DNA of 64,000 nucleotides from Prostheceraeus crozeri (Eukaryota; Platyhelminthes; Polycladida; Euryleptidae): the NCBI GenBank assembly GCA_907163375.1, contig CAJQUW010000926.1, positions 124,001 through 188,000 of the forward strand, in the 5' to 3' direction. Positions 1-64,000 of the stretch are shown here, piece after piece (the stretch's first letter is position 1; the number at the start of each line of letters is the position of its first letter). The position numbers were made by a program, and so were the translations under genes. The notes beneath the pieces are model-generated. The model was not told the DNA's origin and made no database searches. It saw nothing but the letters and a program-made list of their open reading frames with translations.

Positions 1-2
1 TC

Positions 3-929
3 GAAGGTTGGTTTCCTGATACTAATGATGGTATAATTGTTGATGATTTAACTCACGCTGGAACAGATGCAGCAGGAATTGCGAAAGATGTAGAAAATAT
101 TGCAAAACATTTAAATAAAACAAATAATGAAGCATATAAAGAAAGACGTGAATTTAACAAGAAAAGTAAACAGACAGTTAATTGGTCATTGTCTCCATTA
201 TTCGGATATTTAGATTATGATAAAATATCATATCAATTAAAATTTAAATTAATAATTCATCGTACAGCAAATAATGAATTAATCTTTTTTGGTAAGACTG
301 GAAAAAAAGCATATTTAAAAATTGATAGACTTGAATGGTGGATTAAGCATATTACTCCTAGTTTTGAGGTTGAAACAGCTATTGCAAAAAGATTAAATAC
401 TAACAAACCAATTCCAGTTAATTTTCTAAAGCGTACTGCTAGTTCAGTAACTTTTTCAGAGCAAAGATTTAACTGGCATTTTACTAGAACTACGAATACT
501 CCAAGATATTTATTACTAACTTTTCAAAGAAATAATTCTCCAAGTTTTGATAAGAACAATAATATTTTTCATATTAATACAATTCGAAGTTTACAAGTTT
601 CATTAAATCAAACTCGATATCCAATTGATCCATTAAGATTCGATGATACCAATAATCAATTTATGGAAGGATATGATTCTTATAGAAATCTTTGTATAGA
701 ATTTGGAGTTGAACCACAATTAACTCCTGGAGATTGGAGACATTTATATCCAATTTTCTGTTTCGATTTAAGTGCACAATCTGAAGATATTATTAAAAAT
801 GGTTGTGATGTAACAATTAATATTGAAAAGAAAGATTCCACAACTTCATTGATGGCTTATGGTTTATTGCTAGAAGATGTAAAATATTCTATTGAAGTTC
901 TTAATGGGAAGATGGTTAGGATAGGTTAA
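3..929 (+). CDS. Capsid-like protein of Polinton/adintovirus type, 5'-partial
   Basis: The frame is open from base 3 to the stop at 927-929, so the coding region enters from the left; the TTG at 189 is not a real start. About 308 residues are visible, rich in Asn, Ile, Lys and Phe, with no signal peptide or membrane segment. Short landmarks are LFGYLDYDKISYQLKF, LEWWIKHITP, RYLLLTFQRN, PRFD-like PLRFDDTNNQF and YGLLLEDV near the C-terminus. From memory the pattern matches the widespread F54H12.2-like family that sits next to the transposon integrase F54H12.3 in nematodes and other invertebrates, which I take to be a double-jelly-roll major capsid protein; the capsid role is inference. It lies first in a + strand set with the two genes below. 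Confidence 0.6.
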   Translation, partial: EGWFPDTNDGIIVDDLTHAGTDAAGIAKDVENIAKHLNKTNNEAYKERREFNKKSKQTVNWSLSPLFGYLDYDKISYQLKFKLIIHRTANNELIFFGKTGKKAYLKIDRLEWWIKHITPSFEVETAIAKRLNTNKPIPVNFLKRTASSVTFSEQRFNWHFTRTTNTPRYLLLTFQRNNSPSFDKNNNIFHINTIRSLQVSLNQTRYPIDPLRFDDTNNQFMEGYDSYRNLCIEFGVEPQLTPGDWRHLYPIFCFDLSAQSEDIIKNGCDVTINIEKKDSTTSLMAYGLLLEDVKYSIEVLNGKMVRIG

Positions 930-956
930 AGCCCAAGACTTAGACGATTAATTAAT

Positions 957-1093
957 TTTTTTCATAACAAGAATAGATTAAAAATTTTGATAACTAGAAT
1001 AGATTAAAATTTTTGATAACTTAAAATTTTTTCATAACTAGAATAGATTAAAAATTCTTAACTTAAAATTTTCGTAACTTAAAATTTTTTTAT
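957..1093. repeat. AT-rich repeated spacer between two element genes
   Basis: Short words built on TAACTAGAATAGATTAAAA and TAACTTAAAATTTTT recur three or more times between the capsid-like gene and the 161-aa gene. It is nearly pure A/T and probably holds the end of one transcript and the promoter of the next. No single TATA box can be picked out. Confidence 0.6.
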
Positions 1094-1098
1094 TAAAA

Positions 1099-1584
1099 AT
1101 GTCGCAAGCGAAAAGTAATATTAATAATAAAACTGTTGAATTAAAATTACGTAATATTGTTGACAAAAATACCCCTAAAACTATTACGATTAATAAAAAA
1201 AAGTATTACATAAGTAAACCAATGATAGAGAATATTCAATTACAAGAAGAAAAGAATGGCGGGATTCTCCCATTAATTCCACTAATAATAGGAGGCATAG
1301 CAGCTGCAGGAAGTGTTGCAGGTGGGACAGCTGGTATTGTCCAAGCAGTAAATAAAAATAAATCAGAGAAGGCAGCATTAGAAGAACAAAAACGTCATAA
1401 CAGAGAGTTAGAGAAAGTTGCTAGGGGTGAAGGAGTAGTAGATAATTTTATTAGTAAATTAAAATTAGTTGATGAAGGAAAACGAGTTCTTAAAAATATT
1501 CTCCACAATGTTGATGATTTAATTGAAATTAAAGAAACTAAAGATGGTTCTGGAATATATCTAAGTCCTAGTATGATAAGGTAA
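1099..1584 (+). CDS. Small virion-like protein with hydrophobic segment, 161 aa
   Basis: The frame runs ATG to TAA. Residues about 1-50 are basic and polar (NKKKYYISKPM). Residues about 53-84 form a Gly/Ala/Ile-rich hydrophobic stretch (GGILPLIPLIIGGIAAAG, then SVAGGTAGIVQAV). Residues about 86-105 are strongly charged (KNKSEKAALEEQKRHNRELE) and look like a helix. A lone Gly/Ala-rich amphipathic segment in a small basic protein next to the capsid gene recalls the membrane-active or core proteins of adenovirus pVI/pX type and the equivalent small proteins of adintoviruses. That role is inference from context and composition; no catalytic motif is present. The frame is intact and ATG lies 169 nt after the preceding stop. 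Confidence 0.6.
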   Translation: MSQAKSNINNKTVELKLRNIVDKNTPKTITINKKKYYISKPMIENIQLQEEKNGGILPLIPLIIGGIAAAGSVAGGTAGIVQAVNKNKSEKAALEEQKRHNRELEKVARGEGVVDNFISKLKLVDEGKRVLKNILHNVDDLIEIKETKDGSGIYLSPSMIR

Positions 1585-1591
1585 TAACCTC

Positions 1592-1606
1592 AGAACCTTT
1601 GGTTCT
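1592..1606 (+). other. Short hairpin after the 161-aa gene
   Basis: AGAACC-TTT-GGTTCT is a perfect 6-bp stem with a 3-nt loop, 8 nt after the TAA stop and just before a T-run. A near-identical GAACC-N3-GGTTC sits at 3094-3106 over the stop of the - strand protease. Both lie at gene ends, so a 3'-end role is possible. Confidence 0.4.
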
Positions 1607-1656
1607 TTTCGGTAAAACAATTTTTTTTATCTTCTTAATTTTTTTATCTTTTAAAA

Positions 1657-3063
1657 ATGGATACCGCAAATTCCACAAATTCAGAAAATTTAATTAAATT
1701 AAAAATTGCTAATTTAGATTTATTAAATTATCTATTAAACAAAAATAAAAACTCAAACTGTCAGCATATTGGAGGTGACAAGAACAAAGTTCCACACCAC
1801 TTCGGTGGTGATATACAAAAAACATTAGAAAACTTTCCTGGATTTATTTGGAGTAAATATTCGAAAGAAAAACATCTTCCTGGTCATTCATATACTGGGC
1901 CAGGAACTCGATTAGATATAAGACTAGATGAGAATAATAATCCGAAACCAGGTGAAGAACCGATAAATAGAGTAGATGCCGCAGCTTACAGGCATGATTT
2001 AGCTTATCGAAATCATGATCTAAGTTCTCGACATGCAGCTGATAAGAAGATGATTCAAGAATTAGATAGTATTCAGAATCCTACATTTACAGAAAAAATT
2101 GAAAGAATGTTTGTTAAGAAAGCTTTACAAGCTAAAATATTATTCGGCCAGGGTTTAAATGAAACGACAGCAAAGCTGTCTGAGAGCAACGCTCGAACTA
2201 ATAACTCTGAGAGCAACGCTCGAACTAATAACTCTGAGAGCAACGCTCGAACCTACGCGTCTGAAATTCATAAAGAATACAGAAGACCTAAATATTTATT
2301 GAAAGTAAAAGTATTTAATAAAGATGATATTTGGAGTGCTGATCTTATTCATATGCCGAATGAAAAAGATTATAAATACGCATTGACCGTTATAGATTTA
2401 TATACACGATACGCTTGGGTAAAACCTTTAAAAAATAAAAGTGGTCTATCAGTTAAATATGCGTTTGAAGAAATCTTTAAAGAAAGTAATAGAAAGCCAA
2501 AAAAATTGTTTGTTGATAAAGGATCGGAATTTTATAACAGAAACGTTCAGCCACTATTTGAAATTGTTTATTCAACTGAAAACGCTGGGAAGGCCGTAGT
2601 GATAGAAAGATTTAATCGGACGTTAAAAAATAAATTATTCAAGAAATTTACTGAGCAAAGAAATCAGAAATGGTTGAAGATATTACCAGGAGTTGTAGAA
2701 GAGTACAATAATAAAGTTCATTCTGGTATTGAAGAAACTCCAAAGAATGCTTCTGACGACCCTGATTTAATACGAAAGAAAATATTCGAAAATAATTATT
2801 CGAATGAGAGTAATCCGAATTTGCAGAAACTTAAGCCGAAATTTAAAATTGGAGATAGAGTTAGAATATTTAAATATAAGAATAAATTTGAAAAAGGCTT
2901 CGTCGGATACTGGACGAAAGAGATATTTGAAATTTGAGAATTGAGAATTGAGATATCTAAAATAAATCAAAGTTATCCGATTACTTACGAAATCAAAGAT
3001 TTAGATGATGAAGATATCAGAGGCCGATTTTATCAAAATGAATTACAACGAAGTGATTTTTAA
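1657..3063 (+). pseudogene. Phospholipase A2 domain joined to retroviral-type integrase (broken near C-terminus)
   Basis: Residues about 65-170 carry a parvovirus-VP1-type PLA2 domain: calcium loop YTGPGT and the catalytic His-Asp of RHDLAYR. A linker of three 9-residue repeats (SESNARTNN) follows, then an integrase core from about residue 225: first Asp in SADLIHM, VIDLYTRYAWV, second Asp in VDKGSEFYN, Glu in VIERFNRTLK. No N-terminal HHCC zinc domain is seen. The first stop (TGA 2935-2937) falls inside the C-terminal domain, after YWTKEIFEI; the same frame resumes and encodes family-like residues to TAA 3061-3063. The stop lies in a tandem TGAGAAT repeat, so it looks acquired. PLA2 domains serve virion membrane escape in parvoviruses; integrases insert the element DNA. 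A fused product would be unusual; an alternative is two genes merged by loss of a stop. Confidence 0.8.
2182..2254 (+). repeat. In-frame 27-bp tandem repeat linking PLA2 and integrase
   Basis: Units beginning GAGAGCAACGCTCGAACTAA start at 2182, 2209 and 2236 (period 27 bp, the third incomplete). The period is a multiple of three, so each unit adds nine residues and keeps the frame. The copies are identical, so the expansion is recent. Confidence 0.9.
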
Positions 3064-3097
3064 TTATCATTATTATTATTAGGCGTAGCCATAGAAC

Positions 3098-3553
3098 CTA
3101 CGGTTCGTTCAATTCTAACATAATATCAAGAAAGGGCACTCCTTCTTGCAATTTAAATAAAACATAAAGACATAATTGACCACAATAAGTTGTTCCCGGT
3201 TTTTGAATTTGAAATGTATTATAAATTCCATTGCCAAGTATTTCTCTTACTTCATTCGTAGGTGGAAGCCCGTATGAGTCAAAATAATAATTATCTCCGT
3301 TTTTACTAAAGATACCTGCTGACCAATGTACGCCTTTTTGGTCTGAAGTGTGAAGATTCGTTATGAAATTTACAGTTGAAACTTTGTTCCGGGAACTGAA
3401 GGTTCCTGTTGACTTATTTTTGATCAATTGTAATTCGCCTCTCATTAGGACATGAAAATTCTTTATTCCCAATTGATGTGCGATTTTCTTTAGATCAAAA
3501 TTCGTTGTTGTTTCTGTTCCATATAATTTAAAAAACTCGATCAGGTCAGTCAT
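3098..3553 (-). CDS. Adenovirus-type (C5/adenain-like) cysteine protease of the element
   Basis: From the ATG at 3553 (protein begins MTDLIEFFKLYG) it is about 151 aa; the open frame reaches 3595, adding 14 residues that are part of a duplicated block, so the inner start is preferred. Catalytic features are visible in order: His in GVHWSAGIFS, an Asp in YYFDSYGLPP, then Gln in FQIQKPGTTYCG with the nucleophile Cys in TTYCGQLCLYV. These match the adenain/ULP1 fold that cleaves virion precursors in adenoviruses and Polintons (established knowledge). It faces the integrase gene tail-to-tail, with 34 bp between stops. No disabling change is seen. Confidence 0.87.
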   Translation of the reverse strand: MTDLIEFFKLYGTETTTNFDLKKIAHQLGIKNFHVLMRGELQLIKNKSTGTFSSRNKVSTVNFITNLHTSDQKGVHWSAGIFSKNGDNYYFDSYGLPPTNEVREILGNGIYNTFQIQKPGTTYCGQLCLYVLFKLQEGVPFLDIMLELNEP

Positions 3554-3558
3554 TTTAA

Positions 3559-3770
3559 ATGAAACAGAAATCCAATTTGAAAATGCCATTGTCATTTTTC
3601 AGTCTCCACGCAAATAAGTTGCAATAAATGTTACTACTTGTTACTTATGAAGTAGAGTCCAACATTTATATGAAAACAGAAATTCAATTTGAAAATGCCA
3701 TTGTCATTTTTCAGTCTCCACGCAAATAAGTTGCAATAAATGTTACTACTTGTTACTTATGAAGTAGAAT
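3559..3770. repeat. 112-bp tandem duplication over the protease start
   Basis: A block containing AAATGCCATTGTCATTTTTC begins at 3581 and again at 3693, period 112 bp, with a few substitutions. It covers the upstream region and first codons of the long form of the protease frame, ending by the stop of the 230-aa gene. It doubles any promoter present and explains the in-frame ATG at 3595. Confidence 0.85.
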
Positions 3771-3771
3771 T

Positions 3772-4464
3772 TCACGTTTGCAAGTCTTCTAATTCCTGCG
3801 TGAGTCCAGTATGTTGCGCATGTTGTTGTTCAGTTTGTTGCACATTGGGTGAATCAAATATGGATTCTGCTATTCTTTGCTGTTCCTCCTCTTTTTCACG
3901 ATCAATATAATCTTCAAGATGAGCAAAATTCTTCATCACAAAGTAAATTGATAGAGAAGAATTGGCTAAGTTTGGATAGTTCTTTGATAATTTGATTAAT
4001 TTGATCAGTAATGTCACATATGAACGTGAAAACTTTATTTTGTGGGTCTCATTTAACTCTTTCACGAATTTTGTATAATTCATATTAGACAATAACTTCA
4101 GTCGCTGAAGTACTTCTCCTTGCGAAATATAGCAACGTAGAAGATTCCGATGTGTCATTTTCTCGAAAGCAATGAGTTTATTCAATGACGAGATGCACGA
4201 TGAAACACTTAAAAAATCTTTTTTCTCGAGAAATGCAGGTAAATTGCTGCTGTCAACATCCTTGAATGAATCTCGGATTATTTCAAACACTTCTCTCTTT
4301 TTATCTTCTTCGTTTCCACTCGTCTTCTGTTTCTTTCTTAGTGATTCAAGAATAAATTTTGTTGATATCGTTTTGAAGAAATCAAGATGGTCTGGTGAAA
4401 TAAGAGGCACAACTTGATCCACGAAGCAACAAAATTCTCTCTCTATTTTGCTGACGGAAGACAT
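3772..4464 (-). CDS. Unrecognised 230-aa element protein
   Basis: The frame is intact from ATG 4464 to the stop at 3772-3774. The protein is charged and predicted to be mostly helical, with Cys pairs near the N-terminus (REFCCFVDQV), a basic patch (LRKKQKTSGNEEDKKRE), a helical block (SRSYVTLLIKLIKLSKNY, about residues 150-167) and a Glu/Gln-rich tail (REKEEEQQR; QQTEQQHAQHTG). There is no membrane segment or known catalytic motif. I do not recognise the family. Its position beside the protease, on the same strand, suggests an accessory or regulatory gene of the element. The SRSYVTLL block could be a DNA-binding helix pair, but this is speculative. Confidence 0.65.
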   Translation of the reverse strand: MSSVSKIEREFCCFVDQVVPLISPDHLDFFKTISTKFILESLRKKQKTSGNEEDKKREVFEIIRDSFKDVDSSNLPAFLEKKDFLSVSSCISSLNKLIAFEKMTHRNLLRCYISQGEVLQRLKLLSNMNYTKFVKELNETHKIKFSRSYVTLLIKLIKLSKNYPNLANSSLSIYFVMKNFAHLEDYIDREKEEEQQRIAESIFDSPNVQQTEQQHAQHTGLTQELEDLQT

Positions 4465-4721
4465 TGCAAATGAGAACTTTGCTTTCTAGCGCACACGGAA
4501 CAATGACAGGAGAGAGAGAAGTGAAAACAGCTGCCAGATGCTTTGGCGTCATGTGGTTGTGCTGACGTGCTAGTAAGAATTAAAACAACTTCCCTAACGT
4601 ACAACTAAAATCTAATTGTATCACAAAGCTGTAGCAACTACTGGAATTGTAAGAACGCCAGATGAAATGACAATAGTGAGAGCGCCTAAAGAAATTGTTA
4701 AGCATGCTCCAACGCCTTGTG

Positions 4722-4877
4722 TCACATTCTTAATTTTTTATAATGCTCTAATCTTAATAATAATTGAGATTCCTTATCTTTCATATAACGTACTCTATCT
4801 TTGTGTTTTGCAATATCCATTTCATATGATAATGAAGGATATATTCTTGCGGTTTCTTCCATTTTTGTTTCTTCCAT
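4722..4877 (-). pseudogene. 51-aa remnant of a small Polinton gene
   Basis: On the - strand an ATG at 4877 (or the in-frame ATG at 4862) opens a 51-residue frame with the stretch RIYPSLSYEMDIAKHKDRV and ending YKKLRM. It is too short for standard gene callers. The YPSLSYEMDIA/HKDRVRYMKDKE pattern recalls the N-terminus of small basic proteins often seen beside Polinton integrases and proteases (from memory). The stop comes where the related proteins would continue, and the next about 100 bp look unrelated, so I read it as a truncated gene. A genuine micro-protein is the alternative. Confidence 0.4.
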
Positions 4878-4956
4878 TTTTAAAGAAATATTTTTAGTCA
4901 CATGTTATATTTTAAAAACCTAAAAGATGGATAAAATTCATGAATTTGAAATTCTC

Positions 4957-5200
4957 AACTTTTATGATTTTCGGTGTCCTGGAACGGTCATGATTTAAGC
5001 GAGAAAATTGTAATTCTCAAATTTTGAGATTCTTAACTTTTATGATTTTCGGTGTCCTGGAACGGTCATGATTTAAGCGAGAAAATTGTAATTCTCAAAT
5101 TTTGAGATTCTTAACTTTTATGATTTTCGGTGTCCTGGAACGGTCATGATTTAAGCCAGAAAATTGTAATTCCCAAATTTTGAGATTTTGAAAAATTTGA
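4957..5200. repeat. 78-bp tandem repeat, three units
   Basis: Units beginning AACTTTTATGATTTTCGGTG start at 4957, 5035 and 5113, an exact 78-bp period; the third decays after about 75 bp. Each unit contains the self-complementary TCTCAAATTTTGAGA. Tandem repeats are common in Polinton terminal regions, which fits the location. Confidence 0.95.
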
Positions 5201-5312
5201 AAATTGGGTATTTTTAAAAACGCTTAAATTTTCGCCCTTCGGCCTTCGGCCACGTGAAATTTGAAGTCTACCTAAATTTTTGAAATTTTGATTTTTTGAA
5301 AAACCCCGTAAA

Positions 5313-5358
5313 AGTGTGACATCCGGCGCAAGCGAAGCGTCGCGCCGGATGTCACACT
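5313..5358. repeat. Perfect 17-bp inverted repeat, candidate element terminus
   Basis: Arms AGTGTGACATCCGGCGC (5313-5329) and GCGCCGGATGTCACACT (5342-5358) are exact reverse complements around a 12-nt loop. Polinton terminal inverted repeats usually begin 5'-AG (established), and this repeat begins AG and ends CT. The left counterpart is outside the window, so the assignment is inference. Confidence 0.7.
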
Positions 5359-5399
5359 ATATACTACTGAGACATGAGGAAACATGAGTGGAAATGCTT

Positions 5400-6110
5400 C
5401 ATTCCCATGTGACCAGCACACAGAGTTGGATTCGGCTGTCACGGTTGCTCTAGAGGTGACGTGATTCTATTGTATCTCAGCCATTGTATGCAATGGTAGA
5501 GAGAGACGGTGAAAGGTGGAGAGACATGTCTCTCTTCGGCTTATATGATTGGTGAAGCGCGAAATGCGCAGGGAAAGTCGCATTAGGTAGCATGCGAGCT
5601 CCGTTTTCACATTGAAGTCTGAACATCCGTCAAGTGAACATTGCACATATGTGACTCAATGTTTCTCCATGATTAACCCCTTCACTGCGGCATGCCTGAT
5701 CGGCTTTTGAAGACCCCTGCATCAATGCAAATGGCCTATACACATCTTACAAATCGAACGAATCAAGTTAACAAATGGTGAATTGGCAACATAGTCAACT
5801 GCTCGCTTTCACTAATCAGTTGGAAAATTAGCCGCTGTGAAAGGGTTAATTCGTCAAATGGAAATATTATTCACATCGTTCGGCTCCTCACGATCTAAAT
5901 TTACTGACCGTGAAGGTTCGATGCGGTGTCAATGATTTAGTTCGTCAGAAGTCAGACTTCAATTTGCATATCGCTCAATGGAAAATTGATCCTTTTGCCA
6001 CTGGGGACTAGTTCTAAGCGTGACCATCAGTATTATAAAATGTCTCTAGACCAAACAACGCAGACAAAGCAAATTATCTCTGTGGTGAGCACAGCTGCAT
6101 GACTTTTTGC
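5400..6110 (+). repeat. Promoter-like dispersed repeat, copy 1
   Basis: The sequence around TATCTCAGCCATTGTATGCA, the GACTAGTTCT(A/G)AGCGTGACC block and CAGACAAAGCAA recurs at 19835-20150 in the same order. Copy 1 has a good TATA-like box (TATTATAAAATG, about 6030-6041) followed by the conserved CAGACAAAGCAA and then a GTGAGC donor-like site near 6085. I read it as a duplicated RNA polymerase II promoter with a first exon. A piggyBac-like MITE (5673-5849) has landed inside it; copy 2 lacks that insertion. Confidence 0.5.
5673..5849. mobile_element. piggyBac-like MITE, 177 bp with TTAA duplication
   Basis: Both ends are TTAA (5673-5676, 5846-5849). Inside them, CCCCTTCACTGCGGC (5677-5691) and GCCGCTGTGAAAGGG (5831-5845) are inverted repeats with 13 of 15 matches. 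A TTAA target duplication with CCC...GGG ends is the piggyBac signature (established). There is no coding capacity. Confidence 0.85.
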
Positions 6111-6199
6111 AACAAGAATGATTTTTCATTATTTATCGATTTCTTCGATCTGTCAGAAGTCTTCAACAAGTGATGATATAGAGATGAATGTCAAAGCTC

Positions 6200-6430
6200 T
6201 GACTACATTATTGCAATTTCAGGTGCTCCCGTTGAAGGACCAGCTGGCTCACACAGTAAGTTTGATGCAATTCTGTCATGCCTACAATCTGACTACAATT
6301 CTATAACTTGATCTGTTTGATGTGTAAGGAGTTAATTATTGTCATTTCAAGTGAAATGATACCACCATTTGACCCTGTAGCAGAATCAAGCAAGTTTTAT
6401 GCAATTCTGCTTCTATTTCTAATTCTAAAT
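6200..6430 (+). repeat. Exon-like repeat unit, copy 1
   Basis: It contains ATTGCAATTTCAG|GTGCTCCC... with a possible exon 6223-6255 (33 nt, open in phase 1) ending |GTAAGTTTGATG, and a second block from about 6352 ending at a GC-type donor (GCAAGTTTTATG at 6390). The intron-side sequences match copies at 8265, 9424 and 19036. The acceptor of the second block is altered (TTTCAAG). Confidence 0.5.
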
Positions 6431-6659
6431 TATGCCATTTTTCAGGTAGTACTTATATATGTATTTTCCAATGCAATTGTCGCAAACCACAACTTGAATT
6501 TCATTCACATACAAATGTTTAGACAGGTTTAGGAGAATATTGTGAAGAGTGCGAAGAATGACATCATGAATGACTATTACACTCAAATGTCAACCGACAA
6601 ATAATACGAAAACATTTTGCGTAAAGGACCAACAAACATCATTTTGCATCTGAAACATA

Positions 6660-8262
6660 CATGGCTCTAATGAAACTGAAGAAAACATCTCCGACAATGA
6701 TCATATGCTAGCATGGTTCCTTCGCCTAGCAGCTGACTAAATATGCAAACCAATCACGAAGTTAATCAGTTCTTCACTCCAAACTGGAATTAATCCAGAG
6801 CAATGGAAGATAGGTCCTATTAACCCTATATCTAAGACCACACGACCAAAACAACCAATCGATTTCCGATAACACGATCTCGATAACACCAGTTATGTCA
6901 CGACTTTGCGAAAAATTTATTTCTAAAAAATCATAAATCAAACAATGACGAGGAACAACCTGTGCACAGAAGCCTTGATTGCAATTCCAAGTGAAGTAAG
7001 GGCTATTTTAGAAAATCACACCTCTGCTCGAATGGTCACCTCAGACTCTTCCATAGAGAAAGTTTATGTAAGTAGAATGTCGACTCAAAAGTATCTGTAT
7101 ACAGTGAAAATGTATATATGAAAAGATTCAGATTTATTGTACGGAGATTGCCTTCCCGTGGTCCAAAAAATTATTTGAGCACTTTCGAAAAAAGTCAAAA
7201 TTTCCCAATTTACATACTACCGAAATGACTCTCCTATTTCAGTAGTATGAAACAAGTTGGGTATCAAAAGGAATGAATATTTGATAATAATCATACTAAC
7301 TATGCGGAAATCAAGCTGATTGTCAAGGGAATTTCATGAATTGTATCATAATGAAAGTCTTCATGAAAAAGGTCGAGATTTGATTTTGCTTTTTTGCCTG
7401 GAATTTCAAATTTTTAGCTGAATTTTCTCCGGCATGATTTTAAAATTCACTAAATTCATGTTTCATTCTTCATGAATCTGAATGGCGATGTAGACCCATT
7501 TACATTCAAAGTTAATTGAAATCGTTGTCTTTGATTATGTGATTTTGATGTGCCAGTGGTACGTTATTGCCGGTGATATGATCACGCTTAAAAAAATGCT
7601 CTTGAGGTTCAGCATGAAAGCAATGGCAGCCCATCGGATTGCTAATTTAGCAAACATTAAATCTCCAAGGTTGTCATGACACTGAGAATCTGTAGACACC
7701 ATCATTCCTTCTGCATTGCAATGATCACTCAATTCCGTGGCAATTTCTTCAAAGCTGCAAAAACTTGCGTAACATTTGGCAACAATTACCAACTATATTC
7801 CCCTCGAGTTCATTCAAAAAAATCAAAAGTGTATGTACATTGGGGACTTAATAGGTGCGGAGTTACCACTCTACCTAATATACCTACTCTATGGACTTTG
7901 CGAAAGCTTTCGACACAGCGAGAAGATCTAAGTTACATGAAAAGCTTAACATTTTAAAAATTCCCGACCAAATCTGCAATTGGACTGCTGACTGTTGTAC
8001 GTCACATAAGAAGGTAACTAAGATGTATGGGCAAATGTCGCATGCAACAAACACCAATGCAGGCTTGGTTCAAGGATCGACAATTGGACCAAATGCATTC
8101 TTCACGATTCTATCGGACGTGAAACCAACCACCGTAGGCAACATCATAATCAAATATGCAGATGATAGATATCTTATTGTACCGCCGGACAATTTCGATA
8201 CAACAACATTCGAGTTACAACATATAAAGATTGGGCATTCTCCCTTGACAGCTTACTTGTGA
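6660..8262 (+). pseudogene. LINE reverse transcriptase fragment split by a MITE
   Basis: Before the MITE, 6700-6930 encodes a decayed RT start (LAWFLRLAAD, ITKLISSSLQTGINPEQWKI, NPISKTTRP) with stops. After it, 7891-8262 encodes MDFAKAFDTARRSKLHEKL, the GLVQGSTIGP loop and the catalytic box IKYADDRYLIV. The order and spacing fit one jockey/CR1-like RT interrupted at about 7068. The reading is broken by stops and frameshifts. It ends abruptly at 8246, where a different repeat begins. Confidence 0.75.
7069..7882. mobile_element. MITE family (GGTAGAGTG ends), copy 1
   Basis: It begins TAAGTAGAATGTCGACTC and ends CCACTCTACCTAATATA; the other copies show the consensus ends TAGGTAGAGTG...C(A/G)CTCTACCTA. 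Internal sequence matches 20918-21560 and 23094-23871 at high identity, including AAAGTATCTG(T/A)ATACAGTG and CCCGTGGTCCAAAAA. No coding capacity. It is inserted in the LINE fragment at 6660-8262. Confidence 0.85.
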
Positions 8263-8600
8263 TCGTTGTGCGTCTGTCATTCTAAAACAAAGCACATTAT
8301 TATTCATTATTTTTATTACATTATTGCAATCGCAGGTACTCCGGTTGTATGACCAGCTAGCTTGATCAGTTAGTCTCGGTAAGTTTGATTCAATTCTGTC
8401 ATGCCTACAATCTGACTATGATTCTATAGCTTGTGCGGCTTGATACGTGAGAATTCAATTATTGTCTTTTCAGCTGATAAGGAAGAACCACACCCTGGAG
8501 CAGACATAGATGTACATACCGGTAAGTTTTATGTAATCCTGTCATGTTTTTCATCAAGTCGATCATTTAAATAGAGAAATTTAGAAATATAATCCTAATA
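8246..8600 (+). repeat. Exon-like repeat unit, copy 2
   Basis: It starts CTTGACAGCTTACTTGTGAT, a boundary shared with copies at 9424 and 19036. It contains block 8336-8378 (bounded by GCAATCGCAG and GTAAGTTTGATT, but with stops in phase 1) and block 8474-8521 described separately. Flanking intron-like sequence is conserved between copies. Confidence 0.6.
8474..8521 (+). other. 48-nt micro-exon candidate, phase 1-1
   Basis: Preceded by ATTGTCTTTTCAG and followed by GTAAGTTTTATG. In phase 1 the 48 nt are open and acidic (DKEEPHPGADIDVHT). The equivalent block at 19267-19314 is also exactly 48 nt, open in the same phase, but has a different sequence, while the introns around both are nearly the same. 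Transcript evidence is lacking. Confidence 0.4.
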
Positions 8601-8864
8601 TATATCAATATACCTTTTTGCATTCTATCATTGAATAGAGAAATTCAACTTCTTTTGACTTTTTCCTATCAAAATGTTTATTTCTATGATATGGCAAATT
8701 TCATAGATATTAGTGCATTAATCTTCGTTATATTAATTTTCAATTTCTGATCTAAGAAAATATCTGTGTTGTTCAAGGGCATTTTTTCGAACATGAGAAC
8801 ACTGAAAGTACGATAAAATCCTATAAGACAAGGAATGAAAGTTCAGTGAAAAATGTCAGATTCG

Positions 8865-9327
8865 TCAAAGTATCTGTTTGTGTAGCCAAGCACGTGTTGA
8901 AAACCAATTCTGAACCTTTTGGGTTGTTATAGTGCTGATGTTCTGTTGAATGAGCGATTTCAAAATGTCCATTATGTGTCTGTGGAGTGTCTTCCAATCG
9001 TCTTTTGCCATTTGATTGTCACTTATCTGTCTTTGGACATCAGGATTTGTAAGATCCCTCTTGACATCGGATGTCAGTGCTGAATTCGCGTATTCTGTGA
9101 CATTTAGGAATGAATAGACTATATCGTGGCAAGTGTCGAATGCTTTGGGTATGATATCGAAAGTTAGCTTCAAAATGCGATGATGCACTGTCTATAAGAA
9201 GGGTAAATTCTTCTTTAGAAAGAAGTTCGCCAGATTCAGACAAAAAGTGGCAGAAATGACTGGCAGTCGTCATTCCGTATCCAATCATGTTGAAATGAAT
9301 AAGGCCATGTGATGGGGATGCGGCCAA
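8865..9327 (-). pseudogene. IS630/Tc1-like DDE transposase fragment, copy 1
   Basis: Two overlapping frames read as one decayed C-terminal half: HFNMIGYGMTTASHFCHFL, then the DDE-3 Asp region LLIDSASSHFEAN, the SIRHLPRYSLF motif (normally LPPYSP), then VKRDLTNPDVQRQIS and the C-terminal helix ITTQKVQNWFSTR. A frameshift near 9080 separates them. The second catalytic region is degenerate. The copy starts at a sharp boundary near 8832 (AGGAATGAAAGTTCAG) shared with copy 2 at 18447. Confidence 0.7.
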
Positions 9328-9423
9328 AGAAACGGTTGAGTTCTACCACGATGTCCCTCTACCACCCTGACAGTTGGATGTTCTTTAAGTGCACGTCCAC
9401 GTGTTCGCGTTCTTTTCTTCTGC

Positions 9424-9770
9424 CTTGACAGCTTATTTGTGATCGTTGTGCGTCTGTCATTCTAAAACAAAGCACATTATTATTTATTATTTTTATTACA
9501 TTATTGCAATCGCAGGTACATCTAGATGGACAGCAGGTACAGAAAAATCTAGATGGTAAGTTTTATGTAATCCTGTCATGTTTTTCATCAAGTTGATCAT
9601 CTAAATAGAGAAAAAATTAAATAGAGAAATTTAGAAATATAATCTTAATATATATCAATATACCTTTTTGCATTCTATCATTGAATAGAGAAATTCAACT
9701 TCTTTTGACTTTTTCCTATCAAAATGCTTATGTCTATGAAAATTCCAATTTCTGATCTAAGAAAATATCT
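9424..9770 (+). repeat. Exon-like repeat unit, copy 3
   Basis: The same 5' boundary (CTTGACAGCTTATTTGTGAT) and acceptor (GCAATCGCAG) are followed by block 9516-9555 and the GTAAGTTTTATG donor that belongs to the other exon type in copies 2 and 4. It therefore looks like a recombinant or internally deleted unit. The block is open in phase 1 but is 40 nt long. Confidence 0.5.
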
Positions 9771-9835
9771 GTGTTTTTCAAAGGCATTTTATTCGAATAT
9801 GAGAACACTGAAAGTAGGATAAAATCCTATAAGAC

Positions 9836-10030
9836 AACCCTGTGCAAACGGAAAGTCGGCCAAAGTCTGGGCCGAAGTCGGCAAACAATTTCGGCCCAAA
9901 CGCGACGTGTCCGGACGCCCCGAAGTCGGCCGGGGTTAGGGTGGTCGACTTCGGCCCGCAGTGAATTGACCGCATGAAGCGGGTCGATTTGTGATGGCCG
10001 AATCCAGTCCGCGTGATCTGCGTTGGCTTG
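9836..10030. repeat. GC-rich patch with GGCCGAAGTCGGC motifs
   Basis: A sharp switch from AT-rich sequence to a block with repeated GGCCGAAGTCGGC and CGACTTCGG words in both orientations (for example near 9866, 9920 and 9948). A weaker relative with CCGAAGTC and GCCGAAG words lies at about 18180-18230. It may be the end of an unidentified element; the short frames across it look like artefacts. Confidence 0.4.
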
Positions 10031-12308
10031 GCTTTACCTAACCGCATGTAATAAGCAATAGCAACTACTCAGATGATGAAACTTTCCTGTATTGAGTCCA
10101 CTGAAAGTCAATTTTGTAAACGTAGATATCGGGATTCAGGTTGATTGTACCTCAAACAAGTTTAAATCTTGAATACAATGGATAATAGCAATCGTATCCA
10201 GTGGTATTCAAAACTGTTGTAGATGAGGTTCATTAGGATATTCTGCTCCTAAATTTTGATGTCTGAAACAAAGAAAAATACATTATAAGCGAATTAAGAT
10301 AGTAAAACGAAGACAAACTGTGAACAATTATGTAAAACGTAAACCATGTAGAGCTCTACAACGACACATAATAGAGAAGTATATGACACAGAAATGAGCA
10401 TTAATTTATTGTAAGATAAAAGGTGATAATCAATCTAAACTATTTCTATATTTTTTATCATTCCAATAATTTACAACAGCAACGAATTTATCCACAACAC
10501 ATTTTCCCAGGGTGGATAACATGCCGTTAAAGCAGAAAGTCCGATGAATTTGATACTTAATTTAAAATGATTTCTCCTTCAGCTGAAATAAATAACAACG
10601 TACCGCAAGATGGTTTACTTACACATCCAAACCAACCATGCAGTGAAACATTCGAACCTGTGACTTATTTTCAAAGTTTGCGACTTGTTGCCAAACAGGG
10701 TTGAGAAGGGAAGAACGTGGTCCCGGCGGAAATTCACATTTCAAGGAGGCCCAAAAACGCCAACAAAATAATACTTAAAGCCGAACTATTGCTAATACAA
10801 ATCGGCTAGAAAATTCTCATCCCTTAAATATTAGAAAAACAATGTCAATCACGATTCACGACCTTATGTTTTAAATAAAGCTTCTTGTAATGACCAAAGA
10901 TATTTAATATTATAAAGGGCTAGATAGAAAATAGAGGTGTATTTACCTTGTGTGCAACGAAACCAGTGAAAATCAGCTGATATTTTATGAATTTGAAAAT
11001 ATTTGTAAGCAAGCAACAAATATTCCTTTTTATTACCTCTTTTTAGTAATTACAGAACCAAAACTCATTTTGATAATATATCAAGAAATTTTTATACATG
11101 TCTGAAAACATCTTCCAAATTGCAACAAATAATAGTCTATTCTACTTTTTCAGATGTCCTGCAAAACCCAGTTGTAAATAAGAGCACTTAGCTGTTGATA
11201 CAATTCTTTCAATTAGAATTCATTGCATTATTTTATGTGAGTTGATTACTAAATCTGAAGAGCGCATATTATATAGGAATATCACAAATGAAAACCAATT
11301 GTTTCATTCTTAGGTAAAAGCAGAATGAAGTTCACTTATAATTCACCTAATACATGACTAAATGACTTTTCTGAATAGAAAAATGATCCGCGTCTTTACT
11401 TTTGATCATGCAGATTGCTTATTTGTAATAAGTACGAAGTCTGGCCATATGGTTGTACATGTACATCGTTGCTGTGCCCACCGTTGCACGGCCACGCCAA
11501 ACGCGATTGCCAAGTTTGGCAATAATCGAACGTGCAAATGTAATTTTACGGTAAGAAATTACTTGATGCAGTAGAAAGAATGTATATGAATTATCAGAAA
11601 ATTTGATATAAAATTGGCTTAAGCAAATAAAAACAAACAACATATATTACGCATGTTATACAATGCACATTGACAATTGCATCTTTTACATTGATAGACA
11701 TCCGATGATTGATTATACTTGGACCTAAAATGCCCTCTGTTAATTATTTGCAATACATGGATCCATGTTGTAGTTTCAGCCTGGTGAATAGCTCGAAGAG
11801 CGTTGTTGCCATGGTTGAGCCTTATTAATAGCCAATTCCTCTGTGTAATATTCGGATTCTCACTGAATTTGTTAGTAGTCATGAATTCTACAGAGGGAGT
11901 TGTGTGTTTATTAATACTCATCGGTCTTGATGTGAATATTTTTTCTTCCAAATTGATAGTACTGCACTAAATTGCTATATCACCGCTCTCATCTTTAATA
12001 ATTTTTTTCAGAGAAACTACTGAACGAATATTCTTGAAACTTATCATATAGTATCAGTGAATTGTGCTTTACATCATGTGCCATTTCCGAGGCTTTTTGT
12101 CGCATTGCACATCGTACAGTCGACAAAACAGCAATTTCGCCCATTGCCGTAATGCTTTTTTGCCACGATAAGGACCGTACTAAAATGGGTTCAAATTTAG
12201 GCATCTATTTCCTGTCTAGCCCTATAAAACAATTAAATGTCTTTGGTAATGACACCCGACGTCCTGCATGCTGACATGATCACGGGAATAACCCAATGCT
12301 GATAAAAT
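10031..12308. other. No recognisable gene
   Basis: AT-rich with scattered stops. The longest frame, 11619-11951 (-), gives 110 aa with a Cys-rich segment (YQCKRCNCQCALYNM) but no known motif, and may be chance. No repeats shared with the rest of the window were noticed. Confidence 0.5.
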
Positions 12309-13125
12309 CGTCCTTTTAGAACCAAAAGGTCGTAACTGCATTTTTCGCGTTTCGAGTAAATTGAAGTCAAAGTTTTCGAAGTTTTCTGATCTGAATATTG
12401 TTTGTCTGACTTATACTATTGACGGGGTTAGATTACCTATTTGCCATATCAAGGACAAAGTTTCTTATGGTAGTTAAGATACTAACTAAAAATCGATAAT
12501 TATTGATTTATGACAGTTACGACCTTCCGTCTTTTATTTCTGTAAATCCGATTGGTCGTAAGTGCACTTACGACATAACGGATTCGCAATTAGTTGACGT
12601 TGTGCAAAGTTACGACCTTTCTACTTAATAGAAGTAATCTGCAACTACTTTTTCTTGTACATTTTACAGCTTCACCTTCTATAATACCTTACAATATGAA
12701 TTGTGCATCATGAATATGATGCATATGAAACATGTACATGTGAATTTATAATTTGTTGTTTAGTAGGCTACATTAAAAATGACTAGTTCTCCATAGATGT
12801 ACTGAAGGTATATGCGAGCATTGCTATGAGCAAATGCATCCATGCCTAGGCCTGTCGTTTTTGATATTATGCATGTAAATGTAAATTAACATGTACATGT
12901 ATAGGCCCACGAACGCATACTGTCATTATGTGCATTGCCTCTTTTAATTTTCATGTGATACACATCGTGCAATGCTCAAATTACGAATACATATTCAAGA
13001 AAGAAAACAAGTGATAGCGTAAATTACCCAAATGGCAAAGGCATGTATTTCGATCTAATTAACAAATCACACTTGTTAGCACCTTTATTATCTACTTTTG
13101 CGGTTTTGCAGTTTTATGGTACCGG

Positions 13126-15389
13126 TCACACTTCCTCGCGGTCAGGAACATCCAGTCGATCAATTAAGTCGGCTGATACCTTCAGCGATTGGTAAAACGT
13201 TTTATATCTTGGAGGAATCACGCCATTTTCACAGAGGCTAACAAGATCTTTCCTTTTCTCCAGCGAAATAGGAAGCTGCGCCTTGTATGCTATAGGAAGC
13301 TCCCCATCGTATGATGACATAGGCCTATTGCTGCGTTCTTGCCTCGTTACAATGCCGCCCTTTGTTAGGTCAACTTTTATCCACACGGGGATCTTTCACC
13401 CCTCGCATGATTCTAATTTTATTCCATGTCACTATAGCTGGCTCGTCATTGACTACAAAGCTTCCATTTGAAAAATTTGTATACCGACTCAACTCTTTCA
13501 CTCTTTTCCAATCGATGAAATCGCTATGTAAAAATTCATTGACCTTGTAAACTTTTCTTTTAGAGTTAGTGGGTGCCCTTGTAGTGAAAATAGGAAGCCA
13601 CTGGTAGGGTTCACAAATAGACGTATACTTTGACAAATTTGTCAATACTGAATGCATATTGTCAGAGTCTAAATCAGAATGACGTGGCTCAAAAAATACT
13701 ATGTCAGCATATTGTAAATCATGATTCTGAGTTAAGTAGCACAACATAGTTGCGACCTAAGCATTTCGGTTCTATCCGCCGCAACTGTCACTGAAGAGAA
13801 TAACGTGCTCAATCTTTTGTTTCGAATCATTTGTTAAGTAATTTGTTATAATGTGTTTATAAAGGCATGTTGCAATATTAATGGAACCCTGTCCGCTTCA
13901 TATTCAGGCCAGAAATTGCAATGCCCCTGTCTGGCTGTGCAATCAAAAATCGTTCAGTTGTATGATGATAGTTTTCTTTCATAAAACAAGGGCTTCCCTT
14001 CCGTTTTTTGGGCAGTGCAACACTGCTTGCAAATCGAAATCCAAGACAACAATATTATACTTATCACTTCTACTTTCATTGATAGCTTTTGCCTTGTAGT
14101 GTCGAGTTTCGTTTTTGTTTATCATGTGTGCATCATACTCCGCTTGCAAGTTACTCTTTTCTTCATTATCAGCGTCGTGGTATTGTTTACATCTTTCGCA
14201 AAGGTCCTTTCTCGGCCTATGAAATGAAATGTTCATTTCTTCCAGCTTTTGAATGTACATGTGCTTTTTACACATTTGCTTTTCATTCTCTCCGCACCAA
14301 GTTATATACAATTCGTACATTCTAGTTGGATTCAAATCTTCAGAGAGATATGCTCTGGTCGACCGACTTGTCACATAATGTGGCTTCTTCTTCGGAAACA
14401 AATTAATGTGTTCAACGGCGGATTCTACTTGTCTTGGATCGAGCCTGCTAGTAAAAAGAGTACCTCTTTTGCTGACTTCAAGCATTCCAGTATCTGACAT
14501 TTTCCTGTTCAAATTGTAATGTACAACCTTTTCTGATAGACTCAATGTGCTCAAAAATGTTTTCTTGCAGACTTGAATTTTCTCGCTGTTTTTGATGAGA
14601 AAATATCTCAAAGTTCGACTTCTTCTGCTGATGTCTGAGCATGACTTATTCTGCTTCATCGATTCTAGCAACCCTAACATGTATTGCCTTTGTGCATGGA
14701 TATCTTCCATTGAGTAAGATTTCTTAAAAATTTCCTCTCGATCTTTTAGTGATATTTTCTTGCAACCCCATTTGCACTTACAGTCCTGAAATTGACAAGC
14801 CTTTCCAGATCTTGGTTGCTTGGTGTCTCTGGAAATGTGAGGCATACCTCTTAAGCGACGTCTTTTCTGTTCATTTTTTATCCAATTGCACGGCTCTCTT
14901 TTCTTTCACCGACTGTGTCTTCCTATGGCAATGTCACATAATTGTTCCTCATCCTGGTCAGATAGACTTGACACTCTGGAAGAATCACTATCTCTGCATC
15001 AGCTGCTGAACACATTCTCTCTACATCACGAGCATCACTCATGCTACAGCTTGGCCTATCTGTGTGGCTTATGTTTTCATCATATTTTTCAATGTATTTT
15101 TGTTTAAGCTGACTAAGAGGGATATTGTCCTCGTCACTGGACTCGTCGTTAGACTCCTCTCAACATCAGATATAGAAAAAATCCTCCCTTCGACATATCT
15201 GCCATTCCAAAGCATAAACGCTTCCTTTCCTGCCTTGAGATCTTTGCCAAAGAGACCATTTGGCCTGCGTTTGAGCTGTGCCTCAGGAACCCAATTCACG
15301 GAGTTATCGCTCCATCTAACCAGTAAATCAATGTCACCCGTTTCGCTAAATCTCTGCCATACCGCATTTTTTGGCACTGACTCCGACAT
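13126..15389 (-). pseudogene. Transposase of the TIR element, decayed
   Basis: Read on the - strand from 15389: an N-terminal piece (VRWSDNSVNWVPEAQL); about 14917-13979 with REPCNWIKNEQKRRRLRG, a Cys cluster CQFQDCKCKWGCKK, ERCKQYHDADNEEK and VVLDFDLQAVLHCP (probable first Asp); then, in another frame, LFSDSCGG followed by a stop and NRN, where the family has an unbroken SD.CGGQN.N motif; then 13747-13370 with EPRHSDLDSDNMHSVL (family EPGHT...E.DS.H); then 13386-13126, the C-terminal part. This is the widespread invertebrate DDE transposase group with FSD-CGGQN and GHT-x-E-x-DS-x-H motifs; I do not assign a superfamily name with confidence (Sola-like is possible). Frameshifts and at least one nonsense codon show it is dead; some breaks may be introns. 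Confidence 0.7.
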
Positions 15390-16062
15390 GCCTGCAACGA
15401 AGCAGGGACATAGTTAGATATTCGATTGCGAAAAAAATATCAGCCTAGATAATATATTTTAGTTTCCCGTTTATTAATTCACTAGTACTATTCTAAGATC
15501 TAAATTCTGCTGATAATCATGTTTCCATTTTGTCTCACAACATAAGACATCGTTTTTTCAGTACGTATGTGGTTATTCAGCAGCTGCTTCTAGCAGAAAT
15601 TCGTTAATGTAATAATATTATACGTTATCATTTACATATTATTGGCCTATACCGGCGTATCGTCTACAGCTTACAGTAAGCTACGAGAACTCATCACAAC
15701 ATGAGAAATCACTGTTAAAAAGCCTTGTTGACAATAATAGAATTCTTTAAAACTCCTAAACATCAACTATCATAATTACTGCAAAACCGCTGGAAGTGAT
15801 AGGCCTAATGTACTTTCGGAATGTGAAGCTCTATACAGCAGACTATTATACATGTAATAAGAATATTGAGTTGTAATATGCCGCATCGTCTTCAAGTGAC
15901 TCCCACTATGAGTGTAATTGAATTGTATAGGCCTATGCAGCTATAAACCTGGCTATCGCACAAAGTTCAATGCCATGGCGGCTTTATCCATCATACATGG
16001 TTGATGTCTGCACTTACACTAGTTTATACGTTGCTTATAGATTCCATGAACTTACATGTATA

Positions 16063-16220
16063 TAGGTTTTCCGACAGAAATGTAGAAATATGCAGATCAA
16101 ATGTAGAATATGCAAACCGAATATCACCTTTAACAATGGAGTAACATTGTTAAAGGTGATATTTGGTTTGCATATTCTACATTTGATCTGCATATTTCTA
16201 CATTTCTGTCGGAAAACCTA
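16063..16220. repeat. 76-bp inverted repeat hairpin inside the TIR element
   Basis: Arms 16063-16138 and 16145-16220 match at 75 of 76 positions around a 6-nt loop (GAGTAA). The arm carries internal words (ATGTAGAAATATGCA, ATGTAGAATATGCA). Near identity of the arms implies a recent origin or conversion between arms. Confidence 0.95.
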
Positions 16221-16949
16221 TACATGCATACTGATTCATTTCTTAAAAACATCGCTTGGGTTGCTGTCGCATGTGTCTGCCACTTCCAAAGCAAAAGCAC
16301 AAGCAAAGCAATGCCCACTTAATTGTAAGTCTATTAAGTCTACATAGCTATAGCTTACTTATAGCATACTATAGCATGCTTACTTTCGATCGCCAACTTG
16401 CGAACTCCAATCAAGGCGAATGATCTTTTCAGCAGTAGACGTCCTTGTTTCAGGTCAACCGCGCGGGATGTCAAGTACACAATCAAATCACTGCCTACCG
16501 ACTTCGCTGCCGAATATAAGATTCCCAGTTACTGACGTCACACTACAATGATGGTGATATTGAACTGCCAAGCTCGATATCCCGATCACACATCGTTTCA
16601 TACAATAATAGGAGAGCAACATACACAAACACAAGCGATCGGGACACCAACACGTCATAGTTTCTGACGGAAGTAAATTTTGTAGTCACATCCGAAAGGT
16701 CGTAACTACCATTCACCGTAAGACAATTTCGGCCGAATGGTCGTAACAACAGTTACGACAAAACGGACCGGAACTATTTGTTTACCATTTACTTGCGACA
16801 AAACGGCGCATCGCTTTTCGCATGGTTAATATACGAATCTAAGAACGGCAGTCTGCCACAAGTTAATGTGGATGCAAATAATCAGTTTAGGCCAAAAAAC
16901 TCAATTTTGAAAAAATGTCAGTTACGACCTTCCGGTTCTAAAGGGACGA

Positions 16950-18446
16950 AATCAAAACATTCGGAGGCAGTGACAAGAATAGCCTTACAACATATTTACA
17001 CATCACAAAATACTGTCGATCACATCACTCAGTTATAAAGAATCACAAAAAATTACTTATCACAGTCGACAGACGATGAAGTGTCAGGTGTCATTTCATG
17101 AAGTTTTATTCAATATGGAAGGTAATCGTAAATTGTGAGTGAAATTCTGTTTTTTTTCAACTAATGGCCAACCTCCCGTGAGAGTACAAACTGAAACATT
17201 AGCATACACACGGAAATTAAATGGCATGAATAATTACAGTGGTATGGCATAATTTTCTCCTTTTAATTTTTTTTTGCTTATAAGAATGCTTTCAATTGTC
17301 TCAATTCTCTTTCATGTACAATAGGCCTAATAAAACAACCCACTGCCTAATTATACTATATTACACGTAGGCCTGACAAAACGATAGACGGCTTGCTCAC
17401 AAACGACATTATCGAAAAGCATCAATCAGGTAATTGAATTTTTTAAGATGGAGGACGTTCATGTTTATTCACCACTCCTGTTTTTAGGAAATATGCTTCA
17501 ATATCAAGGATCGAACTTTCCATCTCCTATCAACGATCCTGATGAATCACGCGATTAATTCTTTAATCAAATACACATTTTATTTTGTAACTTCAGGACA
17601 ATTAGAATGGTTGGCTTAGAATCTGTTACTATACAAGTTGCGTATTGATGCGGTTTATTCACTTGATTTACGAGTACGATTTATTTGCTACTCACAAGTC
17701 TTAATATTGTTGACGCACCATATACACTCCATTTAGGTACTCATATATCCGCGGTGATAATCTTTAACAAATGATGGCAACATGTACACTATCTTCAATG
17801 AATAGAGAAAACTGCACCATCAGCTGTTCGACGAGTTGATTCACACCCACACACCGCATGAGAAATCCGTGAACTAACTGATAGACGTAGCGAGCGGCGA
17901 TGAAATGCATTGCAATGTTCGAATTCGGGAGGCTGATCGCCATCATGAAGACATGAAAATCCCCTTTTAGAATAGGTCAGAAATATAAATTAGGTAATTA
18001 CAGTGATCGGGATGCATTAGAATGAAGTCATGCTTTATAAATAATCATGAAAACTAACATCGTACATGCATACCCGTGAAACATCGGAAATGAGGGCATT
18101 TCTACCTGAGGGCCTTATACGGACTTCTAAATATAGTACCCAATAAGGATTCCCGTCACAGTGCGATTAATCGCTATGTTCCGAAGTCAGCTACGTTTTT
18201 CGTGTTGCCGAAGTTCTGCCGAAAGTTGATAGGCCAAATTATGACACACTTGTGCCGACATTCATAAAAATGCGTGGTTATAAAAACATTTCTATCTATT
18301 TCATGTTAAAACATCATTCGAAGTTCATATCATAACACAGATAATATAAATTATGATAGAAAGTTCATTTGAATTGAAACTGCTCAAGATGGTCGAAGAG
18401 TCGCACTTTGCTGTTTTCTGCCCGGACTCGGTCCGACATTTGCGTC
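16950..18446. other. No recognisable gene
   Basis: Mixed AT-rich DNA with no frame of convincing composition. A small patch at 18170-18250 has CCGAAGTC/GCCGAAG words like the GC-rich block at 9836-10030. Confidence 0.5.
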
Positions 18447-18464
18447 TTCACAAGGAATGAAAGT

Positions 18465-18960
18465 TCAGTGAAAAATGTCAGATTCGGCAAAGTATCTGTT
18501 TGTGTAGCCTAGCACTTGTCGAAACCAATTCTGAACCTTTTGGGATGTTATACCGCTGATGTTCTGTTGAATGAACGATTTCAAAATGTCCATTCTGTGT
18601 CTGCAATGTGGAGTGTCTTCCAAGCGTCTTTGCCATTTGATTGTCACTTATCTGTCTTTGGACATCAGGATTAGTAAGATCCCTCTTGACATCGGATTTC
18701 AGTGCTGAATTCGCGTATTGTGTGACATTTAGGAATGAATAGACTATATCGTGATAAGCGTCGGATGCTTTGGGTATGATATCGAAAGTTAGCTTCAAAA
18801 TGCGATGATGCACTGTCTATAAGAAGGGTAAATTCTTCTTCAGAAAGAAATTCGCTAAATTCAGAAAAAAAGTCGCAGAAATGACTGGCAGTCGTCATTC
18901 CGTATCCAATCATATTGAAATGAACAAGGCCATGTGTTGTAGATGTGGCAAGAGGAACGG
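18465..18960 (-). pseudogene. IS630/Tc1-like DDE transposase fragment, copy 2
   Basis: The same order of motifs as copy 1: MIGYGMTTASHFCDFF, LLIDSASSHFEAN, SIRRLSRYSLF, VKRDLTNPDVQRQIS, then ITSQKVQNWFRQVLGY. It is split over three frames. The sharp 5' boundary AGGAATGAAAGTTCAG at 18447 equals that of copy 1 near 8832, so both derive from one truncated ancestor or a duplicated segment. Confidence 0.7.
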
Positions 18961-19035
18961 TTGAGTTCGGCCAAGATGTCCCTCTACCACCCTGACAGCT
19001 GGATGTTTTTTAAGTGCACGTCCACGTGTTCGCGT

Positions 19036-19385
19036 TCTTGACAGGTTATTTGTGATCGTTGTACGTCTGTCATTCTATAACAAAGCACATTATTATTTAT
19101 TATTTTTATTACATTATTGCAATCGCAGGTACTCCGGTTGTATGACCAGCTAGCTTGATCTGTTAGTCGCGGTAAGTTTGATGCAATTCTGTCATGCCTA
19201 CAATCTGACTATAATTCTATAGCCTGTGCGGCTTGATACGTGAGAAGTCAATTATTGTCATTTCAGTTGACAACAATGAATTTCTCCGTCAATTTGACTT
19301 GGATCAATTTTACGGTAAGTTTTATGTACTCCTGTCATATTTTTCATCAAGTCGATCATCTAAAAAGAGAAATATTTGAATAGAG
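19036..19385 (+). repeat. Exon-like repeat unit, copy 4
   Basis: It contains block 19129-19171 (nearly identical to 8336-8378, stops in phase 1) and block 19267-19314. The intron-like flanks match copies 1-3. Confidence 0.6.
19267..19314 (+). other. 48-nt micro-exon candidate, phase 1-1
   Basis: Bounded by ATTGTCATTTCAG and GTAAGTTTTATG. Phase 1 gives DNNEFLRQFDLDQFY with no stop. It shares length, phase and flanks with 8474-8521 but not sequence, which is unusual because introns normally diverge faster than exons. Confidence 0.4.
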
Positions 19386-19834
19386 AAATCAATGTTATGC
19401 AATCGCCGTTCGAAAATTCAGTTTATCCCATCAATCCCATCAAAAGAGACGCAGAACAGGTGTGAAGGGTAAAATATGTAAATTCCACAAGCGCATATTT
19501 TAAGTGTAAATGCAGACTCTCATTAACTCTCAAAAATATTCCGAAGGGCTTTCTGCTATTTCACTTTTCTCTGTAATTCGCTGATTGCATTAATTCTGTC
19601 TTTTCAAGTAGAGGATTAAAGTGGCGTCGGTGGACATGTTCATGTGGTACGGAAAAATTTCCTTTCAATCATAGGATTGACTTCGTAAAATTGAATTTAT
19701 TGGTTGATTTTATGTGAAGATGATCGTTGTGATTTCAGAATTCTCTATTGCGGCTGACAAAAGAAAATAGACGTCGCCTCTATGTAAGTTTCATGAATTA
19801 TACATTTCTTAAGTGATTCTGGGTCATTTTAATA

Positions 19835-20150
19835 GTGTTGTGCGCCCACAGAGATGGAATCGTCTGTCGCTGTTACTCTAGTTATTCTATATCAGCCATT
19901 GCATGCAGTGGTAGAGAGAAGTGGAGAAATTCGACTCCCTTTGGCTCACATGATTGGCCAAGCGCGCAGTGCTTACTGAAAGTTGTATTAGGGAGCACAC
20001 GAGCTGTCGTTGTCAGAATTCAAGCTCAAACTTGGATTGCGCTCAGTAGAAAATTAATCCTTTTGCCCCTATGGACTAGTTCTGAGCGTGACCATCAGTA
20101 TTAGAAAATGTCATCTCTATACCCATACACACAGACAAAGCAATTTATCT
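19835..20150 (+). promoter_or_regulatory. Promoter-like dispersed repeat, copy 2
   Basis: It matches 5410-6110: TATCAGCCATTGCATGCAGT, TGATTGGCCAAGCGCG, GACTAGTTCTGAGCGTGACC and CAGACAAAGCAA, without the MITE and with an internal deletion. The TATA-like word is weaker (CAGTATTAGAAAATG). It lies 250 bp before the terminal-exon candidate. Confidence 0.45.
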
Positions 20151-20400
20151 CACTGTGCACGCCATCCCAATGAAACCTTTTGATATTTCATGCATATTTT
20201 GGATTGAACCAATGTTACTCTTTATTCCTGAATAGTAGTATGATGATAAATGATATTTGTGGGGTCCATCCACTGAATTTTCAACTATCGCAGTATTTTA
20301 TTCACAATTTTTACGTTTAAGCGAACTTAAAGCAGCTCTATCTAGATGCATTTTTGCATTTATTGACACTTTAATGACCTTGAATATCTTTCATTTCCAG

Positions 20401-20511
20401 TCGATGGACTTTCGATGGATCATAAAATAGCAAAAGCATTCCAAGGAAAGACAACAATTGATTTTGACATTTCTGAAAAGTGTGTTATGTGCTTATTCTA
20501 ATACCAATAAA
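20401..20511 (+). other. Terminal-exon candidate with AATAAA
   Basis: A strong acceptor (ATCTTTCATTTCCAG, ending 20400) is followed by a frame open in phase 1 for 32 codons (starts DGLSMDHKIAKAFQG, ends SEKCVMCLF) to TAA 20499-20501, and AATAAA at 20506-20511. The phase matches the upstream micro-exon candidates, so they could splice together. The product would be a short acidic peptide of unknown role. Confidence 0.4.
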
Positions 20512-20917
20512 CACAAATTTCACTGAATGCAATCAGCAACTCGTTTTTCTGCGTACGACTGGTTGAAACTCTTCAATGACTTAGTGGTTGGGAAGCGCCT
20601 GTTAAACCTTTCCAACCTGAACCTTATAACGATTTGTTCCCATGCTCAATATGCTCACATTGTGTGGCTATATTATCAGTTGAAGGATCAGCTACTACGC
20701 TTTAGATTGTAGACGATAGTACTTATGTTGATAGAGAGTGACTAGGATTTAAAAACTTGTTCTGGAAAAGTATAAACCAAAATGCAATCATAAGCTTTAT
20801 TTTTGACATGTCATTTAAACCACAAGGGCGATTGCTTTAATTGGTCAAGGGGGGAAAGACGAACCCCCAATGGGGCGAGGGATAATGCATGAAAAATGAT
20901 AATGGCCGATTGGATAT

Positions 20918-21560
20918 ATAGGTAGAGTGCCGACTCAAAAAAGTATCTGTATACAGTGAAAATGTATATATGAAAAGATTCAGATTTATTGTGCGGAGAT
21001 TACCTTCCCGTGGTCCAAAAAATTATTTGAGCAGTTTTGAAAAAAGTCAAAATTTCCCAATTTACATACTACCGAGATGACTCTCCTATTTCAGTAGTAT
21101 GGAACAAGTTGGATATCAAAAGGAGTGAATATTTGCTAATAGGCATCCTAACTAAGCGAAAATTAAGCTGATGATGAAGGGAATTTCATGAATTGTATTA
21201 TAATGAAAGGCTTCATGAAAAAGTTGCGATATTATTCATGCTTTCTTGGCTGAAGTTTGAAGTTTTTCACATGGCTGAAGTTTGAAATTCATGTTTCACT
21301 TCATGGATGTGAATAGTGATGTGGACCCTTTGATATCTTTCAAAGTTAGTTGAAATCATTGTCTTTGATTCTGCTATTTTGCTCTTCCAGTAGCAGGTTG
21401 CCTGTGATGATCACGCTTAAAAAGATTCTTTTGAGTTTCAGCATGAAAGCAATAGCAGGTCATCGAGTTGCTAATTTCAAATATTGCTACTCCAGGGCTG
21501 TCATGACACGGACGATATGTAAAATAATGTCATTTCCTTCTGAATTATACTTTCATTATA
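20918..21560. mobile_element. MITE family (GGTAGAGTG ends), copy 2, right end lost
   Basis: It starts TATAGGTAGAGTGCCGACTC and follows copies 1 and 3 closely to about 21560, where homology stops; no right terminal repeat is present. The open frame at 21350-21838 crosses the breakpoint and is not a gene. Confidence 0.8.
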
Positions 21561-23093
21561 GGGGCTCTACGCACGATTTATTGCTGGTGGAATCAAAACA
21601 CCTCAATTGGGTAGAACATTGTATACATTTGTACATTGCTCAGTACCGTGAAAATTGCAAAACACAGATGCACACAGTTAGTCTTCACATACAAAAATCG
21701 GTTGAGTTGAAACAGAGTCAAATAATGAAAATATTTTCACATACACTCATCACCAATGAAATCTTCACATTCAATTTTCTGTTGCTCTCTGCGATACGGA
21801 TTAAATCACGATTTGATGTCTATTCACGCACGTTGTAATGTGAGCTGTCACTATTCATTGGGCATTAAGCTGTGACTGGCTGTCATGCTTCACATGAAAT
21901 GCAATTGCCTTTTTTTCATGCCGATTTCCTATTATCTCGAAAATTGAAAGCTTCTTTGATGAACATTTTAATGGATTTGAATTAGGTCCTACAGGATTAT
22001 ACTTGCAGGCCTATATACTTTGATTATATATGATACACGCGTATGAGAAAGATTGAACAGCAATACGTGTAGTAACTTATTCAAGACATGGAACAATTTC
22101 ACAATATAGGAGCGAACACATGATTTTTACGAAATTCATTTGTGCTTTGGTTTGTACGATTTCGGAAACTCTTTGAGATCGAGTAGGAATACGGCTTTGA
22201 AGTAGATGTATAAGTAGATAATGGATCAGTAGTTAATCAGCATCAACGTATCCTCACTGCCGCCGTCGAGCCAGCTACGAAAATGTCGCAGTAATCATTA
22301 CGAAGAACAAAACTTAAACCACAATCGGAATCCTCTACCAGAAACAGCTGTGAATTCAATGACTAGACTTGTTGCCTGTACGTGTCAATGTACTTCCAAA
22401 TAGCTGTGTTTTTTAAACATAATTCCTTAAAAGGCAGAAAAACACCAAAATTAATGAACATTCCTCATTCGTTGTAAGTTGTAGCGGTCATTCTAAGTGC
22501 GGCAATAAGTCTTTCAAGAAGCGGTTCCAATTTTTGCGTCATAAAAATGATGCTATCATACTCATACAATGTTGCAGTTCTATTTTAACTGACTATAGAA
22601 TCATCAATTCTAGAATGAACGTCGGCAATCATCGACATACACCTATAATTCGAATAACAGGCCGGCCGGTGTAATGAGGGGTTCGCCGGTTTTTAAACCC
22701 GATGTCCTACATGTGCTGGCAAATTGTGAATTTATCTAATAAATTATCAAGGGCTTACAAAATGCTTTTTATCAAAGTGCGTCCAATGTTTTCCTGTATT
22801 CGCTTATTTATGTTTGATGCTGCGCGGATAACCATCAAATGTTATGTGCAGAACAGAGATATCTGTGCACGAAAAGCAGCTGCAGATCCAGAGATTTGAC
22901 AGCATTCAGCTAACCGAAACAGTAGTCGAGAGCGTGTGTGACCACCACAGGCTAAAAGAAGGCTGCCAGCGAGGTATTCCCAAAATATGCCGCCTCCACG
23001 GTCATAGTCGATCATGTTCATTGCCAGAGATTATGATCTCATCAAAGACACGTCTAGCTACAGTTTGGCAACATCTCATAGAGTAGGGATATG
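21561..23093. other. No recognisable gene
   Basis: No coding-like frame, terminal repeats or internal repeats were recognised between MITE copies 2 and 3. Confidence 0.5.
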
Positions 23094-23871
23094 TAGGTAG
23101 AGTGTCGACTCAAAAAGTATCTGAATACAGTGGAAATTTTATATAAAAAGATTCATTTTTTACGGAGATAACGTTCCCGTGGTCCAAAAACTTATTTGAG
23201 CAGTTTTAAAACTGTCGAAATTTTGTCAATTTAAATACTACCGAGATGACTCCCGTTGTAAGTAGTATAAAGCAAGTTAGATATCAAAAGAATGAATACT
23301 TGCTAATTATCATCCCAACTAAGCGGAAATCAAGCTGACTATCAAGGGAGTTTCATGCTTCGTATTACAATGAAAGTCTCCATGAAAAAGTCGCAATATT
23401 ATCCGTGCTTTCTTGGCTGAAATGTCAAGTTTTTAATTCAATTTTCACCGGCTTGATTTTATGATTCACTAGATTCATGCTTCACTTCATGGATCTGAAT
23501 TGATGTGGACCCATTTACATCCTTCAAAGTTGATTGAAATAATTGTCTTTGATTATGTGATTTTGCTCTGCCAGTGGTAGCTGTTGCCTGATCACGCTTA
23601 AGAAGATTCTCTTGAGGTTCAGCAGGAAAGCAATAGCGCAGGTCATCGAGTTGCCAGTTTATCCAACATTACCTATCCAAGGCTGTCATGACACGGAGGA
23701 TCTGTAAAATGCTATCATTTCCTTCTGCTTTATGATATCATGATCTGTCAATTCCGCTGTAATTTCTTCAAAACTGCATAAATGTGCATATCTCACATTT
23801 GGAAACCATTCCGACTGCATGTCCTTTGAGTTCATTTAATAAATTCGAAGGTGTTTACCGCTCTACCTAAT
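23094..23871. mobile_element. MITE family (GGTAGAGTG ends), copy 3, complete
   Basis: Both ends are present: TAGGTAGAGTGTCGACTC at 23094 and CGCTCTACCTA ending about 23869, giving roughly 778 bp. It is the best copy for defining the family. Confidence 0.85.
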
Positions 23872-24873
23872 ATACTTGTGGACTTGGGTCACCTATTGTT
23901 GCTGTATATATGCAAATCAAGTTATTATAATTGATATTTAGATTTGAATCCTCGGAAAGCTACATGATAAGAGCTTGAAGTTCTGATTTTTATCAAAATT
24001 CCACCCACTTCACGGAATATTTCAAATAAGAAATACTCGTGGTTACTAGCTATTTCATTTTGGGCTTGACAATGCCACGCATAGAAGGTCGCACATATTG
24101 TATTTACTATAAGCTTACATGTATTTTGTTGCACGTGCATGTTGAATTTTTAAATATTTCATAATTTTTTTATCTTCGCATCCCCTAAAATATCTGCAAT
24201 ATTTTCAATATTAATTCTTGGCCATGCTGCCCTGGTGCTTTGTTTCCGAAAAGAGTTGCATCGCAGAAAAGACGAATGCCATAACTGTTCAAATATATCT
24301 AAATTGTCAATTTGATAGCGTTGCAAACCAATTTGTAGCATAATCACATGATCAAAACTTATAAATCACTTCGTTCATTCAATAAAAGAAAGTTTGAGCA
24401 TCGAAGTGCGGTAGTATGAACCATGTTCAAAGTGCTCCATCTTGGGTGGTTCAATGTGCCCCACATCGCTTGCTTTTCGTGCTCGTATGCAAGTAAGACT
24501 GCACTTAAACAGTTTTAACCAATAGATTAATGAAATTAATAAAGAATACTTCAGGAAACTGTTGTCTGATGAAGATATGCGCAAGTTGATGGTTATACAA
24601 TCAAACAAAATTCTGAAAATTTACTGTTTCATTGAAATTTTGGGAAATCCTGTGAAAATAATGATGGAGAGCATAAGCAATTGAAATTATCCGAGTAATC
24701 ATGTTCATTTGCTTCAATAAACAATGTCTCAAAGAACAAAGTCTCCACTATTAATAGTTTCGGAAAAGGATGGTGGCTCAATGTGCCCCACCCTCCCCTA
24801 CTTAATTAAGTGTTCACTTTGATTTATGTAGGTCTCATATTGTCTCCACATCATGGTGAACCAATGACAGTCA
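23872..24873. other. No recognisable gene
   Basis: Two short - strand frames (23925-24140, 24375-24608) have no motif. The repeated phrase CAATGTGCCCCAC (near 24450 and 24780) is the only pattern noticed. Confidence 0.45.
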
Positions 24874-24953
24874 CACCTGCGGCTTGAATGTTTCAAGTAT
24901 CTGTCTCTGAAGAAATTGAGAGACAGATACTTGAAGCATTCAAGCCGCAGGTG
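24874..24953. repeat. 35-bp inverted repeat hairpin
   Basis: Arms 24874-24908 and 24919-24953 match at 34 of 35 positions around a 10-nt loop (GAAGAAATTG). The arm begins CACCTGCGGCTTGAATG. The size and pairing fit a precursor-like hairpin or a foldback MITE. Confidence 0.95.
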
Positions 24954-25098
24954 TTATAAGAAAAGCATTATAATTGTGCAACGTTGTCACTGTAGATGAC
25001 ATGCAACTGTTTTCATATGATTACTGATCTAAAATACAGGATTTCAGTGTTAAGTGAATCTTAAGAATGAAGTAATATGACAAATTTAATACGTGCGT

Positions 25099-27386
25099 CA
25101 GACTTTGGGGAAATTGCAGAGCAAGCATCCAACTCCTCATGCCGATCGCATGAACCCAACCAATCCAACAGAAAGGGAAATCAATGAAGCTTTGCAATGT
25201 GACGAAACCCAAATTCGTCGAGCCATTCGAAGTTTTGCGCCCGGCTCAGCTAGTGGTCCAGATCTATTGGAACCACAGCATTTGAAGGACCTCACCTCAA
25301 CGCCTTGTGGAGAGACCGGGAATTCCCTCATCAAAGCTTTGACACGCCTTATTAATTTGATGCTGAAAGGGAGTGTTCCAGATGATGTAACTCCCTTTCT
25401 ATATGGAGCCTCGTTGACTGCATTGACCAAGATGAACGCCGACGTCCGTCCTATTGCTGTTGGAACTGTTTATCGCCGGATTGCGAGCAAGATTGCCGCC
25501 CGACATGGAATCGCATTGGTGAAAGACACCTTCTACCCCCATCAACTTGGTGTGGGAATCCGCAGGGGGGCGGAACTTATTGTTCATACTGTCCGCAACT
25601 ATTTGATTCACAAAATGGAAGCCAGCACTCCTATTGTCATGCTAAAAGTCGACTTTGCCAACGCCTTCAACACTATCCGACGGGATGTTGTTCTCAACGA
25701 GATACGAGACGAAATCAACGAGTTATTCCCCTTCATCAGACAACTGTACGGCAATAACTCAAATCTCTTCTACGGAGACCACAAGCTCTTTTCAGCCGAA
25801 GGCATGCAACAAGGAGATCCTATCGGCCCTCTGGGATTCAGCCTGGCTATTAACAAGCTTGTTTGTAAGTTGAAAAGTGAATTGAATTTCTGGTATTTAG
25901 ATGATGGTTGTCTGATTGGAGAAATAAAACAAGTGCATGAAGATCTCAATACAATCATACATCATCAAGACAAATATGGGTTGCGTTTGAACATATCCAA
26001 GTGCGAATTTTTCGATCCCATGAATCTACATGTACATATAGGAGATTACACTGGCCCCAATTTATTCGAACGAATGAAATTGCTAACGATGAGTTGCGCT
26101 ACTCTCCTGGGAACACCACTTTTTGATCCGTCAGCAGAAACAATTTTCAAGAAGAAGGTCGATGCCATGGTGAAATTAACTGACCGCATCAAGGACCTGG
26201 ACTCGCACTACAGCTTCTACATTTTGAAGAATTGCCTTTCCATGCCGAAGCTTCTCTATTTGTTGAGAACCTACCCTTTTTATGACCTGCCTCATCTTTT
26301 AATGGAATTTGACGACCTTCAAAGAACTTCATTGGAGTCCATTTTGAACTGTGCGATCACCCCAGAATCATATGTACAGGCTTTTCTACCTACATCTTTT
26401 GGAGGACTGGGCTTTCGCCGAGCATCTGATCTGGCTCTTCCGTCATTTATAGCTTCGGCCAGCAGTGCTTCGGACACAATCAATGTACTGATGCCAGCCC
26501 ATGATCTGGAGGATCCGCATCTGATGTATGCAAAGAGTATCTGGCAAGCTAAAATTCCGCTGTCAGAGCCACCCATAGGTGAATCCTCAGGAAGCCAGGG
26601 AGCTTGGGATCGTGAGGGCAGTTCGAACAGCTTCTCAATACAGTATCGGATGACAAATCCAAGAGCCGCCTTCTTTCGGCTTCCGCACCTGGTGCTGGTG
26701 TGTGGCTCAATTCAATTCCGATTCAGTCCCTCGGCTTGAAACTAAATGATGAGCAACTACGCATCGCCATTGCCTTGCGTCTGGGCGCTGATGTCTGCAT
26801 TCCCCACAAATGCAAATGCGGTGCTATGGTGGACAAAAGTGGTACACATGGCTTGAGTTGTCGGCTAAACTCGGGTAGAGCCGCTCGCCACCATGAAGCT
26901 AATGACATTATTCGCCGTGCTTTGGTCTCAGCAGGTGTGCCCGCCGTATTGGAACCCCTCGGTCTAAGCCGAGATGATGGCAAGAGACCTGATGGCATCA
27001 CGCTCGTTCCTTGGACCAGAGGCCTACCGCTCATATGGGACTACACCTGCGTTGACACCTTGGCAGTGAGTAACATCCGTACGAGTGTGCAAGGAGGAGG
27101 GAGCCTAGCATCCTACGCCGAAGAAAAAAAGAAGCGCAAATACGAAAGCCTTACAAGAGCCCACATTTTATGTCCATTCGCAATGGAAACATTGGGAGCT
27201 TGGGGTGACGACGCCAAGAATCTGGTCGATGTAATTGGAAAGAAGATCTGTGAGAGAAGCGGTGAACCACGGTCGACCACATTCCTCAAACAGCGACTGA
27301 GTCTTGCCGTGCAGCGTGGGAACGCGGTCAGTATTACTTCATGCATGCCGAACAGTAGAGACCTCCACGAAGTTAACTACCTTTGA
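25099..27386 (+). pseudogene. RT with C-terminal restriction-like endonuclease (R2-type layout)
   Basis: The RT runs from AIRSFAPGSASGPDLL through VDFANAFNTIRRDV, EGMQQGDPIGPLGF and the catalytic box FWYLDDGCLIG (YLDD in place of YADD). After a thumb region (LPTSFGGLGFRRASDLALPS) the frame shifts near 26640 and continues with a Cys/His knuckle (CKCGAMVDKSGTHGLSC) and a nuclease block: GKRPDGITLVPW, then LIWDYTCVD and a Lys-rich AEEKKKRKYESL. A CX..H..C knuckle followed by PD-x-D is the restriction-like endonuclease of R2-type elements (established). The N-terminal DNA-binding fingers are missing through 5' truncation. One frameshift only, so the copy is fairly young. Confidence 0.85.
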
Positions 27387-27472
27387 TTTTATTTTTTATT
27401 TCTATTTTACTTATGCTTTGCTTATACTTGTGATACAATAAATAAGGACTTTGCAGCAGAAAAAAAAACTGG
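25099..27472 (+). mobile_element. 5'-truncated non-LTR retrotransposon with 10-bp target duplication
   Basis: ATACGTGCGT occurs immediately before (25089-25098) and after (27473-27482) the element. It ends with AATAAA (27437-27442) and an A-run. The clean duplication and tail show target-primed insertion of a truncated copy. Confidence 0.9.
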
Positions 27473-27672
27473 ATACGTGCGTTGAATGAAGTTTACTGAT
27501 ATTCCATTGGTTGTTTTCGTACTGTTGAATAGCGGACGCCTGACGATAAGGAAGAGGGTCAGCTGGTCGGCTTATTGTTAACAATCGATAGTTTTACTTT
27601 GAGAGTCAGTAGCGCAGCGCACGCCATATAGGCCTACTTTTCTCAATGCAGCGATGAAACATCTCCGCGGAA

Positions 27673-27852
27673 GACAAGAGACGACTCGCCAGAGCGTACA
27701 GGAATCTTGAGGAAAACCTTGTTTTGGCTGATCAACTGGATATCAAACGATCAAGTGCAAGAAACATCGTTTCAAAAGCAGTGGGTACTGAAAATCCCGA
27801 GGACATTCAAGAGACTCGTAGAGGAGGTTTAAAATACAGATCTAAAAAATGA
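27673..27852 (+). pseudogene. N-terminal helix-turn-helix fragment of a Tc1/IS630-like transposase
   Basis: A 59-codon frame contains DKRRLARAYRNLEENLVLAD, then QLDIKRSSARNIVSKAV and ETRRGGLKYRSKK, ending TGA. It fits the two-helix DNA-binding start of IS630/Tc1-like transposases that use the 'QLGIKRTTAR' type helix. No catalytic part follows. It could come from the same family as the fragments at 8865 and 18465. Confidence 0.5.
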
Positions 27853-28137
27853 TTTAAAATACTGCGGACCGGTGTTACTTTCTCTCCTTCAGTTCCCCAA
27901 CAGAAATTGCAAGCCTGATTGCATCCTCTGATTGGAAATCTGACATAACTCCTTGTGTTAGTGCTTTTCATAGCAATCAGCTCCTAGACTCTTTCATATT
28001 TCTATATTAGTGATAGTAAATGAATTCATTTTAGCAACGTTTGAATTCCTTTTGTAAGGCAGAGGACAGAGTTTCTCAAAGGAAAACTTCGATAAATAAG
28101 TCATATTTCCCGCACTTTATTATATGTTATGTAGTAG

Positions 28138-28760
28138 TAGTAGTAGAAAGTGTTTATATTTTGCGAAAAAATGAAAATCAGATTATACAAAGTTAGAAAT
28201 CACAAAGAAAATGTAGATTTGATCATTACAACCAAATGTTGATTACATAATTGTAGAATCATAAGTGATCAACAGAGTGCATTAGACATACGAGCCGCAT
28301 AAAAGAAAAATGAGTTTGCTCTACGGTAAGTACGCGCTTCTGGAAGTCTGTAATGTTTAATATGCGGTAAACGCTCAGGAACGCAATAACATAAAGGATG
28401 AGACTCATGCTGACATTTCGATAAAAAGGAAAGTGTTCTTTGCATTAGGATGTCATCAAGATTAGGCATGACACTACATTTACAACCAAATGAACATATA
28501 ATGTGATGAGCTCTTTTCTGAATCTTTCTAAGCATAGATTTTACGTTATGGGACCTATTGCAGAAGAGCGGCGAAGCATAGGTCAGAACAGACAGAACCA
28601 GAGACTTGTAGATTTCAAGCAGTTTGTTAGGAGGTAGCAAAGTTCTTAAACAGCGAATGATATACAATCTTTTTGCGGCGGTAGCACATACAGAGGTAGC
28701 ACATCTTCTTTTCCGATCGTCTCATGTCTCATTTCGACGGTGGACGTGATCTCTAAGTTT
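28138..28760 (-). pseudogene. LINE RT C-terminal fragment with (CTA)n tail
   Basis: The - strand frame encodes IYKSLVLSVLTYASPLF, then MLRKIQKRAHHIICSFG and LPEARTYRRANSFFF, the region after the RT thumb in jockey/CR1-like elements. Downstream on the - strand it ends in a (CTA)n run (28134-28147), a typical short microsatellite tail of such elements. It is 5'-truncated. Confidence 0.65.
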
Positions 28761-29758
28761 GAATACTTGGCTCGAGAATTTCTCAGACTATGGTATCAAA
28801 TCATCTTCACATGGAGCTTTGTCAGTTCCATAAGTATAGTGAGACACTGCATAGTGATACCTTTTACCGGCTGTACATGTTGCAGTTTTAGATTTCCTTA
28901 TAGAGACCAATAATTCTTCTTTCTAGTAGGAATATGCTACAAAGATTACACAATTTCAACTTGGAAAATCAAATCAAGGGAAATTGAATAATGTAGCCTC
29001 CGGTTGAGGTTGAAAATCCATCCACATTCCCACACTGTAAATGTTCTTAAAGAAGGTTTCTTTCAAAGAAGAAACATTTGAAAGGCAGACCCTGATTTTA
29101 AACTGATTTTGAGCATGGGTTTGGAGCTAATTTAAGACAAACTTCTGCTATTAAAAATGGATTTGAAAGCCTGCGTTAAAACTCTTGATTTTAAAACTGG
29201 CTTTGAAGCTATGATTTTAAGCTTTGTATCTAGATACCTTATGAGTACAAACAGCTACTTTTGAAACTGCGGTATTGAAAGGATCTAAGTTTGCTTTAAA
29301 CATCGCTTTGAGACCTTGCGCTAAAATTGCTTTGAAAGCATAACCACTATGTCGCATGTGTTGAAGAAGTCGTTAAAATTCCACTGTTGATGATGCCATC
29401 ATAAGAAGTACTAAATTTGTTCGTTTTATTCCTACTTCCTGCTCCAGTTGTGATGTCAAAGTAAGGCGATGTCGATTCGATGCTTCAGTAGCCATCGTTT
29501 ATTCACAGTTGTGCCATACATGTTTCTTCATAGCCTGAGAGTTTGGTAGCTAGCACAATCGACATTTCTGTGACATTAAACATTTGGCCGATCACCATGT
29601 TATGCAAATGTTCGATGCTTCTGATACAACGACGTGTTGATGTCAGATCACAGTAGAGGTCATGAAGATCTCATAATGACAGATAATGACAATACCTTTT
29701 TCGGTCGGTTTGTTGCATGCAGATGCAAAATGCAGCCTAACATAACCACTAGAGAATA
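28761..29758. repeat. Non-coding stretch with degenerate TTTGAAAGC/TTTTAAAAC repeats
   Basis: From about 29060 to 29345, words such as GATTTTAAAACTGG, GCTTTGAAGC and TTGCTTTGAAAGC recur irregularly, suggesting an old tandem repeat. The rest (28761-29060, 29346-29758) shows nothing I recognise. Confidence 0.45.
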
Positions 29759-31818
29759 ATGTCCGAAAGCTTATCAAATTACGCGATGAGTCTTTTTCAA
29801 TGTTCTATATGTCAAAGTAAATTTAACACTGACCATGGGCGATCTATTCACTTGAGCACTTGTAAAAATCGATTAGGAGTCCCCCAGAAGCCTGGAGACA
29901 AAACTGCATTATCACAACGAACAAATGAAATACATGCACCAAAGATAGCACAGCCATTAGTATGGGGGAAACTTACGAAAGAGGAATTATTTGATAAAAT
30001 CAATTTAATATACGAAGAAATAGTGTGGTGGAAGAAGAATATTTTGTCGCTTCCTTCTGGATCCTCTGGTAAGATGTACATCAAAGAGTTAAAAAAGTTG
30101 TTTGAGTTTTGGAACTTTGGAACAATAATTTCACAATGATGACAGATATAGCAATATCAGCAACAATGATAATGCCATCTCTACAACTTCAGAAGCCAAG
30201 TTTCAATTCAGGTGCTTAAGTACATAGTGAATGTTTGAATAGGAGACTAAAGAATTGGGCTGAAGGAGATTTCGACATTGTTACTTGGGAGTCGCACCAT
30301 TTAAGAAAAGTGAGAAACAAAGCGGAAATACCGCAACCCAAGTAGCATTTCCAAGACTTTTGCGAGACTTATTTTTCAAGGCAGAATAAACTCAGCATTG
30401 CGCCTTGTTATGAAAATGAGCCTGGAGGAATTTTGCCGCTTCCTGAAGAAGTAATGAAGGACCTTCAAAAGAAGCAACCAACTTCAGCACCATCCGATGA
30501 TTCAGTTTTGATGTCTGGGAGTGTTCCATCTGTCGATCCATCTATGTTCAACAATATTACATCTGAAACAATAGCCCGAGCTGCCCAAAGAATTACACTG
30601 CAAACTCAAGGGCACGAAATTTCGCGTGAATTAGGCACGAATCTTAGGCATCAATTCCAACCAACACAAGGCACGAGTAGGCACGAAGGTCATAGTGCCG
30701 AGCTCGTACCCATTGATTTTATCCTTCGATTTCCTTGGATTAACAATTATTTGGTTTGGTTCCTATTAGTGCCTGGTGGCCCCTACCGGTGCCTCGAGGC
30801 ACCAACTAGTCGCTAACTGGCACGAAATTTCGGCTTCATGCCTAAGTTAGTGCCTTACAGTTTACAGTGTAGAGGAACTCATGGTCCTTCAGGAATGGAC
30901 GCAGAAATATGGGAACGGATACTGGTTTCAAAAAGCTATGGACAAATTGGAAAAGATTTGTGACCTTATCTAACAACTTTTGCTCGTACACAGTCTGGAA
31001 AACAACAATGTAGTATCTCAGCGTAAACTGCCTGTAGAATCATTCCATTAAGTAAGAATTCGGGAGTCAGACGGATTGAGATAGGCGAACTTCTTCGAAG
31101 GGAAAGGCAATAATCTCTGTCATTAAACCTGACATTATTCAAAGTCCTGGTGATATTCAGTTATGTGCGGGCGAGCCATCAGGTTGTGAGACAGCTCTTC
31201 ATGCCACGTCTGATATATTTGCCGAAGACATTTCAGATGGAATATCGTTAGTGGATGCTACAAGTGTGTTTAATTATTTGAACCGGAATGTATTTCTTCA
31301 TAACATAAAATTCCAATGTCTGCCAACGGCGACCTATATGGGGTCGTATGGGGTTCCAGCCAGATTGTTTGTGACAGGAAACCAGGAATTGGAGTCTTGC
31401 GAAGGTGTAACGCAAGGAGACCCCATTTCAATGTCTTTATATGCTATTGGAATGATTCCTTTATTGATATCAACAATACCCATTGCAAATGAAGACCTGA
31501 GGCATGTTGCCTATGCCGATAATCTATGTAGAATCGGCAGTTTTGAACAACTGAGACAATGGTGGAAGAGAATTGCTGATTTTGGCTCAAAATTGGGATA
31601 CAATCCAAACGCTCTAATTAGATCACAACTCCTGGCTTGTTATGAAATCAAAAGAAAAGTATGAGAAAGCAGAAGAAGAATTTCGTGATACCGATATCAA
31701 TATAGCCACAAAAGGACCACGGTATTTAAGGGGATTTATTGGAAGTGAAGAAGGAAAAGTTGAATACGCACAGTCTTTGGTTGACAAATGGATGATGCAA
31801 TTTTTTCCTCAATTGTAG
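29759..31818 (+). pseudogene. Zinc-finger reverse transcriptase (LINE-like), broken, copy 1
   Basis: It starts with a C2H2 finger (CSICQSKFNTDHGRSIHLSTC, about residues 15-35), then LTKEELFDKINLIYEEIVWW. After a gap, 30433-30594 leads to a MITE insertion; beyond it GTHGPSGMDAEIWERIL, LCAGEPSGCETALHATSDIF, NYLNRNVFLHNIKF, the loop VTQGDPISMSLYAIGM and the box VAYADNLCRIG (YADN, last Asp lost). It ends GPRYLRGFIGSEEGK... at 31818. I know this RT family from cnidarian, sponge and lancelet genomes, with a YADD box and a characteristic PATRGGL-type C-terminus (memory). Several stops and frameshifts are present. Confidence 0.8.
30596..30869. mobile_element. TA-flanked MITE, 274 bp
   Basis: CACTGCAAACTCAAGGGCAC at the left and the complement of CACTGTAAACTGTAAGGCAC at the right form inverted ends; TA lies on both sides (30594-30595, 30870-30871), a Tc1/mariner-type duplication. 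Internal GGCACGAA words occur in both orientations. It splits the RT pseudogene at 29759-31818. Confidence 0.85.
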
Positions 31819-32892
31819 GAAGCCCAAAAAACACGATCAGTGCATACAAAGCGAATCTTTAATTCTGTCTTTCGACCAACACCGTCGGTCATCATCAGAG
31901 CCACTAACCAACCAACTAAAGCGCACAGCCAAACTGCATACACGGAACAAAATTCACACAACTTGCTACACACTAGAGACACATCGAAATACGACTTCAT
32001 AGAAATAGACAATAGGAGATCAAGTGCACGAGAACTAACGCTACAAAATGAATTCACAAGAAAACTGGAAACCACATGAAGTTAACAAGACAAAGAAAGA
32101 AACACATGCAACAATTGACATGCAATTCTTTGTTGACAAAAATAATAAAGAAATAATAATAATAATAAAAAATCAATAAATCTCACAATAAATAAATAAA
32201 TAAAATTATAATAACGAAAGTAGAATGAAATGTACAGAGAAAATAAAACAAAAAAAAATTGCAGTAAAAGAATGAAAAGTCAGAGAGCACTCCAAAAATT
32301 GCTGAGACAGTGCTCACTTCCGGCGGTTTTTCCACACAGCCTCCTTCACTACACGTCTTCTCCAGGTGATCCAAAAATGGATTCTAGCCCGATCTTCTAT
32401 TCGATGGATAAAAATGCAAGTACGTCGCCTCTCAAAAGTAGCAAAAAGTGAGCCTCATGCTGCTTACACTTCATCCGTAAGGGATTTCATCCAAAAGCCA
32501 GCACATCATATGCGAACAAAAGAACATATAAGAACTTGAGAGATTCGATTATGTTGTAAGTGCTGAATTCATACCTGCTCTTAGTGATGGTCATTCATGT
32601 TCGGATAATGAAAGGCGCTTCTTATCTTTGCCAGTGAAAATGCAACATCAGCAAATGCTGGCTAAGAACGAAAATATCATTCAAACATCTGGGAATTGTT
32701 TGTGTTCGAGGATCAAGAACTTCTTCAAGACCTGTCATTGACATTGTAACATCAAAATCACACGTTCTTTTTTAATTGATTAGTTTTTTGTACATCACTT
32801 TTTTATTGATTATATATGACAGGTATTTGTAAATTCTTCAAGGAAACTTTTTATCTTGTCAAATATGATTTCTTTCAGAAAATAAAGGACCA
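31819..32892. other. Non-coding; possible retroelement 3' end and A/T microsatellite
   Basis: On the - strand near 31870-31900, CTGATGATGACCGACGGTG then TTGGTCGAAAGACAG resembles sequences at the ends of some Penelope-like or LINE elements (weak). 32138-32215 is an (AAT/AAAT)n-like microsatellite. No convincing gene. Confidence 0.4.
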
Positions 32893-33340
32893 ATCATTAA
32901 TTTATAAGATCAGAGAAGTCCTTGCTTTGATGTTTTTTTCGTTATGGTATCAGCATATGCGAGGCCTTTCAACCGCTACACATTTTGGACTGAGAGGCAT
33001 CGGCCAATCGAGTAAAGTTTTCTTTAGGCAGCTGCTGGAATTTTTGTCGTTTCATTTTTCTGTTGTATCTTTTTAGCTTTCATTACTTTTACTGTCAATT
33101 TTAGTAGTAGTAGTAGTATTTGTTTCTATGTATTTTCGCTCATCGTATTTTTTTTATTTTGGACAGTCAATGCTGTGTTCTGGGTTGAATGAAAAGTGCA
33201 CGTGATGACTTGAGCTCATCCACAGCAATCTTTTCTTCATTCACTTGCCTGACGATGGTCGCCTGTAGCGGCTGAAAGGCCTCGCACATGCTGATGCAAA
33301 AAGCAAGGACTTCTCTCATCTTATACTCGTAAATATAATT
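32893..33340. repeat. Long imperfect inverted repeat with central (AGT)n
   Basis: GAGAAGTCCTTGCTT...TCAGCATATGCGAGGCCTTTCA (32912-32975) recurs reverse-complemented at about 33268-33325 (TGAAAGGCCTCGCACATGCTG, AAAGCAAGGACTTCTC). An (AGT)n run lies between them near 33103. Confidence 0.75.
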
Positions 33341-33429
33341 TCTTATTTAAAAAATAATAACTAGATAGATAGAGAGAGAGAGAGATCTATCGGAGGACGA
33401 AAATCTAGATCCAAAGGATGAAAATAGAT

Positions 33430-33506
33430 CTAAAAATCTATATCGGAGGACGGTTGTCAAGACAGTTAATCAACAAGTTAATCATCATTTCTCAATCACA
33501 TTCCAG
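33430..33506 (+). promoter_or_regulatory. 5' leader of element A
   Basis: 77 nt, identical at 76 positions to 38573-38649. It ends TCTCAATCACATTCCAG, with a branchpoint-like GTTAATC 25 nt upstream, and the ATG of ORF1 follows after one base. It thus has the form of a 3' splice site joined to a coding exon. Confidence 0.8.
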
Positions 33507-33507
33507 A

Positions 33508-34656
33508 ATGTCTTCGACAGCCCCCGTGACAGCTCAACCCATTTCACCTCATCAATCCTCATCTTCATCATCCTCAACATCCCAAGTCGGTTTTGTCACC
33601 TCCGATACAAAATGCAAGAAATGCTCGCTGATGATCACTGATCAGTTCTTTCTTAACTGTAAAAAGTGCGATGCCAGCTTCCATCACGGCTGCACTGAAT
33701 TACCATTATTCGAATTAGTAAAGTATATGAAGGAGAACCTTTACAAGAGAAAATATGCGTGTAGCGAGTGCATTGAAAGGATCCATCAACATGAATATGT
33801 AACGCTTAAAGAAAATGTCAAGAAGTACAACGGAAATGAGCAACTTCTGAATGAATACAAAAGGCGGCTAAAGCTCAAAGACGATGAAATAGCAGATGTG
33901 AAGAGAACGATCCACGAAGAAATTGCGAAAAGAGATGAAATGAAAAACGAACTGGAGATGCAGAGTGAAGAACTACAAGCAATGGCGAAAAAGAACGCGG
34001 ACCTACTTCTAACACTGGCATCTTACGAGAGCCAACTGAGTGACTACGAAGAGAAGGAGAAGAGAAATCGGGAGAACATCAACGAAGAAGTGAACAACAA
34101 TTCAAACGGAAGGACCAGTGACGACGAAGTGATCAAACTTTATGAAACTGAACGAAAGAATACGAACTCTGAGATAAGCGTTATAAAGCATCTCATCGAC
34201 GACCTGAGGACCACTGTAAACAACAAGCTTAACAATCAACAACAAGCAGATCCGACGACTTACCAACCGCCAACACCACCAAGAAATTATCAAACAAGGC
34301 CGTACTACCAGCAGCAACGACGACCGGCCCCGACATGCCATTCGTGCGGGTGGAGAGGCCACATTGCCAGGAATTGCTATTCGAACCGACCGAGATGGAA
34401 CGCGCCGAGGAACAATTATTATTCACGACCACCACGACAACAATATCCACAGTATCGACAGCCAAACTACCAACGATACCAACCGCAACAGCAATACCAA
34501 CCACAACGACAATACCAGCAGCCACAACAGCAATATCGTCGCCAGTCATATTTCCAGCCTTCAATGAACAGTCAACCAACCTTTTCGACTATGGCACAAG
34601 GACAGTTCCAAAATATAGACCAACCAAGTTTACAGCAGCAACAGCAGTATATTTAA
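33508..34656 (+). CDS. ORF1 (gag-like) of element A: PHD finger, coiled coil, CCHC
   Basis: 382 aa. I chose ATG 33508, next to the end of the leader; the upstream in-frame ATG at 33418 would translate the leader. Ser-rich N-terminus; PHD-type finger about residues 31-83 (CKKC, NCKKC, FHHGC, CSEC); charged coiled coil about 95-225 (MKNELEMQSEELQAMAKKNA); Pro/Gln/Tyr-rich basic tail with a CCHC knuckle (CHSCGWRGHIARNC). ORF1 proteins of this kind bind the element RNA. The last codon is ATT and the stop TAA is followed by C, giving TTT-AAC in the +1 frame used by ORF2. The frame is intact. Confidence 0.88.
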   Translation: MSSTAPVTAQPISPHQSSSSSSSTSQVGFVTSDTKCKKCSLMITDQFFLNCKKCDASFHHGCTELPLFELVKYMKENLYKRKYACSECIERIHQHEYVTLKENVKKYNGNEQLLNEYKRRLKLKDDEIADVKRTIHEEIAKRDEMKNELEMQSEELQAMAKKNADLLLTLASYESQLSDYEEKEKRNRENINEEVNNNSNGRTSDDEVIKLYETERKNTNSEISVIKHLIDDLRTTVNNKLNNQQQADPTTYQPPTPPRNYQTRPYYQQQRRPAPTCHSCGWRGHIARNCYSNRPRWNAPRNNYYSRPPRQQYPQYRQPNYQRYQPQQQYQPQRQYQQPQQQYRRQSYFQPSMNSQPTFSTMAQGQFQNIDQPSLQQQQQYI

Positions 34657-37600
34657 CAGAAGTGAGGGAGGAGAGGAGACAGAAAAAAGTGAGAATAAGA
34701 TGCAAGTGATCAGAATATTTTACACCAATATAAATGGTTTAAATGATGAAAAAATTAAAGACCCTGATATGATAAAAGACACATATGATGCAGATATAAT
34801 GTGCTTCAGTGAAACACATCTAACTGAATTTAATGACATGTCAGTTGACCAATATAGCGTCATAGAAACTACTAGCAAAACTAAAAACAACCTTGGTCGA
34901 CAAATTAAAGGAATGAATCTGTATTATAAAACTGATAATTTTTGCACAAAGAAATTAGTATCTGAAAATGGAGATACAATAATAATTGAAATAGCCAACG
35001 AACAATGGGATAAAATAAGAAAAATTCATATCATTTTGTGCTATAGAGAAAGCAGAGAATCTAAATATGCTGATAAAGATTACCTTGACAGAATAAAATG
35101 TCACATAGAAAATTTTAAAATGAAAAATATCATAATGTTGGGAGATCTGAATAGTAGAATAGGTAAGCTAAATGATAACAACCACTTAAATCTGCCACTG
35201 AGAAATTCTGAAGATTTGATTGTAAACAAACAGGGAAGAGAACTAATTAACTTTTGCAATGAAACATCTCTTATAATTACCAACGGAAGATATGAAAATG
35301 GGGAACATACATTCTGTAGGCTTCAAAATGACAAATGCTATAAATCAGTGATTGATTACTTAATAATTTCGGAATCATTGCTAAATAATTTAGAAGCCCT
35401 CAAAATTATGGAACCTAAAATATTCACTGATCATAGACCAATGAAAATTAATATCAGAATTAAATTAAAATCAACAGCATACAAAGTACCAAAAAAGAAT
35501 TTTAAAACACAAATAAATTATGATAAACGCATTATCCCTTTCAAATGGACACTTAAGCATGACATTGAAAAATATCGTCAAAATATTTTGATTAAGGGAT
35601 CAAACCTAATGAAAGAAATTAAAGAAAAGCAATTGAATAAGTCAGAAATTTACAATAAACTAATTGAGGCCAACAAGGAATCATTGCAGTCCATGAATTC
35701 AAGTAATCAAATAATGTATTCTAAAGACGTAAGATTTCTTAGAAAAACGTATAAACAAAATGTTGGAAGATTTAAAGCCGATCAATCTGAGCAAAATCTA
35801 AGCGTGTTGCTACAAACAAAAAGAGAACTCAACAAAAGCTTAAAAAAGGAAAAAAAAGGAATTTGCAACAAAAAAAGCTAAACGAACTACAAGTAGCAAG
35901 AGCTAACAATGACACAAAAAAATACTGGGCGATATTAAATAAGAATAAACGCAAGAAATGTACAAGACGTGCGACCTCCTTAAATGCTCAAGATTTTAAA
36001 GAAAATATAGAGAAAAATAATGCTGATATTAAAAATCTAACACATAAGAAAAATTTAGAAAATATAGAAATTCAAATAACCCCCGTCGAAAATGATGACT
36101 TTCTAAATCAAAGTATCACTATAAAAGAAGTTGAAAATGCTATAAAGTACTCAAAATCCTCAAAATCCAGTGGTCCAGATGAAATAGTCAATGAAATGAT
36201 AAAGAATGATCCTAATCAAGTTAAAATTTTGCACACACTTTTTAATAAGATTATGATAGACCATGATACTCCTTGGCATAGCAGTTGGATCACTCCCATT
36301 TATAAAAAAGGCAAGAAAGATGATGCTAATTCATATCGGTGCTTGAATTTATCTTCATGTATTGAAAAGCTAATGACAAGAATATTAAATGATAGATTAA
36401 ATGTTTGGATGGATAAATACAAAATATTACATGAATCACAAACAGGTTTTAGGAAAGACAACTCTACGATTGACAACCTATGGATCTTAAAAGAAACGAT
36501 ACAAATATATAAAAATGATAAGAAACCACTGTACACATGCTTTGTTGACCTTAAGAAAGCATTTGATTCTGTCTTAAAAAGTAGATTGATGACTAAAATA
36601 AAATGCATTATTCCTAAAGGTAACTTTTCATCATTAATAGAACACATTATAAACGACAAAAAATATAAAATTCTATTCAATGGAAAGGAAAGTGAAGAAT
36701 TTCAGCTAGAAAGTGGTGTTCCTCAGGGAGACAGCTTGTCTCCAACTCTATTTTGCATATATATGAATGACTTTTTAAATGACTTGCATAGAAACATCGA
36801 TAAACTTGATCCTGTAAAAATAATAGATATTCATATATTGACACTCATCTATGCAGATGATATTTTGTTACTGAGCGAAACACAAGCTGGTCTAATCAAA
36901 CAAATTAAGCAACTACAAAAAATTTGCGTAGATAATAGTTTAAAAATAAATTACGAAAAGACAAAAATAATGATTTTTAATGAAAAACAAAAATATGAAA
37001 AGCTTGTTATAAATGAAAACTTTTATTCTTCAATTGACGTTGTAGAGGAATATAAGTATTTAGGTAATTGGATTGCAAAAAGTGATAGAAAGCAGATAGA
37101 AGAATTAACCAAAAAAGGAAATACCTCAGCATATGTAACTGCCAAAACCTTGAAGGAATTCTGCAATGTTGATGGTAAAATACTAACAGAAGCATTTGAG
37201 ATGTTAACGATTTCAAAAATGAAATATGGCAGTGAACTATTTTTCGATAAAAATTTAAATGATTTAAATCGTGTGATTGTGCAATTTTATAAACGATTTC
37301 ACCATTTACGAATGACTACACCTAACTATTGTATCATAGGAGAATTTGGTATAAAACCAATGGAATTTTATTGCTATAAATCAGCAATTAACTATTTTCT
37401 TAAGTTAAATAACAGCGATAGTATGCGATTAATCACACGAGTATTCAAAAACATAAAAAATAATATAGACCAGAACTCTTTCCGCAATACATGGTACATT
37501 AGAATAAGTAATTTATGTGACAAAATCAAATTCAGGGAAATGCAAAACATGAATTACAGTGGAAAATCTAAAAAGATGATAAATAACGTGCTAACAGAAT

Positions 37601-38028
37601 ATTTCAGAAAGGAATGGATAAACAGTGCCAAACAAAGCAATAAAGGATTAAATTATTTACAGCTATGTAGATTTCAGTGTGAATTAAAACATTATCTTAC
37701 ACTCAGCAGTGACAAAACTAAAATCAATAATATCATCAAAATGAGAGTAGGAAATCATACACTAGCAGCAGAAATTGGAACGCATCAAAATCGTAATACT
37801 TATAAAGACTGTGTTTGTAAATTGTGTAATCTAGATCAGATCGAAGACATCTATCATTTCTTTGTTATTTGTCCAAGCTACAGCAATGAGAGAAATACTT
37901 TAATTCCATATCTGAAAGATATGGCAAGATCAGACTTCTATGACTTGATGGACTCATTGACAATTGGACAAATAAGATCAATCAACGAATATATTGATAA
38001 AGCAATTGTAATAAAAATGCGTAGATAA
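34655..38028 (+). pseudogene. ORF2 of element A: APE endonuclease and RT, one frameshift
   Basis: In the +1 frame relative to ORF1. It starts in the GGEE-coding purine tract; the first ATG is 34700. Endonuclease motifs: YTNINGLN, FSETHL, GDLNSRIG, SVIDYLI and TDHRP. RT motifs: SSGPDEIV, WITPIYKKGKK, ESQTGFRKDNST, CFVDLKKAFDS, GVPQGDSLSPTLF, LIYADDILLLS. A C-terminal knuckle follows (CVCKLCNLDQIEDIYHFFVIC). A one-base change in an A-run near 35858 shifts the frame, ending the first piece at 35881; the second, from about 35863, is open to 38028. No RNase H. It otherwise seems recently active. Confidence 0.88.
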
Positions 38029-38572
38029 CGAACAGTGACTGAGTTGACGTCTACAAATGTGATTGCGACACATTTAGGATGATTTTTACTTTGAACCAGA
38101 TAGTTGACAGACGAAGATATCTGATACAATAGAAATATTGCCATTCATTCTGCTAGATATCTAGGATCTGAGATGTCACCAAATATGATGAATAATTTCA
38201 TAGAGAGCAAATAATAAACATTACTATCTATTATCCATAAATGCTTGTAGCATTTACTTCTAAGCTTGTAGTCTAACATAAATAGACAATAACAATTTCT
38301 ATGGTATTATTAATTTCTATGTAGTCATACAATCTTCCTTACCGACATGATAGACTTTTCTAATCAATATTGTGGTCAAATGACGAACTGTGAATGAAAT
38401 GAAACACGTACTGCTGGTTGATAAGATTTCTAATGATAAAGTAATTACAATCAATGAATGAAACGATGAAATATAACAAAGGGTAGTTGAAATGCACTGT
38501 TGCATTGTTGAATGATCGTGAAAATCACTCATAGGCGTAGACAGCGGACAAGATGATTAAATCTGTCACTCG
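38029..38572 (+). other. 3' UTR of element A before the repeated leader
   Basis: AT-rich, no coding frame. It separates the ORF2 stop from the leader copy at 38573; the corresponding lengths in B and C are about 700 and 380 bp and the sequences are not clearly alignable by eye. Confidence 0.6.
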
Positions 38573-39180
38573 CTAAAAATCTATATCGGAGGACGGTTGT
38601 CAAGACAGTTAATCAACAAGTTAATCATCATTTCTCAATCACATTTCAGGTACGTACCGTGTTTGCAGTTTCAAAATCATTGATCATACATGTAATTAAT
38701 TAACCGCTCCTCCGATTATTAATAGGATTACTAATAGGGTTAATAATCTGCTGCTGGGTGTGATGAGTAAATAAAATCACTAAATAAAATTGATAACAAA
38801 TAAAAATGAAACAATTCTAAAAGAAATAATCAACAACTTTTATGCATGCTTTGTCTCTTCTCCTCCTAAATGTGACACAACATTTTCATTGTCTCATAAT
38901 TCATTACGTTCGTTAACATTACATATAAAAACTTTAGCAGACTATTTTCAGACTCATTCCTACCATCAACATCTCTACGAATACAACGGCGATCATGGTG
39001 CTTGTGCGATTTTAGCTTTCCATTTCATCCATCCCATTCATTGTTGCCATCTTCAACTTTCTTGCACATTAATTGCATTGAAATATTGTATTACTTGTAA
39101 TAGTCTGTTTGTTCCCACACTGTTGGGCAATAAACCATTTGAGTTTTGAGTTTTTGAGTTTTGAGAGAGAGAGAGAGAGA
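38573..39180 (+). promoter_or_regulatory. 3' cassette of element A: leader copy, CAG|GTACGT, stem arm, poly(A) signal
   Basis: Leader copy 38573-38649 is followed at once by GTACGT. Stem arms ATCGGAGGACGGTT (38585-38598) and AACCGCTCCTCCGAT (38702-38716) pair with one bulged C. Next come AATCTGCTGCTGGGTGTGATG, the pyrimidine tract GTCTCTTCTCCTCC (38853-38866) and TTGGGCAATAAACC with the GA tail. The same order of parts occurs in B, C and the solo pieces. Confidence 0.75.
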
Positions 39181-39182
39181 TT

Positions 39183-39268
39183 CAAGCATTCCTACATATC
39201 GGAGGTCGGAAACTTCAACCGTTCGTGCTCCATACTTGACTAATCAAACTTTTGTCATATCATTCCAG
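39183..39268 (+). promoter_or_regulatory. 5' leader of element B
   Basis: 86 nt, 85 matching 44416-44501. It contains ATCGGAGGTCGG and ends with a branchpoint-like GACTAATC, a T-rich stretch and CATTCCAG. ATACTATC precedes the ORF1 ATG. Confidence 0.8.
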
Positions 39269-39276
39269 ATACTATC

Positions 39277-40326
39277 ATGAGTGCGGCGCCAACAACCCCG
39301 ATAACTGATCAACCAACATCTCCTGCATCCCGATTTGCAAAGCTTGAAGTTTTGTGTGAGAAATGCGAGAAAGTAGTCCCAACAGACAGCTCTCTTGAAT
39401 GCAAAAAGTGCAACACACTTTGGCATTTTAGTTGTACTGACCTCCCACCGTTCGAAATTGTGAAGTATTACAAAGACAACCTATATCATAGAAAATTTGC
39501 ATGCTCAAAATGCATTGAGAAGATACACCCTCAAGAATTTGCCATAGTAAAGGATCAAATGAATAGCTATGATGGCAATTCTACTCTTCTCAGCGAGTAC
39601 AAGAAACGCTTGCAGGTGAAGCAAAACGAAATGATTGAGCTGGTTCAAAACCTCGACAGAGCCCTGGAGGAGAAAAACAAATTGGAAGAAGTATTGCAAT
39701 TGAGCAGAAAAAATGAAACTATGATCCTCTCATTAAATATGTACGAGACACAGCTAGCTGAATTTGAAGAAAAGGAGAGATCGAGAAAAGATCAAGGCTC
39801 AGAGCAACAGAATACGGATAGCAGCAACAACGAAGTACTCACATTACTACGAAAGCAAAAAGAAGATACAAGAAGTGAACTGACGGTAATAAAACATCTG
39901 ATCGACGATATAAGAATAACGGTGGATAGCAAACCCTACAATCAAAGTCCACAGCCGATCCAGCATCCTCCTCACCAGCATTACAGGCAAGCAATCCCCC
40001 GCAATCATTACAGACAACAGAGAAGACCACCACCGAAGTGCTATTCCTGCGGACGAATCGGGCACATCGCTCGAAACTGTTGTAGCTCCAGACAATCCGG
40101 AAGATGGACCAGGAATAACAGGGGCAATTTCCGCAGACCTCACCATCCAACCTATCCACAGCATCCGACATATCACCAATACTCGCAGCAGCATCAGCAT
40201 CCACAGCCATATCAACAACCTTTTCAACAACATCATTTCCCAATTGTGAACAATCATCCTGCAGCTCAGCCAGGTAGCCTCTATCCGAACTATAACATGC
40301 ATTCGTCAATGCAACCTTTTGTTTAA
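39277..40326 (+). CDS. ORF1 (gag-like) of element B
   Basis: 349 aa, intact. PHD-type finger about residues 28-81 (CEKCEKVV, ECKKC, WHFSCTDLPPFEIV, CSKC); coiled coil about 100-215; CCHC knuckle CYSCGRIGHIARNC; His/Gln/Pro-rich tail ending PFV. The last codon GTT and stop TAA are followed by C, again placing TTT-AAC in the +1 frame. It shows about the expected divergence from A ORF1: same domains, different low-complexity tail. Confidence 0.87.
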   Translation: MSAAPTTPITDQPTSPASRFAKLEVLCEKCEKVVPTDSSLECKKCNTLWHFSCTDLPPFEIVKYYKDNLYHRKFACSKCIEKIHPQEFAIVKDQMNSYDGNSTLLSEYKKRLQVKQNEMIELVQNLDRALEEKNKLEEVLQLSRKNETMILSLNMYETQLAEFEEKERSRKDQGSEQQNTDSSNNEVLTLLRKQKEDTRSELTVIKHLIDDIRITVDSKPYNQSPQPIQHPPHQHYRQAIPRNHYRQQRRPPPKCYSCGRIGHIARNCCSSRQSGRWTRNNRGNFRRPHHPTYPQHPTYHQYSQQHQHPQPYQQPFQQHHFPIVNNHPAAQPGSLYPNYNMHSSMQPFV

Positions 40327-43300
40327 CATAGACGAACGAGGAGAGGAGGCGCCTAAGATAGGAGAAAATTGTGGTAAGAGCAACAAGACATTAAAAATTT
40401 ATTATACTAACATTAACGGATTAAATGTTAATAAGCTTCATGACTCTGATATGATCAAAGATATACAAGACACTGATATCGTCTGTTTTACTGAAACTCA
40501 CTTAAATGAAAATGCATCTCTAAATTTAGCGATAAATAATTTTCATGTTATAGAAACCTTCTGTAAAAATAAGAATAATTTTGGAAGACAAATTAAAGGA
40601 GTGAGCTTGTATTATAGAAATGAGCAAAACAGACTAAATATAGAAAAATTGGTTGCTGAAAATGGAGACCTGGTAATTATAAAGATGTTAAATAGTGAAT
40701 GGAAAGAATTGAAAGAAATATTTCTTATCCTTTGCTACCGAGAAAGCAGAGAGTCAAAATACGCTGACAAAAATTTCTTAAATAAAATAAAGGAATATAT
40801 AAAGACATTCCAGATGAAGAACGTCATCATGTTGGGAGATCTCGATAGCAGAATCGGTAAATTAAATGACAACGAACATATGAATCTCCCCACCAGAAAA
40901 TCTGAAGATTCAATAATAAATAAACAAGGCAGATAAATGATAGAGTTTTGCAATGAAAATTGTCTTGTTATAGCAAACGGTAGATATGATACCGGAAAAC
41001 ATACTTTCTGTAGAATTCAAAAGGAGAAGAACTGTAAGTCCGTCATCGACTATTTGATCATATCAGAATCCATGATAGAAAAATTAAAGGCCTTTGAAAT
41101 TTTAGAACCTAAACTATTTACGGATCACAGACCTTTGCAGATAAAATTTGATATAGAAACAAAAACATCGATGAGGACTAATTCAGTCAGACATAGGTAT
41201 AATATCAATCAAGCAATTAAACCATTCAAAATGATCACAAATCATGATTCAATTAAATTTAATGAAGCTCTAATAGCAAAAAGTGCAACACTAATCAAAA
41301 AGATAAATGAAGAAAAACCAAATTCAATAGAAATATATAATTATCTGATTAGCGCATGTAAAGAAATATGTATCAAAGCAGAACCGAATAGACAAATAAC
41401 ATATTCTAAAGATACAAAAAATTTTCGTAAAACTTACAATGCTGCTATCGAAACTTATAAACAAAATTCAACAGAGGAAAATCTACATGCTCTGCTACGA
41501 AAACAGAAAAACAGTACAACAAAAACTTAAAATCAGAGAAACGAAATTTGCAAAAGTTATCTGAACTTCAAAATGCAAAAACGAACAATGACTCGAAAAA
41601 ATATTGGGAACTGTTGAATAAAAGTAGACCTAAAAAAGTAAAAAAGTCAAAAGTAAATTAACCGCAGAAAATTTTAGAGACTATCTTGAAGATAGAAATC
41701 AACAATTTATGCAATCAAAAGTCAATCAAAATGAAATGAATTCTCATCTATGCACAAAAATCGAAGATAGCTCTTTAAATAAAAAAATCACTTTAATGGA
41801 AATTGAAAGAGCAGTTAAATCAACAAAAAATTCTAAATCCAGTGGCCCAGACAAAATAATATATGAAATGTTTAAGAATAATCCAAATCAAATAAAGGTG
41901 CTTGAAGTACTTTTCAACAACATCTTGCATGATAAAACCACTCCATGGGAATTAAGCTGGACAACTCCTATCTTTAAGAAAGGAGACAAAAATGATGTGA
42001 ACTCATATCGATGCTCAAATTTGTCATCATGTATTGAGAAGATTCTAACGAAGATACTGAACGATAGACTACATACTTGGATAGATAAATACGGATTACT
42101 TCATGAATCTCAAACTGGGTTCCGAAGAGAACACTCAACCATAGATAATATCTGGATGATCCGAGAAATTATTGAAATTCATAAAAATTCCAGACAGCCC
42201 CTTTACATATGTTTCATTGATCTTTCAAAGGCTTTTGATTCAATTCCTAAATTTCATTTAATCAACAAATTAAGAGCTATTATACCGAAAGGCGACTATT
42301 TGTCCTTAATGGACAATATAATAAATAATAAAAAATACAAAATATTATTTGATGGAAAATAAACTGGAGAATTTAGATTGAATAATGGAATTCCACAGGG
42401 AGACAGTTTATCACCAATATTATTTTGTCTTTATATTAATGATTTGTTCTGTAAATTTGACGCAAATATGAAGAACATTGATCCAGTTGAAATAATTGAT
42501 ATCAAATTAGCATCAATAGTATATGCTGATGATCTGGTATTATTAAGCAAATCCAAAAATGGATTGATCAGACAGCTGGAATACATGAGAAAATTCTGTA
42601 ATGAAAACGGTCTAACAATAAACTATGAAAAAACTAAAATTATGATATACAATGAAACAAACATATTTAGGGAGTTATTACTGATTCAAGTAGTAGAAGT
42701 TATAACACCGATTCAAGTAGTAGAAGAATATAAATACTTAGGTGTTTGGATCGCAAAAAGCGACAGAAAGCAAATTGAAGAAGTCACTAAGAAAGGAAAG
42801 TATCATCATACATAGCTGCCAAAACTCTGAAAGAATTTGTAACTGTTGACGCGAAGATATTAAATGAAACATTTGAAATGTTGACACTATCGAAAATGAA
42901 ATATGGTGGTGAATTACATTTTGATAGAAATTTGAATGATCCGAATAAAATTATTATGCAATTCTATAAAAGATTTCACCATTTAAGAATCACGACACCA
43001 AACTATTGCATAATCGGTGAATTCGGCATAAAACCCTTGGAATTCCATTACTATAAATCAGCTTTAAATTATTACATGAAGTTAAAGGAAGATAAAAATA
43101 ATCATAGACTGATTACACGAATTTTTAAGGCTATAAATGCCAACCTAAATTTGAAATTATTCCGCAATACATGGTGTGACAGGATAGTTAAACTGATGAA
43201 TAAGACTCATTTGCTACAACTACAAAACTTTGATTGTAATGATAAAAAGCCAAAAACTGTTATCAACACCGTTTTATTTGAATATTTCAGGAAAGACTGG

Positions 43301-43711
43301 ATTAACAGTACAAGAAATAGCAGCAAAGGAATAAGATATTTAGAACTATGTAGATTTCAATATGAGACGAAGCAATATTTGCATCTAGTTAGCAATAAAA
43401 TCAAGATTGAAAATATCCTGAAACTTCGAACTGGTAATCACACTCTTGCAACAGAAACTGGCACATATCAAAACCGAAGTACTCATAACGATTTCATTTG
43501 CAAATTCTGTGATAAGAATGAAATAGAAGACATTTTTCATTTCATGTCAATTTGTCCACGATATATGACGGAACGACTTGCATTGATTCCATTCCTAAGT
43601 AATTGTGATCGGTCGGATTTCTATGAAAGTATGAATACGCTAAAGGCAAGACAGGCATGTGCCATCGATGAATTCATTGCCAAAGCAATGCACATCAGGA
43701 ACAATCGATAA
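40325..43711 (+). pseudogene. ORF2 of element B: endonuclease and RT, several disabling changes
   Basis: No ATG precedes the endonuclease core YTNINGLN; the frame is open from the ORF1 stop. Motifs: FTETHL, GDLDSRIG (normally DLNSRIG), SVIDYLI, TDHRP, then SSGPDKII, ESQTGFRREHST, CFIDLSKAFDS, GIPQGDSLSPILF, IVYADDLVLLS and the knuckle CKFCDKNEIEDIFHFMSIC. In-frame stops at about 40934 and 42360 fall where A and C have Glu (GAA to TAA), and frameshifts occur near 41515, 41650 and 42800. Element B could not make a full ORF2. Confidence 0.87.
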
Positions 43712-44415
43712 TGTTACTACTAATATCTACTACTACTAATAATAATAATAATAATTATAATTATAATAATATAATATAATATAATATGATATATAATAAA
43801 TAATAATATATAATATATAATAATATAATAATTATAATAATAATAATAATTACTACTAATAATATCTACTATATCAATCTGTCAGGTTTTCAGTTTTATT
43901 GTCATGACCGCTCCATTGAGTTGATCAACTGCTTATGATACGATTTCTATGAAGCCCTGAAAAGTTGACAAATGTGTGATGATGATAACTACATAAACTT
44001 ATGAAATCACATGTATTTGAGAAACAATAGATTCCGTTAACATTTGGATTTCCATCTGTCTTACAAATTCATCAATGCACCCAACCTGTCATATTGATCA
44101 ACTACATTCGATTTCTATGCAACTTTGAATACAACAAAGGTTGGACAGACGCATGCCATTAATGAATTCATCGATAACGCACCATACATATATAAGAAAC
44201 AAAGGGCATTTACTTTGACATGCCAACCTGCTTGTTTGATAAATGTATTATCACGCCCATTCCATTACGATTTTTAGCAAGTACTGACTACAATATCTAT
44301 GAAACAATCAAATGAATAATTAATGATCGATCCACATAGCTTTGGACATAAGAAACAGTGCCGAGTGATTAATGTTTACTGAAACTGTAGACGATGCAAC
44401 AATTGTCTCACTCTG
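43712..44415 (+). other. 3' UTR of element B with (AAT)n microsatellite
   Basis: 43730-43870 is an (ATT/AAT)n and TAATATA run. The rest is AT-rich and non-coding. Phrases such as GATTTCTATG and AATGAATTCATCGATAA echo the end of ORF2, suggesting decayed partial duplications of that segment. Confidence 0.5.
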
Positions 44416-45280
44416 CAAGCATTCCTACATATCGAAGGTCGGAAACTTCAACCGTTCGTGCTCCATACTTGACTAATCAAACTTTTGTCATATCATTCCA
44501 GGTATGTAAAATTTATTCATCTGAATTTCTGTTCTTGAACGTGATCTGTCCCATGGGTTTCTCTTGCTTCGCCAGAGGAATGCTATATTACATTCTTGAC
44601 TCTTGGAACACATCACGTTCTACTACTTGTACTTACAAAATTTTTGATTTTAATAAACCGAACCTCCGATTTAATAATAGGGTTAATAATCTGCTGTGAT
44701 GAAGTGTGATTGGTAAATAAGACATTAATAACATTTACTAATTCTTAAATTAACATATGTTTATCATCACAATTGCTATGCATATCATCCTTTTGAGATA
44801 TATTTGCCTCCTCTCCTCATTCGTTTATGACAATCCTTCCTGCTCATTTACTCATGCATACTATGATGATTATGCTTAACATGCGATGAGAGAAATTCAT
44901 GCCTTTGTAAATGTATCATAATCATTCTCGTTATTGTAATTTGGTTGCCATGATTTCATGCTCATGCCTCAATGTCATCGTACTCATATTTTTGTAAATA
45001 ATATCATTAATAATATCATAATGTGAATTTCTAATTGTGCATCAGAAACTTTTCAGACTCATTCTAACGCAACATCCGTCGAAGTGCTTCATGTATATCA
45101 TTCCTCATCGTGAATCAGACATCATTCCTGGTTGTGGTTGCCGCATTCGTTCATTCATCCACTCAATTTTTTTGTAAATCTCATCTCTTTTTATGTTACA
45201 TTAATTATCATTACCACATAACTTTCTCTGTTTGTACCAAAATTTGGTCAATAAACTTTCTGAGTTCTGAGAGAGAGAGA
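44416..45280 (+). promoter_or_regulatory. 3' cassette of element B: leader copy, CAG|GTATGT, stem arm, poly(A) signal
   Basis: Leader 44416-44501 ends CATTCCAG and is followed by GTATGT. The arm ACCGAACCTCCGAT (44657-44670) pairs with ATCGGAGGTCGG of the leader (this copy has one G-to-A change, ATCGAAGG). Pyrimidine tract GCCTCCTCTCCTC at 44806-44818. AATAAA near 45250, then the GA tail. Confidence 0.75.
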
Positions 45281-45281
45281 G

Positions 45282-45971
45282 CTGAAAAAAGCATTGCACC
45301 AAGTAACAATGAAGAAGAATGAAATCAACGAAGAATTGGAAGCTCGCAAAGCAGACTTCAACATTGTGCAGAGGAAGAACACAGATCTTCTCAAAACGTT
45401 GGCGACGTATGAGGGTCAGCTCCGAGAATACGAAGACAAGAAGACAAACAGCCAAAGCAACAATAATGAAGAGGAAGAAGACAATGACAACTTAAGAAGA
45501 GCAATTGAAATCCAAAAACAAAATACTGATTATGAAATTACGGTTTTGAAACACATGATAGAGGACATTAAATCAACTGTGAATAACAATTCCAACCATC
45601 AACAAGACCATTACTCGACATCGAATCAGCCGCCACCACAGCATCAAAGACGGCCTTACTACCAAAATCGGGGAAGACCACCGCCAATATGTCATTCTTG
45701 CGGACGAAGGGGCCACATAGCCAGAAATTACTGGTCTCGACCAAGGTGGTATGCAAACCAGCAAAGAAATTTCCGAAGACCACAGCAGCAGCAATACAGA
45801 CCACCGTATCAACGACACCAATATCAAGAGCAGTATCAGCCCCAACAACAACCTCAACAACCAACGTACCCTACCATGAATCAACAAGGGTCATACCAAC
45901 AACAATGGAATCAGCAGGGGACATACCAACAACAACAGTGGAATCATTTTGGTGCACAGCAGCAGTTTTAA
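45282..45971 (+). pseudogene. ORF1 of element C, 5'-truncated
   Basis: About 229 codons are open from the insertion point. Only the coiled coil (MKKNEINEELEARKADF) and the C-terminal part remain. The knuckle reads CHSCGRRGHIARNYW: the final Cys is Tyr, so zinc binding is probably lost. The Gln/Tyr-rich tail ends QQF; TTT then TAA-C, with ORF2 in the +1 frame. Confidence 0.85.
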
Positions 45972-48900
45972 CGAAAATGAAGGAGGAGAGGAGACGGTAA
46001 CATCTGAGGCAGAAAGTGAGACTAAAAGCCAAACAATCCGATTATTTTATGCTAACATCAATGGATTAAACATTAATAAAATTAAAGACATTAATATGAT
46101 CAAAGATACATGTGATGCCGATATAATATGTTACACTGAAACACACATAACTGAATATGATAACCTAACAATTGACCAATTCGACTTAATAAAAACGTTC
46201 AGCAAAACTAAGAATAATCTTGGCCGACAGATCAAGGGAATTAATCTGTATCATAAAAGTGAGGGAATAAGTATCGAAAACTTAATTAACGAAAATGGAG
46301 ATATGATAATAGTAGAAATGAAAAACAAAAATTGGAAAGATGTTAAAAAATACATTTGATATTTTGTTATAGAGAATGTAGAGAATCCAAATATGCCGAC
46401 AAAGATTACCTTTATAAATTAAAAAAATACATTGAAAAATTCAAAATGCATCATATCATCATGTTGGGAGATCTAAATAGCAGAATTGGTAAAATTAATA
46501 ATAACGAACATTTAAATCTCCCAATAAGAAGCTCTAAAGATTTAATTATAAATAAGCAAGGTCAGGAGCTAATTAACTTTTGTAATGAAACATCGCTTAT
46601 TATAGCTAACGGGCGATATGAAAACGGCGAACATACTTTCTGCAGGCTCCAAAACGACAAATGTTGTAAATCCGTTATAGACTACCTGATACTTTCTGAA
46701 TCTATGTTGAAGTATTTAGAAGCCTTCAGAATAATGGAGCCAAAAGTATACACTGATCATAGGCCAATGGAAATTGATATAAAAATTGCGTTAAAATCAA
46801 CCGCAACTAAGTTTCCAGATAAGAATTTCAATCTACAAAATAATCCTAACAAGCGCATCGCTCCCTTCAAATGGAAGACGAACTATAATTTTGCAAAGTA
46901 TAGCCAAGCTATTTCAGACAAAGGATTAAAACTTTTAGAGGAAATTGCAAGTAAACAATTAGATAAAACGGAGATTTATGATAAGTTAGTCATGGCTAAT
47001 AAGGAATCATTGCAAGCTACAATGATTGCTAATGGCCAAACAATATATACTGAGGAAACAAGATGTCTTAGAATCACGCATAAACAAAATGTTGAAATGT
47101 ATAAATCAGATCAATCTGAAACAAATTTAAGCTTATTAATGCAAACGAAACGGGAACTTAACAAAAACATGAAAAAGGAAAAGCGAAAGCTACAACGAGT
47201 GAAGCTAAATGAATTAAGTGAAGCAAGAGCAAATAACGACCTCAAAAAATATTGGGAATTACTTAATAAAAACAAACGTAATAGAAGCGCAAAGTATAAA
47301 ACTACACTTAAATCTCTATCGTTTAAAGAAAATATAGAGAAAAGAGATAAAGAAATCAAAACTCTTAATTTTGATCGAAATAGAGCCTCTTTTCATAATC
47401 AAAAGAACTCACTTAGAGACGATGACACTTTAAATATGGATATTACGACAGCGGAAGTAGAAAATGCGATAAAAAGTTCAAAAAATTCAAAATCCAGTGG
47501 CCCAGATGGAGTAGTGTACGAAATGCTGAAGAATGACCCGAACCAAACACAAATTTTGCTTGCTCTATATAATCAAATAATAAACGACTATGCTGTTCCA
47601 TGGCATTGTAGCTGGATCACCCCCATTTATAAGAAAGGTGATAAAAATAATGCCAACTCTTATCGATATCTAAATTTGTCCTCATGCATCGAAAAGTTAT
47701 TGACAAGAATATTAAATGATAGATTAAATTCATGGATTGACAAGTATAAAATATTGCATGAATCCCAAACTGGTTTCAGAAAAGGGCATTCTACTGTTGA
47801 CAATATCTGGGTTCTTCAACAAACTGTTCAAATATACAAGAATGAAAAGAAGCCACTGTATGCATGTTTTGTAGACCTTTCAAAAGCTTTTGACACTGTA
47901 AAAAAGAGCAAATTAATAGAAAAGTTGAAATACATCATACCCAAAGGTAAATATTTATCATTATTAGAAACTATTATAAGAAACAAAGAATATAAAATTC
48001 TCTTCAATGGAGAAGAAAGTGTCAAGTTTCATTTAGAACATGGCATTCCTCAAGGAGATAGTCTATCTCCCACCTTCTTTTGCGTATACATGAATGATTT
48101 TTTAAATAAACGGTACGAAAACATTTATGAATTTGACCCAGCAAAGATTACTAATACAAATTTAGCTGCACTTATATATGCTGATGATATTTTGTTGCTG
48201 AGTGAATCACAAGCTGGCATTATTAAACAAATAAAATTTCTCCATAAATTTTGTGAAACAAACAGTTTGAAAATTAATTATGATAAGACAAAAATAATGA
48301 TATTTAATGAGGCAAAAGAATATGATAAGCTAATTTTGAACGATTGTATCACGCAAATTGAAGTTGTAAAGACATACAAATACTTGGGTGTTTGGATTTC
48401 AAAATCCGATAGAATACATATTGAAGATTTAGCAAAAAAAGGAAAAGCATCTTCATACGTAACCGCCAAAACTCTGAAAGAATTCAATACTGTTGATGGC
48501 AAAATATTGACGGAAACATTAGAAATGTTGACTATATCGAAAATGAGATACGGAAGTGACTTGTTTTTTGACAAAAATTTAAGTGACCTAAATCGTGTGA
48601 TTATACAGTTTTACAAAAAATATCATCATTTGCGAATAACAACTCCTAATTATTGTATTATTGGTGATTTTGGTGTTAAACCAATAGAATACTATTACTA
48701 TAAATCGGCTTTAAATTACTTTCTCAAATTAAATAGAAATGATGATGATAGGCTAATCACACGAATATTCAGAACCATTAATGAAAATAGAGACCATGCA
48801 TTATTTCGCAATACGTGGTGCAATAGAATACATAAATTGTTTCAAAAAATTAACCTGCAAGAAATGCAAAACATGGAATGCAGTGGAAAGTCCAAAATAA

Positions 48901-49355
48901 TGATTGAAAATACATTGAAAGAATATTTCAGGAAAGAATGGATTGATAGCGCTAAACATAGTGAGAAAGGATTAAGCTATTTAGAATTGTGCAGATTTCA
49001 GTGCGAATTAAAAACATACCTAGCAGTAAGTAACAGCAAAACTAAAATAGAAAATATTCTCAGATTAAGAACTGGAAATCACACCCTGGCAGTAGAAGTT
49101 GGAACGTATCAAAATCGTAGCACTTATAAAGATTGTGTTTGTAAATTCTGTGATCTGAATAAGACTGAAGATATATATCATTTCATTGTTGAATGTCCTT
49201 GCTATGACAATGAAAGAAATGCTTTAATTCCACACCTGAAAAATGCTATGCGATCAGATTTCTATGCGTACATGGATTCTCTAACGATAAGAGAGATCAG
49301 AACGGTAGACGAATATATCGAAAAAGCATTGTATATTAGAACCATAGATAGCTGA
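45970..49355 (+). pseudogene. ORF2 of element C: endonuclease and RT, one frameshift
   Basis: Best-preserved ORF2 of the array: 999 codons are uninterrupted from 46356. One lost base near 46345 (A-run before the ILCYRE-equivalent region) breaks the first part. There is no ATG before YANINGLN; the frame is open back to the ORF1 stop. Motifs: YTETHI, GDLNSRIG, SVIDYLI, TDHRP; SSGPDGVV, WITPIYKKGDK, ESQTGFRKGHST, CFVDLSKAFDT, GIPQGDSLSPTFF, LIYADDILLLS; knuckle CKFCDLNKTEDIYHFIVEC. It ends TIDS-stop. Confidence 0.9.
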
Positions 49356-49738
49356 GTTAGACCAACCGATCTCAGAAAGTCAACACGATTGTTAAAGGAC
49401 TTTCATCAGAAAGCATTTATGGAAAGATGAAATTGAATCTGAAATCATAGATAGCGGAATGTGGACATTACTGTTCGCATGACTTCATCCAGTGCGGTGG
49501 ACATGATTGACCTATCTGATCAATATGAGCAACGTGATTGTATCGGAGACAATAGAAATCAAATGCATTTCTTTATCAGATTGCTATTATCATGCGAAAT
49601 GACCAAATGATGACACCTTGATAATGGATAGGAAGGACAATACATTGATAACACGAATGTCCTGCTACTTTGTCTCTTATGAGTCTTAATCAGATGCAAC
49701 TGTAGCAGAACAGTCAGCTGTATCAGTCACTCGTGACA
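49356..49738 (+). other. 3' UTR of element C before the leader copy
   Basis: Non-coding, moderately AT-rich, with no repeat recognised. Confidence 0.5.
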
Positions 49739-50348
49739 AATTTACATCGGAGAACGGTGACATAACTGGTGGTGCTGTTATCATTCCTCAACATTTTCTA
49801 ACTACATTTCAGTTATGTATACTGAATGTGATCTACTATAAATGATACATGAACAATATTAATTGTTATTAAAAAACCGTTCTCCGATTAAATAACAAGA
49901 CGTTAGAGTTAATAATCTGCTGCTGGGTGTGATGTGCAAATAATACCGCTTAATAATTGTGATTAATAAATAACCTGAAGTATTGCTCTGAATTATATCA
50001 ACGAATCCATTGACAACAAAATGATGCATATTTTGCCTCCTCTCCTCCATGTGTATTGAACTTTCATCTTTTTTGTGCATGATTCATCGACACATCTAAG
50101 TCTCATCGTTAACCTCATTTGTAAATATCTCAGTACTTTTTCAGACATTCATCGTTATATTTTATGGATATCAACGGCGATAGTGGTGCAGTTGTTTTTA
50201 ACTTTCATCTCACATCCCCATTGTCATCTTTCATCTTCTGCCGCGCAACTAAATAAATGTAATATGTAATAATGTAGATGTATTTGTTTGTCCCACCTGT
50301 TGGGCAATAAACATTTTTGAATTTTTTGAATTTTTGAGAGAGAGAGAT
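49739..50348 (+). promoter_or_regulatory. 3' cassette of element C (C1)
   Basis: Leader-like 49739-49812 ends TCTAACTACATTTCAG, but the next bases are TTATGT, so the donor G is lost. Stem arms ATCGGAGAACGGT (49746-49758) and ACCGTTCTCCGAT (49876-49888) pair perfectly over 13 bp. Pyrimidine tract GCCTCCTCTCCTCC at 50035-50048. AATAAA near 50310. Nearly identical to the solo copy at 58804-59423. Confidence 0.75.
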
Positions 50349-51727
<1,379 letters not shown>

Positions 51728-51833
51728 TTCGTAAATAAACTGAATAATTGCCTAATCAAGTCACAAGCAAGGGCCGGATCAACTTCATACATATACATTT
51801 TACCAAACCCTCAAATCCTTTGTCATTACAGAA

Positions 51834-53059
51834 ATGAAGTCCGTGAAGACCGTGGAGACTGAACCAACATCTCCCAACCGGGATTTAGGTGAAGTGGACA
51901 TCTGTGTGTGTGGAAGGGAAGAATCTGCTGAAGAAACACTGTGTTGTGATAAATGTAAGTGCAATTTCCATCTTACTTGCACTAAACTCCCAGCTTACGA
52001 AATAACAAAGTACTTAAAAAGCATTTATATGAGCGGAAGTATGCGTGCGAGGCCTGCATCGGGAATATTCATGCAAGCGCACTCCAACAGTATCAGCAAG
52101 CACTATCAACTCCAGCCTCACAGAACACAATTGACAGTGAAACCGATGAGCTCAAAAAAGAACTTGAAGCACTGAAGAAGAAGACAAAGGAAGCAGAAGA
52201 AACTGTACACTAGAAAGATAAGAGAATCGAAGAATTACTATCTACAATTACGCAAGACAACACAGAGGAAGCGGAGTCACTGAAGAACGAAATCGAAGAA
52301 TATCAGAGAAAAATTAGGTATCTCGAATCAAGCCTTTTTCTCAGAGAAAGAAAAATTGAGGACCTTCTGTCATCAGCGAACACCCTTGAAGAGGAAATGA
52401 AACGACAAGACGACACGGCAACTGAGGTGAGAAAGCAAATTGACGATTTAAGAAGACAAAATACTGAAAGATCTCGCAGATGGCATCTTGATAGCGAAGC
52501 AGAAGATCTTGGAGAAAGAGATACCTAAACGAAAGCAGAGATACAAACTCTGATCGAAAACATCAACAAGAAGATAGACGAAGTGAAAGACGGGCTGGAA
52601 AGACGGCAACAGGTTGGAGAAACATCAGAAGCTCGACCAAGACGCTATCAGCCAGCAGCAAACTGCAACATCAACCAACATCAATTGCCTAAGTGTTATA
52701 ACTGTAGCAAATATGGTCATATCGCCCGCAATTGTTGGGGCAGGAGAAACTACAACGACTATAACTGGCAAAGAAGAAGACCAAGAACAAGACCCAGATG
52801 GCAAAATAATAACAACAGAGCCTATGATGACAGCCGAAGACCATGGCAAAACCGAAGGCCACCTCAAGGAGAAAATCATAGGATGGAATATGAAAGAAGA
52901 TTCAGTGTGAGCCCTATCATCAATGAAAGAGGCGAAAGAAGATACATGCCAACGTACGTTCATGCACGCAACAGCATCCCAAACAGACAACCACCAGAAA
53001 TGCAACCATCACCAGTAGTACCTATGCAGACCTCGCACGGATACCCTCAGTATGTTTGA
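51834..53059 (+). pseudogene. ORF1 of element D, broken
   Basis: It starts at ATG 51834, two bases after the leader CAG. PHD-type finger CVCGREES, CCDKCKCNFHLTC; a frameshift near 52018 moves the last zinc pair (ACEAC) to another frame. The coiled coil (LKKELEALKKKTKEAEE) has in-frame stops near 52212 and 52527. From 52583 the frame is open to the end with CCHC knuckle CYNCSKYGHIARNC and an Arg/Asn-rich tail ending PQYV. The last codon GTT is followed by TGA-T, giving TTT-GAT in the +1 frame of ORF2. Confidence 0.82.
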
Positions 53060-55811
53060 TGACATAGGAAAAGGAGAGGAGATGAACGAAGACGTTATCG
53101 AAAATGAAACCAATGCTAATGAGGTTACAATTGATATCACTGATCATATTCCTAGAAAAAAGCACAAACTTAAGTTCTTCTATTTTAACATAAACGGTTT
53201 GACTGATTGTGAAATCAAGGACTCCTGTTTATTGAATGATATAGATAATTCACATATAGTATGTTTTACTGAAACGCATTTGAAAAATGATTGGGACCCA
53301 CCTGTGATTAAACATTATGCCGAATATCATACGATCGCTGAAAAGACAAATTTCATGGGAAGAAATGTCAAGGGAGTATCACTATACAATAAAATTCAAC
53401 AAGATGAATACAAAACAGCAACCATTATAAACGAAAACGGAAACCTTTTGATCTTTAAACTTGTGAATGAAATATGGCAGAATCTCAATCATATTTTTTT
53501 GATTATATGTTATAGAGAAAATCGTGAATCAAAATACAAGGAGAGCAATTACTTTAGCAAAATTAAATTTTATATTTCAAAATTCAAAATGAAGCACATA
53601 ATTCTGGTAGGAGACTTAAATGGACGAACCGGAAATTTAAGTGATATTAACGGAGTGACCCTCTTGCCAAGAAATTCATCTGACGAAATAATCAATGGAC
53701 AAGGCAGACAAATTATTGAATTCTGTAACGAAACATCACTAATTATTGCAAACGGTCGATTTGAACCTGGAAAGCCTACATATATTGCGCTACATGGCGA
53801 TAATTTGAGAAAATCAGTCATTGATTATTTACTAATATCGCACTCAATGATACCATATGTAAGGAAATTTGATATTTTGGAACCTACTCTATATACTGAT
53901 CACATCCCACTGATATTCGAGTTGGCTATAGACGAAAAGAGCGAAGCTCCTTGCAATCATTCAAATAATGATATATCAAGACGATCATATAAAAAACTTA
54001 ACCCATCCAGGTCGATCAGACCTCATAAATGGACTAGTCAAAATAAAACGAACTTCGATAATGATTGTTATAAAATCGGATGCCAATACCTTTTACATGA
54101 AATTGACGCTAATAATCTACCCACCCCAGTTGTGTATGAAAGAATGATAGACGACAAGAATGTCGCAACAAGAAAAATTCAAAATTCATCAAATAAAATC
54201 ATTTATTCTGAAAAAACAAGGGAATGTAGAAGAGCCTATAAAAAAGCTATTTGCGATCTAAAGTGTGAAAACAGTGAAGACAACTTAGTCAATCTAATGA
54301 AATACAAGCGTGAGTTAAGTAAAACAATCAAAAGAGAGGAGAGAATAAATAAATTAAAGAGACTTCAAAAATTAGAAAAAGCGAAATTTGAAAAAAATCA
54401 TAGAGAATACTGGCAAATTATAAGAGAAAACAAAACATTAGTAAAACATATCCAGAAAAGCAATCTTACAATATGCGATTTCCAAAAATATGTCGAAGAA
54501 ATAGATTCAACATCGCTTAGAGAAGTAGATTGTATATCGACCCACTGTATTTCTTCACTGACAATTACAAACAAAATTTCGACTACAAATATGTACGATT
54601 ACAAAAATCTGGAATCAGATATAGCAAGTGAGGAAGTAAAAGAATGTCTGAAAAAAGTAGCCAACTCGAAGTCCAGTGGACCAGATGGTCTTGTGTATGA
54701 AATGTTTAAAAAAAATATAGACGAATCGAGCGAAATTTTAGTGCACCTCTTCAACAGCATAATGGAAGATCGAAACATTCCATGGCAATACAGTTGGCTG
54801 ACACCCATACTTAAAAAAGGAAGTAAAGACAATGTAATGTCTTACAGATGCATAAATTCATCAACATGCTTAGAAAAAATAATGACTAAAGTTATTAATA
54901 ATCGACTTAACTCATGGCTAGAAGGAAACCACGTTATCCACGAATCCCAAATAGGCTTCAGAAAAGGACACTCCACCCTTGACAATATTTTTATACTAAG
55001 AGAAATAATTCAAATTTATAACAATAGAAAAGCTCCACTCTATTTATGCTTCATCGATTTAACAAAGGCATTCGATTCAATCTCGAAACGTAAATTAAAG
55101 GATAAACTAGACAACACGATCCCAAATAGCAGAATCTTAAAATTAATCAAGAATTTGATTGACAACAAACGTTATAAAATTCTATATGAAGGAGAAGAAA
55201 GTGATATTTTCACACTCAGAAATGGAATTCCACAAGGAGATAGTTTGTCACCGACACTATTTTGCTTATTTATGAACGATCTGCTAACTATATTGGAAAT
55301 ATAGCAATCCTAGACCTGACAAAAATAAATGAAGTAACCATAACGGCGTTGATGTACGCGGATGATATTTTATTGTGCAGCGAAACGCAAGATGGATTGA
55401 TTAAGCAGATTGGGATAGTGAATCAATATTGTGATGATAATGGATTAGAAATAAACTGCAACAAAACGAAAATTATGGTTAAAAATGTGAACACTAAATA
55501 TAGCCACGTTAACATAGAGCACGGCAGCTCAGTAAAAGCTATTGAAATTGTTCAAGAGTACAAGTATCTCAGGATGTTCATAGCAAATAGCGATAGAAAG
55601 TATATAGAACTATTAGAAAATAAAGGTAAAAAATCATCATATACAACAGCAAGAACACTTAGAGAATTTGGTCACGTTAATGGAAAAATCTTAAAAGATA
55701 CTTTTGAAATTTTAACTTTGTCGCAGATGAGATACTGTGGCGAATTCCTTTTCTACAAAAATCTAAAAGACCTGAATCGTATACAACTCCAATTTTATAA
55801 AAGGTTCTGCT

Positions 55812-58133
55812 CAAAGTAAGTATATAAGTGAAGTATGCAATCAAAGCATGATTTGTGGGGACATCTGTGATATTACTTTTTCGCCAGCTCTTATAAGCAG
55901 TTTTATTTGATATCTCAATTGATAACAGAAGAGCATTGAAATATTGAATGAAGTTGACTGAATAGCTATGTCAAAACTATGGAACTAAGATTAAGTTCAT
56001 AGCTATACACAGTTGTAGATCTAATCGAATCTAGAACTAACACAGAAATCAGTCGAATTTCGCATTACTGGAAAGAAGGCAGGTCATATTGATACATAAA
56101 TGTTTTCGATACTTTAATCATGATGAAGTGTTGAACAATACGATTTATTGTTTTTGACTGACAAGAAACATTAAATTGCCTTTTTTCTGAGATAATGAAT
56201 TCATACGAATGTCGATGAAATTAAACTGAAAAGAAAAATAGCATGTTAAGGAATACGTAAGATTGCACCTTCATTACAGCGGTTGTCGATGAAATTAAAC
56301 TGAAAAGAAAAATAGCATGTTAAGGAATACGTAAGGTTTGAGAAGTTCAAAAGCATGGCACTGGGTCCCCCTGAAAATCATTCAGTATTATCCACTCATT
56401 GGTGGGGTATCACCGGGTTCCAACCGGCTCATTGTTGCCCAGTTTTGCTTCACATTAATCAAACTGATGTGATGAACAGAACTGGACGACACAAATTCAA
56501 TAAAACTTGATGATGACATCACGAAATAAAAGCAGATCTAATGTCACTTCAATAAGAAAGATTTTAAATTGGAAAACATAACAAGGATATGAAGTATTTT
56601 AGTTTAAGAAAGACTCGTAATGTGGCATACATGTCAGTATAAATAAGTAATTGAACAAATGTGAATTGAACAAAAGCGCAATGCATTAAAGGTAAACGCA
56701 TACAGGAAGCATATTCTGAATGATGAACTTATAATAATACATGCAACTAATACATAGGGAATTATGAAATTATAAAAAATGTGCATAGCAATTATTTTCT
56801 AGAAATGTCATGTGCATGAAAGATATAAATATAATTCTTTTGCATATGTTTTTGTAGAAATGTGACAGATGAACAAGTGATAAACAGGTGGAATTCACAA
56901 ATTAGAATAAAATTATATATCATGTTAGAGACAATAAAATTACTTATAATCGTCTCATGTTATTATTTTCATATGACTTAGACAAAATTTTTCTCTTTCT
57001 TTGATCTCTTCTTTTTTTGGCTTCATTTATCTCATATAATTGACAATAAAATCGAATCGACTTTCTTATCCATATTCTGCGTAGACTTTCATCAAAAATT
57101 CTTAAATGTGTTTCACAAGCATTTACAGTGTGATTATGAACTTCATTAGCTGCTGCTGTTAATATTTCTTGAACAATATTTCTTTTGGTTATGTGAAATC
57201 TCAATTGTCTATGTAAGAAATTCTCTAGCTTTATAAAAAACGATAATAATGTCTCATTTGGATATAGAAGATAGGAATTTTCGTCAAACTTACGGAATTG
57301 GGTAAAAGAGTCTAATGGAGAATTAGAGCATAATGATTTTTCACACTCCATACAATTATTGACCTTATTCAAGTAGCCCGTATTCAATGTTGCCCGAAAT
57401 GTCCCATCGTTTGGACAGTAGTTATGACCATTGTGTCCTCGTATTCCTTTCACACACTCAGCAATCACAATAGCCTAGTGTTCGTTCAACCAAACATGAC
57501 TGGTAATGACTCTACATTCACAATAGGACAGTTGTGACGTGACAATAATGAATGCATCTTGAGATTACGTTGAAATCTCATGTTCTAGTCGTCCTATGAC
57601 GATGGGAATTCCACCTGCTAGTCAGCTGTTCGCATCCGAGTATTATTTTTTTTTGCGGTGATATGTGATATGCACGTGAATTTAGAATTATGTGGACAAT
57701 CATTTTTTGCACTCATGGGCAAACATGATTGGTTAAAATACGTTAAAATGTTCAGAATTAGTGAAATTTATAGATTTCCCTTCTTTCCAGGAAATATTTG
57801 TATTATATGCGCATTCAATGTATATAGTTAAACAATGCCATAATGCCAAAAATGGATTCGCCTGCCTCTAATTCATCTTGTGATTGCTGTTATTCGTCCC
57901 TGATGACGTCGGTAGTGAAAATGATGTAAAAATTGAATGATGTAGTAAATTACCTTTCAGAATTAGTTGGAAAATTGTGGAATCGCTTCCCATTTTGTCC
58001 AAAGTAACTTGAACAATTCGGTACACAACAATTTTTCACATTCATGTTGGCGAAAAAAGATGGCGGACGTGTCGCCAAAAAAAATACATTAGAGCAATGA
58101 GTTGATTGCACACTTAACATATTTGAACACTTC
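55812..58133. mobile_element. DNA element inserted in D ORF2, 9-bp (or 8-bp) target duplication
   Basis: GGTTCTGCT occurs at 55803-55811 and 58134-58142, and the ORF2 reading is in frame across the junction once one copy and the insert are discounted. The ends carry a weak inverted motif: TAAGTG...TGCAATCAA near 55828-55851 and its complement near 58105-58118. It contains a 74-bp tandem duplication (GTCGATGAAATTAAACTG at 56212 and 56286) and one - strand gene piece. Confidence 0.75.
56944..57468 (-). pseudogene. C-terminal piece of a P-element/THAP9-like transposase (tentative)
   Basis: 174 aa open from an ATG at 57468. Cys pair in NCMECEKSLC, then SYLLYPNETLLSFFIKLENF, RRIWIRKSIRFYCQLYEINE and a basic tail (KKRRDQRKRKILSKSY). 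The 'GGL-x-YPS...LE-x-F' type block followed by a FYR/IRFLN-like basic end recalls the C-terminal region of P-element and THAP9 transposases (memory), and an 8-bp duplication is usual for that group. The catalytic part is absent, so the element would depend on another copy. The family call is uncertain. Confidence 0.45.
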
Positions 58134-58803
58134 GGTTCTGCTATTTGAAAAGTTCTACCGCGAATTACTGCATCATAGGTGAATTTGGCATACAGCCCTT
58201 CGAATTTCTTTTCTACAAAGCAGCAATTCGACTATGGATAAAATTAATTGATAACAGCCAAAACAGTCTAAGTTCTAAATTATATCAAAGCGTTTTTAAC
58301 AAGGTAAATTCAAGAGAATATGCTAATACATGGATACATCAAATAAGAAAATTATTAATGAAATTGAATCTGTCAAACCTTTGGGAAAACCAACTTTATT
58401 GCAATAAAAACAAATTTATTAAGATTGCCGACGAGAGAATACGATGCTCTCGGATTCTTCAGAGAAGAATGGATTAATAGCGCCAAAAACAGTCACAAAA
58501 GCAATAGATATCTTGAGCTATGCAGGTTCGACAACGATTTAAAATCATATCTATGTACCGCATCTGAGATGAGCGAAGACATGTTGATTATGCTAAAGTT
58601 CAGAACAGGAAATCATAAATTGATGGCTGAAATAGGACGATATGGTAATGGACGAGATTATGAAGAATGCTTTTGTCCTCATTACCCTGACGAAATAGAA
58701 GACACTTACTATTTCCTGGTTCAGTGCTCACATCTTAGCAAATTACGTCAAAGATATCTAACTGAATTTATAAACACCACCAGGACAGAATTTTATCTTA
58801 TAC

Positions 58804-59423
58804 ATCGGAGTACATCGGAGAACGGTGACATAACTGGTGGTGCTGTTATTATTCCTCAACATTTTCTAACTACATTTCAGGTATGTATACTGAATGTGAT
58901 CCACTAAAAATGATACATGAACAATATCAATTGTTATTAAAAAGACCGTTCTCCGATTAAATAACAAGACGTTAGAGTCAACAATCTGCTGCTGGGTGTG
59001 ATGTGCAAATAATACCGCTTAATAATTGTGATTAATAAATAACCTGTAGTATTGCTCTGAATTATATCAACGAATCCATTGACAACAAAATGATGCATAT
59101 TTTGTCTCCTCTCCTCCATGTGTATTGAACTTTCATCTTTTTCGTGCATGATTCATCGACACATCTAAGTCTCATCGTTAACCTCATTTCTAAATATCTC
59201 AGTACTTTTTCAGACATTCATCGTTATATTTTATGGATATCAACGGCGATAGTGGTGCAGTTGTTTTTAACTTTCATCTCACATCCCCATTGTCATCTTT
59301 CATCTTCTGCCGCTCAACTTAATAAATGTAATATGCAATAATGTTAATGTATTTGTTTGTCCCACCTTTTGGGCAATAAACATTTTTGAATTTTTGAATT
59401 TTGAATTTTTGAGAGAGAGAGGG
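58804..59423 (+). mobile_element. Solo 3' cassette (C2), SINE-like
   Basis: It begins TACATCGGAG twice in a row (58801-58820), then the C-type leader ending ACTACATTTCAG|GTATGT (donor intact at 58881), stem arms 58814-58826 and 58945-58957 (13 bp perfect), pyrimidine tract GTCTCCTCTCCTCC (59105-59118), TTGGGCAATAAACA and a GA tail. Nearly identical to 49739-50348. It has landed in D ORF2 with no LINE body before it, so the cassette can move on its own or by extreme truncation at the leader start. Confidence 0.75.
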
Positions 59424-62400
59424 GGAGATTCGGAAAGTGGTAATCTTACACATTTTTGGTCGCTGCTTTCACTGTGTATATGCGGGGAACACAGAGTAAA
59501 TATATATTGATCATGTTTTTAAAAGTTTTTTTGTCTGGTTATCCGTTAAGATAATTTTCTGAAGACTTTGAAATATATCAGCCAACACAAAGGCTGTCCA
59601 AAAGTCACACATGATTTTCTTGTATGTACACATCATACAGGATGACACCACACGATACATAACTTCTATCAAATCTTGTAAAAATAGCTATGAGATGCAT
59701 GATGATCAACACGTTCGACAAACGATGTTTGAAGGGATTTGAGCTACACATTTAGTCAAGCTGGATAACATCACCTAGTCATTTGTAGGCCTGCATCTTT
59801 GGCCATGCTGTGTTGTCAAGAAGTGCACACGTTTTCTGGAGTTCGCAGTGCTCAACAAATGTTTCATAATAGTTGAAAACAATGAAAGGGATTCAAAATC
59901 CCACCAAATTGTGGCAAGCTTTTAATTTACAATCTCGCTGAGCGTAAATAGCAGCTCATTCAATCACCAGAGCATTTTCAGTGCTAAATTTCATCTCTTT
60001 GGAAGTCCTTCATCGATAAACGCCATAACGCTCACATTCAGGAAATCTGACATGAGCTACAAATATCTAATAAACATCTCCAAAACAATACATTCCAAGG
60101 CTACGTGGTTCTTTGCAGGATTGAGGTTGACGAAGGCAAATCGACGGTCATTTGCAGCCTGTGATCCGTCGAATCGTGTTTCCCTCTGCCAACCTCAACT
60201 TCACATGATGTCCACATCCGATCGACACGAAATGATCTGTTTACTTTAGGATCAACATCTTGTCAACATAAGATGATCCACGAACTATAATTGCCCTTAG
60301 ATCATTTCGTCTTAATAACTAAATACATAATTATGCCCAAATGCATTTTAATTTTCATCTCACAATAGGACATTGCGGCGAAATGTTTTGTGGAGTCGTC
60401 TGAGATTTTCACGTGGCATATCAGCAGCACAGAATATTTATTGCAAGAAATCTGCTATCGATGTAATATTGCCGCCGTTCCAACGACTTCCATCGAAGAT
60501 TTTTGTTTTCTCAAGTAGTTCTCGATGCATGGGTATTTATCATTGCTTGTTGCATCAGCGGGTTGGAAGCGGACAGCTTGCTCAGGTTGCATCGGATTGA
60601 GATCTTGGCGAAAGCTCGAGGAAAATCTTGCCTCTCGTTGAATAATTCTCTTGCAGGAAATGCTGCAAAGGACTGTGACATCTTTCTGGAAATAGAGACT
60701 TGATTGTATAGACCTACAAATGCTGCTGTCTATTCTAGGGCTCTCTACTTCATCCGTTCTGTCCACGACTCAAGATTTGTATGAATTAGAACCAAAAGCT
60801 TATTGTTCAGTGACGTTTTATGTCGAATTTACATAAGTATTTGTTGAGTGATTGCAAATTCTATCACTTCTTATCAGAGAAAGGTAATCCATGAAAAGAT
60901 AACAATAAAAATACATTCTCACACAAACAGTTGTGCTTCATGATTTTTGAAAGACACATCAGATGCATTGAAGAAATCATAATTAATGCAAAGTTGAATA
61001 CCTAGAAATCAAAAGCTGATGTATGCTATAGACCAATTGCTGGGCAACGCAATCATTAATAATAATTGTCAGACAATTTAGGAACGTCAGACTTACACAC
61101 ATTGTCACACCGTCATTTTATAATAAAACTCGAAAGGGCTGTTCATTTGTATTGTCTTGATGTTAGTCTCATTATTATCAATTTACTTATAAAATTATTA
61201 CATATTTATCAATTTATTATTATTGCATTAATTTTATTAATTGACAAGTTTAAGCAGTGTTTCGGAGCCGTAGTCCAGCTACCACGGTTGCGGCTTCGGC
61301 TGCGACATGTTGTCGAGGGCCCTCAGCTCGAAGCCGAACAAGAGACTTTCACGGAATAATGTACACCCGATGGCTTCTGCAAACTGCACATCTGTCAAGG
61401 TCTACTTGGTACCTCTTCTTGTCAGACAAGATCACATGAAGCACATACGTATATATCCAATGGGAGCACGCTGAGGATTTCGGTAAAATGACATCTGCCT
61501 GTGTTTCTGTGATTAAGTGGGAAGTACCTCAGCATGTAGAACCATCTTTAGGTCATGCAGTTTATACTGTTTAAGAAGCGAAACACATTTGGATTTATTA
61601 GATCGCTATTTTGTCGTAAAACACAGAATTCTGATTAAGTTTTAGCTGAAACTTCTCAAGTCTTTCAACACATGTTCGTACATATCACTGATCGGAGGCA
61701 TAAACACATGCAGGATAGAAAAATGACAACTATGCTAAAAATTATGACTAATGTGACTTGACTAGTCCTTCCCGCTTGAAACGACAGCTGCGTTTTCGGC
61801 TAGATAAGAATCCTAAGGAAGTTCGCGATCTTCTTTAAAATCTAAATAAATGATTCGCAGTAAGTATTGCTGGAGGAGATGATGACCAGCAGGTTTTGAG
61901 AGGTCTACAACGATTTCCTACAATGATGACACACTTGTATTCGCTTCGCTGCGCTGTCAAATGTCACTTTATCTCGCAAAGTGACTGAATTCTTAGTACA
62001 TATAAAATTCAAGAATACATATAAAAACAAATGCATATAAAAAAGAGCCGTGGTATTTCCTGTCATCTCCTGCTCCGCGCGGCTGCGGCTCCAAAACCCT
62101 AAATTTAAATGCGAGGTCTATCTGAGGAAATACGGTGTTCGATTGTTTCGCTTTTTCTTCAACACGTTACTTGAAATGAAAAGTTGAAATAACTTGCGTT
62201 GCTTAGAGGTCTGAAATCAAACATTATCTTCATGTAGGTGTTTCTTGCCATGTGAAATAACAATAAGATTATGACCTCAATACAACGAAGAGCGAGGAAA
62301 TCACATTGTTGTTGACTTAAGCTTCAATCAAAAATTTCCACAACAAAGAGCAATTGTTGAACATTTCAGTTTGATCAGAGTTTGTACACGTGAAATACCG

Positions 62401-63060
62401 AAGGGTTTTGCTTAGTGAATAATTGTCTTTACCGAGAGCAGCTCAAAAAAAACTTCAGATACAACAATGCTCTCCTTAAAATGTCAACAGTTCATTGAAA
62501 CATTTCTACAAAACAATGTGTGACAGAGAACATGAAATCAGTTCGAAATTTGCAAATTTGGTATTTTTAAGGCTATGTATCAACTTTGCAGATCTTAAAC
62601 CATCGGTCGATATCATTGTTTGCACATAATGCATGACGTTGGAAGGCTTTCTATGTCCACAGGTTAATAAGTTCCACGAAGCAGGTAATTATTTTCCTGG
62701 CTGGAAATTATTAATCTGGTGCAGACTTCTATGGAAAAAGTCATGCATTATAACAGATAATGCATAGATTTCTTCGGTCATTATTTGTCATAATAACCCC
62801 GAGCCTTCGGCTCTCGATAATTATGGCAATAATGTCCTCAAATCTATGCATTATCTATTAGTAAACATGAAAGCCACTGACAATGCACTATGACACTGTA
62901 GTCTGCCATTGATGCCAATAGATATGCTAGCAATGCCACTATAAAGAAATCTATGGCTATTCTGAGCGGCATTAGATTTTCAATTGTCTTTTCGATTGAC
63001 TCAAGAAATGAAGCATGAATTTAGTGAATCACAAAATCACAACGATTTTTTGGCAACAAG
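59424..63060. other. No recognisable gene; minor inverted repeats
   Basis: No frame with convincing motifs. TTTCGGAGCCGTAG (61259) and the complement of CTGCGGCTCCAAAA (about 62083-62096) are possible ends of an 0.8-kb non-autonomous element. 62755-62856 is a palindromic unit, listed separately. Confidence 0.45.
62755..62856. repeat. Palindromic foldback unit, about 102 bp
   Basis: Outer arms AGATAATGCATAGATTT (62755-62771) and AAATCTATGCATTATCT (62840-62856) are exact complements. Nested inside are CATTATTTGTCATAAT against ATTATGGCAATAATG and a GAGCC-TTC-GGCTC hairpin. It is foldback-MITE-like. Confidence 0.9.
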
Positions 63061-64000
63061 ATGGAAGACAACATTGAAGCGCTAAAAAATCTCATTTGTC
63101 AAGACTGTCAAAAACAAGTTAAAATTGTCGGTGGATTGAGAAGACACCAGAATTATTGCAAGAAAAGGAAGACATTGAATAGTAATCAGAATAATGACAC
63201 AGAAAATCATATGAACAAGCTCGGCATGAAACAATTAACAGCAAATGAAAGTCAACGCCATGATCCTGAGATAACCTCAGGAACTGATGAGTTATATGTT
63301 CAGGGTGACCCTCTGTCGATGATGTTTTACGCTTGTGCTGTATTGCCATTGATAAAAAGCTAAGAATGCAAGAAATAATACAAAATTGGTACGCTGATGA
63401 TTCGTTGGCTTGTGGAGATATTACAAAGTTGAAAGAATGGTTCAATCGAGTACAACAAGAAGGACCGACATATGGCTATAATCCTGAGCCTTCAAAAAGT
63501 GTACTTGTTGTAGATTCAACTGATTTTGAGAGTGCAAAGAGTGTTTTCTCCGGATGTGACATCAAAATATCAGATGGTTGTAGATACCTCGGAGGATTCA
63601 CAGATCCCAAGATGATCGTCATGCTTATGTGAAATTAAAAGTAGCAAAATGGATAACAGATGTAGAAATTCTTGCAAAAGTCGCTGAGACAGAACCGCAG
63701 TCAGCGCTCATTGCTTTGACAAGATCACTACAAAGTGAATGGCAATATGTTCAACACGTTATACCGGATTGCTCAGCATTCATTGAACCTCCTGAAGAAG
63801 TTATTTCTACTCATTTTCTTCCTAAAATTATTGGAGGAAATATAACGCCAGATGAAAGAGATCTTTTTTCATTGTCAGCTAGTCAAGGTGGATTGCAAGT
63901 GAAAAATCCAGTAGACGAAGCTGCAGCGAATTTTGAAGTCTCACGCAAATCAGTTGAGGTTCTGACAAATTGTATAAAGAAAGGAGAACTTTTGTTTTCT
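63061..64000 (+). pseudogene. Zinc-finger reverse transcriptase (LINE-like), copy 2, internally deleted, right-partial
   Basis: It starts with a finger CQDCQKQVKIVGGLRRHQNYC, then jumps from about residue 80 (GTDELY) to the RT loop VQGDPLSMMFYACAVLPL, so the first two-thirds of the RT is deleted. After a frameshift near 63360: NWYADDSLACGDI (catalytic box intact), YGYNPEPSKSV, CRYLGGF; after another: VAKWITDVEILAKVAE, IVPD-like HVIPDCSAFIEPPE, FLPKIIGGNITPDERDL and LSASQGGLQV. The window cuts it. Same family as 29759-31818. Confidence 0.8.

What the first reader, a model, noticed from the sequence alone, without database searches (positions are those of the whole stretch)
33430..44501. Each LINE carries its own 5' leader again in its 3' region, ending exactly at CAG|GT
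Seen: A leader 33430-33506 equals 38573-38649 (76/77); B leader 39183-39268 equals 44416-44501 (85/86). A and B leaders are unrelated over most of their length, yet each matches its own partner. Identity ends at CAG in both. In the 3' copy CAG is followed by GTACGT (A) or GTATGT (B); in the 5' copy by the ORF1 start. The leader ends also look like 3' splice sites (GTTAATC, GACTAATC or TCTAACT branchpoint-like words, T-rich, CAG). Inference: the 3' copy is a leader exon plus donor, or a recursive splice site, and genomic 5' ends derive from spliced RNA. Either the cassette of an upstream array member supplies promoter and exon to the next member, or the element encodes a spliced-leader-like RNA.
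Basis: partly seen in the sequence, partly recalled or inferred. Interest (0 to 1): 0.88.

Follow-up and report, generated by a model that had tools for sequence, protein, structure and literature searches.

The report
Retrotransposons with swappable spliced-on leaders
A family of jumping genes, probably in a flatworm, seems to carry near its tail a small leader exon that is spliced onto the front of its own or its relatives' RNA, at the same spot where the host adds its own spliced leader, so each new copy gets a fresh start.

Summary
In detail: 76/77 and 85/86 identity ending at CAG, followed by ORF1 in the 5' copies and by GTACGT or GTATGT in the 3' copies. The host genome (2.05 Gb, unnamed) shows why. 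LINE 5' ends come from spliced RNA: in six ORF1 families an element-type leader (ending CAG) and the host's 50-nt spliced leader (ending GCATG) meet ORF1 at the same position, so the site is a trans-splice acceptor. Leaders are exchanged: 11 copies of ORF1 family J bear 4 J leaders and 7 foreign ones. Copies read at both ends: 6 match, 3 mismatch, 2 host leader (one only a 9-nt remnant). Of 22 scored copies, 21 start +1 to +13 from the A of a TCAYTC initiator just upstream of the 3' leader copy. A stem with two compensatory pairs joins the leader start to a point 121-385 nt downstream. Best reading: the 3' region holds promoter, leader exon and 5' splice site that re-supply the leader each cycle, probably by trans-splicing. 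Cis-splicing from an upstream array neighbour is not excluded. No RNA data were available.

The parts
33430..33506 (+). leader A, 5' copy: ends at CAG, directly followed by ORF1; also the 3' splice acceptor
   Evidence: same junction in L010, L021, L023 and (truncated) L015, host SL at the same junction in L012
33507..34656 (+). element A ORF1 (ATG at 33508): Cys/His-rich N-terminus and CCHC-like knuckle by eye
   Evidence: no Pfam hit; no homologue found
34700..38028 (+). element A ORF2: endonuclease and reverse transcriptase, in two overlapping frames (broken)
   Evidence: PF14529, PF00078
38537..38571 (+). promoter-like block: GTAGAC 38537-38542 and initiator TCACTC 38566-38571 (A at 38568)
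   Evidence: similar block upstream of leaders B (GTAGAC) and C (GTAGCA) by eye; copy 5' ends map to +1..+13; promoter function inferred
38573..38649 (+). leader A, 3' copy (leader exon)
38650..38655 (+). 5' splice site GTACGT
   Evidence: GT in 13 of 13 A-type 3' copies printed
38585..38596 (+). 5' arm of stem, ATCGGAGGACGG
38704..38716 (+). 3' arm of stem, CCGCTCCTCCGAT
39163..39180 (+). (GA)n separator between A and B, the presumed insertion target
39183..39268 (+). leader B, 5' copy
   Evidence: 7 B ORF1 copies with this junction, 2 with host SL
39277..40326 (+). element B ORF1 with zinc knuckle PF00098
40319..43711 (+). element B ORF2, broken into several frames
44387..44413 (+). promoter-like block of B: GTAGAC 44387-44392, initiator TCACTC 44408-44413
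44416..44501 (+). leader B, 3' copy; stem 5' arm 44431-44442
44502..44507 (+). 5' splice site GTATGT
   Evidence: 17 of 17 B-type 3' copies
44658..44670 (+). 3' arm of stem of B
45281..50347 (+). element C, 5'-truncated in ORF1, ORF2 open (46356-49355); 3' leader about 49734-49812, donor position reads TTATGT; stem 3' arm 49877-49888
51727..59420 (+). element E: another 5' leader type ending CAG at 51831; the 3' leader 58811-58880 plus GTATGT and the 3' end are C-type (96% to C)

Best explanation
These are LINEs that insert head to tail at (GA)n and whose 5' UTR is not inherited directly but re-supplied by splicing. Each 3' UTR contains a small cassette: a promoter-like block with initiator TCAYTC, a leader exon of about 75-90 nt ending CAG, a 5' splice site (GTACGT or GTATGT), and a downstream sequence that pairs with the start of the leader. 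RNA starting in the cassette donates its leader to the acceptor just before ORF1 in LINE pre-mRNA, most likely in trans and often from the same or a related element. That acceptor is the one to which the host spliced leader is also added. Reverse transcription then makes the leader the 5' end of the new copy. Because the leader ends in branchpoint-like words, a T-rich tract and CAG, it becomes the acceptor for the next round; the host leader, ending GCATG, would not provide one. Shown in DNA: repeats, exact junctions, leader exchange, host SL at the same site, 5' ends clustering at the initiator, covarying stem. Inferred: promoter activity, the spliced RNA itself, trans rather than cis, function of the stem.
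For: Six ORF1 families have both leader kinds at the same junction: A, B, G, F, H, I. The host leader is real: a likely gene with SL|GTAAGC and exon-donor stem folds at z -4.4 (L066). Leader exchange: J ORF1, 4 own and 7 foreign of 11; C8496 has a B' leader 5' and a C-type cassette 3'; C10128 has B 5' and its own type I 3'. Each foreign leader in J is a different type or a diverged version, so foreign leaders do not look passed on as 5' UTRs. In 21 of 22 scored copies (leaders A, A', B, C, J) the 5' end is +1 to +13 from the A of TCAYTC, so 5' copies lack the upstream block and must be renewed. Leader G: of 24 hits, 13 followed by GT, 3 by ORF1, 8 undetermined. Stem: two compensatory pairs across families while arm spacing varies 121-385 nt; shuffle z -2.87, -3.91, -2.32, -2.05. 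Own-family leaders exceed the rough cassette share (A 5/5, C 6/8, J 4/11).
Against: No RNA evidence. The cassettes have no Rfam match, do not fold like the host SL RNA (versus 40), and I saw no convincing Sm-like site by eye. Element leaders found by leader searches sit only on LINE ORF1s (14 of 14), whereas the host leader sits on LINE ORF1 in only 11 of 28 loci, which suggests the element leader is not a general trans donor. Head-to-tail arrays offer a simpler cis route. In the arm matrix the own partner is not always the best one. E's 3' end begins exactly at the leader and runs unspliced to the (GA)n, suggesting long unspliced cassette RNAs also exist. L030 starts at least 22 nt upstream of the initiator.
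Confidence: 0.57

Rival explanations
1. Cis-splicing in arrays (HeT-A-like with an intron): transcription starts in the 3' cassette of the upstream neighbour, runs through its tail and the (GA)n into the next element, and the neighbour's leader is spliced to ORF1 as an ordinary intron removal. Solo copies, lacking an upstream donor, get the host leader.
For: Elements insert head to tail at (GA)n. Explains LINE-only partners, foreign leaders, and the host leader on copies without an upstream donor. HeT-A and TAHRE have sense promoters in the 3' UTR and lie in head-to-tail arrays (passages of PMC5537684).
Against: In the 11 adjacencies where I could judge both families, read by eye, the upstream neighbour is a different family, yet own-family leaders prevail in A (5/5) and C (6/8). 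Caveat: neighbours were mostly judged by their 3' ends, which can themselves be swapped. J needs many different active parents, one per neighbour. The neighbour's AATAAA signal lies inside the proposed intron. The covarying stem is not needed.
Confidence: 0.26
2. The 5' leader is an ordinary internal-promoter 5' UTR inherited vertically; identity with the 3' copy is kept by template switching or gene conversion, and splicing is only an occasional accident.
For: The core GGACG/GGTCG about 24-28 nt after the initiator resembles a downstream promoter element (recalled, not tested). TART has perfect non-terminal repeats and TRE5-A has B-modules at both ends.
Against: 21 of 22 scored 5' copies start at +1 to +13 and lack the upstream block. 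Homology-driven switching cannot put unrelated leaders or the host SL exactly at the CAG junction. In winA, winB, L021 and L023 the few 5'/3' differences look private to one copy (by eye).
Confidence: 0.1
3. Back-splicing: the donor in the element's own 3' region joins the acceptor upstream in the same RNA, and the circular RNA is reverse transcribed.
For: Donor and acceptor lie in one RNA in back-splicing order; would explain matching leaders.
Against: Copies stop at the initiator instead of continuing into the 3' UTR; foreign leaders and host SL are unexplained.
Confidence: 0.03

Closest known systems
HeT-A / TAHRE telomeric retrotransposons of Drosophila
   Same: head-to-tail arrays; sense promoter in the 3' UTR next to the element downstream (passages of PMC5537684)
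   Different: no leader exon with a splice site for the sense RNA is described in the passages read; here (GA)n, not the chromosome end, is the apparent target
TART perfect non-terminal repeats; TRE5-A A/B and B/C modules of Dictyostelium
   Same: a named repeat or module recurs within one LINE, for TRE5-A in both UTRs (passages); that TART repeats link 5' and 3' UTR is recalled
   Different: here the repeat ends exactly at a splice junction, and the 5' copy can be replaced by foreign or host leaders
Flatworm SL trans-splicing and SL-bearing retrotransposon insertions
   Same: host leader ending ATG is joined to LINEs; PMC12582326 reports partial leader sequences at 597 discarded loci associated with mobile elements, mainly LTR and LINE, and suggests trans-spliced transcripts were integrated (passages)
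   Different: there the leader is the host's; here the elements also supply their own
SL RNA genes
   Same: leader exon followed at once by a 5' splice site, enclosed by an RNA stem
   Different: no host-like SL RNA fold, no clear Sm-like site, observed partners are LINEs only, lies inside a LINE 3' UTR

Membership tests
LINE (non-LTR retrotransposon) | endonuclease plus reverse transcriptase ORF2 | tested here: met
   PF14529 and PF00078 in A, C and E
LINE (non-LTR retrotransposon) | 5'-truncated copies | tested here: met
   element C truncated in ORF1; 4 of 20 loci truncated before the leader
SL RNA gene | leader exon directly followed by a 5' splice site | tested here: met
SL RNA gene | conserved RNA fold around the splice site | tested here: inconclusive
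   enclosing stem with two compensatory pairs, z -2.05 to -3.91, but not the host SL fold
SL RNA gene | Sm-binding site and short defined 3' end | tested here: inconclusive
   none seen by eye; no Rfam match; 3' end unknown
SL RNA gene | leader added in trans to separate RNAs | tested here: inconclusive
   foreign leaders on ORF1 fit trans or cis from a neighbour
HeT-A-like 3' promoter LINE | head-to-tail arrays | tested here: met
HeT-A-like 3' promoter LINE | 3' sense promoter | tested here: inconclusive
   5' ends map to a shared initiator; no RNA data
HeT-A-like 3' promoter LINE | telomeric location | not tested
   no telomere map; window lies inside contig C748
TART-type repeats | 5' UTR repeated near the 3' end of the same copy | tested here: inconclusive
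   met in the window and in 6 of 11 copies read at both ends; 3 mismatch and 2 have host SL, one a remnant

The most novel reading that the evidence does not exclude
A mobile element encodes its own spliced leader: a trans-acting leader RNA made from the LINE 3' UTR, competing with the host spliced leader for one acceptor, with an exon built so that after reverse transcription it is again an acceptor. Leaders form a shared, exchangeable pool among LINE families.
Probability: 0.5. Interest if true: 0.95.

Novelty: new variant of a known kind. Interest (0 to 1): 0.86.

Why it matters
LINEs risk losing sequence from their 5' end in every cycle; how they keep a promoter and 5' UTR is a standing question. 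Here the answer appears to be splicing: the promoter and leader exon are stored in the 3' UTR, which target-primed reverse transcription copies first, and are spliced back on. It would be a new way to renew a retroelement end, beside LTR strand transfer and internal promoters, and the first case I know of in which a mobile element provides a spliced leader, in direct competition with the host's. It predicts exact reads, so it can be tested at once.

Tried and rejected
Rfam search of the cassettes (window 33000-60000 and L029) and of the host SL locus L066: two weak matches, both below the family's gathering score. ORF1-A homologues: none at E 0.001. ORF2 homologues: 131, mostly unnamed contigs, best 71%; context only. 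Viral contigs: no relative. The 1.14-kb satellite on C11306 first looked like an SL gene array; its units are 5'-truncated LINE 3' ends (A cassette joined to another family's tail), so it is not counted as evidence for an SL gene. Base pairing of the 3' arm with the target's leader as the cause of family specificity: the arm matrix does not separate families cleanly. Four SL-like strings in papers: none found. Flanks sought for L010 and L030 were mostly N, for L014 partly N, and were left. The family shares were transcribed by eye (99 entries) from the listing and are rough. My notebook entry miscounts the B loci; the right figures are 17 and 3.
Full report
What is there. The window holds a head-to-tail run of LINEs separated by (GA)n at 39163-39180, 45269-45280, 50336-50347, 51193-51306, 51717-51726 and 59411-59420, with another (GA)n at 33372-33385 before element A. 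A and B have an ORF1 and an endonuclease/reverse-transcriptase ORF2 (both ORF2 frames broken); C has an open ORF2 but is 5'-truncated; E is chimeric.

The whole genome could be searched (2.05 Gb, 14165 contigs, unnamed), but only the best candidates are scored: 40 of 78 for leader A and 40 of 85 for leader B. Of the A-type leader copies printed, 13 of 13 in 3' position are followed by GT. In 20 B-type loci, 17 are 3' copies followed by GTATGT and 3 are 5' copies joined to an ORF1; of the other B hits, four more were read as 5' copies, two lie in the window, and 14 were taken as 3' copies only because a stem arm follows at the right distance. To avoid choosing by leader, I searched for the 3' stem arm plus a conserved motif downstream: 103 matches, 0 in the reversed control. 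Twenty that looked unlike A, B or the common C type were read: 4 are truncated before the leader, 14 of the other 16 have CAG|GT and 2 are changed there.

The host leader. In L012 the A-family ORF1 is preceded, at the very nucleotide where leader A normally ends, by a 62-nt stretch ending TTGCATG. Its last 50 nt (GCCGTATTT...GCATG) recur widely (406 candidates, 40 scored, 42 matches). L066 is a likely real gene: the leader is followed by GTAAGC, it folds at z -4.4, and another leader match lies 1989 bp away (not read). Of 28 loci read (L049-L076), 11 have it on a LINE ORF1 (ten by tblastn, L064 by its likeness to L070) and 17 show none. All reported flatworm leaders end in ATG (passage of PMC12582326), so the host is probably a flatworm; this is inference.

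Same acceptor. Element leaders and host leader meet ORF1 at the same position in six families: A |AATGTCTTCG; B |ATACYATCATG (host SL exactly there in C12043; in C10774 the first base is G); G |AATGTCTGCGG (L019 and L067); F |AATGCATGCGG (L023 second element and L071); H |CATGTCAACG (L021 second element and L075); I |GTTYATTCYAGAG (L033 and L057). So the site before ORF1 is a trans-splice acceptor and genomic 5' ends come from spliced RNA. L009 also belongs here only weakly: just 9 nt match the end of the host leader.

Leader exchange. A search with the first 109 nt from the ORF1-A junction gave 31 hits, all scored (the same answer twice). Family A: 7 copies, 5 with A-type leaders (one truncated) and 2 with host SL (one the 9-nt remnant). 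Family J: 11 copies, 4 with J leader and 7 foreign (one G, one F-like, one H-like, two diverged versions of one type, two others; types other than G judged by eye), all joined at the same nucleotide. Family C: 9 copies, 7 with C leader (two share the same flank, so 6 independent) and 2 foreign (I type truncated, B'). One hit (C5930) is another ORF1 with another leader. Three are G family: two with host SL (L067, and L051 where it joins farther upstream) and C6066, whose G leader abuts ORF1 by coordinates. ORF1-B: 17 hits, 15 reaching the start; 7 have the B leader end directly joined (control 0), 2 host SL, 6 undetermined. Element leaders found by leader searches sit on a LINE ORF1 in 14 of 14 5' copies (six A-type, one of them truncated; eight B-type); an early version of this comparison, 10 of 10 against 11 of 28 for the host SL, gave Fisher p 0.0008. 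This LINE-only pattern speaks against a general trans donor. Leader G: 24 hits, all scored; an exact pattern ending CAGGT gave 14 hits, 13 of them in this set (the reversed control gave 2), 3 of the 24 are joined to ORF1 and 8 are undetermined.

Own 5' against own 3'. Read at both ends (same strand, taken as one copy from spacing): match in winA, winB, C2634, C1836, C749 (ends only 4.0 kb apart) and C6884 (its 3' copy carries a 7-nt deletion); mismatch in C8496 (B' against C), C10128 (B against I) and C1889 (another type against J); host SL with an A cassette in C3340 and, as a remnant, C11452. By coordinates and pattern only, C6066 and C4480 are G/G, C8387 and C6429 are B/B, C2209 and C1656 are host SL/G, and C13855 is G against J at 7.3 kb.

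Where 5' ends start. For 22 copies with A, A', B, C or J leaders, the 5'-most base shared with the 3' cassette lies +1 to +13 from the A of TCAYTC in 21, and at -22 or beyond in L030. Not scored: the truncated L015 and L118, L122 and L125 of C, and copies whose own cassette type was not in hand. GTAG-like and TCACTC blocks recur upstream of the A, B and C cassettes where the rest of the 3' UTR aligns poorly (by eye). So 5' copies do not carry the upstream block, and full-length leaders must come from the 3' cassette.

RNA structure. The leader start ATCGGAGNNCGG pairs with CCG(N)NNCTCCGAT. G-C becomes A-U at one pair in C/E, and A-U becomes U-A at the next in B and I, while arm spacing runs from 121 to 385 nt (nine representatives). 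Folding z-scores are -2.87, -3.91, -2.32 and -2.05. The number of independent families is small, and the A arm pairs as well with the C partner as with its own, so this is good but not final support. Copy L079, with a changed splice site, also has a changed arm.

Mechanism. Splicing from a 3' cassette onto the ORF1 acceptor is close to forced by the junctions. Trans or cis is open. Cis from an upstream neighbour explains LINE-only partners and host SL on copies without a donor. Against it, own-family leaders prevail in A and C although neighbours differ in family in the 11 adjacencies that I could judge by eye, and J shows many leaders in a small family. Trans-splicing of cassette RNA, perhaps near the locus where it is made, explains both. 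I give about 0.57 to trans and 0.26 to cis.

Literature. Searches (open-access library only) listed no paper whose title or abstract start describes a retrotransposon that encodes its own spliced leader; no listed paper held the phrase 'own spliced leader'. I read passages, not whole papers, of PMC12582326, PMC5537684 and PMC5911963. Most subscription papers are not in that library.

Noticed in passing
34669, 40339, 45984 and 53072 against 38856, 44808, 50037, 50966, 51445 and 59106: The ORF1/ORF2 junction of A, B, C and E carries GGAGAGGAG-like sequence, complementary to a CTCCTCTCC-like motif in the 3' UTR of A, B, C, D1, D2 and E. Possibly a long-range RNA contact for ORF2 translation; nearly invariant, so no covariation test.
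   Followed up: partly
G000 C11306 about 67-76 kb and 105-126 kb (L024-L026, L028): A satellite of about 1137 bp units: promoter-like block, leader A', donor and stem, then another LINE family's 3' end and (GA)n.
   Followed up: partly
58795-58830: Element E joins its ORF2 to a C-type 3' end exactly at the leader start, with a duplicated ACATCGGAG; suggests template jumping between an unspliced cassette RNA and another LINE RNA. Similar partial duplications at the 5' ends of window A and L010.
   Followed up: partly
L050, L053, L062, L063, L065 and L058, L061, L076: The host spliced leader is also fused to other repeated families (starting GTGATGCC or GTGAA) without a (GA)n tract just upstream: perhaps other retroelements or retrocopies carrying host SL.
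   Followed up: no
L009:7170-7230: A variant host-type leader (ending CAATAGGATG) precedes a B-like ORF1, joined upstream of where an acceptor would be expected.
   Followed up: no
1657-2937: ORF with an integrase core (rve) and a phospholipase A2-like domain, an unusual pair, perhaps a large DNA transposon.
   Followed up: no
50348-51192: Element D1 starts like a C-type leader (AAATTTACATCGG) and then runs into unrelated 3' sequence.
   Followed up: no
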